In this document: positions 1 to 64,000 of the stretch, one piece after another | Numbering within the stretch: position 1 is the first letter of the stretch | Layout: the number at the start of each line of letters is the position of its first letter | Origin: Drechmeria coniospora | Lineage: Eukaryota; Ascomycota; Sordariomycetes; Hypocreales; Ophiocordycipitaceae | Length of the DNA: 64,000 bases | Direction of reading: 5' to 3' | NCBI RefSeq assembly: GCF_001625195.1 | Contig: NC_054390.1 | Span: 4,240,027-4,304,026 of the forward strand | Notes under the pieces: model-generated | The model's input: only the letters and a program-made list of their open reading frames with translations | The model's database searches: none | Told to the model about the DNA's origin: nothing | Program-made: the position numbers and the translations under genes

Positions 1-2975
1 CGCACAAACTTGGGCCGATGTAGATGTAGGTGTCGTCGCCATCATCATGTCGTGACCATCACCTTTCGCCGTATTCGTATTCGCCATGGCCAGCGCCTGG
101 TGGCCAGCGGACGGCCGACGGAGGCGATGGTGGCGGAGGGCGGGCGTGCCGTCTCGATCATGGGCGTGCCGGTCGAGATGAACCAGCGGGTGGGTGGTGG
201 ACGGCGGTCGAGACAGAGATGGATGACGGTTGGAGGGTGCGTTGGAGGGTGCGGAGAGGGTGGATGGATGGATGGGTGGGTGGGTGGGTAGGTGGGTGGG
301 TGGCTCGTTCGGAACGAGGGCGGGAACGGGCAGTGGACGTGCCGTGGCGGGCGGGCGCTGTCTGCTGTCAGTGTCAGCCGGATGGTTTCACCGACTCGAG
401 CGTCCCAGTGGCGTGCTGGTGCGGCCGCGTCGGTGCTCCAGGTGTTGGGTGCACCGTACGGTAGGTGGGGACCTCGTGCGCTGCCAACTACCGCCGACAC
501 ATGGGCGAGCAAGACCTCTGCATGCGCATGTGCCATGGCACAGAACTTGCTGCCTCCGTACGCCACGGCACAGTACGTTTGTTCGGTTACCGCACGTACA
601 GCACAGGTATACTTGCGTTGAATTAGTGGTAGGGATGCTGCATCAGTGGAGGTGTGCACTTCAGCACTGGTAATGTACTGTACTGTACTCATCTACAGTA
701 CTTAGGTCTGTGCCGCTTGCACGTGGTGTACTGTACTGTCAGTAGTGTGCTCGCTCGTCCTGTAGAGTACTAATTATTACTGACCTACGGAGTCCCTGTA
801 AGGAGCACTGTCACTCGATGCCCGGGAAGGTACGACAAGTACGCAAGTCTTCTCCAAAATCGTAATTACGTTGTATTACTGTACGGAGCACGGAGTACAA
901 CGTAAGTATAGGTATTACTCCAGTACGTAGCACGAACTGCGCAAGTATTATTCCCGGACTGAGTACATGCACTTCTTTCATTTGCCGCACGAGTATTTGT
1001 ACGGTACGTATTACTGTGCAAGTAGTATTACCGTGCGTACTCCGTACTACTGTACATGTACTGTATGCAACAGTAGGTACACAAGCAGTATTAATTACCT
1101 TACAAGGTGTATGACCGTGATTGCTCCGTACTGTACTCCGTCATGACTAGGTACATGTACTGTAGGTCGGCGTACATGTACAATGTCGCATGTCGTGCTA
1201 ACCTGGCCTTCATTAGCTCCTTAGGGCATTGCCATTGCGCGATATGCAGATAGGGACGCGATAGGCATCGGATTGGGGCCTGTTATCGTAACGCGTTCCT
1301 GCGCTAACCCGACTGGCTCACCGCCCTGCGGACCCATGCCGGCAATCTCGCTAGCGTGTCGAGGAAGGTGCGGTGCGAGTACGAGTACGAGTACGAGTAC
1401 GACTGGCAGGCGCAGCAGCGTACGGCGCAGCAAGGCTTCAAACCCTTCCAGCTAGCCAGTACCTCCTAGGGAGTGGGCGTGGTGTCTGAGAACCGCATGT
1501 CGTTGTGTTCAGTACTAGCGATGGTGGTGAGTACGGAGCACGGAATACAGGACTGCGTGCTACTTAAGTACAAGCAAGTATGCCGTTGTGCGGAGTACAG
1601 TACGCTCATGACCGAAAACATGACAGGTACCATGTCGTGGACCCGTACAGTACAGTAAGTAGATATTCAGTACTCCGTACATAATAGGCACTCCGTACTC
1701 TGTACTCCGTAAGTAAGTATAGTCCTCTGTACTCCGTACTCCGTACGGAGTACTTAGGCGCACATGCATTGGTGCACACCTACAAGCATTACTTGTGCAG
1801 TACTTACGGAGTATTGTGCAGTACTTGGGTGGCAGCACAAATACGTACAGAGTACAGAGTACATGGGAATACGTCGTAGTGCGACACTTGCTCAGCTTGT
1901 ACTCGCACACAGGCACGGGTACAGACGGTACCGCGCCACCATGTACATCGGTAGCAGGCACGGCGCTGTGCAGTGTACTCGCCACCCACCGCGCTGGTAC
2001 CGTCAGGTGCCACAACCGCCATCAGTACGGGATCAAATTTCATCGCCGGCAGCAGCAGCAGGGGACGTGAAGGATCGGGAGAGCAGCCAAACCCATCGTC
2101 TCCTCCTCCACCATTCTCCATTCTCCATGCTCTCAACCTTCTCCCCCATCCCCTCCTCCGTCCCCTCCTCGATCGCATTCGTTCCCTTCTCCCCAGCGAC
2201 GGTGCAGACGCCCCCGGCCTCGTCGTTGGCCGCCCTTGTTTTGTCGTCATCAACCCTAAGCGATTCCATTGTTCGCCATTCAGGGTCCCCGCTTAAGCCC
2301 CCTGCGCGTCGTGCCCCGCGGTCATTTTTTCAACACCACACTTCGTCGGCGCCAACCTCCACCGACGCACCTCACCGAATTCTCTCCCACCCCTTTCGAC
2401 CGCCCGTCCTCCGTCGATTGTCCGCGACGCCTCCCCCCCCTCCCCCCCTCCCGACGGTCCCTGTGACGTCGTAGACGAGGTCAATGTCAGTATAATACCC
2501 CGAGCGCCCCTCGTCCCTTTTCGTCGCGCCGTCCTTGCCCATCGCTTCGTCGTCACGTCTCCTCACCCTCGCCCTCACCCGCCTCGCCCTCACTCTCCTC
2601 ACCCTCAATCTCCTCGCCCAAACTCTCCTCACCCTCTCCCGCCTCGCCCTCTCCCGCACCCGTCCCCCCGTCGTCCGTCTTAGTCCCTCGCCGTCGGCGT
2701 CCGCGCACGCCCATGCATGTCCGCTCGCGCATCATGCCTGGACCTCTCGTCAAACGACCATGTCCCCAGACGCTTCCGCTGCCACCGCCGCCGCCGCCGC
2801 CGCTTCCCTTTCCTCCACCTTCCCATCCCCTCGTGTGAATCCCTTCGCGAGGCACAGCCTGCCGTCTGCTTCGACTGACACGCGCCATCCCTGCCTAGTC
2901 CGAGCCGCCGACGTCCCGCCGAGGCCCAAATGTCGTAAACCGAACCGCCGAGTCTCCTTCTCCGAGTCCGTCACC
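1..2975. other. Intergenic region and HMGR leader
   Basis: I see no credible gene here; the open frames come from low-complexity sequence. Positions 255-305 hold a TGGG-type microsatellite that could form a G-quadruplex. From about 660 to 1900 the sequence is saturated with GTAC words (TACTGTAC, TACGGAGTAC, CTCCGTAC). From about 2090 to 2970 it becomes strongly pyrimidine-rich on the plus strand, as is common for promoters and 5' leaders of well-expressed fungal genes, so this stretch is probably the promoter and 5'UTR of the HMG-CoA reductase gene. Confidence 0.6.
2560..2665. repeat. Pyrimidine-rich minisatellite (CTCACCCTCGCC-like)
   Basis: Imperfect tandem copies of a roughly 10-12 bp CTC-ACC-CTC/GCC unit lie upstream of the HMGR start. 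The stretch is open in the HMGR frame, so it could be read as a Leu/Thr-rich extension, but it is more likely transcribed leader. Confidence 0.6.
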
Positions 2976-5900
2976 ATGATCTCGGCCTCCTTTCTCCCCA
3001 CGCGCTTCCGCGGCGAGCCCAACCTGCCGGCCGCCTCGACGCCCTCGCCCATGGCCAGGCGCGTCGCCCCGCTCCTCCAGTTCCTCGCGAGGCTCGCCTG
3101 CTCCCACCCGATCCACACCGTCGTCGTCGTCGCCGTCCTCGCCAGCACCTCGTACGTCGGCCTCCTCCAGGATAGCTTCTTCGAGAGCGCCGGCACCGTC
3201 GGCAAGGCCGACTGGTCGACCCTCGTCGACGGCAGCCGGCCCTTGCGCGCCGGCCCCGACACGGCCTGGCGCTGGCAGTCGGTCGAGCACGACGTGGCCC
3301 TGCCGCCCGACGTCGACCACCTCGCCCTCCTGACCCTCGTCTTCCCCGACACCCTCTCGACCGACTCGCCGAGCACGGCCCCGGCCGCCCACGCCGTGCC
3401 GACGCCCGCCAACCTCTCCGTCACGCGCCTGCCGCCGACGGAGAACTCCTTCACCGCCTACTCCCAGGACAGCATCCTCGCCTACGCCCTGCCCTACGCC
3501 GAGGCGCCCGAGTTCGTCGCCGCCGCCCAGGAGATCCCCAACGAGGATGCCGAGGAGACGCTGACGCGCCACGGCCGCGAGAGGAAGATGTGGATCATGA
3601 AGGCGGCCAAGGTGCACACGCGCGGCACCCTCCACCAGTGGGCCGCCAACGCCTGGACCGAGTTTCTCGATCTCCTCAAGAACGCCGAGACGCTCGATAT
3701 TATCATCATGATCCTCGGCTACCTCTCCATGCACCTCACCTTCGTCTCCCTCTTCCTCTCCATGCGCCGCATGGGCTCCAACTTTTGGCTCGGCATGAGC
3801 ACCCTCTTCTCCTCCGTCTTCGCCTTCCTCTTCGGCCTCGCCGTCACCACGAGCCTTGGCGTCCCCGTCAGCGTCATCCTCCTCTCCGAGGGCCTGCCCT
3901 TTCTCGTCGTCACCATCGGCTTTGAGAAGAACATCGTCCTCACCCGCGCCGTCCTCTCCCACGCCATCGAGCACCGCCGCGCCCAGGTCCAGAACGCCAA
4001 GTCGGCCGCCGCCCTCTCGCCCTCGGAGCAGGGCCAGAACCTGATCCAGCACGCCATCCAGGCCGCCATCAAGGACAAGGGCTACGAGATCCTGCGCGAC
4101 TACGCCGTCGAGATTCTCATCCTCGTCCTCGGCGCCGCCTCGGGCGTCCAGGGCGGCCTCCAGCAGTTCTGCTTCCTCGCCGCCTGGATCCTCTTCTTCG
4201 ACTGCCTCCTTCTCTTCACCTTCTACACCGCCATCCTCAGCATCAAGCTGGAGATCAACCGCATCAAGCGCCACGTCGACATGCGCATGGCCCTCGAGGC
4301 CGACGGCGTGAGCCGCCGCGTCGCCGAGAACGTGGCCCAGAGCCAGGACGACGGCCAGGACGCGCCGGACGGCTCGCTCTTCGGCCGCAAGCTCAAGAGC
4401 AGCAGCGTGCCCCGCTTCAAGGTGCTCATGGTGACGGGCTTCGTCGTCATCAACCTCGTCAACATCTGCACCATCCCCTTCCGGAGCGCCACCTCGCTCT
4501 CGAGCCTGCGCTCCTGGGCCGGCGGCCTCGGCGGCCTCGGCGGCGTCGTCTCCATGCCGCCCGTCGACCCCTTCAAGGTGGCCTCGAACGGGCTCGACGC
4601 CATCCTCGCCGCCGCCCGCGCCGGCGGCCGCGCGACGCTCGTCACCATCCTCACGCCCATCAAGTATGAGCTCCAATTCCCCTCGGTCCACTACGCGCTG
4701 CCCTCGTCGCTCGGCGAGAAGATGGGTCTCGACAGCTACGGCGTCGGCGGCCGTGTCGTCGGCAGCCTGCTCAAGAGCCTCGAGGATCCCGTTCTCTCCA
4801 AGTGGATCGTCGTCGCCCTCGCCCTCAGCGTCGCCCTCAACGGCTACCTCTTCAACGCCGCCCGCTGGGGCATCAAGGACCCCAACGTGCCCGACCACGG
4901 CATCGACCGCGCCGAGCTCGCCCGAGCCCAGCGCTTCAACGAGACGGACTCGGCGACGCTGCCGCTCGGCGAGTACGTGCCGCCGACGCCCCAGCCGACG
5001 GAGCCGGCGACGCCGGCCATGACGGACGACGAGGGCGACGTCGCGCCCTCGGTGGCCGCCAAGCCGAGGACGAGCCCGTCGTCGGCCGCGGCCGAGCAGC
5101 GGCCGGTCGAGGAGCTCGAGGCACTCGTCGCCGCCAAGCGGGCCCACGAGCTGTCGGACGAGGAGGTCATCACCATGTCGATGCGCGGCAAGATCCCTGG
5201 CTACGCGCTCGAGAAGACGCTCAAGGACTTCACGCGCGCCGTCAAGATTCGCCGCTCCATCATCGCGCGCAACAAGGCGACGGTCGAGATCACGAGCGGC
5301 CTCGAGCGGTCGCTGCTGCCGTACGAGAACTATAACTGGGAGCGCGTTTTCGGCGCCTGCTGCGAGAACGTCGTCGGCTACCTGCCCCTGCCCGTCGGCG
5401 TCGCCGGCCCGCTCGTCATCGACGGCCAGAGCTACTTCATCCCCATGGCGACGACCGAGGGCGTCCTCGTCGCGAGCGCCAGCCGCGGCTGCAAAGCCAT
5501 CAACTCGGGCGGCGGCGCCATCACGGTGCTCACGGGCGACGGCATGACGCGCGGCCCCTGCGTGACCTTTGAGACTCTCGAGCGCGCCGGCGCCGCCAAG
5601 CTCTGGCTCGACTCGGACGCCGGCCAGGCGGTGATGAAGAAGGCCTTCAACTCGACGAGCCGCTTCGCGCGGTTGCAGTCGATGAAGACGGCGCTCGCGG
5701 GCACGAATCTCTACATCCGCTTCAAGACGACGACGGGCGACGCCATGGGCATGAACATGATCTCCAAGGGCGTCGAGCACGCCCTCAACGTCATGGTCGC
5801 CGAGGGCGGCTTCGAGGATATGCAAATCGTCTCCGTCTCGGGCAACTACTGCACCGACAAGAAGCCGGCGGCCATCAACTGGATCGACGGACGCGGCAAG

Positions 5901-6682
5901 AGCGTCGTCGCCGAGGCCATCATCCCCGCCGAGGTGGTCAAGAGCGTGCTCAAGAGCGACGTCGACGCCCTAGTCGAGCTCAACGTGTCCAAGAACCTCA
6001 TCGGCTCGGCCATGGCCGGCTCCATCGGCGGCTTCAACGCACACGCGGCCAACATTGTGGCCGCCATCTTCCTCGCCACCGGCCAAGACCCCGCGCAGGT
6101 GGTGGAGAGCGCCAACTGCATCACGACGATGAGAAAGTGAGTTTCTTTCCGTTGCATTGTTCCCGCGCATTCTTTTCATCCCTCTTTTCTTCCCCTCCCT
6201 ATTTTCCTCTCCTTACCTCCTCCAAACCTCGTGTTCGCTTGGCGATGCCGTGATGCCGTCGTTGATGTGAACCGATTTGCTGACGGACGCGGCGCACCAG
6301 CCTGCACGGCTCTCTGCAAATCTCCGTTTCGATGCCCTCGATCGAGGTCGGCACGCTCGGTGGCGGCACCATCCTCGAGCCCCAGAGCGCGATGCTCGAC
6401 ATGCTCGGCGTCCGGGGCTCGCACCCGACGAGCCCCGGCGACAACGCGCGACGGCTGGCGCGCATCATCGCCGCCGCCGTCCTCGCCGGCGAGCTGTCGC
6501 TCTGCAGCGCGCTCGCGGCCGGTCACCTCGTGAGGGCGCACATGCAGCACAACCGAAGCGCCGCGCCGTCTCGGACCGGCACGCCGGCGCCTCCGCCGAT
6601 GACGCCCGTGTCGTTGGCGATGACCAGCGCGCAGGAAAAATGCAGCAAGAGCGCGGCGGCGCGTCAGCGGTCGAAGCGATGA
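2976..6682 (+). CDS. HMG1: HMG-CoA reductase (two exons)
   Basis: Reduces HMG-CoA to mevalonate with NADPH, the committed step of sterol and isoprenoid synthesis, in the ER membrane. Exons are 2976-6136 and 6301-6682. The 164-bp intron has donor GTGAGT and acceptor CCAG and restores the conserved ...TTM-R-N-L-H-G... junction, giving about 1180 residues, the usual length for ascomycetes. Membrane helices and a sterol-sensing domain lie at about residues 235-425, followed by a variable linker and the catalytic domain from about residue 740. Visible motifs are [17 protein letters not shown] (about 798), [17 protein letters not shown] (catalytic Glu), [12 protein letters not shown], the catalytic-Lys segment [14 protein letters not shown] and the C-terminal catalytic His in GHLVRAHM. 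I chose the ATG at 2976 because [14 protein letters not shown] resembles the usual fungal N terminus; the frame stays open upstream, so a longer form is possible. Confidence 0.95.
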
Positions 6683-6910
6683 GACAAAACGGCAACGGGA
6701 GTGGGTGTTTGAGGAGTTTCGCATTCGGGGAGTTATTGGACGAGACGAGCCCATAGGTGTATAGTACAGCCTTAGACGACATACTCATGCGGGTGCCGGT
6801 ACTGATCAAGCAGCCGGCGCCCTGGCGGATTTAATTTACGCAACAGTTTTATTCTCGTCTCTGCCTTGCCCACCTCGCATCGAGACCGTCGACGGCGAGC
6901 CTAGGGTTGG

Positions 6911-7699
6911 CTACGCCACCGCCAACGACCTGACCCTCGACACCTCGGGGCCTTGGGCGGACACGATGAGGACGCCCTTGGCCAGGATGTCCCGCCTGCA
7001 TTCGGGCCACTTGTCAGGGACGACAGGCCTCGTCGCTTGCTCGATGATGTGCGAGCGGAAGCCCTCGTCCCGCGCGTGCTCGGCCGTGGCACGGACGCAA
7101 AAGTCGGCGGCGAGGCCGACGACGAAGACGTCGGTGATACGCTCCGCCTTCAACCTGTCGGTCAAGCCCGTGTCGGAGATGGTGAAGGGGTCGTAAAAGG
7201 CCGAGTACATCTCGAAGCGGGGGTCGGTGCCTTTGTCGACGACATCGTGGAGGAGGGCCGCGTCGAGCTCCGGCACGAGCTCGGCGCCGGGCGTGGATTG
7301 GACGCAATGGACAGGCCAGAGGGCCGTCGAGTACTCGCGGTGCGGCTCGGTCGGGTGACGGACGGTGACGGTCGTCGAGGCCGGAGGATGGTTGGGCGCG
7401 AAGGAGATGTGGTTGGGCGGGTGCCAGTCGCGGGTGGCGATCTTGACGGCGAAGGGGCACGTCAGGAGCTCGTTGATCTGGGGCGCGATGGAGCGTCCAT
7501 CCGGGACGGCGAGGGAGCCGTTCTGACGCGGCCGTCGGCCGTCTTGGTGAGCTCCATGTCCACTCTAGGCCTGATGGAGGGATGGGGATGCAGATGGGGA
7601 CGTGGCATGCACCGGCTGGGGAGGGCATACAGGGGGGCAGAAGTCTTCTTGAAAGTCGACGACGATGAGAGCCGGCCTGAACGATGCATCGTCGGCCAT
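6911..7699 (-). CDS. PNC1: Nicotinamidase (isochorismatase fold, two exons)
   Basis: Hydrolyses nicotinamide to nicotinate in the NAD+ salvage pathway and so also relieves sirtuin inhibition. Exon 1 is 7699-7631 (23 codons) and exon 2 is 7522-6911. The 108-bp intron (GTATGC...CGTCAG, phase 0) joins DFCPP to NGSLAVPDG and gives 226 residues, the usual size. The catalytic Asp is in LIVVDFQEDF. Metal ligands are in ATRDWHPPNH and LWPVHCVQ. The catalytic Lys is in DKGTDPRFEMYSAF and the nucleophilic Cys in VVGLAADFCVRATA. All residues expected of the Pnc1 family are present. The gene converges on HMGR, with about 230 bp between the two stops. Confidence 0.93.
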
Positions 7700-8994
7700 G
7701 ACGATGCGGATGAGGATGTGGATGAGGATGCAAAGATGCTGCACGGCGGTGGTGAAATCAGTGATGTTCGTTGATGGTTGTGAATGTGAAGCTAGAAATC
7801 AAGACATTGAGGGGTAGTTGAGGTCGGTGAGAGGAGTAAATAGGAGGGGTGATGGTGTTGAGCGAGAGGCGGCCATACGTACTTCCGCATCCCGACTACG
7901 TTACTCGGTATTCATCCTGCCTCGGCCGTCCTCGAAAATTCAACTAGGCAGGCGGTCAAGACTTGGTTGTGTACTCTTGCGTTTCCCAACCTCATGTCTC
8001 ATAGAGTCTATAAACCACGAATGATGACTTTTCATTCGCGCACGAGAAAGTGCGGGAAAATATCGTCTGGATTTTCATCCGTACTCATCGCGCGTCTCTC
8101 CATTCTAAGGTATGCTCTGTCAACCAATGCTCTGTTCTCCCTAGAAACAGTGATGCTCCGTCGCCAGGTGCTCGGTTGCTGGCGGGCATCGTACCTTGAG
8201 CTTATTTCTTGAAACGGCGTGAAAGCGATGGATTTCTATAAGCCTCGTGTTCTCTGTGGTGAGTAAGGATACAGTCGGGACGTGCGGCTGAAGATCAGGC
8301 CGTCCTGGCCATGCTTCGCAACAAAATCACCGACGTCTCGGATGACAATCACAATCATCACCGCCAGTAGAGTATAATCGCGCGGATGGAAGAGCCAGGG
8401 AGGAAGGAGGACAGTGGCAGGGGTTTTGAGGAGTTTGGCGCATTCAGCATGGCACGTACTGGCGATCTTGGTGGCAAGGTCAGCAGGGTGGCATTGGACC
8501 CGAATGGACCCGACAGCAACAGAAGCAACAGGCGCTTGACAGGATGGTTGTATGAAATTTTCGAGATGATTCTCTACTCATTTACGAAGCTGATGCTAGG
8601 TAGCACTATACAAACCAGATATTCAAGATGATGCTCTACTCATTTGTCAAGCTGGACTAGGTAATACTATACAAATCAGATATACATTCAATATGATGCT
8701 CTACTCATTTACTAAGCTTGTACTAGGTAATACTATACACAAACTAGATATGCAAGATGATGCTCTACTCATTTACTAAGCTTGTACTAGATAATACTAT
8801 ACACAAACTAAATATTCAAGATGATGCTCTACTCATTTACTAAGCTTGTGCTAGGTAGTAATATACACAAACTAGATATTCAAGATGATGCTCTACTCAT
8901 TTACTAAGCTGGACTAGGTAATACTATACAAACTAGTTACGAATCGGCCGCATCAAAGTGGCCTCATCCTCACTAGCCAGAGGGCGCGAGCCTC
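7700..8994. other. Intergenic region
   Basis: No gene was recognised. It holds the promoter side of the nicotinamidase gene near 7700-7900 and the tandem 60-bp repeat described separately. Base composition drops towards AT over the repeat. Confidence 0.6.
8566..8937. repeat. Tandem repeat, about six copies of a 60-bp unit
   Basis: Each unit reads GATGCTCTACTCATTTACTAAGCTTGTACTAGGTAATACTATACACAAACTAGATATTCAA with small differences (shown only to identify the unit; key words are CTCTACTCATTTAC, CTAGGTAATACTATAC and GATATTCAAGATG). Copies follow head to tail and stop just before the 3' end of the adhesin gene. Confidence 0.85.
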
Positions 8995-11900
8995 TTAAAA
9001 AGCAAACGGCTTCGCCCTCGAGTCGGATGGACAGCCAAAGACGAGCTGGCGATTTTGAATGGGCAAGACGTGCTCAATGTTGGCGCTGGGATTCGAGTAC
9101 GTCGAGGCGATGAGCTTGCCGGTAGGGTCTTTGATGGAAAAGGAAAATAGAGCACCGCCTTGGGCGTTGCCGTAAACGATTCGGATGGGGACAAAACTAC
9201 CCTTCACGGCGTCGAAAGTAAAGCTCGAAGGGACATTCGCCTTATTCGGTTGCGTCTTCCAGTTGATGTAACCCGACGCCATGTTCGCGTTGCTCCGATT
9301 CCAGTTTTTCTTGGCGTTCTTTCCAATCCAGAGCAGGGCGCCGTCATCGATGCAGAGGTTGAAGGTAAAGGTATACGTGCCCGTCATCGCAGGGTGGAAG
9401 TAGCCGACATGCTGAACGATGCTAAATGCCAGCTGACCAATGTTCTGCCCGTAGATGACCGGTTGACCGGGGCTCGCGAAGCCGATGGAAGGTGTCGAAC
9501 CGGTCCGATCCGGCGATTCCCCGGAGAGAATGGCCTTGGGATCGAAGCTGTTGATCCACGAGCCGTGAATGTCATAGTCATTGTTGTACGGCATCTGTCG
9601 CTTGCCAATGTACCCCCCGGGCGATTGGCTGCATTTGAAGTAGGCCCATCTCAAGCCCGGCGTGCATCTGTTCTCCAGATCGGTCTCCGAGGGAGCGACG
9701 GTGACGACGACGGTGGCCACACAGCCTCCCGTGCAGCCATCCGGTGCGGGAATGGTAGACGTTCCCGCCGTCGGTCCCGTCGTCGACCTTATAACGTAAC
9801 TGGTGGCGCTGATGTTGGGCGTCGGCTTGGGAGGATCAATGATAGGAGCTACAGTGACCATGACGGTGGCAACGCAACCTTCTGAGCAGCCATCCGGTAC
9901 GGGAAATGTGGACGTCCCTGCCGTCGGTCCTGTAGTCGACTTGGTAACGTAGGTGGTGCCGGTGGCGCTGGGGGTTACAGTGACCATGACGGTGGCAACG
10001 CAACCATCGGTACAGCCATCCGGCACGGGAAACGTAGAGGTCCCTGCCGTCGGTCCCGTGGTCGAGAAGGTTGTGTAGCTGGTGCCGGTAGCGCTGGGAG
10101 CGTTGGTGACCATGACGGTGGCCACGCAGCCTTCGGTACAACCATCTGGTACGGGATAGGTAGAGGTCCCTGCCGTCGGTCCTGTGGTCGAGAAGGTGGT
10201 ATAGCTGGTGCCGGTGGCGCTGGGAGCGTTGGTGACCATGACGGTGGCCACGCAGCCTTCGGTACAGCCATCCGGTACGGGATAAGTAGAGGTCCCTGCC
10301 GTCGGTCCTGTGGTCGAGAAGGTGGTATAGCTGGTGCCGGTAGCGCTGGGAGCGTTGGTGACCATGACGGTGGCCACGCAGCCTTCGGTACAACCATCTG
10401 GTACGGGATAGGTAGAGGTCCCTGCCGTCGGTCCCGTGGTCGAGAAGGTGGTGTAGCTGGTGCCGGTGGCGCTGGGAGCGTTAGTGACCATGACGGTGGC
10501 CACGCAGCCTTCAGTACAGCCAACCGGTACGGGATAGGTAGAGGTCCCTGCCGTCGGTCCCGTGGTCGAGAAGGTAGTGTAGCTAGTGCCGGTGGCGCTG
10601 GGAGCGTTGGTGACCATGACGGTGGCCACGCAGCCTTCGATACAACCATCTGGTACGGGATAGGTAGAGGTCCCTGCCGTCGGTCCTGTGGTCGAGAAGG
10701 TGGTGTAGCTGGTGCCGCTGACGCTGGGAATCGGCTTGGGAGGATCGATGATAGGAGCGTTTGTAACCATGACGGTAGCAACGCAGTTTTCGGTGCAGCC
10801 ATCCGGTACGGGATATGTAGACGTTCCTGCTGTCGGTCCCGTAGTCGAGAAAGTGGTATAGCTGGTGCTGCTAACGCCGGGGCCGCCGACGCTGGGAGTC
10901 GCCTTCGAAGGATCGATGATGGGGGCGTTGGTGACCATGACAGTAGCAACACAGTTTTCGGTGCAGCCGGCTGGTACGGGATAGGTAGACGTCCCCGCGG
11001 TCGGGCCTGTGGTCGAGAAAGTGGTATAGCTGGTGCCGCTGACGCTGGGGCTGCTGACGTTGGGGGAGGGATCGACGACGGGAGCCTCGGTGACCATGAC
11101 AGTGGCAACGCAGTTTTCGGTGCAGCCGGCTGGTACGGGATACGTGGACGTCCCTGCCGTCGGTCCTGTGGTCGAGAAAGTGGTATAGCTGGTACCGCTG
11201 ACGCTGGGACCGCCGACGCTGGGAGTCGGCTTTGGCGGATCGATAATAGGGGCGTTTGTGACCATGACGGTGGCCACGCAGCCTTCGGTACAGCCATCCG
11301 GTACGGGATATGTAGACGTCCCTGCCGTCGGTCCGGTGGTCGAGAAAGTGGAATAGATGGTGGCGCTGACGCTGGGAATCGGCTTTGGAGGATCAATGAT
11401 GGGCGCCACGGTGACCAAGAGAGTGGTTTGACAGGATGTGGTGCAGTCGGCGGCCGGAGGAATCGTCGACGTTCCCGCCGTCGGTCCCGTGGTGGTCCGA
11501 GTCACCAAGTTGCTGGCGTTGGGGGCGGTGCCAGAGGTGCCGGCGGCCGGGGTGGTGGCGATTATTGTTACCTGAACGGTCGTGACGCATATGTCGGTGC
11601 AATCAGACGACGGCATGACGGTGCTGGTTCCGGACGTCGATCCTATGTGAGTCTCGGTGATGACGCTCGAGCTGGAACCGCCGGCGGCCGGGGTCGAGCT
11701 CTCGACGGCCGGGCTCGAACTGCCAGCGCCCGGGGTGGGACTGCCGACGGCCGGGCTCGAGCTCTCGACGGCCGGGATGGAGCTGCCGGCGCCGGGGGTG
11801 GGACTGCCGACGCCGGGGCTCGAACTGCCGGCGCCCGGGCTGGAAGGGGGGGTTATGGTTATTTGAACGGTCGTGACGCATATCTCGCTGCAATCGGCCG

Positions 11901-12238
11901 GCGGCGGAACCGTGTTGGTTCCCGGCGTCGGTCCTATCAGGGTCGCGGTGACGGTGCCCACCAAGGGGCCTCCGCTCGGGGTGACGCCGACGAGCGTTCT
12001 GCGGGCACGAGGCCGGCCGTCAGCGCTCGCTCTCCTCTCACGGCGCACCGGGAAATGCATACCGAGTGGCGACGCCTTCGTGCGGGCCGGTGAGGGTGAC
12101 ACCTTCGCAGCTGAAGTGGACCAGCTGATCCTCGATGAGGACGACGGAAGCAAACGTTCCATTCCCATCGCCCTGACCGAGCGCGAGGCCGACAAGGTGA
12201 GCAGAGAAGGCCGCACCTCGCAGGGTGGGTCGCTTCAT
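8995..12238 (-). CDS. Repeat-rich GLEYA-type cell-surface adhesin
   Basis: Predicted secreted or wall adhesin of 1059 residues. Exon 1 is 12238-12063 and exon 2 is 11998-8995. The 64-bp intron (GTATGC, branch GCTGAC, acceptor CCGCAG, phase 2) joins a signal-peptide exon (MKRPTLRGAAFSAHLVGLALG) to the long repeat exon. Next comes a Pro/Ser/Gly-rich stalk, then many copies of a 42-residue Thr-rich repeat with the core TTGPTAGTSTYPVPDGC and paired cysteines (GCTEGC or NCxxNC). The last 200 or so residues form a PA14/GLEYA-like carbohydrate-binding domain, with YNNDYDIHGSW, VGYFHPAMTGTYTFTF, CIDDGALLWIGKNA and a late QGGALFSFSI segment. The order of repeats first and lectin domain last is shared by many fungal GLEYA proteins. 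No GPI signal was seen. The ligand is unknown. Confidence 0.85.
9690..11490 (-). repeat. 126-bp coding tandem repeats of the adhesin
   Basis: About a dozen head-to-tail copies of a 126-bp (42-codon) unit. The central block, about 9960-10720, is nearly identical between copies; outer copies have 15-45 bp insertions (IIDPPKPTPS-type linkers). Near-identity at the centre and divergence at the edges suggest recent unequal exchange or gene conversion, so copy number probably varies between strains. Confidence 0.9.
11655..11870 (-). repeat. Short coding minisatellite in the adhesin stalk
   Basis: Imperfect 15-30 bp units encode a Pro/Gly/Ser-rich stalk (GAGSSSPGVGSPTPGAGSS-like) just upstream of the 42-residue repeats. 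Confidence 0.75.
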
Positions 12239-15200
12239 GTTGGCAGAGAGGTCGAGCGGACGAGCGAGGGTTCTATTCCAGGTGCTCCGTTGCGAGGACG
12301 AAAGGAGGCAGTTCGCGACAGGTTGGCATCGGTCGAGAGCGTCGTTTCGATTTGGAGCCAGGTGGTATATATTCCGACCAATTGCATGCGCATGGGCGAG
12401 GAGCCAGCGTACCGGCGGCCCTCGCCCAGACGCTTCGCCGCCATCCCACGACTACGTTCTAGGCCTCAAACTCGTGCGCCACGGGTGGTGCCTCGCAGCC
12501 GTCTCGCCGATGGGCGTTACCCATCTTGGCATTGTGTCTTCGATTCGCGAGGCGCCGCCGACTGCAGCATGGCATCCGGCAGATGGGGTCTGGCAGTTGG
12601 GCCGGAGAAAAGTTTATCTCGCTGCGTCGCCCACGGGGTGGCGGGCTGCTGGCAAAGTGTAAATGGTAGCCACCCACGCCATTCCAGCGTCGCCAACGAG
12701 CGAGCCCGAGGTGGAGGAGCGGGCCACAGGGCGAAGGGGCAGGTGTCGAGAGGTGCCGGACGTCGGACCGCCGCGAGGGACGGGAACGGCGACGGCGAAG
12801 TGCCCCCGAGAAGGTTGCCAACGGCACAGGACGAGCACGGAGGAGGGAGGTTTCGCTCGCGAGCACGAGGGCCGGAGGAGGAGACATGGCATTCGAGGCG
12901 TGCGGGCGAGGTTGGCGGGAGGATAGGACGCCGGGCATCCGCAGGTGCAGCTTGGACAGCGTTGGCGTCCCACGCATGAACGTCCCTCGCGACTAGCGAT
13001 GGCATCAAACTGCGCTTACAACCTGCATAGCCGCCGTGCCGCCGTTTCCGGTAGGAGGAACGACCCAGGTGCACGGCCCAAGGAGTCGGGAGTACGATGG
13101 GCCGCTCCGAGTTTCACAAGTAAGTACCTGTACCGGCGGGCTGCCGGGCCAAGGCGCGGCCAGGCAAGTAGGTGTACCTGCGCTCGCTGGGCAAGCATAC
13201 CAAGTACCTGTAGACTTGCGTGCAGGTAGGTGTATGCGTGCGAGTACTTGTACTTGTACTTGTGAGCACTTGCGCTTGCACTCGGCAGCACGACAACGGT
13301 CGTCGTCGGCTCACAATTTGATAAAATACGTGCGCTATGCCCAATATGACAATACGACGTCCCACATTTTGATGCGCCGCAACGCGCGAGCTTGGCCATG
13401 TTCACCTATTAAGGACACCTATTAAGTACTAGCAAGTAATAATTACTATGCATGTAAGTATGTACAGTAAGTAATTACAAGTACAAATAAGTACAAGTAC
13501 TTGTTACTCGGACACCCAAGTTGCGCGCCGCCACTTGCAGCCTTCCACAGGCCCCTTGAGCCCCTGAAGTTACTTGCTAATCCTGCTACTAGGCACCTAG
13601 TACTCTACATGGTGCGCTTGGCCACTGTCTTACACAAGTACTTAACTAGGTACTTGGCTTGCAGTAAGTGCTTACTTTCTTTTCTTGTTGTGCCAGTATT
13701 ACTTTCTGGTTGTGCTCGGTATTACGGTGAACTTGTACTCCGTAGGCCGACCTACTTGTCCAGCACTCGCACACTTACTTGCAGTACAGGCACTTGAGCA
13801 AGTGCAAGTAATACGACGTATACAGGATACTGCACCTGGTAAGCAAATAAGTACTCGTCCAGCAAAAGTGCTGGCACGTAGTACAGGTGCGCGGCCCCCC
13901 GGCGACAAACCCTCACGCTTCGGCACCCATCGGACACGGTTCTGCCATTTCACCGTCCTCGCTGCCACGGGCGCTACCGTTTCGCTTTGTCCGAGGACAG
14001 ACCATCCTTTGCGAATTTCTGAACAGTTCGCTTCGCGACATGAAGGCAATCAGGGGCCACACCCACCCACCAACGTGCCCAGCTCCTAGTCGTTGCTTCG
14101 CACTGATTCATGCATGTGCTTGTACACGTGGGCGTGGTACGAATTGTACGTGCCGGTGCCGTACACGGTACACGGACGAGCAGCTGCTCGTGCCTCTGGT
14201 GGCGCCAACGTACAAGTAGGGGACACATGCCTCCGCCCCACGCTGGAGCCGGTGGCCGGAGAGTTCGGCCGGGCTGCGGGGTAGTTGCACTTCCGGGCGC
14301 TAGGGCCGAAAGAGCACTGGAGAGTACTTGTCGGTGTACTTGTGTGTGCACCTCTGGGAGCACTTTGCTCACGGGACCCGCGTCCGCGTTTTGCGTACGG
14401 CGTTTTCGGTACGGCATTGCAAGTACATGCGCTGCTCTTGGCCCCGTGCAAGCCCGGCTTTCATGCCAGCCGCGCAGCCATCGTCGTCGCGTGCTCCTGC
14501 AGCTTCCGACTCGTGCACGTCTCGCATTGCTCCGTCACGGGCTGCCGCCGCGAACGAGTCCTCTCAGCACCTGCCGCATTTTTTTTTGCTCGAATCGAGC
14601 TCGCATGGGCCGCCTTCCATCATCATCATCGCTCGGTGCTCGGCGGTGGAGGAAGCGGGACCATGCCGGCAGCCCACCGACTCCCGGCCACGACGAGCAG
14701 GCCAGTGCTTGTGGTATTGTCCAAGTCAAGCATCGTATTCCGCGACAGGTTCGACGCACAGCCTGTCGCTTCTTGAATTTGCCTCCCATGCAACTCCTTC
14801 CTCTGCGCATTCCAGCATGGTCAGGACGGGAGGATGACGCCGTACTTGGTCGGAGAAAAAGGGCAGCGGGGCACAAAACATGAAGGACGGCACCGAACAG
14901 TACGGAGCACATGTTCAGGGGTTCGAACCGTGCCTCGGGATATTGTTTCCTGACGGGCACGAATCCGTGCACGCGCATGCTCGGCCGCCGACAACGGCCG
15001 ATGGAAATGTGAGAGGAAATGGCGATGCAGATGCGGAATCATGGTGCGACGGCATCGACTAACGGCATGGTGCTGGCGATTGTTAAGAGATTGGCGGCAA
15101 GATGGTGCGAGATGCTAACGGTTCCGGCTAGCCACCGTCGCCATGCGCTGTGGGGCGGTACGAGATACGGCCAAGTAAGTACATAAGTACTGTAATTACC

Positions 15201-15826
15201 ACGTGCAGTGGGGTGGCAAAAATGTCGATTCAATTTGTAGGAGTAGCGCTACCAAAACTGAATCGTCACTTTTGTCAAGTGACTGTATTATACTTGGTTT
15301 ATCAAGTACAGAGTATTACTCCGTACAGTGGCACTTTATTCATATGCATACCTGTACATGTACTTACTCCGTACCTTGTTATTCCTATTAAAAAAAAATC
15401 AACTCTTCCGTAGGCTCACGAGCCATGCCGTTATAATTAGGGCACGCACAGGCACGGAGCAACCGCACGGCGCAAAACTCGGCGGTCGACAGTTTCGCAT
15501 CCTCATGGACGTGCACGCGCAGGACACGGTGGCCAAAGCCGTCGCGGGCGGGAGGCGATGATGGTGTGGCAGATGGACAATTCTGACGGCAGCGGGGTCA
15601 TGAGCGTACCGACAAAGCTGTCGGATTGGACCATTGCGCGGAGGCGAGCCCGTACCATTACGTGCAATACCGCCACGTTACGTACCTCGGCGCGTACAAA
15701 AATATAAGAGCGCGAGTAATAATTTTATACTAGAAAAGAGGTGTAGAACATTAAATATTATAAATACATACGGCCTTTGGTTCTATGGAGCTGCCCGATA
15801 ATAATATGTTCTATTATCTAAAGAAT
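12239..15826. other. Long intergenic region
   Basis: No gene could be supported on either strand. The left part (12.3-13.1 kb) is GC-rich and probably holds the adhesin promoter. From 13.1 to 15.4 kb the sequence alternates between GTAC-rich words (AAGTACTTG, GTACTTGTAC) and neutral sequence with broken frames. From 15.66 kb it turns AT-rich, leading into the LTR. Confidence 0.5.
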
Positions 15827-16002
15827 TGTTACGGGATCGGGCTAAGCCCGACTGTATGACATAGGACGAAGGGAGACAACAGACCCATGTAAGGGGCGCA
15901 CGCAGAAAGGAAGCCCTAACCGACAAGCAGTCTTTCTTCCTTCAAGTCTTTTAATAAACTATATCGAGATTCCTAGAGCACATGCCTAGTGACGCCGTAA
16001 CA
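15827..16002. mobile_element. Solo LTR (176 bp)
   Basis: The element begins TGTTACGG and ends CCGTAACA, as an LTR retrotransposon terminus does, and contains the word CGGGCTAAGCCCG near one end. Its reverse complement aligns over its whole length with the solo LTR at 32925-33095 (shared blocks include TTTATTAAAAGACTTGAAGG and TCGGGCTTAGCCCGAT-like ends). I do not see a perfect 5-bp target duplication here, so it may be old or rearranged. Confidence 0.75.
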
Positions 16003-16275
16003 ATTGCAGTAAGTAGCACTTGCTGCAGTAATACTTCAGGATATACAACAAGTAGTACTTGTTGTATGTGTTGGCCGTTGGATCGATCGTTCCAGAAGGA
16101 TCAAGTGTAGTCTCTTCCGGGCTCATATCCTCTTTTTTTTTTGTGCACCGTTACTTTAATTGACTCTAAGAATATACAAAGCACAGTCCTCTTTTATCTC
16201 CTGCAAGTCTTCGGATCCGGTCGAGACCAGGCACGGGCCGTTCGATAAGAACCATAAGTGGGTGGCACATACGCT
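16003..16275. other. Spacer between solo LTR and RPN13
   Basis: Contains an AAGTAGTACTTGTTG-type inverted word near 16040-16060 and a poly-T run at 16133-16142. No gene. Confidence 0.5.
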
Positions 16276-16975
16276 CTACCACCACCATCGGCCCCACCTT
16301 CTCTTCGGCTCTTGCTCTTTTTCCTCAACCTCCTCGACATCTTCAATCTTCCTGTTACCGTCATCGTCAAATCGATCATCGGTATTGCAAACACCCGCAA
16401 GTTCTCCAGCGACATCGATATCTTCCTCGCCTTGCAGCACTCGGTGGACAATCTTCCCGATTAACCGATCCCGGGGGCTGAACCAGCTGGGGTCTCCGTC
16501 TCGGCTCTGCGGCTTCGACTGCATCCAGAAGAGATATCTCTGCGAGTACGAGGCAAACTTGAGAACGAAAATACGCCCGTTTGTCTTTGCAGTCGGTCGC
16601 GCCGTTGTGTCTCGCTCGTATGGACGGAAGCTGCACTCTTTGCGCTCTACGATAAGATGCATCTCGGGCATTTCCGATATGTTGTTGCGCGTTCGCCAGC
16701 AGAAGTGCACCAAGCCTAGATGGGGCCGGTTAACGAAGACGGAACTAACAGGCGGAAATGCAGAGCTTGGGTTCAAAACCGACCATCCTCGAAGTACAGA
16801 TAGACATAACCGGGCGGGTCCAGAGGCTTGATCTTATTTGGCTCGCGTCCCGGCTTTGGCCAGTCAGCAGTTCGCAACAACGATGGGGGGGCCGGTGGGC
16901 CACGAGGCGTGGAGGACAGCTCACTGGGAAATCGCATCGGCCAGCCTTGAACGTAATGATAGGAGATATCGGCAT
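16276..16975 (-). CDS. RPN13: Proteasome ubiquitin receptor Rpn13 (Pru domain), three exons
   Basis: Subunit of the 19S regulatory particle that binds ubiquitin through its Pru domain. Exon 1 is 16975-16925 (MPISPIITFKAGRCDFP), exon 2 is 16832-16784 (IKPLDPPGYVYLYFED) and exon 3 is 16715-16276. The introns are 92 bp (GTGAGC...AATAAG, phase 0) and 68 bp (GTCGGT...ATCTAG, phase 1). The spliced product of about 179 residues reads as a full Pru domain: FKAGRC, the GYVYLYFEDG-LVHFCWR junction, then FVLKFASYSQRYLFWMQSK and DGDPSWFSPRD with GKIVHRVLQGE. An acidic tail follows. A C-terminal Uch37-binding domain is not seen, as in some fungal Rpn13 proteins. The exact C terminus is uncertain because another intron may lie in the tail. 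Confidence 0.88.
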
Positions 16976-18565
16976 GATCGCTCCCTCGGACACGACGATG
17001 GATTGAACTTGTCTCGAATCGACGTAACGGAGGTGGTGGATAATGCCCAGAAGCAAGCTAGCGGGAATCAATCGAAGCTGTTAGGAACAGAAGAACAGGC
17101 ACCAGTTAGTAACTGGGCAAAGAATACAAATTTGAAGAAGTCTGTATTAAAATTGCGACATTCTTGTTTAAGAAAAGTGTAGGAAGAGCAGGATTATTTA
17201 TACCTATGAGGTAGTACCTCAATCGATATAATGTGCACGTGTCGGGACTCTGGCTGCTTCCAGACAATGCATCTCCGAACGATCTGCTTGTATGCAATGC
17301 AGTTCCAAATACTCTGTTTGAGTCATACTACCAGTTGCATAGTTGGTGTATGCAACTGGTAGACTTGGTTAGTACTGGCATTCGGTCGCTACAGTGCAGT
17401 AGTACTACAGCAGTAGTCGAGTGTAGTAGTAGTACTATTACTAGCTGGTAACTGCTAGTCGCAGTGGAAGAGTCCCATTAGTGCGCAACGGTAGTACCGT
17501 TGGCAGGCAATTGGTCGACCAAGTACTATTTGTACAAGCTGTACAGCAGTAGTAAATCGGCTGGCAGTAGTACTGCCACCAAATGTTGCAAGTAGCAACA
17601 CCCATGGATAGCATCTTATTTGGGTAGTCTTACTTGTAACACATACAGGGAGGTGTGCCCATATGGACAATATACCAGTTAGCCGTTAGGCCAAATGGCC
17701 AAAACTGTCAAAAGATCCGCCAGTGTACTCCGTACGGAGTAGCGAGTATCGCCCCCGCATGTGCGGTCATTTTTATGTGTATCCGTAGAGTGAGGCGCAA
17801 ACATACTGACTGTACTAGGTACCTAGTATGTATCCCACGAGAAATCATTTTCGGCGTGGCCAACGCGGGACAGATGCTACGTGACTGGCGATGAAGGCAT
17901 ATTCCTTGCACATACTTACTTATGTACTCCGTACTTACTGCGCCTTTCGGTAAATAGTCAATATGGATCAGGTACCGACAAGGGCCATCAGCAGCTCAGC
18001 TTGGATACTGCTTGACAAAAAAAAAAAAAAAAGGAAAAGCAGCTCTAGGGTAGCAAAAAGAGGTCAAGTCTAAGTAGCTCTCAATGAACACAAATAATTA
18101 CACCTCAAGCATCAACTGGAATCAATCCATTATTTTTGTGTCTTTGCATAGCGTATGTATATTGTGATGATAAGTACACTCCGTGCTGCAATTAAGTACA
18201 ATTATCCGTACTCCGTACATGTTATCCTGTACTGTAAGTACAACTAGTTGTGCATGTACTTACTTACGTACAAGCTACATGTACACAGTAGTTGTAAGTA
18301 CTTAAGCACACCTGCTGCCAGTGGCACGTATCCACCGCGCCCCTGTCGAACGCGCCATAATACTTACAGTAAGTCCCACGCCGGCACCCACCAACCCTCC
18401 GCAGCCAACACCCACTAATACCCACTGCACGACTCGCTTTCCGATAACAATTTCCCACCAGCTTCGGAAAACTCTTCCCTGCCCTGCAAGGCTTTTAAGA
18501 CACATTACGCCACTCCGTCTTCAACAAGCCAACTGGGCGATTCCCGCAAGCAACAGCTTCCGGTT
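16976..18565. other. Intergenic region
   Basis: No gene recognised. It holds many GTAC words (17340-17440 and 17700-17940), a poly-A run near 18018-18033 and a further GTAC-rich stretch at 18170-18310. Confidence 0.5.
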
Positions 18566-18654
18566 GCCCGGTTAGCTCAATCGGTAGAGCGTGAGACTCT
18601 TACTCCAGAGTACACGAAATCTCAAGGTTGCGGGTTCGACCCCCGCATCGGGCT
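18566..18654 (+). tRNA. tRNA-Lys(CTT) with intron
   Basis: The acceptor stem GCCCGGT pairs with ATCGGGC. The D-arm word TAGCTCAATCGGTAGAGC and T-arm word GGTTCGAC are present. The anticodon stem TGAGA/TCTCA encloses the loop CTCTTAA once an intron of about 16 nt (starting CTCCAGAGTAC) is removed directly after position 37, so the anticodon is CTT. Confidence 0.92.
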
Positions 18655-19431
18655 ATTCCTATACAAAGCATTTCAGATGCGATTGAGCTTGCGGGTTCGC
18701 GCCGTGGTTTATTTTTTTTTTTTTTTCCCTCGCCTGCCTGCGTGCTCTTCATACTTTTTGCCGCTGGCGCGCAACAGGTGCACACGAACGGAAGTGTACA
18801 TGCAGGTAATAAATATTATTTATTAAAGTATTATTAAGTAGGTGTACTTCGCGAGTACTTGTAAGTGTAGGTACAAGTAAGCACTCTTTGTATGCACTGT
18901 TGTTCAATACTTTACTTGCAACAAACACCCTGGACATTGATGGAGAGAAAAAACGGAGCACAATTCTTTCCCATGGATAGATAGATAGATGCTGGCACGA
19001 ATCAAACGTCCTTTGCCTGCTTCGACAGGCCGCCGGGACATCTTCTCCAAGCCAGCTGCCGAGCAAGTGCGGTGTGTTGCAGATGGCGTTCGGCGACGCT
19101 GCTCCGTGACCTTCCAACCTTGCTGCCCTCAGCGAGCGCCCCCTCCTGGCCACCATCAGCATCACCCACTCCCACCACCTAATGGCCAATGAGCTCGGTT
19201 GATCGAGAATCGGCCGCGCAAGGTTTCCTTCTCTCAGACATGGCGCAGCCAGATCATACAAAGGCTTCAAGCACGGAGCTGACGAGGAAGACCTGACAAC
19301 CGTGGGCGCCGTGACCAAAAAATGGCAAGCCTCGTCAGAATACCGAGCTGACTGACCAATGGACCCCAATGTCCCGTGCTGAAGCGCAAAAAAAGAAGTG
19401 CCCAGTCATTGAATCATGCTTGGATAGGAAA
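18655..19431. other. Spacer between two facing tRNA-Lys genes
   Basis: Holds a T-run at 18710-18726 (a likely Pol III terminator for the first tRNA), a GTAC-rich stretch near 18800-18900 and a poly-A/T run near 19388-19396 that could terminate the second tRNA. No protein gene. Confidence 0.55.
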
Positions 19432-19520
19432 AGCCCGATGCGGGGGTCGAACCCGCAACCTTGAGATGCCGTGTACTCTGGAGTAAGAGTCTCACGCTCT
19501 ACCGATTGAGCTAACCGGGC
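19432..19520 (-). tRNA. tRNA-Lys(CTT) with intron, second copy
   Basis: Reverse-complement copy of the tRNA at 18566-18654, differing only by two or so bases inside the intron (ACACGGC against ACACGAA). It faces the first copy, so the two genes form a long inverted repeat about 780 bp apart. Confidence 0.92.
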
Positions 19521-19599
19521 GAATTGCCAACTTGCTGTGATGTACGTGTGCCGTATTGGCTCTCTTAAGCCAATCCGCACCTACCTCGGCCCCATGCCT

Positions 19600-19716
19600 T
19601 TCTCAGCCTCCCCACGCCTCTCTCAGCCTCCCCACGCCTCTCTCAGCGTCCCCACGACTCTCTCAGCGTCTCTACGACTCTCTCAGCGTCTCCACGCCTC
19701 TCTCAGCGTCTCCACC
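19600..19716. repeat. 18-bp tandem repeat (TCTCAGCCTCCCCACGCC)
   Basis: Six to seven imperfect copies of an 18-bp unit on the plus strand directly beyond the second tRNA. Open frames over it are repeat artefacts. Confidence 0.8.
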
Positions 19717-21345
19717 ATCCGGCACCGACCTCCTCTGTCTGTCCTTGACGACGGCGCCGGCGGGCCGACGGGACCCCCTTTGATTCTCGCCATCTTCTCC
19801 ATCGCTCGTGGCAAGCCGAATTAGGAATGAGTTGTTCGGTGCGTGACTGTCGTGACCTAGTCGCCGTGCCGGTGCAGACGGCCGAGGAAGCGTGGGTGTC
19901 GGAGATGGGCTGTGGTGTGAAGACGACGCCTTCAGCTTTCACCATTCGGGGCCGGCCATGGAGATGCGAGAGGACATGGAAGCGCAAACGATTGTTGCCA
20001 AGTACGAGACATGCCTTGAAGCCTATGAAGAGGCCAACCGATGAAGAGGCCGACCGATGGATGAGTCTCATGCGTCCGTCGAAAAGTCGCGTCGTGTACA
20101 GGGTTTTGACTTTTACAAGCAGGCTCCAGGCTCGGACGGCAAGGTACCACCGCTCACCGCCAGTATTCACCCTCGAGTGAATGGTCGTGCTGGTGGTGTG
20201 CTTTTCGAATGAAAGGGACCGATCCTCTTCCGTATTGCATCATCCCCCACTGTACCTTCCGCACGCCAACGGCAGGTGGATCGAGCCAGGTCGTAGGTCA
20301 AGAGCAAGTGCACCCCGCGACCGCGAAACCTGCTTCGTTCCCCTTCTTCCCTCTCTTTCTCTCTCTTCCCCTTCTCCTCTCTCTCCCCCCTTCTTCTCTC
20401 TCTTTAGCAGGGAAGCTGACTTGACATCAAGCTTGGGCAAAGCACCAGCTACTGAAACGGTAAAGCTGACCAGCCAAACGACAATTACGAACCATGGATC
20501 CAACATGCCAGCTTACGACTCTGATAAATCTGGAGATGAATCTTCCATGGATTTTCAACCGGGCAAACGAATCAAAAGCACCAAAACGTCGGCTCTACCA
20601 GATCCAGCTAGGTCGTCGGTAAAGAGCTGGCGCATCCCGCAACCGCAAAACCTACTGTTTCCCCCTACCTTTGCTCTCATTTCCCCTTCTTCCTCTCGAA
20701 GATCGAGAATGAGTTCGAGAGCAAGCATGGGTCGCATGACTGGCCGCCTCTGCGTCCCTCGGCTCGGCGCACGGCATGCCGTGACTGGTCGAGCCTCGAG
20801 TGATGGTCGGGGGATCCCTCACTACCCCTTCCTTCCGGTTGGTGCCCATGCCTCGGGACCGCAAGGAGCCATGCGATGGGTGTATAGTACCGGCACGCCT
20901 GCCCCGAAATGCGGATGCCATGCACGAACCAATCGTGGGCGACGCATTTCCTCGTCTCCGATGTCGTGGGCGGCCCACGAATAGGGGCTTCCGGTGGTGG
21001 CTTGTGCACAATACCAAGGTTCGGCAGCCACCAAAGCCACGGCCATTGTCCCCACCATTGTTCGTCGACGACGACGAGCGACAGAGGCTGCCGACGAGGA
21101 TGTCTTCGTCGACGGCGGGGCGGTTCCATTCCATTCCCTTCCATGGCCGCTTCTTCGTGCTGCGCATGGCACCGACCGACTCGCATGCTGCGCAGCCGTC
21201 GAGGCGAGCATATATGACGCCCGACATGCGCCGTCCCCCATTCGCCCATTCCCGTCCCTCGCAGGGTCTCCGCGCTTCGTCGTCGCCGCACCCGCCTTTC
21301 CGAGCCCTCTCGACGTCGCCGACGGCTGCCTCTCCGCATTTAAGC
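19717..21345. other. Intergenic region upstream of the GNAT gene
   Basis: No gene could be supported. It contains a TC-rich stretch at 20335-20405 and one arm of the inverted repeat at 20408-20542. The frame of the downstream acetyltransferase stays open to about 20800, so a longer N terminus is possible, but that sequence does not look like protein. Confidence 0.5.
20408..20542 (+). repeat. Left arm of a dispersed inverted repeat
   Basis: Begins CAGGGAAGCTGACTTGACAT and runs through an ATGGATCCAAC word. It matches the reverse complement of 24302-24440 with roughly 85% identity by eye. It is probably the remnant of a short transposable element. Confidence 0.7.
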
Positions 21346-22047
21346 ATGGAAATGATGACGGCTCGAGTGGAGGATGCCTACCGATCCGCCCGCCTCACGT
21401 ATGTGAGGATCAACCAAGGCGATGGCCGGTTCCGCGCCTACCTGGTCGAGCAGCTGAGCCACCCGGACATGCAGGCTCTCCTGGCCAGCAGGGTCGTCCT
21501 GCGCCCCCCGGGGGACGACGATGTGAGCTACCTCATGAACTGCTTCGCCAAGTCCTACCTCGCCGTCGCCATCTGCCTCCCCCCCAGGCCGAGGCAGGCG
21601 GTCGCTGCCGACGCCGACGCCGACGCCGAGCCCGACGCCGAAGCCACCATCATCGGACAGCTGATCGTCGGCGAGCAGGGCATCCTCGCACCCGTGTCCC
21701 ACAACCGCACCGTGTCGATGAGCATCTCCATCGCGAAGCCCCACCAGAATCGGGGATTCGGCCGCGAAGCCGTCGACTGGGCCCTCGAGTGGGCCTTTCG
21801 CCACGCCGGCCTTCACACTGTCTGCGTCCGCGCCGCGTCGTACAATGCACGTGCCCTCCACCTCTACGAGAAGATGGGTTTCTCCCTCGACGGAAGGCGC
21901 CGGCAGTGCATTTGGTTCGACCGGGGGTGGCATGACGACGTGCTGTTTACCATGACGGAGGACGAGTGGGAGGCACGCGGCCACGTCGGGACTCGCCACG
22001 AGGATGGAGCCCTTTCGACTTCGGGTGGAGGAAGAGTTTCGTGCTGA
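21346..22047 (+). CDS. GNAT-family N-acetyltransferase
   Basis: Predicted 233-residue cytosolic acetyltransferase of the GNAT fold, like the bacterial RimJ/RimL and spermidine acetyltransferase type, which acetylate amines or protein N termini with acetyl-CoA. The core includes a substrate-side block (RVVLRPPGDDDVSYLMNCF), an acidic Asp/Ala/Glu insert at about residues 90-105, the acetyl-CoA-binding motif A (SISIAKPHQNRGFGREAVDW), ALEWAF, and motif B (ASYNARALHLYEKMGF) with C-terminal FDRGWHDDVLFTM. I chose the ATG at 21346 because it places a normal-length N terminus before the first GNAT strand. The substrate cannot be told. Confidence 0.8.
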   Translation: MEMMTARVEDAYRSARLTYVRINQGDGRFRAYLVEQLSHPDMQALLASRVVLRPPGDDDVSYLMNCFAKSYLAVAICLPPRPRQAVAADADADAEPDAEATIIGQLIVGEQGILAPVSHNRTVSMSISIAKPHQNRGFGREAVDWALEWAFRHAGLHTVCVRAASYNARALHLYEKMGFSLDGRRRQCIWFDRGWHDDVLFTMTEDEWEARGHVGTRHEDGALSTSGGGRVSC

Positions 22048-22997
22048 ATTCAATCGCCATGCAAACGCTCTTCCTCGTTGATCGTTGTCTGCCTTGGTCT
22101 GATGGTGCATGAAACGTCTCGTCAACCTACGCTACGCCATGCCGACGGTAACATTCCGTGGTCACGATGAAACCGGTAGTGCACCGCCGCGCTCTGGAGG
22201 CGCTCCGTCGAAAATCAGGTAAAGTTTGCCATGCGGAACGGCGGCTGGACAGCCAGGAGGCGACGCAGCGACGGTGACGGCGAGCCAAAGCTGATGCGTC
22301 ATGTGCCGTTCGAGGTCGCACGTGGACGCGAATCGAGTCGATGCGTTTGAAGATGCGAGCTCCGCGGACATGCCGTCCCCGAACAGAAGACCCAATAGGT
22401 GCAGCTCCCAAGAAGGAAGGCGACTCGATGGAACGTCGGGTCGCCTCCGACAAGAGGGAGAAGACCCACGCAGCAGAGAGGCACTTTGGTGTCGGACCTG
22501 TGCTACTCGTTGAACCGACGGTGCAGATGCCGCTTTGTTGCGTGGAACCTTGGCCAGGGATTTCATGAAACTCTTGGCCAGAGAATGCGTCGTCCGTCGG
22601 AGGAGAGCTTCGGAAAGCGAGCGGTTCTCCCTCTCGAGCCCTCTGCTGCAGAGCTCCCTTTGCCTTCCTTTCCAGCACTTACCGTTGATGGTCGCAGACG
22701 ATGTTGTCCTGCGTCGGCGGCGCGACGTGCAGTGCCGAGATGCTACGCAAAGTGTCTTGCTCGTTTGAAAATGTCTCGTGGAGCGTCGGTCCCGATGATG
22801 CGTAAAGTATCATGACTTGCGTTAGCACCCAGCCGACATTCATCATAAATTAGATCCCTCGAGCTCCCCTCCCACGGTAAGAGCCTCCATCCTCCTCATG
22901 CACTAAGCGGTAGCGTAACCCCTGGCACATACTGTTTTCTCGAGATTTCTCGGTGCAATATTCGTCACTTGGGAAGATTGCAACAGCAAGAGACGAC
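22048..22997. other. Intergenic region
   Basis: Both strands carry frames of 130-180 codons at 22130-22680, but their amino-acid make-up is like reverse-frame shadow and I recognise nothing. The right end is the promoter of the secreted protein gene. Confidence 0.45.
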
Positions 22998-23549
22998 ATG
23001 ATTTCTCCACTCTTCTGCCTCCTTGCCCTCGTCGGCGTCGGCGTCGCCGACCGTTGGGTCGGCATGGAGAGCCTCCCCGACGGCCTGTACAGCGGCCAGA
23101 CGCACGACGACGGTTCCACGACCATGACGTCGCTGCAGTCGGGAGCCAAGTTCACCTTTCCCCTCGTCGGGGACGACGGTGAGCGGGCGAAGCGATCCGT
23201 CGACGATGCGCTCGCGAAGCGCGACACGAGCTGCTGGGGGTACGAGCTCGACCACGACGGCGTCGACGAGGGCGTCGTCGCCCTCAAGAACTGGGCGGGC
23301 AACAACGGCCAGACCATCTCGTCGGGAGACACGACCAGCTACTTTGGCTTCAACCGCAAGGGCGTCTACGTCTACTACTGCATCAATCAGGCCCACAGCC
23401 AGGGGAACCTCGACATCAACGACATCAACTACGCCCTGCGCAACATGGACGGCACCTGTCGCCGCTACGAAGCCGGCTACTTTCTGTGGCCCGGCACCCC
23501 GGAACTTGTGGGAAAGTGCCGATCGGGTACCGCCGTCTGCCTTGGATAG
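22998..23549 (+). CDS. Small secreted cysteine-containing protein
   Basis: A 183-residue protein. The N terminus (MISPLFCLLALVGVGVADRW) is a clear signal peptide, then comes a pro-region with a Lys-Arg site (ERAKR, then LAKRDTSC) that fits Kex2 cleavage. The mature domain of about 110 residues has five cysteines and the words SCWGYELDHDGVD, NNGQTISSGD, YVYYCINQ and RRYEAGYFLWPG. Such domains are common among secreted proteins of pathogenic and soil ascomycetes. I cannot assign a function; an effector or antimicrobial role is only a guess. The ATG at 22998 is preferred to one 45 bp upstream because it begins directly with the signal peptide. Confidence 0.8.
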   Translation: MISPLFCLLALVGVGVADRWVGMESLPDGLYSGQTHDDGSTTMTSLQSGAKFTFPLVGDDGERAKRSVDDALAKRDTSCWGYELDHDGVDEGVVALKNWAGNNGQTISSGDTTSYFGFNRKGVYVYYCINQAHSQGNLDINDINYALRNMDGTCRRYEAGYFLWPGTPELVGKCRSGTAVCLG

Positions 23550-24919
23550 AAGGGAATCGGCAGAGGTGCAAAGGGGCGAGGTGGGGGGGCAATAGAGAGA
23601 GAAGAAGGGGGAAAGAGAGCAAAGAAGGCTAAAAGAGAGAGAAGTAGGGGGAAAGGGGCAGAGTTCAACGGGGCGAGGAATTGGTGGTGCTTTGCTTGCC
23701 GCAGGGAGGCACTGGAAGGGAACGCTCACTTCCCCTCTTCTTTTACATTCTTTGCTGAACTTTGTTTGCAAGAGTTGCTGTTTCCGACGGCGACATATGT
23801 TTCCACCCAACGGACGGAAACGATTGACACACGTGCGTAACAACGAAACCTCACACACCAATCGATCATCTCTACGTGATAGAACCCTACCCTTCGCGCC
23901 GCGAAGCAACTGGAAGAGGCTATCATACTTCACAAACTGGGATGCAATAGACGAGGAACGTTTTCCTACGAAAGAATTTAGGTTGTCTGGCGGCAGTCGA
24001 ACTAGTGGTAGTATTTAATAGGATGGAGGCTTTGGTCTAGGATATGTACTTGCCGAGGATCGATACAGTTTATTGATGCAATGTACGTCGCTGCTCAAGA
24101 GGTGAATCTTGCATTGCTGTTCATGTCGGGCTTTCAATCTCCATGTCATCGAAAAGCCATCCGTCAAATGCTCGCTTATGGGGAGGGACGTAGCCGGTTG
24201 CGTCCATTGTGTGAGGCATGGCGTGAACGACTGGGTCTGGTAGATACGACGTTTTGGTACATTTTGACTCGTTTGCCTGGTTGGAAATACATAGACAATT
24301 AATTCATCTGCAGAGTTATCAGAGTCGTGAGCTGGCTTGTTGGATCCATGGTTTCGTTCGTTGTTGTCGTTTGACTGGTCAGCTCCACCGTTTCAGTAGC
24401 TGGTGCTTTTGCCAAGCTTGATGTCAAGTCAGCTTCCCTGTAGGATTGTTGGCTTGCCATACAGCATGATCCTTTGCCGCTTTGCCCAGTCCCTCGCGTT
24501 CAGATGTGCAGTGGCACATTTTGAAAGGCATCACGGTGACTGGTCGCTTGGGACTACGTGACGACAAGGCCCAGACAAACGTAGCTAAATACAGGCAGCA
24601 GACGGAATGACACATCATGATCGCTGCAACCATACAATATAAATGTCGTTAGGGAACAAAGGCAAATATATACAAAGCGCAGGCATTGAATGATGCTTTG
24701 GCCTCGGTTCAAGTTCAGTTGTACTGTTGGGAGAGGAACCCATCAATCAATTATACCAGCGCATCATGGCCAACGTATATTCATGCCAGCATCCAACTCT
24801 CAGCACAGGGCCATGCACGTACGCTGTTCAGCATTCCATCTCATCATCCAGTCTCCTTGTGCTTCCTTACCCTCTTCTGTCTCTGAATCCGCACCCTGTC
24901 GGGCCGAGGCTCCTTCGCC
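23550..24919. other. Intergenic region
   Basis: A GA-rich stretch lies at 23575-23665 and the right arm of the inverted repeat at 24302-24440. No gene recognised. Confidence 0.5.
24302..24440 (-). repeat. Right arm of a dispersed inverted repeat
   Basis: Reverse-complement partner of 20408-20542; the shared words are GCTGACTTGACATCAAGCTT, GCACCAGCTACTGAAACGG and CATGGATCCAAC. The two arms flank the GNAT and secreted-protein genes. Confidence 0.7.
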
Positions 24920-25892
24920 CTATCCGAGTGCCGTCGGCATTAGCATGCGAGGCCGCAGCAGTGGAAGACGAGCCGCAACAGACCTGTGATAATGCCGCAA
25001 ACTAAATCCGTTGTCCCCAAGTGGCCCGAACCCTGCATCCTTGAGCTCAGTGTCGAGGCGAAGATGGCGCCTGGCGACGGGCGCACCGGGGTCCAGAATG
25101 TCAGGCAACGATGAGGACTTGAGGGAGTCGGCCTCGGCATCAACATAATCCGGGTCGATGGAAATCGTCTCCAGACGTCGTTGCTTCTCTGGAGGTCGAG
25201 AACCGAGGTGCGATTCTTCCGTCGCTGGTCGTTTTGCGTTCCGCAAGCCGAATCGTTCACCTGAAGGCTCCGGGCCGCCGGGCGTGTTCGACTCATGACG
25301 ATCCCGATGGGATCGTGATGGCCCTTCCGAGCCGTCCTCATTCGGCTCCGCGAACACCGTCGAGTGCCCGCCTGGGCTTCCAGGAGAGTCCGTCCAATGG
25401 AGGGGGTCCGGAGGTGGGCAGCGGCAGAGGCCTAGCAGGCGCCGCTCATGATCATTCACATCCATCAGGTATGCCTCCAAAGGAAGGAGTTGCGAACGCG
25501 GCGTCGGGCCAACCTCGAAGGGGAACAAGGGGTATTCAGCGACAGGGCTCGGGAGTTGATTCTGAACGGTCACTTCCACGTCGAAAGCCGCCGCGAGGTG
25601 CAGCAATGATTTCGTCAAGTCGTACCGATCGTTCTCAAAGGGCGGTCGTTCCGGCAGGGCAGAACGCTGCCAAGGGCTGCAGGTGGATGGAAGGGACCGT
25701 CAGAGCCGCCTTCTGGACGAACTTGCGGAAGCCGGCCGGGACTTACGGGTGTGCCGGCGGGGGACGATGATCACCCAAGCTAATGTTGCTGCCGATGCTG
25801 GTGCCACCGCTCCCTCTCTTCTGCCGTCGACTCGACGGACTCGACAAAGGCCGGGTGGCATCGATGCCTCGAAGTACCTCGGAGAGATCCAT
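24920..25892 (-). CDS. Unrecognised two-exon gene
   Basis: A hypothetical protein of about 300 residues. Exon 1 is 25892-25747 and exon 2 is 25676-24920. The 70-bp intron has donor GTAAGT, branch CTGAC and acceptor CTGCAG, and both frames stay open across it (phase 2). The best-looking part is around the junction (HRPPPAHP then PWQRSALPERPPFENDRYDL, LTKSLLHLAAAFDVEVTV). A Glu/Pro/Arg-rich, probably disordered region with a basic NLS-like RPPEKQRRLE follows. No signal peptide, membrane helix or familiar domain. The gene may begin further upstream: more intron-like signals lie on the same strand between 25.9 and 27.6 kb, and I could not resolve them. Confidence 0.5.
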
Positions 25893-28800
25893 GGTGGGCA
25901 ACGCTTTTGGCCTGCGAGCAACGGCGTGCAAGTTGGGCGAAGAATGATTCTAGGTTTCCGTGCAGGCTTCGTACGAGACGAAGAAGCCTTTTAAGTACCG
26001 CACGTTGATGGACATGGTGGGTGCTAACAAGGTACCCCGGCAAAGTGTGCGCACCCATTGGCAAACGAAAGCAGCGGCACCGACTGCCTGGGACGATAGC
26101 TGCACCCCAGGGAGAGACAGCGACTGCACCGGGCCCCGAAGCGACCCGGGGGCTTGGGAATCCGGTGCAACATCCCATCCGTCCCCTCCTTTCTCGCAGA
26201 CGTTTCGTCATGTGGCCGAGTATGCAGCCATTCAAGGTCCCATTGCCTTGAAAAGTGCCTGGGCATGCTGGACAGCGTGGATGCATTCCCGGAGGCATGC
26301 CAACACTGGCAATTGAACAATGGGTCCGCGGAAGAAGCGCTTGACGAGGAAGTGAAAAAGTGCCAGCCCATTGGGTTCGTTGAAGATGGCGTAATGACAA
26401 CAGCAGGCACGTCCAAGTATCCGCACGAAGAGATGTAGGATTGCGTGCAAAGAGAGGGAGAATTGATATCCGATGCTGAAAACGGAGTGGACATCAAGGG
26501 ATGGCCAGAGATTGGCTTGGGCGCATGCTGGCGCTGAACACATCCGGGACAATCAGGAGAAGCCGATCCAGGTACGGAGTATTACCTCTTCCTGCTTTTC
26601 GGCACAGACGGCTTGGAAGTTCATCAGTTCCCGGCATGCTCGCCACTCTCCGCAGCGGGAGGGCGGAGCCGGCGGGAGCGACCGCCACAGCAGAGGGCAG
26701 TACCTTGGCATGCGAGTACGACATTCTGGATACGTGTACGGAGTTCTCCGTATCTTGGTCCGTAGCGATGTTCTCAGAATCCATGTCAAGAGTGATCGAC
26801 GTGAACTGGCCACGGTACTGGACAAGCTCGGCCGGAATTGGGGGCACGTCGGATGGCATCCCATCGACAGCCTACGAAGCCAGGAGGCAGTGGCTCCCAG
26901 GCAAGGCGCCCACGGACTATCCGGTCCATGACGGCATAGAAACGGACAAGAAAATGTTGATCATTCGACCTTGAGTCAGTCACATTACCAGGGGGATGAT
27001 GGTGGAGAGAAATTGTTCAGCTTACCGGTTATGAGCATGCTGAATGGACGGACAGTGCAAGCATGCATGCAGACATGTTCCAATGCACTCCAGAGACAGC
27101 AAGAAGGTAATAGTGCCAGGCCGTACACTCCGCACAGGGGACGCGGCTCATGTGTAACGGAAGGGTGAGACAGGGAACGTGAGCCAATGGTCGCTGGGTA
27201 CGAGCATTGGGAGGTGTGCCTGTACGAGCCGACCAACCAGCCAGCTTCAGCCGTACCCCTGACAGAATGTCTTTCCCGGCAGTGATCTCCTTGGGAGTCG
27301 GACGGAGACTGGCGATGATCGGTGCTCACACAACACGATCCTATTTCCCCCCTCAGGGACAGACACGCCTGAGTGGTATATGGAGAGGCAGAATGAGGGT
27401 GATAAGATGGGGAAGAATGACGCAGCGGGGAGAAATGGGTTTCCACGTGGGCAGCGTACGTGCGACGCCCAGCGAGATGAAAGCTTCGAGGATGCCGGTT
27501 CCGAGGCTGCAGGGGTTCGTTCAAGCCTTTTGATTCGACCACTGTTGCATGCCATGGACGGGACAAAGTCGAACGCGAATGATCTGGTCCGCTGCCTGCC
27601 AACATCATAAGATAAGTCAGAAAGGGACGACAAGATGGACCTCGCAACAGGCAGCTTGCAGACCAAGAAGTGGGCGCCAGTGCTTAACCAGCGCACTCTG
27701 AGGATAGCACGATACGAGTTCGACCAGGATAGAACCCTCGAGCATCCCGACTTTTCAGAGTCGAGGCTTCCGAGCCCAACAGGGACTGGAGCATCCAAGC
27801 ACTGGCCATCTTTGGTCGGCGGGCACTGCTCCGCGTACTTGCCCACCGTCGTCCTTTTCCGGCATGGACCAACGGGAGAGCATTTGGGATGCGAATTTGG
27901 CCAATGGAAGCGCGACAGCACAGCAGTAGGCACTGCCAGGTATCCGGGTCCGCTGTCTTTCGGCGTGCTTATCTTTCTGCATCGTTGGTTGGTTGGCGAT
28001 CGGCGGTGCCAGAGTCCGAATGGAGGCAAGCTGGTGGTGAAATGGTGAAACGAGGCAGAGCTCGCGAGCAAGGCATCCCTGTTCAGGCATGTACTCGACG
28101 TACGCCGAAGTAGGTGATGGTTATTAGTACCATATCCATACCTTTGCTTGACGATAGATTGACGTTGTCCTCTGCCTTCCGGCTGCCATTGCTCAACTCC
28201 AGAACGAGGCTGAACGAGACTGAAGAAAGCATCTCGCGTGCCCTGTCGGTCATTTCCGGGGCATGTTTATTCTTCCCACCGTCCTATTTCCGAGCTCGGA
28301 AAATGAAGACGACGCAGTACTTCCGTGGCAATACAGGGGAGAATTGTACTCACGCGCAACCCCCACTGACCTCGGATCTAAGGCGAAAGGTAGTTGGCAT
28401 ACCAACTATCTACCCACCCACTACCCACCGCAGAACGACCGACGTGGCAAGACCACAGTCAAAACGCCGGCACCGGGAAAGTTGCATTCTCTTGCCTTTG
28501 GTGATTGCACATGTTTGTGCCCAGAACGGTTGAGCCCGAGACAAGTTGCCGCGGGGTGTGCTTGGGTGCGACTTGGAGGCGGCAAGCTCGTGGCCGGGTG
28601 CCAAGTCGGATGGAGGGTTGCCCGACGCTCGCAAGCAGACGGAGTTTCAACTTGGCATAGGCAAGAAAAACAGCTGAGACACTGTAATCTCAAGGCGCAG
28701 CCCGAGCCAAGCGTGGCGAGTCAAATAGAACCGGGTCTTTGAGGCTTCCCAATGATTCCGGAGAAACGCAGGCCAAGGCGAGTGCCAGCGTGACACAACA

Positions 28801-29787
28801 ATAGGCTACGCGTAGCCGAGAAGGTTGCGAAGAGGTAGGTACGGCAGCTCCAGAGGAGCCGTAGCAAGACGATTTCGGTTCACGAAGGGAAGGACGACGC
28901 AACAAAGTTGGAGATGAACAAGATGGATGGCAACAATGTGTGTTTGGACGATTTCATGAAATATTCTGTACAGTGCGTGCACACAGTACTACATGTTCGA
29001 GTTCCAGTACGAGTACATGCAGGAGTACAATCACGTGCAAGTGTAAGTAAGTACATGTACGTGTTCTTGTAGGTGCAAATTTGTAGGTGTAGGTACATAA
29101 TACGTCTACACAATGCGTAAGTAAGTGTGCATGCAAGTAAGAATACATCCAAGTGTAGATGTCGATGTACAGTGCGTGTAACGGCACGCACTTCAGCGTA
29201 CTGCAGGAGCACCGGAGGCAAGAACATGCACTTGGAGGTGTATGCAAGTGTACGGTACATGCACGTTGTGAGGCCTTGGATGGATTCGGGGTTGGCTGTG
29301 CGGGGAGGCTATCACGACCATGGCCGGCATACGCGCACTTTGTCATGTCTCAACGCTCCAACCTGCATGGCGGCCAAGCCTACGCCGTTTCTTTCCTGAT
29401 GCTACCCGAGAAAAGCCAGACAAGCGATGCAGTTCTACATCGTGCCGTGGGCGAAAAGCGAGGGAATCAAAGATGTGGCTTCCGCGAGACGAGCTGCTAG
29501 CCGTGGGGAATTTCATGTTCAAACACGGATGAGTTTGTCTTCCGGATGAGCTCATCGCCATGCTCACGGCCCCTCCAACCAAGCTGCAGGGCATCGCCGG
29601 CCTGCCCGTCGCCGCAGGTGGAGGGTAGATGGCATTGTTCATCGTCTACGCTCGCGGGGCCTCTACGACGATGGACATGTCACGCAGTCGGAAGGATTCT
29701 TGATCATCAAAAGAAATTCGCTATGCATTGCCGAATAGTCTATGCCTCCACGGCCCACCAGCGGACACGGCCGCACTGCCTTTTGCT
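25893..29787. other. Gene-poor or unresolved region
   Basis: The minus strand between 25.9 and 28.1 kb has several medium open frames and plausible splice signals (for example GTAAGC near 27022 with a TGACTGAC...CAAG acceptor near 26955), so an intron-rich gene, possibly the 5' part of the neighbour, may be hidden here. I could not build a convincing model. From 28.1 to 29.8 kb I see no gene; 28960-29260 is rich in GTAC and TGCATG words. Confidence 0.35.
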
Positions 29788-30060
29788 TCAGTCGACGATC
29801 AAGCCGCACGCCCTCGGGTTCCGCGAACAGAAGGAGAAGGATTCGTCGTTCTCGCCGTCGTCCCATTGGTTGTCGCCTGGGTAGTTGTCCCACTCGGCTT
29901 CTTGCCTTTGGCCGTTGCCCCATGTGTCGCCGCGGTTCCCTTGGTCATAGAAATAGTCATTGCCAGTGGCCACCGGCGCCCTGAAATCGGCTTTCGACCA
30001 CGGGGCGGCAAGCCCCAGCCCGGCCAGGGCGGCAACGAGAATGGTTATGGAGGCGTGCAT
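29788..30060 (-). CDS. Small secreted protein, 90 residues
   Basis: MHASITILVAALAGLGLAAP is a strong signal peptide. The mature part of about 70 residues is acidic and rich in Asn, Asp, Gly, Trp and Tyr (GNDYFYDQGNRGDTWGN and NYPGDNQWDDGEND), with two cysteines near the C terminus in FCSRNPRAC. I recognise no family. The size, export signal and composition fit an effector-like or wall-associated peptide, but that is inference. A TATATATATA element lies about 260 bp upstream on the same strand, beyond a 9-bp tandem repeat in the leader or promoter. Confidence 0.7.
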   Translation of the reverse strand: MHASITILVAALAGLGLAAPWSKADFRAPVATGNDYFYDQGNRGDTWGNGQRQEAEWDNYPGDNQWDDGENDESFSFCSRNPRACGLIVD

Positions 30061-30154
30061 GCTGGAAATGTGGAAACGAGTCAAGTCGTCGCGATGTGGG
30101 TTTGTACGGGGAGAGAGTGGCTTGTGGAACGAATGGTGACGCTGGTTATGTTTA

Positions 30155-30292
30155 TTCTGTTTGGTCTGTTTGGTCTGTTTGGTCTGTTTGGTCTGTTTGG
30201 TCTGTTTGGTCTGTTTGGTCTGTTTGGTCTGTTTGGTCTGTTTGGTCTGTTTGGTCTGTTTGTTCTGTTTGGTCTGTTTGTTCTGTTTGTTA
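30155..30292. repeat. 9-bp tandem repeat (CTGTTTGGT), about 15 copies
   Basis: Nearly perfect array about 95 bp upstream of the start of the 90-residue secreted protein, between it and its TATA-like element. It would be transcribed as a leader repeat if the TATA element is used. Confidence 0.9.
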
Positions 30293-31608
30293 CCTCTGTT
30301 GTCCGGCTCCGACGTAGATATATATATACGATGGGAGGAAACCTTTCGCAGCATGGCCCGTTTGATTCGAAACCAAAACGCACATCTACTGGTGGAAATT
30401 CCCATGCTACCTGCGACGTGCTTCATTCGAAACCTCGGCCGACGTCACGAACGCCCGCCTTGGTGCATGTTTCCCCGCCATGCGTTGGGGGCCGATGTGG
30501 TTGAAACGTCGACGATGCGGTGGCGGCCTGCCCCCTTGCAGCACGCGTGGGAGCGGTATTCGGAACGGCCCCAGCGTGTACGCTTGCCCTCTCCGGGGCA
30601 CGCCATGGTAGGCGTTCACGTTCGCGCCGGTATGCTTGGGCACGTGACGGCTCGGCTCCTCCAACGCCGTTGCTGCCGCCGTGACTGCCAGGAGGTGCCC
30701 AAGTAATAATTAATGCTAGTACTTGGTTTGCGGGCACCAACCACCAGAACAGGTGTTTCGGCCCAACCACGGCTCGCGACTCCGCCCGCACTGTACGGCA
30801 CGATACGACTACGGCGAGCGTGCTCTCGTCACTGCACGGCTTCAACCAACCGCACCGGAACCTACCAGGTACTCAGGGTCCCAAGTGCGCGCCGGTGACC
30901 AGACGACGTACGGACGGGTGGCTTTTCCGTGACAGTGGAGGAAGGGAAAAACGGCGGAGCAAGGCGTAAGTTCGGCGCCGCCGTCGCACGAGCACTCTGC
31001 GCACGCGTGCAGGCCGTCATTCGCACCCCGTACTCGAGCAGGGCTTCTGCCTACGGGCACCTGCAAGTCTTGCTCCGGGCGTACGCAGGTGCCACGAGGT
31101 CAGCATGAACACGGGAGAGCACCGTGCACCCACCCAAATGCCAGCACGTACAAGCACTGTGCTCCACTTGTGCCTGGAGTGCAGTAAGCAGGCGCTTTTA
31201 CGGAGTACTACCGCAAGCTTATACCTACTCCATGCACGCTGCTTACTGTATAAGTGTAATTACTGTACGTTGTACTGTACTTACAGCGACATGACGTGTG
31301 CGTGTGCAAGTATTACTTACAACTAAGCACGTGCTTACCTACAAGCATGTGGCATGACTATAGTTGTACTTGCTGCGTGCTGTAATGCGTCGTATTCCTT
31401 GCCATGGCGGCGCTGTTGAACGTACTTAAACCTGCGAGTACAGGTACCTGTGCAAGTACGGTGTGCCACAAGTACCTGACCGTACCGCCATAGCAGAGCG
31501 TCGCCATTGCTCCGTGGTCCGTGCTGGCTACAAGCAGGATTACTTTGGTACGTACTAGGTACGGAGTACGGGGTGCCTTGTAGGTACTTGTACGAACACA
31601 CCCAAGTA
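30293..31608. other. Intergenic region
   Basis: No gene recognised. GTAC-rich words fill 31190-31600 and lead up to the TA target site of the pogo element. Confidence 0.5.
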
Positions 31609-31751
31609 AGTCAGACCCCCCACTCATGGGCCCCCCCCCCTCTTGGGCCCCCCATTTTCCTACCTTCATCAATACAAGCTACACATTACAACCGCGTTTT
31701 TTCGCGTAACTTAATTGATTTTTACAAGAACAGCTATTCCTAGCTTATTTA

Positions 31752-33520
31752 ATGGCTAAAAAAGCTAAGTATACCGAAGAAACGCTCCAACTAGCCGTAT
31801 CGGCTGTAAAAAACGGCCTCTCGTAGTACCAAGCTATCTCTCAGTATGGAATTCTACGGACAACACTCCAAAACCGATTACGCGGCCACCTTCCAAGAAA
31901 TAAAGCCTATATCCCATTACAAAGGCTCTCAAGGGATTAAGAAAAGCACCTTCGCGATTGGGTCCTTATCCAAGGCGCATTAGGGCTACCACCGTTACAT
32001 CAGCAATTAAAGGTCTTTGCCGCCCGGATCCTCGTTGCAGGAGGGGACCTTTAACCCCTCGGTAAGAACTGGATTACGGGCTTTTTACGCCGTAACCCAG
32101 AAGTTAGTACCGTATAAGGTAAGTCTATTAATTCGTACCGTTTAAACGGTGCTTCTATAAGCCTTATTAAAAATTGGTTTAATTTACTGAGGCCCTCCGA
32201 GATCCAGGCTATCCCGCTACAACACCGTTGGAATATAGACGAAACCGGGATCCTCAAGGGCCTCGGTAGTAACGGCCTAGTACTTAGGAGGTCGGATAAG
32301 ACATTCTAACTAAAGAAGAAGGCTGGATCGCGTTGTTGGACTACTATCGTGGAATGTGTATCAGCTGTTGGCCAAGCCCTTCCACCACTAGTCCTTTTTA
32401 AGGGTCAGGACTTACAATACCAATGGTTTCCGGAGAATCCGACCTTCCTCGAAGAGTGGTACTTTAAGGCAACCCCTAAAGGCTGGACTAACGACGAGGT
32501 TGCAATACAGTGGCTTAAGCAGATCTTTATACCTTAATCTGGAGCATCGAAAACGGAACGAAGGCTACTTATTGTTAATAGGCACGGAAGTTATTAGACC
32601 GATCGATTTATGTATGCCTGCTTCGAAAATGGTATCTACCTTTTATTCTTACCACTACACGCCTTACACGTCCTCCAGCCACTCGACGTATTGTGTTTTT
32701 CACCTATCAAAGCTGCCTACCGCCGGGCTATCCAAGATATCCTTTTTAAGGCTTGTACTAACGATTCAGCGCCAGTTGGTAAGGCTACCTTCTTACATTG
32801 CTATCATCAAGCCCGTACGGAAGGTCTTACGGAACGGAATATTAGGGGAGGGTGGAAGGGGTCTGGGTTATAGCCTGTTAATATGGCGAAGCCGTTACTA
32901 AGCCGCCTTGTCTTGCAAGATGAATGTTACGGAGTCGCTAGGCGACTGCTCTAGGACTCTCAATGATGTTTATTAAAAGACTTGAAGGAGGGAAAACTAC
33001 CTAACAACTAGGGCTTCTAGTTGTGTGCGTTCCTCCTAGTGGGTCCCTTGGTTCCCTTCGTTCTCCTATATCGGGCTAAGCCCGATACCATAACAATGAA
33101 CCCCTAGCTATCTCGGAAGCCGAAGCCCTAAAAAGGCAATTAGAAGAGGATTATAACCCTCTGCAAACACCCCGACGATCACACGACTTTCGGAGCCTTG
33201 TTGTAAAAATATACGCGCCTAGTCAAATTGACCGTATAGCGCGGCAGCTATTTTCTAAGGTAGGCCGGGCCCTTAACGCTCAAAATACCACTCTTGCAAC
33301 AGCCCAGGCTAGAATCCAACAACTAGAATATTAAGTCGATCGACTTAAGCCTCGGAAAAAACAAAAAGTAGCCCAAGATCCCAACGGCCGCTTCGTACAG
33401 ATCGATAAGATTATCGAGACCCAAAAACGGTACGAACGAACACTCAATCCAGCACCATTATCAGCAGAAACGTCTAGTTACGGATTTGAAGACCTTTGCT
33501 TTGAATGGCAGCTTGAATAG
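31752..33520 (+). pseudogene. Degenerate pogo-type transposase, copy 1
   Basis: Begins MAKKAKYTEETLQ and keeps recognisable blocks (HTH region, NIDETGI, LLFLPLHALHVLQPLDV, GGWKGSGL) but is cut by several in-frame stops and by the LTR at 32925. Many stops fit CAA or CAG changed to TAA or TAG, the CpA-to-TpA signature of RIP. It cannot make a full transposase. Confidence 0.85.
32925..33095. mobile_element. Solo LTR nested in pogo copy 1
   Basis: 171 bp beginning TGTTACGG and ending CCATAACA, flanked on both sides by the 5-bp duplication ATGAA (32920-32924 and 33096-33100). Removing it with one ATGAA restores alignment of the host transposase with the copy at 52700-54566. It is homologous to the LTR at 15827-16002 in the opposite orientation. 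Confidence 0.93.
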
Positions 33521-34923
33521 ATACTATAGATATTTTATTTTAATTTTATTGTATCAATAATACCTCGTTTTGTAGCTTTAAAGATAGCTTGTTTTTCCGT
33601 ATTGGGGGGCCCAAGAGGGGGGGGGGCCCATGAGTGGGGGGTCTGACTTACTTACTTAGGCACTTATGGAACTGGTGGGACCTGGGAGGCAGAGTGCTTG
33701 TGCTTACTGTACTTATTCACAGTCCAGTACAAGTGCTTGTTTAGTACTCCGTATTACTCCGTACATATACGGAATACAACAGTACAGTATGTTGTACAGT
33801 AGTTGTACTGTACATGGGTGCTTGTTCATCGACTATTATATGTACTTAAGTACATGTACTGTGCTGTAAGTACTCCGTAGACTCGTCGGCACTCGGCACT
33901 TCGTTAGTAATTAATGATACCTCAACCACCAAGCCCAAGCGCATGTAAGCACAACCAAGTACAAGTACTTACTGTACTGTAAGAACGGTAGTTACTTGCG
34001 GTACGGGGCACCACACCCAAGCACCGTGCTGTCGTGCTGGCCATTGTCCTTGTCCGATCGAACAGCCGGCCAACGGCAAGCCATGCAGAAAATCGCGGTA
34101 CGGCTTGTACGCTTCGTCGTCCACGAGTGCAGTACCGAGTATGGGTAGCAAGTAATACGGTGCTGGCTGCGGAGGCATAGACCCTCCATCCATCAACCTC
34201 CCACTGCCAACTCGCTAGCCGACAGCAGGGGTGCCTGTTTTTTGCCTGCTGCGCAACCTTTCTCTGGCGTCAAAGGGAGTGCTCCGTAGATCCACGGTAC
34301 CGCAAGTAGGTACAACCAAGTGCATGGAGGCACCGTCACGTAAGTACTCAGGTACTTAGGTAGGTACAGTACTCATGCCGTACGGCGGGCAAATACCAGC
34401 ATAGTACCTACATACCTGTAGCCCCCCTGTTTTTGGACAGTCAGGGGACATAATGTTTAGTACATTTCACAGCTATTCGGTACTGTCACACCTAAATTCG
34501 CGCATCAACGTACTGTTATAGGCTGGTTTGTAGTATAGCTTGCGACATATTGTAGCAATTGAACAGAGTAACAACTCTAACAGTCTGTGTTGTAGAAATT
34601 ATTATATCGTCAATATACCAGCCAGTTTTACAAAATCCAGCTGTCAAAAATCAATAGTACTTTTTGGCTTTTTAGTAATTTTAAATAAACATTATTTTTA
34701 CTAATTAAACAGCCTATTATTAAATAAAAATAATTTTAAATACAATATAGATATAATTATAACATATTTCAATACTAATAGCTATTTTATTACTTAACAG
34801 TCTTATATACAGTTAATAGTCTTATATATAGTTAACAGTCATTTGTATAACCAACAGCTGTTACTTATTATACTGTCGTACCTAATGATCGCTCTGTAAA
34901 TAATACTAACTCTCGTTGCACCT

Positions 34924-35184
34924 CTATCTGCCTTAATTACTGCCTCAATCACTGCCTCAATCGTACCTCAATCACTGCCTCAATCGCTGCCTCAATCGTG
35001 CCTCAATCACTGCCTCAATCGCTGCCTCAATCGTGCCTCAATCGCTGCCTCAATCGCTGCCTCAATCGCTGCCTCAATCGCTGCCTCAATCGCTGCCTCA
35101 ATCGCTGCCTCAATCGCTGCCTCAATCGCTGCCTCAATCGTACCTCAATTACTGCCTCAATCGCTGCCTCAATCGCTGCCTTCA
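34924..35184. repeat. 11-12 bp tandem repeat (CTGCCTCAATCG)
   Basis: About 20 head-to-tail copies of CTGCCTCAATCG-like units with a few variants (CTGCCTCAATTA, GTACCTCAATC). Frames over it (CLNRCLNR, RLRQRLRQ) are artefacts. Confidence 0.92.
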
Positions 35185-35325
35185 AGTATGTTAAGCGACA
35201 ATATATCTTAAGTAGCAATGTATATTACGTAGCAATATATATTAAAGTAGCAATATATATTGAGTAGCAATATATGTTTGAGTAGCAAAATATTTTAGCG
35301 TAATAGTACCTTACTGTTTAGTATG

Positions 35326-35440
35326 CCTTTTGTACTCTATACATACTGTTGTATGTACTAGCTTTTTGACTCTATACATACTGTTGTATGTACTAGCTTT
35401 TTGACTCTATACATACTGTTGTATGTACTAGCTTTTTGTA
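35326..35440. repeat. Tandem repeat, three copies of 34 bp
   Basis: Units contain CTCTATACATACTGTTGTATG followed by TACTAGCTTTTTGA (each a separate key word). Just upstream, 35205-35295 holds four copies of an AGTAGCAATATAT unit. Confidence 0.88.
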
Positions 35441-36914
35441 CTTTAACAGGCTCTTATATTAAACACTACACAATGCCTTATGTTATGTTTGAATAGCTAC
35501 TGTGTTTGTATTATAAATTACTGACCAGAACGAAGGTGCTTTACATGAACGTCACCCTAACAGTCTGTCGGCACCTTGACATCCGGTTACGAGGCTGTCA
35601 CGAAACAGGGCACGCACGCGTAGGTAGGTAGGCGTGGCAGTAGTTGTACGTGCGGCACGAGCACCTACTAGTAGGTAGTGCCTTAGGTAGTACCTAGTAG
35701 TACTTAAGTGCTGTATTACAGTACTAAAGCACCTGTGAGTGCATGTGCTTGCATGCACGTAGGGGGGCATGTACACTGTACATTTGGCGGGAACCTGCGG
35801 TGCGGGGACCCAGATGAGATTCCCGCTCCCATGGGGCATCGCGCTGTCGTGAGTGCATGTACACTGTACTTGGCTGCTGTGCAGCCTGGTACCGCCAACA
35901 TGTCGGCACAGCTGCCTGCTGGGTGCCCAAGCCCCAAACTCGGACGGAGCATCATGCAAGTACAGGTACGCGGGATGCGGCGTGCCGCCTGCGACGTCGT
36001 CGGTAGCCGCTACCTTGGACCGGGTGCTTCGAGCGCGGGCGACCTGCCTCTGGCTGGCACGCGCGCCCACCCACGCCCGCGTCCGTCGCCTCCAGGGGGT
36101 GGGCGGTGCTGCGGCTTGCCCCGAAATTGGCAAGTCGCCCGCTGAAACGTGAACTTTTCGGGGGCACGGCGCGCTGGGTCCGAGGACCGACCAGTCGTCG
36201 GCCGAGAGGTTCGCCTGAGGAGTCGAGGCCACGACACCACACCCAACCTCGCCGCCTCGTCGTACCTAGTCGTCGTCAGCGACGTCGGCAACCTGCGTCC
36301 CGAGCCATCTCATCCCCCGACATCCATCCCGCTCGCCCCCGGCAGCCCATCCGCGCCCTCGATCCCCGAGACGCAGCGACGTGCGGCCATTGGACGCCCT
36401 CGTCCTCGGTACCCTGCCGTCCCCTCCTGTCCATTCCGGTGCGTTTGTTCTCCCCACGGCCGAGCCGACGGAGCGGCAGCAGCTGCGGCCGCCTCGAGTC
36501 CCTGACTCGTCCTTGACCGGGACCGTCTGGACGCCTCGCTCCGTCCCTCTCGCCGACGCCGACACCCACCGAGGAGTCGAAGGCGAGCCCGAGCTCGGAC
36601 GCGGTGCCTGCTCACGAGCTCCATACCCGAGGCTGCCTGCTCACGAGCTCCATGCCCGAGGCTGCCTGCTGTTCACGAGCTCCATGCCCGAGGCTGCCTG
36701 CTCACGAGCCCATTGCCCGAAGCTGCCTACCGCCCGCCGCTTGCTGCCCGCCCGCCGCCGATGCTTGCCGAGTCCTGAATGCTGACCGCTCTCGTCTCTC
36801 CTCGCAGCCGGCAGCCCGCCATCGCCCCCCGACGTCGTGCCCGAGGCTCGATGCGTTAGCTTCGCTCGTCGGAACCCTTCGTCCACCGACGCCGTCCCCT
36901 CTCCTCGTCGAACG

Positions 36915-39476
36915 ATGAGGATTGCTTCCCTCGTCGGCCTCGCCGCACTCGCCGGCCCGTCGCACGCCGTGCTCGTGCCTCGCGACTACGCCAACAATGA
37001 CTACTACGTTATCCACATCGAGAAACGGGCATCCGTCGCGCCCATCGCCGACCACCTGAACATGGTGTACGAGCGTCAGCTCGGCGACCTACCCCACCAC
37101 TACGTCTTCCGTGCACCCAAATCGGAGCACGACATCGTGCAGCGGGAGCTGCTCGAGCGGCGGCGGCGAAAACGTGATCGGCCCGTCGACCTTCACCTCG
37201 ATGCCATCCTGCTCTCGGCGAGACAGGAGCCCCGGATGCGCTTGAAGAAGCATGTCGTCGCGCCCCGTCACGAGGAACCTCTTCGCCCCCGCGCCCGGGG
37301 GCCGCCCGCGCCCGCCGCCCTCGCCGAGCAGCTTTCCGTCATGAAGGCGCTCGATATCGCCGACCCCATCTTCAAGGAGCAGTGGCACCTGTTCAACACG
37401 ATCGAGCTCGGCCACGACGTCAACGTCACCGGCCTCTGGCTCGAGGGTGTCACCGGAAAGGGCGCGACCGTGGCCATCGTCGACGACGGCGTCGACATGT
37501 ACAGCGACGACCTCAAGGAGAACTACTTCGCCAAGGGATCCTGGGACTTCAACGACAGCGGCCCCGAGCCCAAGCCGCGCCTCTCCGACGACAGGCACGG
37601 CACCCGCTGCGCCGGTGAGGTGGCGGCCGTCCGCAACGACGTCTGCGGCGTCGGCGTCGCCTACGACGCCAAGTTCGCCGGCATCCGCATCCTCAGCAAG
37701 CCCATCAGCGACGCCGACGAGGCCGAGGCCATGATCTACGGCTACCAGGAGAACCAGATCTACTCGTGCTCCTGGGGGCCCCGCGACGACGGCCGCTCCA
37801 TGGAGGCGCCCGGCGTCCTCATCCGCCGGGCCATGCTCCGCGGCATCCAGGAGGGCCGCGGCGGCCTCGGGTCCATCTACGTCTTCGCCAGCGGCAACGG
37901 CGCCGCGAGCGACGACAACTGCAACTTTGACGGCTACACCAACTCCATCTACAGCATCACCGTCGGCGCCGTCGACCGCGCTGGCCAGCACCCCTACTAC
38001 TCGGAGCTCTGCTCCGCCCAGCTCGTCGTCACCTACAGCAGCGGCAGCGGCGATTCCATCGTGAGCCGCTCCCCCCCCCCCTCCCCGCCCGACCGCCGTG
38101 ACCCTAACCGGAGCAGCACACGACCGACGTCGGCAAGAACCGTTGCGCCGTCGGCCATGGCGGCACCTCGGCCGCCGCGCCCCTGGCCGCCGGCATCTTC
38201 GCCCTCGTCATGGAGGTCCGCAACGACCTGACCTGGCGGGACGTGCAATACCTCGCCATGGAGACGGCCGTCACCGTGTCGGACGGCAAGGCCGACTGGC
38301 AGACGACGGCCATCGGCAAGCAGTTCAGCCACGTCTTCGGCTATGGCAAGATCGACTCCTACGCGCTCGTCCAGAAGGCCAAGACGTGGAAGAACGTCAA
38401 GCCCCAGGCCTGGTACTTCTCCCCCTGGCTCCACGTCAAGCAGGGCATCCCCGAGGGCGACAACGGTCTGCTCGTCCACTTTGAGGTCTCCCAGGAGATG
38501 CTGACGCAGGCGAACCTCGCCCGCGTCGAGCACGTCACCGTCACCATGAACGTGAACCACACCCGTCGCGGCGATCTCAGCGTCGACCTCATCAGCCCCG
38601 CCAACATCACTAGCCACATCGCGACGGCGCGGAAGGACGACGGCTTCGTCGGCGGCTACGACAACTGGACCTTCATGAGCGTCGCCCACTGGTGAGTGAC
38701 CCCTGACCCGACGAGCCTGCCGGGGCCGACTGACGAGAAGCGACGCAGGGGCGAGACCGGCGTCGGGAGCTGGACACTGGTCATCCGGGACACGAAGGAC
38801 AACGCGCACAAGGGAACCTTTGTGGACTGGCACCTGAAGCTGTGGGGCGAGAGCATCGACCCCCAAAAGGCGACGAAGCTCCCGATGCCGCAGGAGAACG
38901 ACGATTCGACGCACGACCAGGTCGTGTCGACGGTCAGCGCCACGGCCGCCACGACGTCGGTTCCCGCGCGGCCCGATGCCACCTCGGTCTTCTCGAAGCC
39001 ATCCGATCACCCCGAGCGCCCGACGAGGCCCGGCGCCCAACCGCCGACGACGCCCGACGTGCCCCCCTCGCCGACGATGGAAGCTGGCGAGGAGACGACG
39101 ACGACGTCGGCGTCGACCTGGGTCGACAAGTTCCCCGCCTTCGGCGCCACCAAGCGCTTCTGGATCGGTGGGGCCGCCATCGCCATCGCCGTCTTCTGCG
39201 TTGGCCTCGGCGTCTACCTGTTCGTCGCGCGCCGTCGGCGCATCAGGAACGACCTGCGGAACACGTACGAGTTTGAGCTCATCGACGAGGAGCGGCGCGA
39301 CGGCCGCAAGGGCGGAGAGAAGGGCGTCGCCGGCCGCGGACGCCGCACCCGCGGCGGCGAGCTCTATGACGCCTTCGCCATGGGCAGCGATGACGAGTTC
39401 GACCAGTACAGGGACCGCTCCAGCGAGAGGCTGGCGGGCGTCGCCGACGCCGAGCACTACTCCGTCGGCGAGGCGA

Positions 39477-39520
<44 letters not shown>

Positions 39521-39562
39521 AAGGGAGAGGAGACGAGGCCGTTGGCTGGCGAGAACCGCTAG
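36915..39562 (+). CDS. KEX2: Kexin-type proprotein convertase (three exons)
   Basis: Late-Golgi serine protease that cleaves secreted precursors after Lys-Arg. Exons are 36915-38060, 38117-38691 and 38749-39562; introns are 56 bp (GTGAGC, branch CCTAACC, CAG) and 57 bp (GTGAGT, GCAG). The product has 844 residues. A signal peptide (MRIASLVGLAALAGPSHA) precedes a pro-region with basic processing sites (RRRRKR). Catalytic Asp lies in AIVDDGVDMY (about 188), His in DRHGTRCAGE (about 227) and Ser in GHGGTSAAAP (about 400). A P domain follows, then a Ser/Thr/Pro-rich stalk, one membrane helix (WIGGAAIAIAVFCVGLGVYL, about 712) and an acidic cytosolic tail with a poly-Asp tract and tyrosine-based sorting candidates. 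It probably processes the KR-containing secreted protein at 22998. Confidence 0.96.
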
Positions 39563-39893
39563 TCATCGCCCGCGCGAGGGCCCAGGCGGCCCTGGCCCCG
39601 GTCGTGGCCGGCGCAGGCGGGCGGTTTGGCATACTTTGAACGGCACCGCTGAGCAGAGTCAAGCATTAGGGTACTCGCATAGGATAACAAGGCGTTCTCG
39701 TGCAGTCTTCATTTTTTATCGTTTCCTTTTGCCCAGAAAAAGCAGAACAATGAATTGGTGCCATCTACGCGTAACTTCTATGGAAAGTGGAAGAAAAGTC
39801 TCTGTTGGTACATCCCATCATCCCCTTGCAGCAGTCTCGAGCAACGCCATGAACGCCTGTAATTTTTGCCTCCTCCGCGCGTCGGCGAGGCGG

Positions 39894-41450
39894 TCATGAG
39901 GGGATGGCCGGGCCGTCTCTTTCCATTTCCTGCGCGTACTTTTCCCAAACCTCGACGACGCGATCGTAAAACTCAACGTGGGCGTCGGCGAGGCCGCCGA
40001 GCTGCGTCTTGAACTCGAGGCGCTTGATGCGCTCAAAGTCGGCCACCTCCTTGACGACCTCGTCGTCGAAGAGGTCGCTGGTGTGGCGCGCAGTCTCCAC
40101 CTCAGACGTGAGCTCCTCGACGCGGAGCTCGAGCCGACGGACGCGCTCGCGGCGGGCCTGCTCGTGGTCGACGCCGCGGACGTCCTCGATCTTGGCGCGG
40201 AGGAAGCCGCCGGGACCTCCCGAGGCGTGGCCGGCGTGGAGGGCGTCGCGCTCGGCCGTCGACTTGTTCAGGTACTCGGTGAGCTGCTCGAAGTCGAGCT
40301 GCTTCTGGTCGCGGGCGCGGAGGAGATTCTTGAGGGAGAGCGAGTAGGCCTGCATGTCGCGCAGGGAGCCGAGGTAATCCTGGTCGGTGTGGTCGCGGAG
40401 CGAGCGTAGGTGGGCAGCCGTGTCCTCGACGGAGGCGGCGAAGCCGTGGACCGAAGCCTCGACGCCGGGCTCGAGGGTGATGAGCTTCTGGAACTGCTCG
40501 GCGAGGTCACGCAGATCCGTCTCGAGATCGGCCTCGCGACGGACGACGCGGGCGATGACCTTTTCGATGTGGCCGAGGTCGTCGTCGAGCTTGTCGCTCC
40601 TGTCCTTGACGTCGATGAAGCGGCGGTCGGGCTTGTGAATCTTGGTGAAGGCGTTGATGAAGGTGTCGGCAAAGTTGTCGAAGACGCCGCCAGCGTTGGC
40701 GTCGGTCGAGGAGAGGCTCACGCGGGCGCTCTGGGTGCGAACCGTGGCGTTCCAGTCGCCGCTCTCGAGGAAGACGTGCAGGATTGGCGCGCGGCGCAGC
40801 GTCGGGTGAAGGGCGAGGCGGGCGAGGAAGCGCTGCAGGGAGTGGGCGCGGCGAGCCGTGAAGTCGCTGCCGAAGCGGTCGCCGCGAACGTACTCCATCC
40901 GCTGCTTGTCGGGTAGCGGTGGCACGGCCGTGGCGGGGAAGTCGCGCGTCAGCTGCTTGGAGAGAAAGACGAAGTCGGTAAAGCGGCGGCGGACGGTGAA
41001 GGACGGTTTTTGGAACGAGGAGAAGGTCGACTGAGGACGGAGGGTCAGCGTTCGCACCGTGATGAACGTCGACGGCCGCATGGCAGCCGGGCACGACGAG
41101 CACAAGGGGCGTTGCTGCCGCTACTCCCGCCTCAAGGTCGAGGGGAAGGAGCAGAGGCACAGGGGACGACGGGTCGGTACCTTTGTGCTTATCTGGTACG
41201 AGACGAAGGCATCCTTGCTGCCGTCGTTCTCCTTGAGCGGCGCGCCGACGGTGCACTCGAGCTTCTCGGACCCGACCGGAGGAGCCTCACTCTCGACGAC
41301 AGCCTGTCCGGACCCGGGCGCGTCCATCGAACGTCGGATCCGCTCGGCCGGCGGGAGACGTGAAGTTTGCTCGTGGACGTGCTCGCTCCACTTGACGTCG
41401 GAGAAGTCGTCGTGGTCGTCGCCGTGGTCGACGTGGTCCGTCACCCCCAT
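39894..41450 (-). CDS. SNX4: Sorting nexin Snx4/Atg24 (PX-BAR)
   Basis: Endosomal sorting nexin for retrieval from endosomes to the Golgi and for selective autophagy. Exon 1 is 41450-41181 (90 codons) and exon 2 is 41030-39894. The 150-bp intron (GTACCG, branch CTGACC, CTCAG, phase 0) lies inside the PX domain and joins SYQISTK to STFSSFQKPSF; the product has 468 residues. The PX domain includes LECTVGAPLKENDG, RRRFTDFVFL and PPLPDKQRMEYVRGDRFGSDF, the PI3P-binding face. A long helical BAR domain follows (FDNFADTFINAF, KIHKPDRRFIDVKD, YLNKSTAERDALHAG) ending in WEKYAQEMERDG. It converges on KEX2. Confidence 0.95.
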
Positions 41451-42861
41451 GGCGGCGTCGGCGGCAGGAGGGCAAGGGAAGAGGCGGGAGAGGGGCGTTG
41501 CCGACGGCTACGGACGCTTTCTCTCCTGCTGCCTCCGTAGGAAGACGCGGGACGGCAGCAGAGGCTCGCAGGGCAAGGCGGAGGAGAGCAAGGCAAAGCC
41601 GGGGAGCGGTTCATGGATGGACAAGACGGACGGGGGGAGAGAGGCGGTGATGTCGATGGTGATGCTCATGTGGGGGGAAGGTCCACCCTGGCTGGCGGCT
41701 GCCAGGAGCCCTTGGCGTCTTGGCCATGGGTTGGCGTTCTGGTGGATGCTGCTAGCAGCGGCACGGTACAGGTACTTGTGTGACCGCCGGAAACCCTCCT
41801 GCCTCAGAGTAGCAGTACGTCGATCAGTTAGTCCCTCGATGCATGCACTCTACATGTACAAGTACGTGTACGGCATGTACAGAACTTGCACAACTACTTC
41901 GTCCAAGTACGTGCAAGTACGAGTACATTTACTGTGGATCGGAGTACCTGCAGCGGAGTGCAGTGCTTGCTATCTCGGTTGTACTTGTACTTGCACAGAG
42001 TACGGTAAGGGCACTCGCGTACAAATACGGGTACCGGTACTTGTACGTCCATGCTCCAGCCCAGGCAGCAAGCGAGCAACACGTGGATCGAGGTTTCGCT
42101 TGTCAGTTTGGTGAAGGCGGTGTGCCGGTTTTGAATACATGCCCAGGTACAGAAATTCTGCCGTACAGTGCGGAGGCGTTGATTCGCAGTCCCGCAGAAG
42201 ATACGGAAGCACCCTATGCAAACCTTGTGCTGCTTCTACTCCCAGCAGCGATTGTTAATCTGTTGGGCTCCCTATTTCCCCAGGTAATCATTCACCCAGA
42301 CTCGCCGTGGTCACGGTAATGGCTGCGGGCGATCCATCCAACCACGACGCAACGTCTCACCACCCGTGCGCGCTGCTGCCTTGTTCCGTTATCCATACTG
42401 TGCCAAGTGCCTCTGCCTGGACCCTGGCGAGCGTGCTGCCTGCTTACTTAAAGTACACAACCAGTGACCACATCGTACGGCGATATCTTCGTGCCACCAA
42501 GTGTTTGCCACCAAGTGTTTGCGACCATCACCAGTAACTCGGCAAAACGCGGCAGCGCGGCAGGGGCAAATTCATCAGTCTATTGAAGCGCATGGCAGAT
42601 TTCCCCCTCGTCTAGACGCATGTGTGCTTCCCCCCGTTTCCCGTGGCCCCCGGCCTACCTGCGCCCTTTGCCTATTTTACTTCTCTCTACCCTTTTGGCG
42701 GCGGCGAGGTGGGGGCACGGTCCATCGTCGGCTCCGTGCCGGTGTGTCGGTCGGTCGTACATACAAAGGAAAGTGAAGGAAGGATTCCAAAGAAAGGAGA
42801 ATGAGTGGTGGCTTGGGTGTCCTGTCTGGGGCTCGGGCGGGCTCGGGCGTCGCCTCGTCCG
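41451..42861. other. Intergenic region
   Basis: No gene recognised. The left end is the SNX4 promoter. 41780-42050 holds dense GTAC words, and 42600-42780 is mixed sequence that runs into the LETM1 3'UTR. Confidence 0.5.
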
Positions 42862-44475
42862 TCACGACGACTTCGGCGCCGGCTTGGCGTGGCGCTCGGC
42901 GTCGACCGTCTCGCCCGCCGTCGCGTCTCGGTCCTCCTTCTCGTCAATGTCGTCGACGTCGCGCGGCGTCGCCATGCCCGTGCTCTGGCTCTCCTCGTTC
43001 TGCTCGTTCTCCTCGTCGATGAGCTCCTGCTGCTCGCGGAGGACCTCGAGCCGCTGCTTGTTGGTGGCGGCGCCCTCGGCGTTGTGCACCTCGAGCTCGA
43101 TCTCGTGGAAGAGCTCCTCGGGGATGGAGGAGAGGACGCCGTTGAGGGCGTCGATCTGGCTCGAGCCCTCGCCCGAGCCCTGGCCGTACATGAAAGCGTT
43201 GCTGAGGACGAGCAGGGTCGAGGGCACGCCCTCGCGGAGGCGCAGGTCGAGCCAGCTCTGCAGGTCGGTCCGCATGCGGGCGGGCGAGACGCTGTGGGTG
43301 CGGATGCCGCGGGCGGCGCAGGCCATCTGCAGCTCGAGCACGGTGAGGCTGTCGACGCCCTCGAAGCTGATGGCCTTGTCGTCGCGCTTGATCTGGCGCA
43401 TGCGGTGGCGGATCTGGTAGCGGAGCATCATGTCGGTGCCCAAGGTGTTGAGGTTCATGTACCGGCACATGGAGACGAGCTGGGGCCGCGAGAGGTTGTC
43501 GAGCGTGAGGTCGTCGCGGAAGACCTTGCAGACCTTGATGACGTCGTCGCTCGTCGGCTTCTCGCCCGTCGAGCGCACCTTGCGGAAGAAGATGGCGAAC
43601 TCCTCCCGCTGGGCCGTCGCCTGGCTCAGCGGCAGGCCCGTCTCGCGGAGCGTCTGCCGCAGGAAGGAGCTGACCTCGTTGCGCGTCGACCGCAGCAGGC
43701 TCGCCTTGGCGTCCTTGGACTTTTGGCCCTCGAACGTGCTCGGCAGCATGTTGGGGAAGAGCTTGAGGGCGAGCGGCAGCAGCGCCTCGCCGAGGGGCAC
43801 GATGATGAAGACGGAGAAGGGCACGAGCCGGCCGAGGTCCTGGACGGTGCGCTGCAGCTGCCGGTGCTCGCGCCGCGTGAGGTCGTAGCCGGCCGCCATC
43901 TTGAGCGCCAGCCTCCAGCTGATCTTGATCTCGGCCGCGAGCAGCTTCGTGCCGTCCCAGTAGTGCCGGGCCTCCTTCTTGACCTTTTGCCAGAGCGTCA
44001 GCTTCTTCGGCTCCTTGTCCGCCTTGGCCACCTCCTGCTTCGCCCGGGCGCCACCCTTGATGAGTTCGGCCGCGGCACCGTCGGTCCTGGTGCCGTCGGC
44101 CTTGGCCGTCGCGAGCTCGCTCCTGGCCGGGGCGCCGGCTTCGAGCACGGGCTTCCGGGCCTGTTCGACGTTGAACCCTGGTGGGGGGGCCCGCGGCGGC
44201 GTCTCGGGCCCGTGGTGCTGCGTCGTGATCCCGCGCGACGGCATCAGGAGCAGCGCCAGCGCTGGCGTTCGGCCTTGTCGACCGACATGATGGGCGAGGA
44301 GGGCGGGGGAGAATGAGAATTGTCGAGGGAGTCGCCGGGCCGCCATGGCGTCGGCCGCCGCTCGTGGGTTTCGCGGCCCGAGGACGGCCGAGCTTGCTCT
44401 GCGGACGAGCTCACCGTTCCCGACGAAGGGGTTCCGAGCGGTCGCCCTTCTGGCAACGGTCGTCGGCGTGCTCAT
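42862..44475 (-). CDS. MDM38: Mitochondrial LETM1-domain protein (Mdm38-like)
   Basis: Inner-membrane protein needed for mitochondrial K+/H+ exchange and for ribosome association during protein insertion. It is a single exon of 537 residues. The N terminus is Arg/Ala-rich and looks like a mitochondrial presequence. The LETM1 core starts near LTLWQKVKKEARHYWDGTKLLA, with one membrane helix (LVPFSVFIIVPLGEALLPLA), the motif LFPNMLPSTFEG, then the ribosome-binding-like domain (FRDDLTLDNLSRPQL, MCRYMNLNTLGTDMMLRYQI, RMRQIKRDDKAI) and an acidic coiled tail. The start ATG at 44475 gives the longest presequence; an internal ATG near 44346 is an alternative. Confidence 0.94.
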   Translation of the reverse strand: MSTPTTVARRATARNPFVGNGELVRRASSAVLGPRNPRAAADAMAARRLPRQFSFSPALLAHHVGRQGRTPALALLLMPSRGITTQHHGPETPPRAPPPGFNVEQARKPVLEAGAPARSELATAKADGTRTDGAAAELIKGGARAKQEVAKADKEPKKLTLWQKVKKEARHYWDGTKLLAAEIKISWRLALKMAAGYDLTRREHRQLQRTVQDLGRLVPFSVFIIVPLGEALLPLALKLFPNMLPSTFEGQKSKDAKASLLRSTRNEVSSFLRQTLRETGLPLSQATAQREEFAIFFRKVRSTGEKPTSDDVIKVCKVFRDDLTLDNLSRPQLVSMCRYMNLNTLGTDMMLRYQIRHRMRQIKRDDKAISFEGVDSLTVLELQMACAARGIRTHSVSPARMRTDLQSWLDLRLREGVPSTLLVLSNAFMYGQGSGEGSSQIDALNGVLSSIPEELFHEIELEVHNAEGAATNKQRLEVLREQQELIDEENEQNEESQSTGMATPRDVDDIDEKEDRDATAGETVDAERHAKPAPKSS

Positions 44476-45792
44476 GGCTCTGTTGGCCGTCTTGTCGATT
44501 CGATGGCGAATCTTCGGCTTCCGACGGTGGGCTGCGTAACGAGCGACTGGTCCGAGTGGCTAGGACGACATGGGATGGCGTTTGCCAGTTCCGCAGAGGA
44601 GAGGAAAAAATGCAAGGACGAAAGAAGAACGAGGTCGAGCGATGGCGACCGTTGATGCCTCGGAGGGAGGAATGAAGAGGAGGGAGAAGGATTGGCGAGG
44701 CGTTGGACGAGGTGCAAGGAGGAAACTGCGGCGGCAGAAAGTCCCTGAAATCCGTGAGCGACGACAGCGGAACTATCGGCAACGCCGCTGCCGATTGGTC
44801 CAGCTGGCCGATGCTGTCCCGCCGCACTGCCAGGGCGGGTTGCCGGGGTACGTACTGCTCCATACCAGATAAGCACTGTACTGTACTTAAGTACGGAGTA
44901 CCTTACGTACAGTACAAGTACTTTCTTACTGTAAGTAGGTGTGCTCGTGCTCCGTACGGAGTACACCGCACCGAGTTCGGTGTAGGTGTAATACTTGTAC
45001 TTGCTGCATCACTTGAGTACTTACTTGCAAGTAGGGGCACGAAGTACTAGGTAGGTATTACATAGATCGGAGTACATGCAGTATACTCCGTACATGTATC
45101 CTGTATTACACCTACTTACAGCACTTAAGTACTACGCTAGTAAATCCTTGTTCTACCAGTTGTACCAGTACTTGCAAGTAAGTATGCACTAGGTACTGTA
45201 CTTACGGACTTTTTTAAGTACTTAAGTACTAGCACACGCACTCCGGACTTTCCCACACTCCGTACTTAAGTAAGTACTTACTGGACTGGACCGAACATGG
45301 GATCACCCTAGCACAGTGCAGGCTACAACGAGTACTTAAGTACATGTACTTGCATGTACGGAGTGCTTCTATACTGAATACTGTACAGTACGCTGGATGC
45401 CCACCGTTGGTGCGCGCTGCACAGTATCGATGCTCTGTAATTCACACAAGAACTGCACTTACACGCTGCTCCCATGGAAAGGCCATGTACATGCAAGTAC
45501 TCCGTACTTCTGCCAACAGATACATGTAGTTACAAACCATGCAGGTGAAGAAAGCAGGTACTCCGTTCTTCGCATACTTACCTGCATGTACTCCGTACTG
45601 CCTAAGGACATGTACTTCATAGGTACTTACTTGCATAACTTGGGTATTGCATGGCGTCTAGGTTCAGTACGAGTAAAGGAATTACACGTATCCGTAGGTC
45701 AGTCAGCAACCTCCCGCACAGTATTTGACGTGGCCGATTTCTGGTGCTGTTTTCCGTCATCCACCGTCGGCTGGCCAGCGTCACCACGGCCA
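44476..45792. other. Intergenic region
   Basis: 44870-45650 is one of the densest stretches of GTAC words in the window (TACGGAGTAC, CTTAAGTACT, CTCCGTAC every 15-30 bp). No gene. Confidence 0.6.
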
Positions 45793-47199
45793 TCACAGAT
45801 ACAGCTTCTCCTGAGACTCGACCGCTTCCCGCAATACCCGGCAGACGACGGCCAGCTCCTCCTCCGTCACCGTAAACGGCGGCGCCAGCAGCACGTGGTC
45901 GCCCCGGACGCCGTCGACCGTCCCGGCCCCGGGGTAGACGGCCACGCCGCGCTCAAAGGCCGCCTGGTAGACTTTGCCGCCGAAGGAGAGGGCCGGATCC
46001 ATCGTCTCCCGCGTCGTCCGGTCCTTGACGAACTCGACGGCCCAGAAAAGGCCGCGGCCTCGGATGTCGCCGACGGACCGGCAGCCGGCCAGCTCCGTCC
46101 GGAGCAGCGCCTCGAGCCGCTCGCCCATCCGCCGGCAGCGTCGGATGAGGTCGTCCCGCCGCACGATCTTCTGCACCGCGAGCGAGGCCGCGCACGAGAG
46201 GGGGTGCGCCTGGTACGTGTGTCCATGGTTGAAGGCGTCGGACCCCCGGCGCAGCGCCCGTATCACCCGCTCGTGCACGTACATGGCCGCGATGGTCGCG
46301 TAGCCGCCCCCGAGCCCCTTGGCGCCCGTCACGATGTCGGGCTCGATGGCGCCCTCCTCCTGCTCGAAGGCGAAGAAGGTGCCGGTCCGGCCGGTGCCGC
46401 ACATGATCTCGTCGAGGATCAGCAGGATGCCGTACTTGTCGCATAGCGAGCGCACGCCCCTAAAGTATCCCCGCGGCGCCGTCACGCAGCCCGAGGTCGC
46501 ACCCATGACCGTCTCGGCGACGAAGGCGATGACCGTCTCGGGACCGACCCGGAGGAACTCGTCCTCGAGCTCCCGCAGCAGACGCCCGGTGAAGTCGTCC
46601 TCCGTCTCCGCCTCCGTCTTGTACCGGTAGGCGTACGGGGGCGACACGTGGGAGACATGCGGGTAGCAGAACCCTTGGTACGGCACCTTTCGCGCCACGT
46701 TGGACGACACCGACAGCGCCGATATCGAATTGCCGTGGTAGCTCTGCCTGCGCGAGACGAAATGCACCCGCCGGCTCTCGTTCCTCTCGAAATGGTACTG
46801 CCTCGCGAGCTTCATGGCCGACTCGACCGCCTCGCTGCCGCTGCCGACGAAAAATGCCATGTCGAGACCGTGCGGTCGGCCGTCGAGGAGGAAGTTGGCA
46901 AGCTCCTCGGCCACGGGCGTCGAGTAGGCCTGCGTGTGCACGTAGCTGACCTTGCGCGCCTGCTCGAGGAGCGCCTCGTGCACCTCCTCGTTTCCGTGGC
47001 CGATGATGGCGACAGCGGCACCGGCGCAGGCGTCGATGACGCTCCGTCCGTCCGCGAGCCGCAGGTGGATGCCCGAGCCGGACGAGACCATGTGAGGGGC
47101 GACTTTGAAGGAACGGAAGAGCAGGTGCGACGCCGTCGATGCCTTCTGCCCGGCCGCGGCACACGGCACGGGAGGCGAGTCGTCTCGGTGCGGAGCCAT
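45793..47199 (-). CDS. Class-III PLP-dependent aminotransferase
   Basis: Single-exon protein of 468 residues with the fold of ornithine, 4-aminobutyrate and omega-amino acid aminotransferases. Visible are VIDACAGAAVAIIGHGNEEV, the cofactor-phosphate loop FFVGSGSEAVESAMKLARQY, SRRQSYHGNSISAL, the Asp pairing with the pyridine nitrogen in ILLILDEIMCGTGRTG, the Schiff-base Lys in DIVTGAKGLGGGY, and GHTYQAHPLSCAAS. The first ATG is at 47199. No targeting signal is obvious. Fungal relatives often sit in secondary-metabolite or amino-acid catabolic clusters. It is divergent with the MFS transporter gene. The substrate cannot be told. Confidence 0.9.
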   Translation of the reverse strand: MAPHRDDSPPVPCAAAGQKASTASHLLFRSFKVAPHMVSSGSGIHLRLADGRSVIDACAGAAVAIIGHGNEEVHEALLEQARKVSYVHTQAYSTPVAEELANFLLDGRPHGLDMAFFVGSGSEAVESAMKLARQYHFERNESRRVHFVSRRQSYHGNSISALSVSSNVARKVPYQGFCYPHVSHVSPPYAYRYKTEAETEDDFTGRLLRELEDEFLRVGPETVIAFVAETVMGATSGCVTAPRGYFRGVRSLCDKYGILLILDEIMCGTGRTGTFFAFEQEEGAIEPDIVTGAKGLGGGYATIAAMYVHERVIRALRRGSDAFNHGHTYQAHPLSCAASLAVQKIVRRDDLIRRCRRMGERLEALLRTELAGCRSVGDIRGRGLFWAVEFVKDRTTRETMDPALSFGGKVYQAAFERGVAVYPGAGTVDGVRGDHVLLAPPFTVTEEELAVVCRVLREAVESQEKLYL

Positions 47200-48152
47200 G
47201 TCGTGTGCATGCAAGTTGTGTTGTATCGGCGATTAGGCAGTGGAGCACAGCGGTGAAGACGGGAGCTCCGAGGATCATGTGTGGGATCGGCGAGGAGAGG
47301 AGCAGCCGCCTTGCGAGATATAAGTAAGTACGCTCGTGGACGTGCAAGCTGTACTCATACCCGCAGAGGAAAGGTGCAAATACGGGGCTTCTGCTTTGGT
47401 TCTGAATCTGTCATCATATCATAGCGAAACCCTCAGATTAGATGCTTCATGCTCGTGTGAGCTCCGTACCGGCGTGTAATTCCGAGTCCCGAGGCCGCCG
47501 GCCTCCATCGGAGCGGGTCTCGGGAATGGGTCTCAGTCATAATGCCGGTACATGGAAGTATGTGCTGTCCAGCACTGGTAGGGAGTACATGTACTTACAT
47601 ACAGCCCAGTACGGAGTACTCCGTACCACTGGTGCTTATTACCGGCTTAGCACGGAGTGCATTTGGGTGCCGACTAGTACGTACTTATTAATTCGTACTC
47701 CGCGCTTGTGCTGGTTGCTGAGGCCAGAAAACACATCAGGTCCACTTAGCACGCCGGCTTTCGGTTTTGAACGGTTCTGGATGTGTCCCGCCGTCCAGTT
47801 CCGATCGGCCCCAGCTGCCAATGGACATTGGACAAGCACATGGCTGTTGCGGAGCGCTTGGTCATAGGATTCGGCAAAGTCATCTTCGATCATGAGCATG
47901 CGGTACGATTTCTTCTTGCACTGCATGCTTCATGACTCAAACAACACGTAGTTGTGAACGAGGCCGTCGGGTTTGCATGCCAAAGCCGACGCAGAGATAA
48001 CACATGGATTCGCCAAGCCATGGTAGCAGCGGTGGGACCGACGGCAAATGCGACGGGCCTCGAATACAAAAACCCCGACGATGTAGCAGAGCGTTGGCCG
48101 TCGTGTCTTGTTTTCGTGCGGATCCGTAGCTTGTTCCTTACAACCAGCGAAG
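47200..48152. other. Divergent promoter region
   Basis: This 950-bp stretch separates the aminotransferase (-) and transporter (+) starts and probably carries both promoters. A TACGGAGTACTCCGTAC palindrome lies at about 47611-47627. No gene recognised. Confidence 0.5.
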
Positions 48153-49648
48153 ATGGCGAGCCAGCATGCCACAAGCATGCCCAGCAAGGCGGCGGCGGAG
48201 AGCTCCGCCTCTGCCCTTCCGGCGACGGAGCGCGAACACGGCAGCTCGACACCGTCCGAGTGTCTGTCCAAGGAGGAGGAGGAGCACGACGCCCTCGTCG
48301 ACAGCTGGCGCGGCTGGATCGTCGTCGCAGCCTCCTCGAGTTCGCTGTTCATGTACATGGGCGTCATCTACTCGTGGGGAATACTGCAGGCGGAAATATC
48401 CATGACAACATCCGTATCCTTGACGCACCTCACCCTCGTCGGTTCGCTGGCGACGTCCTTTATGTGCTCGATATGTATATTTGTCGGCAAAGCCATCCGG
48501 CGGTTTGGGTACCGCAAGGTAGCCCTGACCGGAGCCGTGCTGTTGGGACTCGGCGAGCTTCTTTCGAGTTGGGCCGTTGGCAACCTGCCTCTCCTTTTCC
48601 TCACTCACGGAATGCTCTTTGGCGTCGGCGGAGGGTTGACAATATTGGTACGTACGCCCAGTCCTCCACCGTGAGCCGCGTTGACGTGACGACGGGAAGC
48701 CGTGCTCGACGGCGCCCCTGAAATGGTTCATCAAGCGTCGGGGGCTTGCAACAGGCGTCGTGTTCGGCGGCGGCAGCCTGGGTGCGGCTGTCATGGGAGT
48801 CGCGACAAACGAGCTCGTCCGGAGGGTCGGCGTGCCATGGACCTTTCGCATCCTGGCCATTCTCCTGTGGGCTGTCTGTCTTCCCGCGGCCTGCTGCATC
48901 CGGCAGCCACGTTCTTCGGCCAGCTCGATTCCCAAGCTGCAATGGTACGCCGGCACGGCCTCTACGGGCGTAGTCGTGCGCTGACGCGTCTTAGGTATCG
49001 CTGGAAGGACGTCGAGTTCCGCGTCATGCTTGTCGGATCCGCCATCGCCTGCTTCCCTCTCTTCATTCCGCCATACTTCATCCCCATATTCGCTCGCTCC
49101 ATCAGTCACTCGTCCATGACCGGCATCATCGCACTGTCCGTCTGGAACGTTGCCTCGACCGCCGGCCGCGTCTTTGCCGGGTTTGCCGCCGACTCCTTCC
49201 TCGGCCCCATCAACAGCTTGATCATTTCCCTCTTTCTCTGCGGTGCGAGCGCGCTGGCAATCTGGCCCTTTTCCTCCAGCATCGGCATCTTGTCCGTGTT
49301 TGCCGTCATCAACGGCATCGGATGCGGCTCCTTCTTCAGCCTCTTTCCCACCTGCGTCGGAGCCGTGTTTGGACCTCACAACACCATGGGTGTGCTTCCC
49401 ATAATGTGGGGGAGTTGGTTCTTCGGGTTTTTCTTCGTAAGTACCACGCGGCAGCACCCGCCACATCGCTGACGGAGAACAAGGGCACGCCCATCGCATC
49501 CCGCATGTACGCGCTCGCAGGAAACGCCGCCGACATCGGCGAGTACAGACCGGCAGCGTACTATGCCGGCGCCGCGTCCATGGTGGGCATGGCATTCATC
49601 GTTGCACTTCGTATCATGCGTGCCAAGACGCTGTTTGCACGAGTCTAA
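48153..49648 (+). CDS. MFS transporter, monocarboxylate type (four exons)
   Basis: Plasma-membrane transporter of the fungal monocarboxylate-porter-like group. Exons are 48153-48647, 48700-48944, 48995-49436 and 49484-49648; introns are 52, 50 and 47 bp with donors GTACGT, GTACGC, GTAAGT and acceptors AAG, TAG, AAG; the frame is kept throughout. The product has 448 residues and about 12 helices. An acidic cytosolic N terminus precedes DSWRGWIVVAASSSSLFMYM. The family loop with RFGYRKVAL follows helix 2, and WFIKRRGLATGVVFGGGSLG marks helices 4-5. The second half has FGPHNTMGVLPIMWGSWF. Substrates of this group include short monocarboxylates and other anions. Confidence 0.92.
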
Positions 49649-49792
49649 ACGTCGAAGCATGCCCGACGAAGGGGTAACGATGTTTGTTCGCAGACGAGGA
49701 TCCCGGCACCTGCCGAGGTTAGCACGTGCCGTGCATTTTACCGAGTTTGGCATTGGGGTTGGGGTTGAGCGGCGCAGACAAACATGCTCACT

Positions 49793-52093
49793 TCACTGCC
49801 CCGTCTGCGAATCAACCTGCTCAATTGGCGGCCACCATTGCGACCACGCGCCTTGCTCGTCGAGGTTGCTGCTGACCTCTGCCATCAGCTGGTTCAGAAG
49901 GGTGTTGGTGTCGAGCCCCTGAATCGGAGGTGTCGTCATCCCGGCGTCGGCCGCGGCCTGCGCAGTGGAGGCGGCTGCCCGCTCGGCGCCGTCAATTTCT
50001 CGATTGTGCTCACCGGATCTGTCAACGACGCGGAACTCGTGGATGGATTGGTGGAGGGTGTCGAAGTCGGCGCGCGTCCTGCCCCGGTACCGCTGTCCAT
50101 CGTTGGAGGCACGCTCATACAGCAGCGATGCGCGCTGTATCGTCTCGATCTGTCCACCCATCCACCCGTCCGCGTTAGCCCGGCACGACGAGGCGCGGCT
50201 CGGAAGGACCGGTCGGTCGACGCACCCAGCCGTCGGCAATCTTCCAGACGTGTCGGAACTCCTCGAGATAGTCCAGGCACATATTTGCGCATGCTCCCGC
50301 ATCCGGGCTGCGACCCAAGTTCATGCGAGGGAAGCGAAAGACGTAGATGTTGATGTACCCGGCCGAGAAGGCGCAGAAGCCCACAAAGGGCGTCATGAGC
50401 CGGACGCCGCACTCGGACGCCTCGCTCAAGATTCTCGCCATGCTCTCGGCGGCGCCGAACAGGAGCCGGGCGCTCTCCTCCCACCAGCCCGGTGGTGCTT
50501 CTGCCTCGAGCCGAGGGTGGTCCACGGGCCCTCGGGGCTCGGACTCGAGCATCGGGAGGAAGGGGAAATATTCACGATGCAGCATCAGGGTGCTTTCGAG
50601 GCCGCATCAGTCAGGTGCCGGCATCGGGCACGAGGGTCGAGGACTGACCTGAAGTAGTATAGGAGGTTGAGGTAGACAAAGGTTTCCCCGACGCCGAGCG
50701 TCATGTGTATGGCGACCGAGTTGTCCGGGTAGTGCAGCTTTCGATGCTGGCCGGCCCTCCAAGCCTCAAGCTGATTCCTCGACAGCGACCAGGGCGAGCC
50801 GGGCACCCACGGGCAGTTGTGGGGCGCGCACATGCCCGGGGCGCGGCGTCCGTCGTTGAAGATGAAGGTCATGACTTGGGTCCATATGTCGAATCCGCCG
50901 ACGAGAATCTCGAAGCTCTGTGTCACGTCGAGCATGCCCGTCGTCTGACCCGCGAGACAATGATGCCCGCCGACGGCTCGGGGAGGTGTGTCGGGTCCGA
51001 AGGCAAACTCGACGGCGGTCGGGGGCCGAGCGACCTTGAGCTTGGCCATCTCCGACATGGGCAGCATGGGCGGGTTGTAGGTTCCCGAGTTCACCATGCA
51101 GTCCATGATGAAGCATGCCCAGAAGGCGCGCGTCTCGATGGCGAGCGATACGCCGTCGTGCTGGTGCTCCGGCGCGAGGTCAAGGGGGTAGGGGGCGACG
51201 CGAAGGCTGTGGAGCGCTTGCATGATGCGGATGGCGATGCCTACAGAGCGAGCGAGCGAGCGAGTGAGCGAGCGGCACCGCGATGCGGCGTCTCGAGGGG
51301 GGACGCGGGAGCCATCGTACCGCAGTACATCCAAGCCTTGTGAAAGTCGCGGGAACCCCACTCGTGCAAGGTGATGACGAGCAGTGCCTGCACCACCTGA
51401 ATCTTGGGTGGTTTCAAGATGAAGGAGGAGAGCGCCTCCTTGACGTAGGACGCATACCGCTCCCTGCCGAGCAGGCCGTCGGCCCAGGGAGCCGCAAGCA
51501 CCGACAGCTGAGCCTTGGTTACGGCGAGGACGGCTCCGAGCAGAGCCTTGCTCTCGGGCGACCGGCCGCATCGAAGCTCGTCCAACAGTGTCGGTAGGTG
51601 CAAAACGGCAAGCTCGGGAAAGCTGTTCGTGAAGACGTGGACAGCCTTGACGAGAACGCTACCGGGGAGGTTTGCGAGGTGATGATCCACGGCGTCCAGA
51701 TCATGGCCGGACTCTTGCTCCCTTCCTGACCCCGCCTTGGCCACCGGCTCCCCTGCATGCTCTCGCAAGGCAGTGGGAGCTCGGCCTTGGACGCGAGCAG
51801 CATCGGCGTGCCCATCGTCGCGGCAACGAGCCGACTCGAGCGGCGTCGTTCGCCTGCTACGCGGTGCCTTGCCGACGCTCATCCGCGGTCGAGTCAGAAC
51901 GCAGACGGCAGCGAGGCCTGATTTTGCACATCTATGGCACGGTCCCGAGCCACCATGGACGCATTTCACTTTGGACCTCCTGGGCATATTCTTGCATCAG
52001 TTCCATTCGGTCTGGGACCTTGTCCATCCTACAGCCTTTGTGGCGTTCGAGGGGGACTCACCGGCAAGCATTGCAGGACAGGCTGGAGCGCAT
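49793..52093 (-). CDS. Zn2Cys6 transcription factor (five exons)
   Basis: Binuclear zinc-cluster regulator of 668 residues. Exons are 52093-52062, 51979-51321, 51240-50649, 50592-50226 and 50149-49793; introns are 82, 80, 56 and 76 bp. The first intron splits the zinc cluster: SCNACR joins to RSKVKC, then PCHRC and a last Cys, giving C-x2-C-x6-C...C-x2-C...C. The middle region is a fungal_trans-type domain (LHEWGSRDFHKAWMYCG-IAIRIMQAL, FWACFIMDCM). LLYYF-STLMLHREYFPFLP and the C-terminal segment complete it. An in-frame ATG at 52249 is an alternative start. It lies tail to tail with the transporter (about 145 bp between stops), so it may regulate that gene and the aminotransferase. Confidence 0.9.
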
Positions 52094-52699
52094 GATGCAA
52101 CTTTCGTTGGCAGGTCGGCTTTCGGTTATGATGCTGGTGTGGTGGGCCCTTGTTGAATTATCATTGGATTCATTGCTCGTCGTGAAATATTTTGCATTTC
52201 GGTTCCGTCGTTGATTGTGGGCGGGGCCTACGGAGTCTTGGTCGTTCATAATTGTGGAGGGCACTGTGTGTTCATGTACATCTACTTCCCACATGTTTAC
52301 GAGAACTGTATGGAAGGGCTGGCCGTGCAAGTACTTTATGTACCTGTACATGCTTGTGAGAGAAATGTGCAAGTACCTGCTTCTTCTCTGTACAAGTCAT
52401 GGAGCGGAGTACTTACTTAAGTGCATACAGTGTACGGAGTACGGAGTACTCCGTACATCGCGTCGCATCTGCTAGCCGTACAAAGCACACGTGCAATAAA
52501 CACTATAAGTGCACATGTGTCCGCATGTACCTATACATCACATCCGCTTCCTGCTGTTCTTGTACAGGTACAAGTAATTTACCATAAAGGCTCTCTAGTC
52601 GTAAGTACACCTACAAGTAATGTTGTATTACGCTTACGTGCCTGCAACGGGGTTAAAGTCCGGGTAGTTAGCTACGTTAGTAAGTGTGTCTAATTAATA
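52094..52699. other. Intergenic region
   Basis: GTAC-rich DNA with TACGGAGTACGGAGTACTCC at about 52432-52451, ending at the TA target site of the second pogo element. No gene. Confidence 0.55.
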
Positions 52700-54566
52700 A
52701 GTCAGCCCCCCCCCCAAGACGGGCACACCCCAAGGCGGGCACCCCATTTAGCTCCTTCATGCAAATCAACTTCCTACATTACAACCGCGTTTTTTCGTAC
52801 AATTCAACTACAATCAATTATAAAAATATATTATTAGTATCCATTATGCCTAAGCTACCTACCTATACCAAAGAAACAGTCCAAATAGCTCTATATGCTA
52901 TTTAAAACGGGCTACCGCAACTACAAGCTGCCCGCCAGTACGGAGTTCCGCGTCAAACACTCCAACGCCGATTACGCGGTAGCCTTCCAATTAAAGATGC
53001 AAAAGAAATATTACAGCGGCTTTCTAAGGATCAAGAAAAGCACTTACGCAATTGGGTCCTTGCCCAAGGTGCGTTGGGGCTACCACCCTCACATCAACAA
53101 CTAAAGGTCTTTGCTGGCCGTATTCTTCTGGCTGGAGGAGACCTTCAACCTCTTGGCAAAAACTGGATTGAAGGTTTCTTGCGCCGTAACCCAGAAGTCA
53201 GTACGGTACAAGGCAAGTCTATTGAATGCGCACGTTTAAATAGGGCCTCTATTCCTCGAATTAAGTCTTAGTTCCAATTACTAAGACTACCGGCCCTACA
53301 GGCTATCTTACCCCAATATCGATAGAATATAGACGAAACAGGGATCCTAGAGGGGCTTAGCAGCAATGGCCTAGTCCTAGGGAGTTCAGAGAAGAAGATA
53401 CAGTTAAAAAAGCGGCTTGGATTGTATTGTTGGACTACAATCGTAGAGTGCGTTTCTGCCTCGGGTCAGGCCCTAATGCTACTGGTCCTTTTTAAAGGCA
53501 AGGACCTTCAACACTAATGGTTTCCTGAGGAATTGGCCCCATATGATCAATGGCACTTTGCAGTAACAGATAAGGGCTGGACTAATAACGATATTGCATT
53601 AAAGTGGCTAAAAGAGGTTTTTATCCTCGGGACGAAGGCATCACAGACTAATAAACAGCTCCTTATTGTTGATAGACATAGAAGTTATACAACTGATGAT
53701 TTTATGTACGAATGCTTTAAAAATGGTATCTTCCTTCTTTTCTTACCAGCGCATGCATTACACGTCCTTCAGCCTCTCGATATATCGTGTTTTTCACCAA
53801 TTAAGGCAGCCTATCGCCAGGCAATTGAAGGTATTGCATTTCTAGCTGGCAGCCAAGATATAACGCCAATTGGTAAGGCTACCTTTCTAGAATGCTATAG
53901 TAAGGCCCGAATAGTAGGTCTTACGGAACGGAATATAAAGGGAGGCTGGAAAGGATCTGGACTATGGCCTATTAATATGGCAAAGCCATTATTAAGCCGC
54001 CTTCTCTTACAAGACAAGTCTATAACTATTCCAGAAGACGAGGCCTATAAAGGGCAGCTTAAAGATAGCTGCAATACTTTACAAACGCCCAAACGATTGC
54101 ACAATATTCAGATGCTTATTGCAAAGGTATATGCGCCTGGCCAAGTTAATCGGACTGCTAGGCGGCTATTTTGGAAGATTGGCCGCGGCCTTGATGCACA
54201 TAATACTAACCTTGCAGAGGCCTAAGCAAAAATGGCCCAATTGGAATATCAAGTCTATCGACTTAGGCCTCAAAAGAAGCAAAAAGTAACTCAAGATCTC
54301 AATCAGCGCTTTGCACAGATTGATACAATTGTTGAGACTCGAGCCAGGCTTCGGTAGGTACTAGATCCGGCTCCAGTAGCCGCCTTAACTTCTAGCTTTA
54401 ACTTTAATAGCCTTTGCTTTGAATAGCAGCTTAAATAAATAGTCTAGATATTTTATTTTATTATTATAGCCTTGATAATATTGTATTTTTGGGCTTTGAA
54501 GTTAGCCGCCTTATTGTCAATTAAGGTGCCCGCCTTGGGGTGTGCCCGTCTTGGGGGGGGCTGACT
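52700..54566 (+). mobile_element. pogo/Fot1-type DNA transposon, copy 2
   Basis: 1867 bp with terminal inverted repeats of about 45 bp (AGTCAGCCCCCCCCC..., GACGGGCACACCCCAAGGCG) and a TA duplication at 52698-52699 and 54567-54568. The ends share AGTCAG with copy 1 but differ further in, so the two are related subfamilies rather than a recent duplication. Confidence 0.93.
52846..54438 (+). pseudogene. Degenerate pogo-type transposase, copy 2
   Basis: About 530 codons with no frameshift seen. It reads MPKLPTYTKETVQIALYAI, then HTH blocks, NIDETGI (first catalytic Asp), LLIVDRHRSYTT (second) and LHVLQPLDISCFSPIK (third), then GGWKGSGLWPINMAKPLLSR. It is interrupted by about six in-frame stops, for example at 52903 and 53269; each fits CAA to TAA or TGG to TAG, the change RIP makes. 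The longest uninterrupted piece is 53533-54225. Confidence 0.88.
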
Positions 54567-55109
54567 TACCTCCACACCTATTCAAGCAGGCGCTGGATTG
54601 CAGGCACTATGATACCTGGTAGTGGCAACATCAACAGGAAGAAGAACACAAATAGACTGATTTCTGACCCATCTCACAATACCTAATTCGCAAGTTCTGT
54701 CCCTAGAGCGGTTCCCCTGCTATATGTTGCAGCAGACTCCCCAAGGTTTGCTTTCCAGAGGCCGGCGGCCCGTATGAACTTGGATGACTGAGACAGGTTG
54801 CCCTCAGACGCATGGACTCAAGCAGAAGCAGTGTAAGGATACCATGGAGTAGAACAAGCAGATGGTTCTGTAGTGCAGTAGGCTTACTATCTTATATTAA
54901 CACTTTGCTAGTGCATGACTTGGAGAATGGTCTACTGCAGCAGTCCCTTCGTACATAGCTACGTAAGCCACCCAAAGCCTTGCGTGTCAGGTATGAAGTA
55001 TCTGACCTACTACAACTTGTACGCGCTCTTTCCTTTCCACCACCTGCACGCCTTCCCTTCTCTTAAGCAACAGTCTCTGCGCCATTCAGTTGGCCATCCT
55101 CGTGCAAGG
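54567..55109. other. Upstream region of the DUF7924-type gene
   Basis: No separate gene. The frame of the downstream protein stays open to 54915, so the ATGs at 54915 and 54993 are alternative starts. Confidence 0.5.
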
Positions 55110-56525
55110 ATGAGCACGGTCTTCGTTCCGCATACAGTATCAGGCATTCCCGCCTGTCGAAAGCGTCGACATTCTCGTTCAAACCTATCGTTACCGACCG
55201 ACGATGCATCAAGGGCCCTAAAGCAGCATCGCGGATTCCCTTTACCACGATTCTGGGACGGCTTGTCCAAGATTGACCTTACCAAGAATGCCCTGCGAGA
55301 GTTCAACAGGAGGAATAGGCAGCAAGATTGTGGAAACGCAGAGGTTACCCACACTCCCCACCTCCAGCAAGGCGATTGTCAGCAATCCCTAAAGACCGCT
55401 ACCGACAAGAACGACTGCTCCGCGCCCGTTGATCCTATACTGAGACAGTGTTACTCGCCTTGCTCAAGAGAACTGAAAAGATTCGCAGCTCATGGCGGCC
55501 CAGACTTGAGTGACCTGAGAGGAGTATGGGCACTTGACGAGAGTTTTAGTTGCGATGCTAACTTTTGGCAGTATTCCATGCCAAGGGCCAAAACGAGTTC
55601 CTCCATTCCGTCGGCTCTTGGACGTCGCAAGCCAGGCGCTCAGTTACCCGAGAAGAGCACTGAGAAAACAATCACTTCGAGACGCACGGGGCCGTATGAC
55701 CTTTCATTTCTGCAACATCTACTCGACCATGGCATTTACCCCGATTATCATTGGCATTCCGATGACCAGATCGCACCGGATCCCGAAAATCTCGACGACA
55801 TCATGCATGCCCTAAGGCAACGCCGGGCCTCGTTGTCTTCATCACAATTCTCCGATGACAAGCACAAGAAGTTTAAACGCACAAACGCCCAGGCATCCAG
55901 GGAGAGTCAGGTCGTGGGAAAAGTCATGCCTGTTATTGAGGGCAAAATTGAGGACACGGACTTCTTTGCTGACAAAGTTCCTTTCACCAACCTCGACGCT
56001 TTGACAGACGGCACACTCGTTTCGGCAAGTCCAGACCTTTATTACGGCGCACGCCCTCGTCAACTGCATCAAAGGGTACGGGAGGAGCTATCTGGTCTTG
56101 TTGTCCCCTCCAAACAGGCCGATCTCCCGGCAGCCCCGAACTTCTTTGTGGAAATAAAGGGCAAAAATGGATCGCCAGCTGTAGCGGAACTACAGATATG
56201 CTACGGTATGGCACTCGGAGAAAGGGGCCAAGCTGCTCTTCTTTCTTACCGGCAAACATCCCCAGCCGACACCAATCAAGCTCATACCCTCGGCTGTACC
56301 TACTCGGATGGAACCCTCAAGATGTATGCTACTTACATACTGCAGCCATCCAAGTCACAAACACGGCCTGAGTACATCATAAGGCAGATTGACAGCTGGT
56401 GTTTGACAAGAGATCCTACTTGCTTCAGAGAAGGCGCTACGGCGTATCGGAATGCCAGGGACTGGGCAAGGAGGAAACGAGAACATGCAATCTTGCAGGC
56501 CAATGAATCCTATGAGGGAAGCTGA
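55110..56525 (+). CDS. PD-(D/E)XK-like DUF7924-type fungal protein
   Basis: Predicted 471-residue nuclear or cytosolic protein. The N terminus is basic and disordered (RKRRHSRSNLSLPTDD), with SKIDLTKNALREFNRRN next. The C-terminal half has the pattern of a large, poorly studied fungal family: RTGPYDLSFLQHLLDHGIYP, SPDLYYGARP (candidate Asp), NFFVEIKGKNGS (candidate E-x-K), AELQICYGMALGERG and YRNARDWARRKRE. The Asp and ExK pair suggests a PD-(D/E)XK nuclease-like fold, but activity is unproven. I chose the ATG at 55110 because the sequence before it is not protein-like; 54993 and 54915 would give 510 and 536 residues. It sits between a transposon and the micro-exon gene. Confidence 0.8.
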   Translation: MSTVFVPHTVSGIPACRKRRHSRSNLSLPTDDASRALKQHRGFPLPRFWDGLSKIDLTKNALREFNRRNRQQDCGNAEVTHTPHLQQGDCQQSLKTATDKNDCSAPVDPILRQCYSPCSRELKRFAAHGGPDLSDLRGVWALDESFSCDANFWQYSMPRAKTSSSIPSALGRRKPGAQLPEKSTEKTITSRRTGPYDLSFLQHLLDHGIYPDYHWHSDDQIAPDPENLDDIMHALRQRRASLSSSQFSDDKHKKFKRTNAQASRESQVVGKVMPVIEGKIEDTDFFADKVPFTNLDALTDGTLVSASPDLYYGARPRQLHQRVREELSGLVVPSKQADLPAAPNFFVEIKGKNGSPAVAELQICYGMALGERGQAALLSYRQTSPADTNQAHTLGCTYSDGTLKMYATYILQPSKSQTRPEYIIRQIDSWCLTRDPTCFREGATAYRNARDWARRKREHAILQANESYEGS

Positions 56526-57147
56526 CATCTTGATCCTGAGCAAGTACATATCCTAGAAAAAGCCTCTAGCCTATTAAAGACTACCTCTAATTCTACCTAC
56601 TACTACTACAAAACCTAAATTCTTAGGTAGGAAAACGTTCAACGTCAAGCTTTTACCCTTATTATGTTCGAAAGGTTGTTGCTTATTTCTCTCCTGTGCC
56701 TGTGATTCTATAGCCTCGAATTGCGATAGATTCTGCCCGTTACCCGCATTTAATATATCTATGCTGTATTTCTTGTTAACTTGTCCCAGACGATAATTCT
56801 CTCGCAAACAAATCGGTTCCAACATGTGAAGCAGACGAAAGAATCGCCTTATGTTGCAAGAAGTTAACAGAATGGGCCAACTTCCGTGACTTATTTCCAC
56901 CGCAGATGTTGCAGAATGAGAAATGGCAAGCGGTCGCATGCACATACAATTAGACTTTTAATAAAGCGTAGAATTGATGCCCCTTCCAATATAACTAAAC
57001 GGAAAAGACAGGACCCCGCTAACGATCGGCCGAGCTTAAACTCCAGTAGAGAACTCCATACAACGACCGTAGCTAACATCTACCCAAGATATCTTACCAA
57101 AAACTCGTCCGGACTAGCCGGGTTAATTTAAGAGTAGGAACAGCTCA
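56526..57147. other. AT-rich spacer
   Basis: A minus-strand open frame of about 120 codons at 56574-56945 (contains LEPICLRENYRLGQVNKKYS) looks partly protein-like, but I do not recognise it and its ends are unclear. It could be the 3'UTR or a further exon of the micro-exon gene, or a remnant. Confidence 0.35.
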
Positions 57148-60100
57148 CTACTGTATTTGTAAGCCGGATACATAAGCTTGCATCTTCAACCCGGGTATAT
57201 AAGAAGCATACCCGCTAGTTTGGACGGCCAAAGAGTAACCCATTAGCAATTCAACATAGTACGCCACTAGTTGAGACGTACCGTCAATAGTTCTATTAGA
57301 AGTATCTACATCAGCAAACCAAATTCGGGTATGACAAGTGTTTTTGCGAGAATACATACTGACTCCTAAAAACAAACCGTATCAACTTATCAATAGTAAT
57401 GTAACTGTAGATTAACATCGCAAACTTACCTCAACGTCAAATTCAAAGTTTCCATCAGGATGCTAAGGCTACGTTAGACATTTGTTCAAACTGCAGTGAC
57501 CCTCCTAGGATGGCGTGTATTGTCCTTCTTCCATAAATCATTGAACTATATATTGTAATACCACTCGGTTGATCAAGTGGAGTAACGTACCTCAAAGATT
57601 TGTTTTGTCTAAGGAATCGTTATAGTATAATTTAGCAGCTATTCTTAAATTAAGCTTACCTTTCTGTCTGACGGAAGCCGAACCGCCTTATTCTACCACA
57701 AAGAACCTATATTAGCACATCTCATAATGTAATTCTCGGTATATGCGTTATAGAAACTTACAGTAGAATTATTATCCCGACAATACTCAAGATTTCTCGG
57801 AAATTTTTGGAAATAACTTACTTTCTAAAATAGCAATATGCATATATAAGCATATCCTTATGAATTGTTCTGTAGAATTTGTAGCTACTTACCTCTTCGT
57901 CTTGCTTCTATTGCAATGGTGTCAAACACAGTACATCAACCCTATTTTCAGTAATACCATATGAAAACTTACTTGAACCGGAATATGGACGACCTTGACA
58001 GTTAGGAGTATTAGCATCTTGACAGCCAAGCTCCCTACTTTATGCAGAAACGTACTGGCTAAACCCACTACCGCATTAGCATGACATGCTTAATAGTGCT
58101 ATTATGGTTCAGGTTATAACTCACATCGGGCTTTTTTGGCAATCACAGTTAACCATATTAATAATATGCTAATAACCGGACTCTACCGATATTGCTAGCA
58201 GGGACTTTAAACCTACTTGAACCGGAATACGGACGACCTTGATAGTAGTATTAGCATCTTGACAATCAAACCCGAGATCAATGATTAGGGTCATACCTTC
58301 TAAAATATGCACTTATCTTAGCATATAGCCAGTAGCAATACATGTCACCTACTACCAGCAGAAACGTACTGGCTAAACTCACTACTGCATTAGGATGACA
58401 AATAATAATGTAACTAAGGCTCAGGTTAGAACTCACCTCGCCGTTTTGTGGCTATCACAGTTGACCATATTAATAATATGCCAATGACCGGACTTTACCG
58501 ATATTGCTAGCAGGAGCTTTAAACCTACTTGAACCGGAATACGGACGACCTTTATAGTAGTATTAGCATCTTGACAATCAAACCCGAAATCAATGATTAG
58601 AGTCATGCCTTTTAACATATGCACTTATCTTAGCATATAGCCAGCAGCAATACATGTCACCTACTACCTGCAGAAACGTACTTGCTAAACCCAATACTGC
58701 ATCAGGATGACAAATAATTATGCTATTATGGTTCAGGCTAGAACTCACATTGCTGTTTAGTCGCTATTACAGTTACCCGTATTATTACTATTCTGCGAAT
58801 AATCGGACGCTTCAAAAATCGCGAGCAGGGTTATCAAACTTACTTGCTAAACCGACCACTGCATTAGTATAACATGTAATAATGCTGCTAAGTTCATAGT
58901 TATGACTCACATCATCCTCCAGTTCCACCTATTATAGTTGCCTATGTCAATGCTATCCTGATAATTGCACTCCACCATATGACTCACATCATCCTCCAGT
59001 TCCACCTATTATAGTTGCCTATGTCAATGCTATCCTGATAATTGCACTCCACCAAAATTGCTTGTAGAGATATACTTTCTAAACCCGTCCGGTACATCAG
59101 CAAATCCAGTCTCTATTTCATGCATAGTTAAAAAAACGAAGCTTACACGAGTCAACTGATTATAAATTTAGCCAAATGAGTGCCACAATTATAAAAACAA
59201 GAATTCATATCAATAGAATAGACGCACCAGTTCCACCAAATTTTCCAGCGGAACAACTTCGGACTTCTATAACGGAGTATAATCAGACAGAATTCAAATT
59301 CCTCGTGCATGGAAATAGCCACTCACGTCCTATAGTTCCAGCCATGTTGAACAACTCTGGCTTACAAAACCACTACTGCGCAAGTAGGAACCTACCTGCT
59401 ATGGCGCAGTAAACAAGAATGTTAATTTATTAATTTTTTGTGAGCTATAAGCGAAAAACGTACATTCTAGTACAAGTCAACTTATCAGCACCTCTCTAGC
59501 ATTCGAGTTGCAACTTACCACCTACGTACCCAGAATATTAGCTCAGCGAGCTCAATCCCCATATAGAATTAGGCAGAAATTACCCCCTAAAATGCTCCTG
59601 TCTATTAGTACATCGCGACTTTAACGATTACTTTGCTCTATTTCCTAGGCAAGGACAGACTTACGGGCTGTTATTATTATTAGCGTACTGTTTGGTAAGA
59701 AACCATTCAATAGCATACGGGTTAGTTTACCTTCTATGTTTTGCATGTACATTAGTATACCCTTACGGTTCTCTCGCTCCGTGTGCACATTGAATAAACG
59801 TACGATCTAATACCGCATTAGTATCGCAAATACTTCCCAGATTGATCAACCAAAACTTACACACTTGATTTTCCTAAGTATAAGCCAGTCTGGAAATTGA
59901 AGTTGATGAAAGTTAGGTGGTACTTGCTTGCTAGATTAAACCGTCATTAATTATCCCTAATAGTAAAAGTTCTTCGCTATTGGGAAAATCCTACATTCTT
60001 GAGAATCCATCCGTATTAGATTACTGCTAGTTATCGGATTAGTCCGGAGCTTTCGAAACAACCTACTTTCTAAGTAGCCAGACGTATTAGAATCTAGCTA

Positions 60101-63100
60101 GGATTACCAAAACTTCAGTAATAATCTTACTTCCTTTAAAAGTGTGCGTGCGTTAGCAAACTTCAACAATGAGCGACAGTCGTAAAATGGCAAACGTACA
60201 TGCTACGTTGTAAACTATATTAGTGTACTTGTACAACAGTTATAGGCAAGGTATTTGAAACGTGCGTCCTGAATTATTAATGTCAATATCTACTCGCAGC
60301 TTACGGTACTTATCACGAAGCCGGAGCTTACGTACTAGAGTTATTGGTTATATTAGCATATAGGTACTACCTTTCAGCTAGTGCAACTTACGATCTACCG
60401 TTTCCCTGTCGTGTAAGATAATTGCTAACAAATACGTAAGGTACTTGCATTTTCGTGTATGAACATACCCACTAGGGTTACGGATTGAGTTAGCACACTA
60501 TAACATTGCTGCTCCCGATATACGTGCTTACTTCCTAAAGATTCGGCTTATCAATACATTACCAGCGACCAGCACCGCAAATTAACTTCGAGATCGGAAG
60601 GAACATACAAGCTAGAAGTTTATAATCATATTAGCATTCACTCATCATGTGGAAGGCAAAATCATAAAGGTACTTGCCGCCTAGTTTGCCAGCTTTAGCA
60701 CATATCCAGAAATTCAACTTTTGGACATCAATCAAAACTTACTCCCTGTATATATATATATATTAGCAGTTGCCGATAGCTGAGCACTGTTTCGGCAGTA
60801 AATACTTACACACTAGAGACCATATTCGTATCAGCAGCTTGTCAATACCAGATGATATTGGCACACAGGCGAGAATTTACCCGCTAGAGATTCCAATGAT
60901 TTTAGCAAATTTTACCCCCATACTGTCAGTCAGAGACAATACTTACCAACTGGTCGAAGTGACTGTTAACTTCTTTTCCAGCAATTTCGCTGTTTGGTTT
61001 TCCTAGGGAAGAACCTACGCACTATATTTCACAACAACTTTAGTAAATGCAGCGAAATAGTCAAAGTAAGACCAACAGCCTATAATTGTCAGTAAACCAT
61101 ATAATATTGGTTGTTATATAAGGGGTATTTTATCAAACTTACAATCTGGAGCAATCAGACAATTAGTTTTACATTGTGCCAAAGGATCGCATCGCTAACG
61201 CTTACATACTTTTCTTGTATTAGTCACCTTGTAAATTCTCTACTAACGAATGGAGTTATCTTACGAACTATAATATAAACCCTTAGTATCACGCGAGTAG
61301 TCCACTATGTGCTATAATTATAATTTAAGGAGCGTACAGGTTTATCCTAAAAGTTTCCATTATTAGAAAGCAAGAATAAAATATACAAAAATACAGGTAT
61401 GGGTAGGAAATTACCGGCTAGAGTTATCCGCTACATTAGCGTACATTCCACCGATCTGAATGTAATATACATAATGCTTACATCCTATAGTAGTGTCATT
61501 TCAAGATTATTCCAATGCTCCAGAACTTTGGTATAAAGTACCATATTCTACCAATATCGTACATATTAGTACCTGGAATCCAGCCTCCTCCTCTTTCGTA
61601 GGCTTTGGCATACCTCCTATTGATCCCTGCTATATTAGCACCCTGTAGGTTGATGTCCCACTCTCCTTGCTACCAGAAGAAACCTACACACTATTGATAC
61701 TGAAGTATTAGCATTATTGGTAGTAGTAAGATGAATTCCCGAACATACGTGCTAGAATCAAAAGTCGGGTTAAAATCTGACAAGGATTGACAATAATGGT
61801 AAAAACTTGCCGACTAAAATTTATTAATCGCTCATTGTATGTATGTCCGATCGTACGCAATAAACAGGGACATACTATCTATTATTGACGGTTTTAGTAT
61901 CCTATCGTCTGATTGACGGCAGTTCATAGCAGATTGGATCTCACAAACTATTGCATTGCGAATAAGTATCTTGCTAAACGGATAGCTAGTCGTCATTTTA
62001 GAAAACCTCACATACTAATCATATGTGTCAAAATATTATACGACGGACACTTTAGGCGCCTTGGCCTTGTCAATGGTCAATAGGAACTTACAGGCTAGAA
62101 AAAATTGCTCTCAGCGTTTTACTTGAACGATTGTTTTCAGAAAGATATGAGTCAATACCTACCTTCTAGAGGCAGTCGTATTTTAGCATCTCTCTATTGA
62201 ATAGACCTGAATATACGGGTATCAACTAACGGCCTATAAACTTTTCAGCAAGTAAATCATGCTAGGATTAATAGCTATGGACTTACGGCCTTGAATTATA
62301 GTTGGTTTAGTATCCCGTCTATAGTTAAGTTCGTTGGTTATGGATAATGCAAACGTACACGCTGTACAGTTTAGTTGCGATCGAACATTGCCAAAGAAAT
62401 ATTTGAACAGTACCGAGAATATACTTACAGTCTAGTTGCTAGCTGCGTTAGTATGCTACTTACTGCATTTAGAGTAGGCGAGAACTAATTATAGGAACTT
62501 ACCCACTACGACAGCCAGCAATTAGGATATGCCACAATCAGCTCTTTAAAAATACAAAATCTTACAGACTATATAGCTGCCAATCTTATTAGCAAAACCA
62601 GTATAATATACAATTGTTACTATAGAGAATACGTAACTCCCTAAGGCATGTAAGCTGTTCAAGAACATTCAGACATTAACAGTCCGAGAAAGGAAATTAC
62701 ATCCTATAGTTTCGAGCGGTATAAGTATGTATAGGGTGGGTACTACAAGTAATATTGGAAAATGACTTACTTTCTAAGATTTCGAGTCATTTAACAACAT
62801 AAAAATATAGTTACTAATGTTTGATGATGAACTTACATGCCGCTGTTTGCAAACCGCATTAATTCAAAACCTCCTTAACAGTGGATTTGACGACAGAAAC
62901 ATACAACCTAAAACTCTTAGCAACATAATACGTTGGTGAAATTTAAGAAAGCACTAGTTCATAAATAACTAACCCACTATATAAAAGCCGCAGCATTAAA
63001 ACGATATAGTTATTACGTTTTTTACTAATGCAAGGCATGACGAACGAACTAAACATGCTCAGTGTATGAGTATTATAATAGCAACAGAGTCTATATTTAG

Positions 63101-64000
63101 TGTAGGCTCCAACATACATTCTAAAGATTCAGTCTTATTAGTAAATACGAGTCGTCCATAGCAAGTTTATAAACATACACCCTAGATATCAAATTATCAG
63201 CGTCCAGACAGGGAATACTTTATTGGCCATTTTACACACATGCTAGTATGGCATTATTTTAATATATACTGCTGGTAATGCAATTTATGGTGACCGATAG
63301 AAAACATACTCCCTAGTTGCAAGTCATATTAGCATGCAAACAACAATAATGCGCGTTAATTGAAAGAAAGCAACTTACAACCTAATTGAATTTAGCAAAA
63401 ATATGCGAATAAAGGTGTTTCATATATCAGTGAATGCTAACTAGCTAAAGGTACTACCTGTATTAACAACTCGCTCGCAAACGTATTCGTTCCGAGTCAG
63501 AACACACGTTCTAAAATTAATGTATCCGGTTATTACTGAAAGTACAACTCGACATTTGTTAAAAGACGTAACACACTGACTAAAGTATTGCAATTAGTAA
63601 CTGGTAATACTCTTGGTCGATATAGTGAGAAATTACATCCTAGTTGCCAGGCGCATTAGACAGCCAATACAATACAAGTCTTAGCGACTACGGGTGCAAA
63701 ACCCAATACCTCCTTATCGCAAGTCAGGTTAGCATATAGTACAGTCAGCATCGCTAAAAAGGAAAAAAAGCAAAACTTACCGACTAGGAGCCGACAGCGA
63801 TATTAGAATTATCCCGAAATTCATACAGCAGATAATATAAGCATAAACGTACTGACTAAATTGTGACGATATTAGCATCTAGTTAGCAATAGAATCATGC
63901 AGCGTATATAACGAGCGACTGACCAGCTAGGTACTGTATTGGTATGCATTTCAGTCTTTCTTTTAAACAAGCGATATCATACTCTCTAGTTGCCATCAGT
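57148..64000 (-). CDS. Micro-exon gene with about one codon per exon (5' end outside window)
   Basis: Unknown protein, 5'-truncated. The minus strand shows about 90 introns of 45-80 nt in series, each with a GTAAGT-, GTATGT-, GTACGT-, GTAGGT- or GTGAGT-like donor, a TGCTAAT-like branch site 15-30 nt before a TAG, CAG or AAG acceptor, then a tiny exon. From 63985 to 59327 there are 70 exons: 67 of 3 nt, two of 6 and one of 9. Then come 39 nt (59228-59266), 9 (59147-59155), 3 (59076), 18 (58988 and 58911), 3, 15, 3, 21, 15, 3, 3, 21, 15, 3, 21, 15, 63 (57762-57824), 33 (57660-57692), 18 (57591-57608) and 33 (57430-57462). All are multiples of three and about 215 codons contain no stop. The 3' end is unsure: a stop at 57306 or at 57148. 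No long frame exists, so frame-based gene finding misses it. The stretch FYIACLRCGALEWIYDHE, one residue per exon, hints at a zinc-binding fold (weak). The function is unknown. Confidence 0.75.
57965..58775 (-). repeat. Local duplication of a four-exon block in the micro-exon gene
   Basis: Three diverged head-to-tail copies of a 245-310 bp block. Each holds a 21-nt exon coding VVRIPVQ or VVHIPVQ (57973, 58217, 58529), followed by a 15-nt exon (57893, 58125, 58437) and one-codon exons (CCA, CAA, AAG). A fourth partial copy contributes the 15-nt exon at 58749. Confidence 0.85.
58901..59055 (-). repeat. 77-bp perfect exon-plus-intron duplication
   Basis: Two head-to-tail copies, 77 bp apart, of an 18-nt exon (GTGGAACTGGAGGATGAT, coding VELEDD) with its upstream 59-nt intron. 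Identity is essentially complete, so this exon duplication is recent and kept the reading frame. Confidence 0.9.

Follow-up and report, generated by a model that had tools for sequence, protein, structure and literature searches.

Drechmeria coniospora, a nematode-killing fungus, was found to carry a micro-exon gene family of six paralogs. Judged from sequence, these are very probably genes built mostly of one-codon exons, from which the ordinary spliceosome would remove short introns serially, leaving a message whose protein product is likely secreted. The serial one-codon exons are best read as being under selection for splicing, a reading backed by six diverged paralogs, and the products as fast-evolving secreted proteins, for which we infer splicing, secretion and function. 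Five of the genes lie in tandem and the sixth is 1.3 Mb off. Each spans 10.7–13.9 kb and has 152–187 predicted exons, 128–154 of them one codon long, in the phase-aware models of the six genes.

The locus and its micro-exon genes

The window, the whole 64,000-nt stretch of DNA that was analysed, holds 64% of one gene, g1 (C2:4297171-4307893, 152 predicted exons in the phase-aware gene model), and the remaining 3867 bp, its 5′ part, lie past the window edge. The part in the window (57145..64000, minus strand) includes 96/152 predicted exons, of which 76 measure 3 nt. An ORF neighbouring g1 was a 100% match to RJ55_05544. The arrays are found in an AT-rich setting, and a transposase fragment adjoins.

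The initial annotation described 70 consecutive micro-exons at 59327..63985 (minus strand), and this run was examined by checking coordinates, by splice-chain search and in the gene model. It consists of one-codon exons and three longer ones, namely two two-codon exons in the gene model, RH (62837..62842) and NM (61542..61547), and the nine-nt exon DKP (61338..61346), for which a nine-nt exon is found at the corresponding place in 6/6 models; all three are on the minus strand. All 70 exons were present at their minus-strand coordinates with AG before each, and were followed by GT in 66 cases and by GC in four (61811, 60678, 60266 and 59928). The phase-aware model retained 69/70, but used an exon at 63046 (F) in place of the one at 63055 (H). 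The run described is thus real, but covered slightly less than half of one gene, and six such genes were found. The exons are consecutive in the sense that 125 successive exons of the g1 model do not exceed 12 nt, and 119 of these measure 3 nt, but the longest pure 3-nt run is 30.

Adjacent to this run is a 39-nt exon, KSEVVPLENLVEL (59228..59266, minus strand), which has a counterpart of equal length and similar sequence in each of the 6/6 models. In the 3′ part of g1 (57145..59227, minus strand, gene model), longer exons (≤63 nt) with one-codon exons interspersed encode a repeat-rich C-terminal region, the position of the 3′ end being uncertain. Two unit duplications are visible in this part and were found with Tandem Repeats Finder and the gene model, both on the minus strand. 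A perfect 77-bp tandem pair (58901..59054) doubles the 18-nt exon VELEDD (58988–59005, 58911–58928) plus intron sequence, and a 312-bp tandem repeat (58043..58791) doubles the 21-nt exon VVRIPVQ (58529–58549, 58217–58237) plus the adjoining introns.

Genome-wide, 11/11 matches to a strict motif and 82/85 matches to a looser one fell within the six genes, while a reversed-pattern control gave one match. A search for the 96-nt first exon (MKP..LLVGFLAGQGIAF..SELFPR type) led to six genomic places and no others, and a protein search of the genome also found six places, in each case among the best candidates scored. No intron-poor relative of the family was found among the best candidates scored in the protein and first-exon genome searches.

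Exon lengths and splice signals

As the 3-nt pattern had been used to find the units, the initial annotation cautioned that their uniform length was partly a selection effect. A length-neutral splice-chain search was therefore used, with a flat prior, exon lengths of 1–60 nt and intron lengths of 42–120 nt. On the minus strand of positions 57001–64000 it found 95 internal exons, 85 of them multiples of 3, and 63 exons of exactly 3 nt persisted under the flat length priors. The opposite strand gave one 3-nt exon in 57, and 60 dinucleotide shuffles averaged 1.18 and never exceeded 4. The chain score was 663 against 229 for the highest shuffle. A chance origin is ruled out by the shuffles and the opposite strand. 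The donor, acceptor and branch matrices of the length-neutral model were trained on the 67 single-codon units of g1, so the other five genes, being outside the training set, provide a cleaner test. Over the six gene blocks, 778/990 exons were 3 nt and 911/990 were multiples of 3, while on the opposite strand 3-nt exons numbered 17/915 in the five-gene cluster and 4/374 around g6. Fifteen short runs (1–8 introns), none with an internal 3-nt exon, were left out of the six-block counts, and the whole chains contained 12 more 3-nt exons beyond the blocks.

Each gene contains one stretch of 124–139 exons, 119–134 of them one codon long. In the middle part of the six genes, 762/788 exons are of one codon; this part encodes about 130 to 155 codons, around nine-tenths of which stand alone as predicted three-nt exons. 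Without a frame penalty the modelled proteins had broken frames; the models used instead are phase-aware, prefer 3-nt exons and penalise frame breaks, with matrices retrained on all six genes. In these, 963/971 exons are multiples of 3 with the frame penalty applied, and intron positions are concordant between paralogs (kappa 0.87–1.00, 15 pairs), both figures being biased upward by the model preference and the retraining. One-codon exons make up 32–53% of the codons in each model. The models are 268–308 codons long in five genes and 486 in g3, with uncertain 3′ ends, and those of g2, g3, g4 and g6, whose 3′ ends are approximate, include two frame-breaking exons each.

On sequence criteria the introns are of the U2 type, with a GT/GC donor, a CTAAY branch, an AG acceptor and normal spacing. 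Donors in the six genes are GT (97%) or GC (3%), with G at +5 in 91%, the donor and AG having been required by the search, and acceptors are mostly TAG. The branch sequence is TRCTAAT, and its A lies a median of 19 nt from the acceptor, in agreement with the normally spaced branch sites noted initially. The median intron length is 65 nt (5th–95th percentile 52–77 nt). The limit was 120 nt in the length-neutral search and 180 nt in the gene models, where the longest intron used was 138 nt, and the contiguous array leaves no space for longer introns between exons. An in-frame stop was found in 809/996 introns.

Selection for splicing had been proposed from the conserved signals and spacing, and in the three pairs examined the donor, branch and acceptor bases do outrank the intron interiors. 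Identity between g1 and g2 is 0.91 at donors, 0.84 at branches, 0.96 at acceptors and 0.76 in intron interiors, and g4/g5 and g2/g3 gave the same order; the conservation of GT and AG is partly a consequence of the model. Identity between introns of the same gene is flat in the six genes, staying at 0.507–0.529 at all lags between 1 and 60, and there is no sign in the one-codon zone of introner insertion or of recent duplication of intron-codon units, though the introns may descend from ancient introners. The initial view that the run is not a simple satellite was also borne out. With default scoring, Tandem Repeats Finder reported no tandem repeat over 59055–64000, and introns at lag 1 are no more similar than those at lag 60.

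Coding character of the triplets and the predicted protein

The observation that no triplet is a stop extends to all six genes. Stops were found in 0/778 one-codon exons, compared with 40/778 intron triplets at matched sites and 28.5–42.6 expected by composition. On this sequence evidence the triplets are codons. Strings from the length-neutral 3-nt exons outscored the intron-triplet control in 15/15 gene pairs, though the control triplets also gave clear matches in some pairs, up to 62 bits (g1/g2), which reflect paralogous DNA similarity. A non-coding interpretation, in which AG-NNN-GT would be recursive splice points that remove a long intron piecewise and the three bases would carry no code, is highly unlikely. 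Segment-wise intron removal does exist (PMC6110457) and the acceptor here directly adjoins the donor region, but the triplets lack the stops held by the matched intron triplets, and they spell related proteins in six genes.

It is also very unlikely that these are relics or silent genes, formerly real genes of one-codon exons that have lost expression. The AT-rich surroundings and adjoining transposase fragment would fit, as would dN/dS near 1 in some pairs and TA/AT indices of 1.20–1.27 in the genes and 1.00–1.13 in intron interiors, over the 0.89 taken to mark repeat-induced point mutation in D. coniospora (RIP; PMC4792172). However, simulation of neutral decay (three divergences, 2000 runs each) gave means of 11.0, 15.8 and 20.2 stops and a minimum of 2, against none observed, and the splice signals are better conserved than the intron interiors. 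RIP might be a cause of the AT-richness: the TA/AT index of 1.00–1.13 in intron interiors compares with 0.86 in positions 1–52000 of the window, while a second index was 0.96–1.11.

The architecture might, as an addition to the preferred reading of working genes, be retained to protect a duplicated family from RIP, which we consider doubtful. Exons make up 7.2–10.5% of gene length, so that with around nine-tenths of each gene being freely diverging intron, copies would drop below the similarity that triggers RIP. The RIP threshold in Neurospora is roughly 80% similarity, and aligned intron identity between paralogs, 0.67–0.79 in 15/15 pairs, lies under it. Active RIP has been reported in D. 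coniospora (PMC4792172). Against this, old duplicates of any kind would show the same picture, the raised TA/AT indices indicate that the genes were not clearly spared, and the shrinkage of exons to one codon is left unexplained.

The conceptual proteins share 32–51% identity with that of g3. Of the 28 invariant columns, which include four cysteines, the first exon contributes 13. The first exon is common to all six models and encodes a conserved, hydrophobic N-terminus that, judged by eye, resembles a signal peptide. In the one-codon exons dN/dS was 0.30–1.09 with a median of 0.70 (15 pairs; crude counts, with dS >1 in six), values that indicate weak purifying selection on many codons, and divergence at codon positions was about that of intron interiors for g1/g2, g4/g5 and g2/g3. 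No homologous protein from any source, D. coniospora included, was found in a search limited to relatives of similar length sharing exact words, and comparable genes may thus escape annotation elsewhere. Pfam gave nothing above the curated cut-off (best E 0.046, for one member), NCBIfam gave no match at E 0.1, and a PDB profile search gave no significant match (best E 0.6). The basis of the proposed function is consequently the N-terminus, together with the cysteines and the lifestyle of the organism, for which small secreted proteins, or candidate effectors, have been defined as 50–300 aa (PMC4792172).

Proposed splicing and comparison with known micro-exon genes

In the preferred reading, U2-type introns would be excised in sequence via intron definition, across the approximately 65 nt from 5′ splice site to branch point. 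A 3-nt exon is too small for factors to assemble on both flanking introns together, so adjacent introns would be spliced sequentially, and intron definition has been put forward for micro-exons (PMC8378409). The predicted product would be exported by way of its N-terminal signal, the four invariant cysteines may form disulfides, and the protein may act at the fungus-nematode interface, where rapid amino-acid change would be useful. Most retained introns would introduce a stop. As nearly all modelled introns lie between codons, exon skipping would drop whole residues and keep the frame.

Skipping a one-codon exon would delete exactly one amino acid, and a single gene could therefore yield many one-residue variants. 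We regard it as a tentative possibility that in the middle of the protein an exon is a codon, the spliceosome building the message nearly residue by residue and skipping generating a cloud of one-residue secreted variants. If true, this would be a gene architecture without known counterpart. That such frame-safe skipping serves combinatorial diversity, as an addition to the preferred reading, is possible though questionable. It would fit the predominance of multiples of 3 both with the frame penalty and without it, and schistosome micro-exon genes (MEGs), whose exons are mostly multiples of three, have been discussed with alternative splicing (PMC10526429), but the invariant cysteines and strong splice signals would suit constitutive splicing as well.

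Among the matches listed in searches of titles and abstract openings in the openly licensed literature, none described a fungal gene made up of one-codon exons in series, and within the literature covered these six genes would represent the finest division of a coding sequence. The family raises the questions of the lower size limit for serial exons, of whether intron definition can pass around 150 introns with usable yield, and of how phase-0 introns come to fill nearly all codon boundaries in mid-protein. It also raises the question of why such unrelated parasites as flukes, aphids and a nematode-killing fungus have each come to encode likely secreted proteins in micro-exon genes.

The micro-exons of schistosome MEGs and aphid bicycle genes, cited in the initial annotation, are described in the sources consulted (PMC10526429, PMC9168663). 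The D. coniospora family resembles the MEGs, yet is distinct and more extreme. MEGs are parasite genes for signal-peptide proteins that have many tiny exons and are difficult to annotate automatically; the exons are 3–81 bp (the lower end is also given as 6), mostly 15 bp, and the introns 100 to almost 5000 bp (PMC10526429). Both have numerous short exons whose lengths are mostly divisible by three (here 911/990), but those of D. coniospora are mostly 3 nt, with introns of about 65 nt, in a fungal genome. No sequence relation to MEGs was found in profile and protein database searches. Bicycle genes are fast-evolving putative effector genes, many with an N-terminal signal, with small same-phase exons, around 17 per gene, internal exons in phase 2 and CYC motifs, and megacycle has >100 micro-exons for approximately 2000 aa, with up to around 20 aa per exon (PMC9168663). 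These share with D. coniospora many small same-phase exons in genes for likely secreted proteins, whereas the one-codon exons here are phase 0 in six models and most exons hold one codon. Functional one-nucleotide exons have been reported in Arabidopsis APC11 (PMC4674806) and Fusarium CYP621A (PMC12940212). Exons as tiny are thus spliced in vivo there, but as isolated exons, compared with runs of >100 in D. coniospora.

The micro-exon array in the window

The initial annotation listed 70 micro-exons on the minus strand between positions 59327 and 63985, and all 70 are present, preceded by AG and followed by GT (66) or GC (4). Its authors cautioned that 3 nt had been used to find the units and proposed a scan against shuffled sequence. 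A length-neutral splice-chain search, with flat priors for exons of 1–60 nt and introns of 42–120 nt, still found 95 internal exons on the minus strand of window 57001–64000, of which 63 were exactly 3 nt and 85 were multiples of 3. The chain score was 663, against a maximum of 229 in 60 dinucleotide shuffles, where 3-nt exons averaged 1.18 and never exceeded 4. The opposite strand gave 1 in 57. As the units of the annotation served to train the matrices for donor, branch and acceptor, the five other genes provide a cleaner test.

Six paralogous genes and their surroundings

In the 32.8 Mb genome (28 contigs), where the window corresponds to C2:4240027-4304026, the minus strand carries a tandem row of five such genes and the plus strand a sixth at 2.96 Mb. 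Phase-aware models, with matrices retrained on all six genes and frame breaks penalised, gave 152 exons for g1 (C2:4297171-4307893, minus), 128 of them 3 nt, 163 (140) for g2 (C2:4316900-4328407, minus), 187 (154) for g3 (C2:4331644-4345507, minus), 158 (138) for g4 (C2:4352581-4363920, minus), 159 (143) for g5 (C2:4368289-4379394, minus) and 152 (132) for g6 (2964420-2975215, plus), or 835 one-codon exons in 971. The 3' ends of the models are uncertain, and those of g2, g3, g4 and g6 each contain two frame-breaking exons. The length-neutral chain made 778 of 990 exons in the six gene blocks 3 nt long, leaving out fifteen short runs (1–8 introns each) with no 3-nt exons; the whole chains hold 12 more outside these blocks. 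On the opposite strand the counts were 17 of 915 for the five-gene cluster and 4 of 374 around g6.

From the first exon to the conserved 39-nt exon (window 59228-59266, minus, in g1), the g1–g6 models have 119/125, 132/139, 134/137, 125/128, 132/135 and 120/124 exons of 3 nt; overall, 762 of 788 exons in this stretch are one-codon, supplying 91% of its 838 codons. Strictly unbroken runs of 3-nt exons reach 30, 29, 53, 82, 82 and 90 in the models; the length-neutral chains give maxima of 21, 24, 29, 29, 39 and 41. Counted over a whole model, the share of codons in one-codon exons drops to 32–53%, owing to a longer first exon and C-terminal part, and coding sequence occupies 7.2–10.5% of each gene. 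The layout, coding nature and common architecture of the genes are shown by the sequence.

The gene cluster lies in AT-rich DNA flanked by regions of 58–59% GC. The genes have elevated TA/AT indices, as do, to a smaller degree, their intron interiors; in both cases the values exceed the mark used for repeat-induced point mutation in this species (PMC4792172). A DDE_1 transposase fragment (window 53533-54225, plus) adjoins g1, and an ORF between g1 and g2 (C2:4307894-4316899) resembles, by eye, a transposase N-terminus. The ORF at 54915-56525 (plus) matches RJ55_05544 of Drechmeria coniospora (100% identity over 88% of length); some of its fungal relatives bear PF25545 (DUF7924 in two entries). 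HMG-CoA reductase (2535-6140, plus), a LETM1-like protein (42862-44475, minus; nearest named relatives in Purpureocillium and Tolypocladium, 76–82%) and a class-III aminotransferase (45793-47214, minus) are ordinary GC-rich genes. Two tRNA genes of equal score lie in inverted orientation at 18566-18654 (plus) and 19432-19520 (minus).

Splice sites, codons and predicted products

Donors in the six genes are GT in 97%, with A at +3 in 86%, G at +5 in 91% and T at +6 in 73%; the exon bases carry no donor consensus, the last being G in just 22%. The branch consensus TRCTAAT lies a median of 19 nt upstream of the acceptor, whose AG is preceded by T in 81%. Introns have a median length of 65 nt (5–95%, 52–77), with the three remainders modulo 3 evenly filled, and retention would bring in an in-frame stop for 809 of 996. 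At aligned codon junctions, paralogs agree on whether an intron is present (kappa 0.87–1.00 in 15 pairs; 0–9 discordant of 152–181), though the models favour agreement. Between g1 and g2, identity is 0.91 at donors, 0.84 at branch sites, 0.96 at acceptors and 0.76 in intron interiors, with GT and AG in part dictated by the model. The ranking is the same in g4/g5 and g2/g3, the other two of the three pairs (of 15) compared. By these comparisons, the splice sites are maintained.

None of the 778 length-neutral triplets is a stop, against a composition expectation of 28.5–42.6, 40 of 778 control triplets from introns at the same sites, and neutral-decay means of 11.0–20.2 with a minimum of 2 (three divergences, 2000 runs per divergence). 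Triplet-only residue strings outscored intron-control strings in 15 of 15 gene pairs; the control strings also match between genes, a match that is strong in the closest pairs and reflects homology of the DNA itself. On this sequence evidence, the triplets are codons.

The conceptual proteins are 32–51% identical to that of g3, and 28 columns are invariant in all six, four being cysteines, two of which sit in Y-[IV]-[AS]-C-[LM]-[RL]-C. Thirteen of the 28 fall in the first exon, which is 96 nt long except in g5 (90 nt). This exon was located at only six genomic sites; it encodes MKP..LLVGFLAGQGIAF..SELFPR or a close variant, a start that by eye resembles a signal peptide. The C-terminal region of g3, as modelled, carries a fourfold repeat of a 19-residue exon (NSEAVAEEPSIQSPPRVNI and variants).

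For one-codon exons dN/dS was 0.30–1.09 (median 0.70; 15 pairs, crude counts, dS >1 in six), and in the three pairs compared codons and intron interiors changed at about the same rate, gapped alignment inflating intron identity. This suggests weak constraint or diversification over much of the protein around a fixed core that includes the cysteines. The predicted product would be secreted and may form disulfides. D. coniospora (Hypocreales, Ophiocordycipitaceae) is an endoparasite of nematodes; from this lifestyle and the evolution rate, the product may act at the host interface.

Likely working and origin, and relation to known micro-exon genes

We infer that the predicted introns are spliced. 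Factors on two introns 3 nt apart would clash; the spliceosome would therefore take out neighbouring introns one after another, recognising each over its own length of 65 nt. For micro-exons, intron definition has been put forward (PMC8378409), and functional one-nucleotide exons exist (PMC4674806; PMC12940212).

Same-position introns of g1 and g2 have an aligned identity of 0.79 versus 0.62 for shuffled pairing, with 118 of 128 exceeding the shuffled 95th percentile; other pairs gave 0.67–0.75 versus 0.61–0.62 (71 of 119 above that percentile in the weakest). The architecture is thus probably older than the gene duplications. Intron identity within a gene stays flat between lag 1 and lag 60, and the one-codon zone accordingly shows no sign of introners or of recent unit duplication. 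Two tandem repeats in the 3' part of g1 (minus), a perfect 77-bp pair (window 58901-59054) and one of 312 bp (58043-58791), each duplicate a different exon with intron sequence, making array growth via unit duplication possible.

Searching 5.8 billion proteins with the six-sequence alignment gave no hit at E <=0.01 among 2957 candidates of similar length sharing exact words, and Pfam, NCBIfam and PDB held no significant match to the family. No comparable fungal gene appeared among the matches listed from openly licensed literature. Nearest in kind are the schistosome micro-exon genes (MEG), described as having exons mostly of 15 bp and long introns (PMC10526429), and the aphid bicycle genes, described as having about 17 exons in phase 2, with megacycle using >100 micro-exons for about 2000 aa (PMC9168663). 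Features that define each, such as long introns for MEG and phase-2 exons for bicycle genes, were looked for in g1–g6 and were absent; the genes, though working like micro-exon genes, are therefore not assigned to either family.
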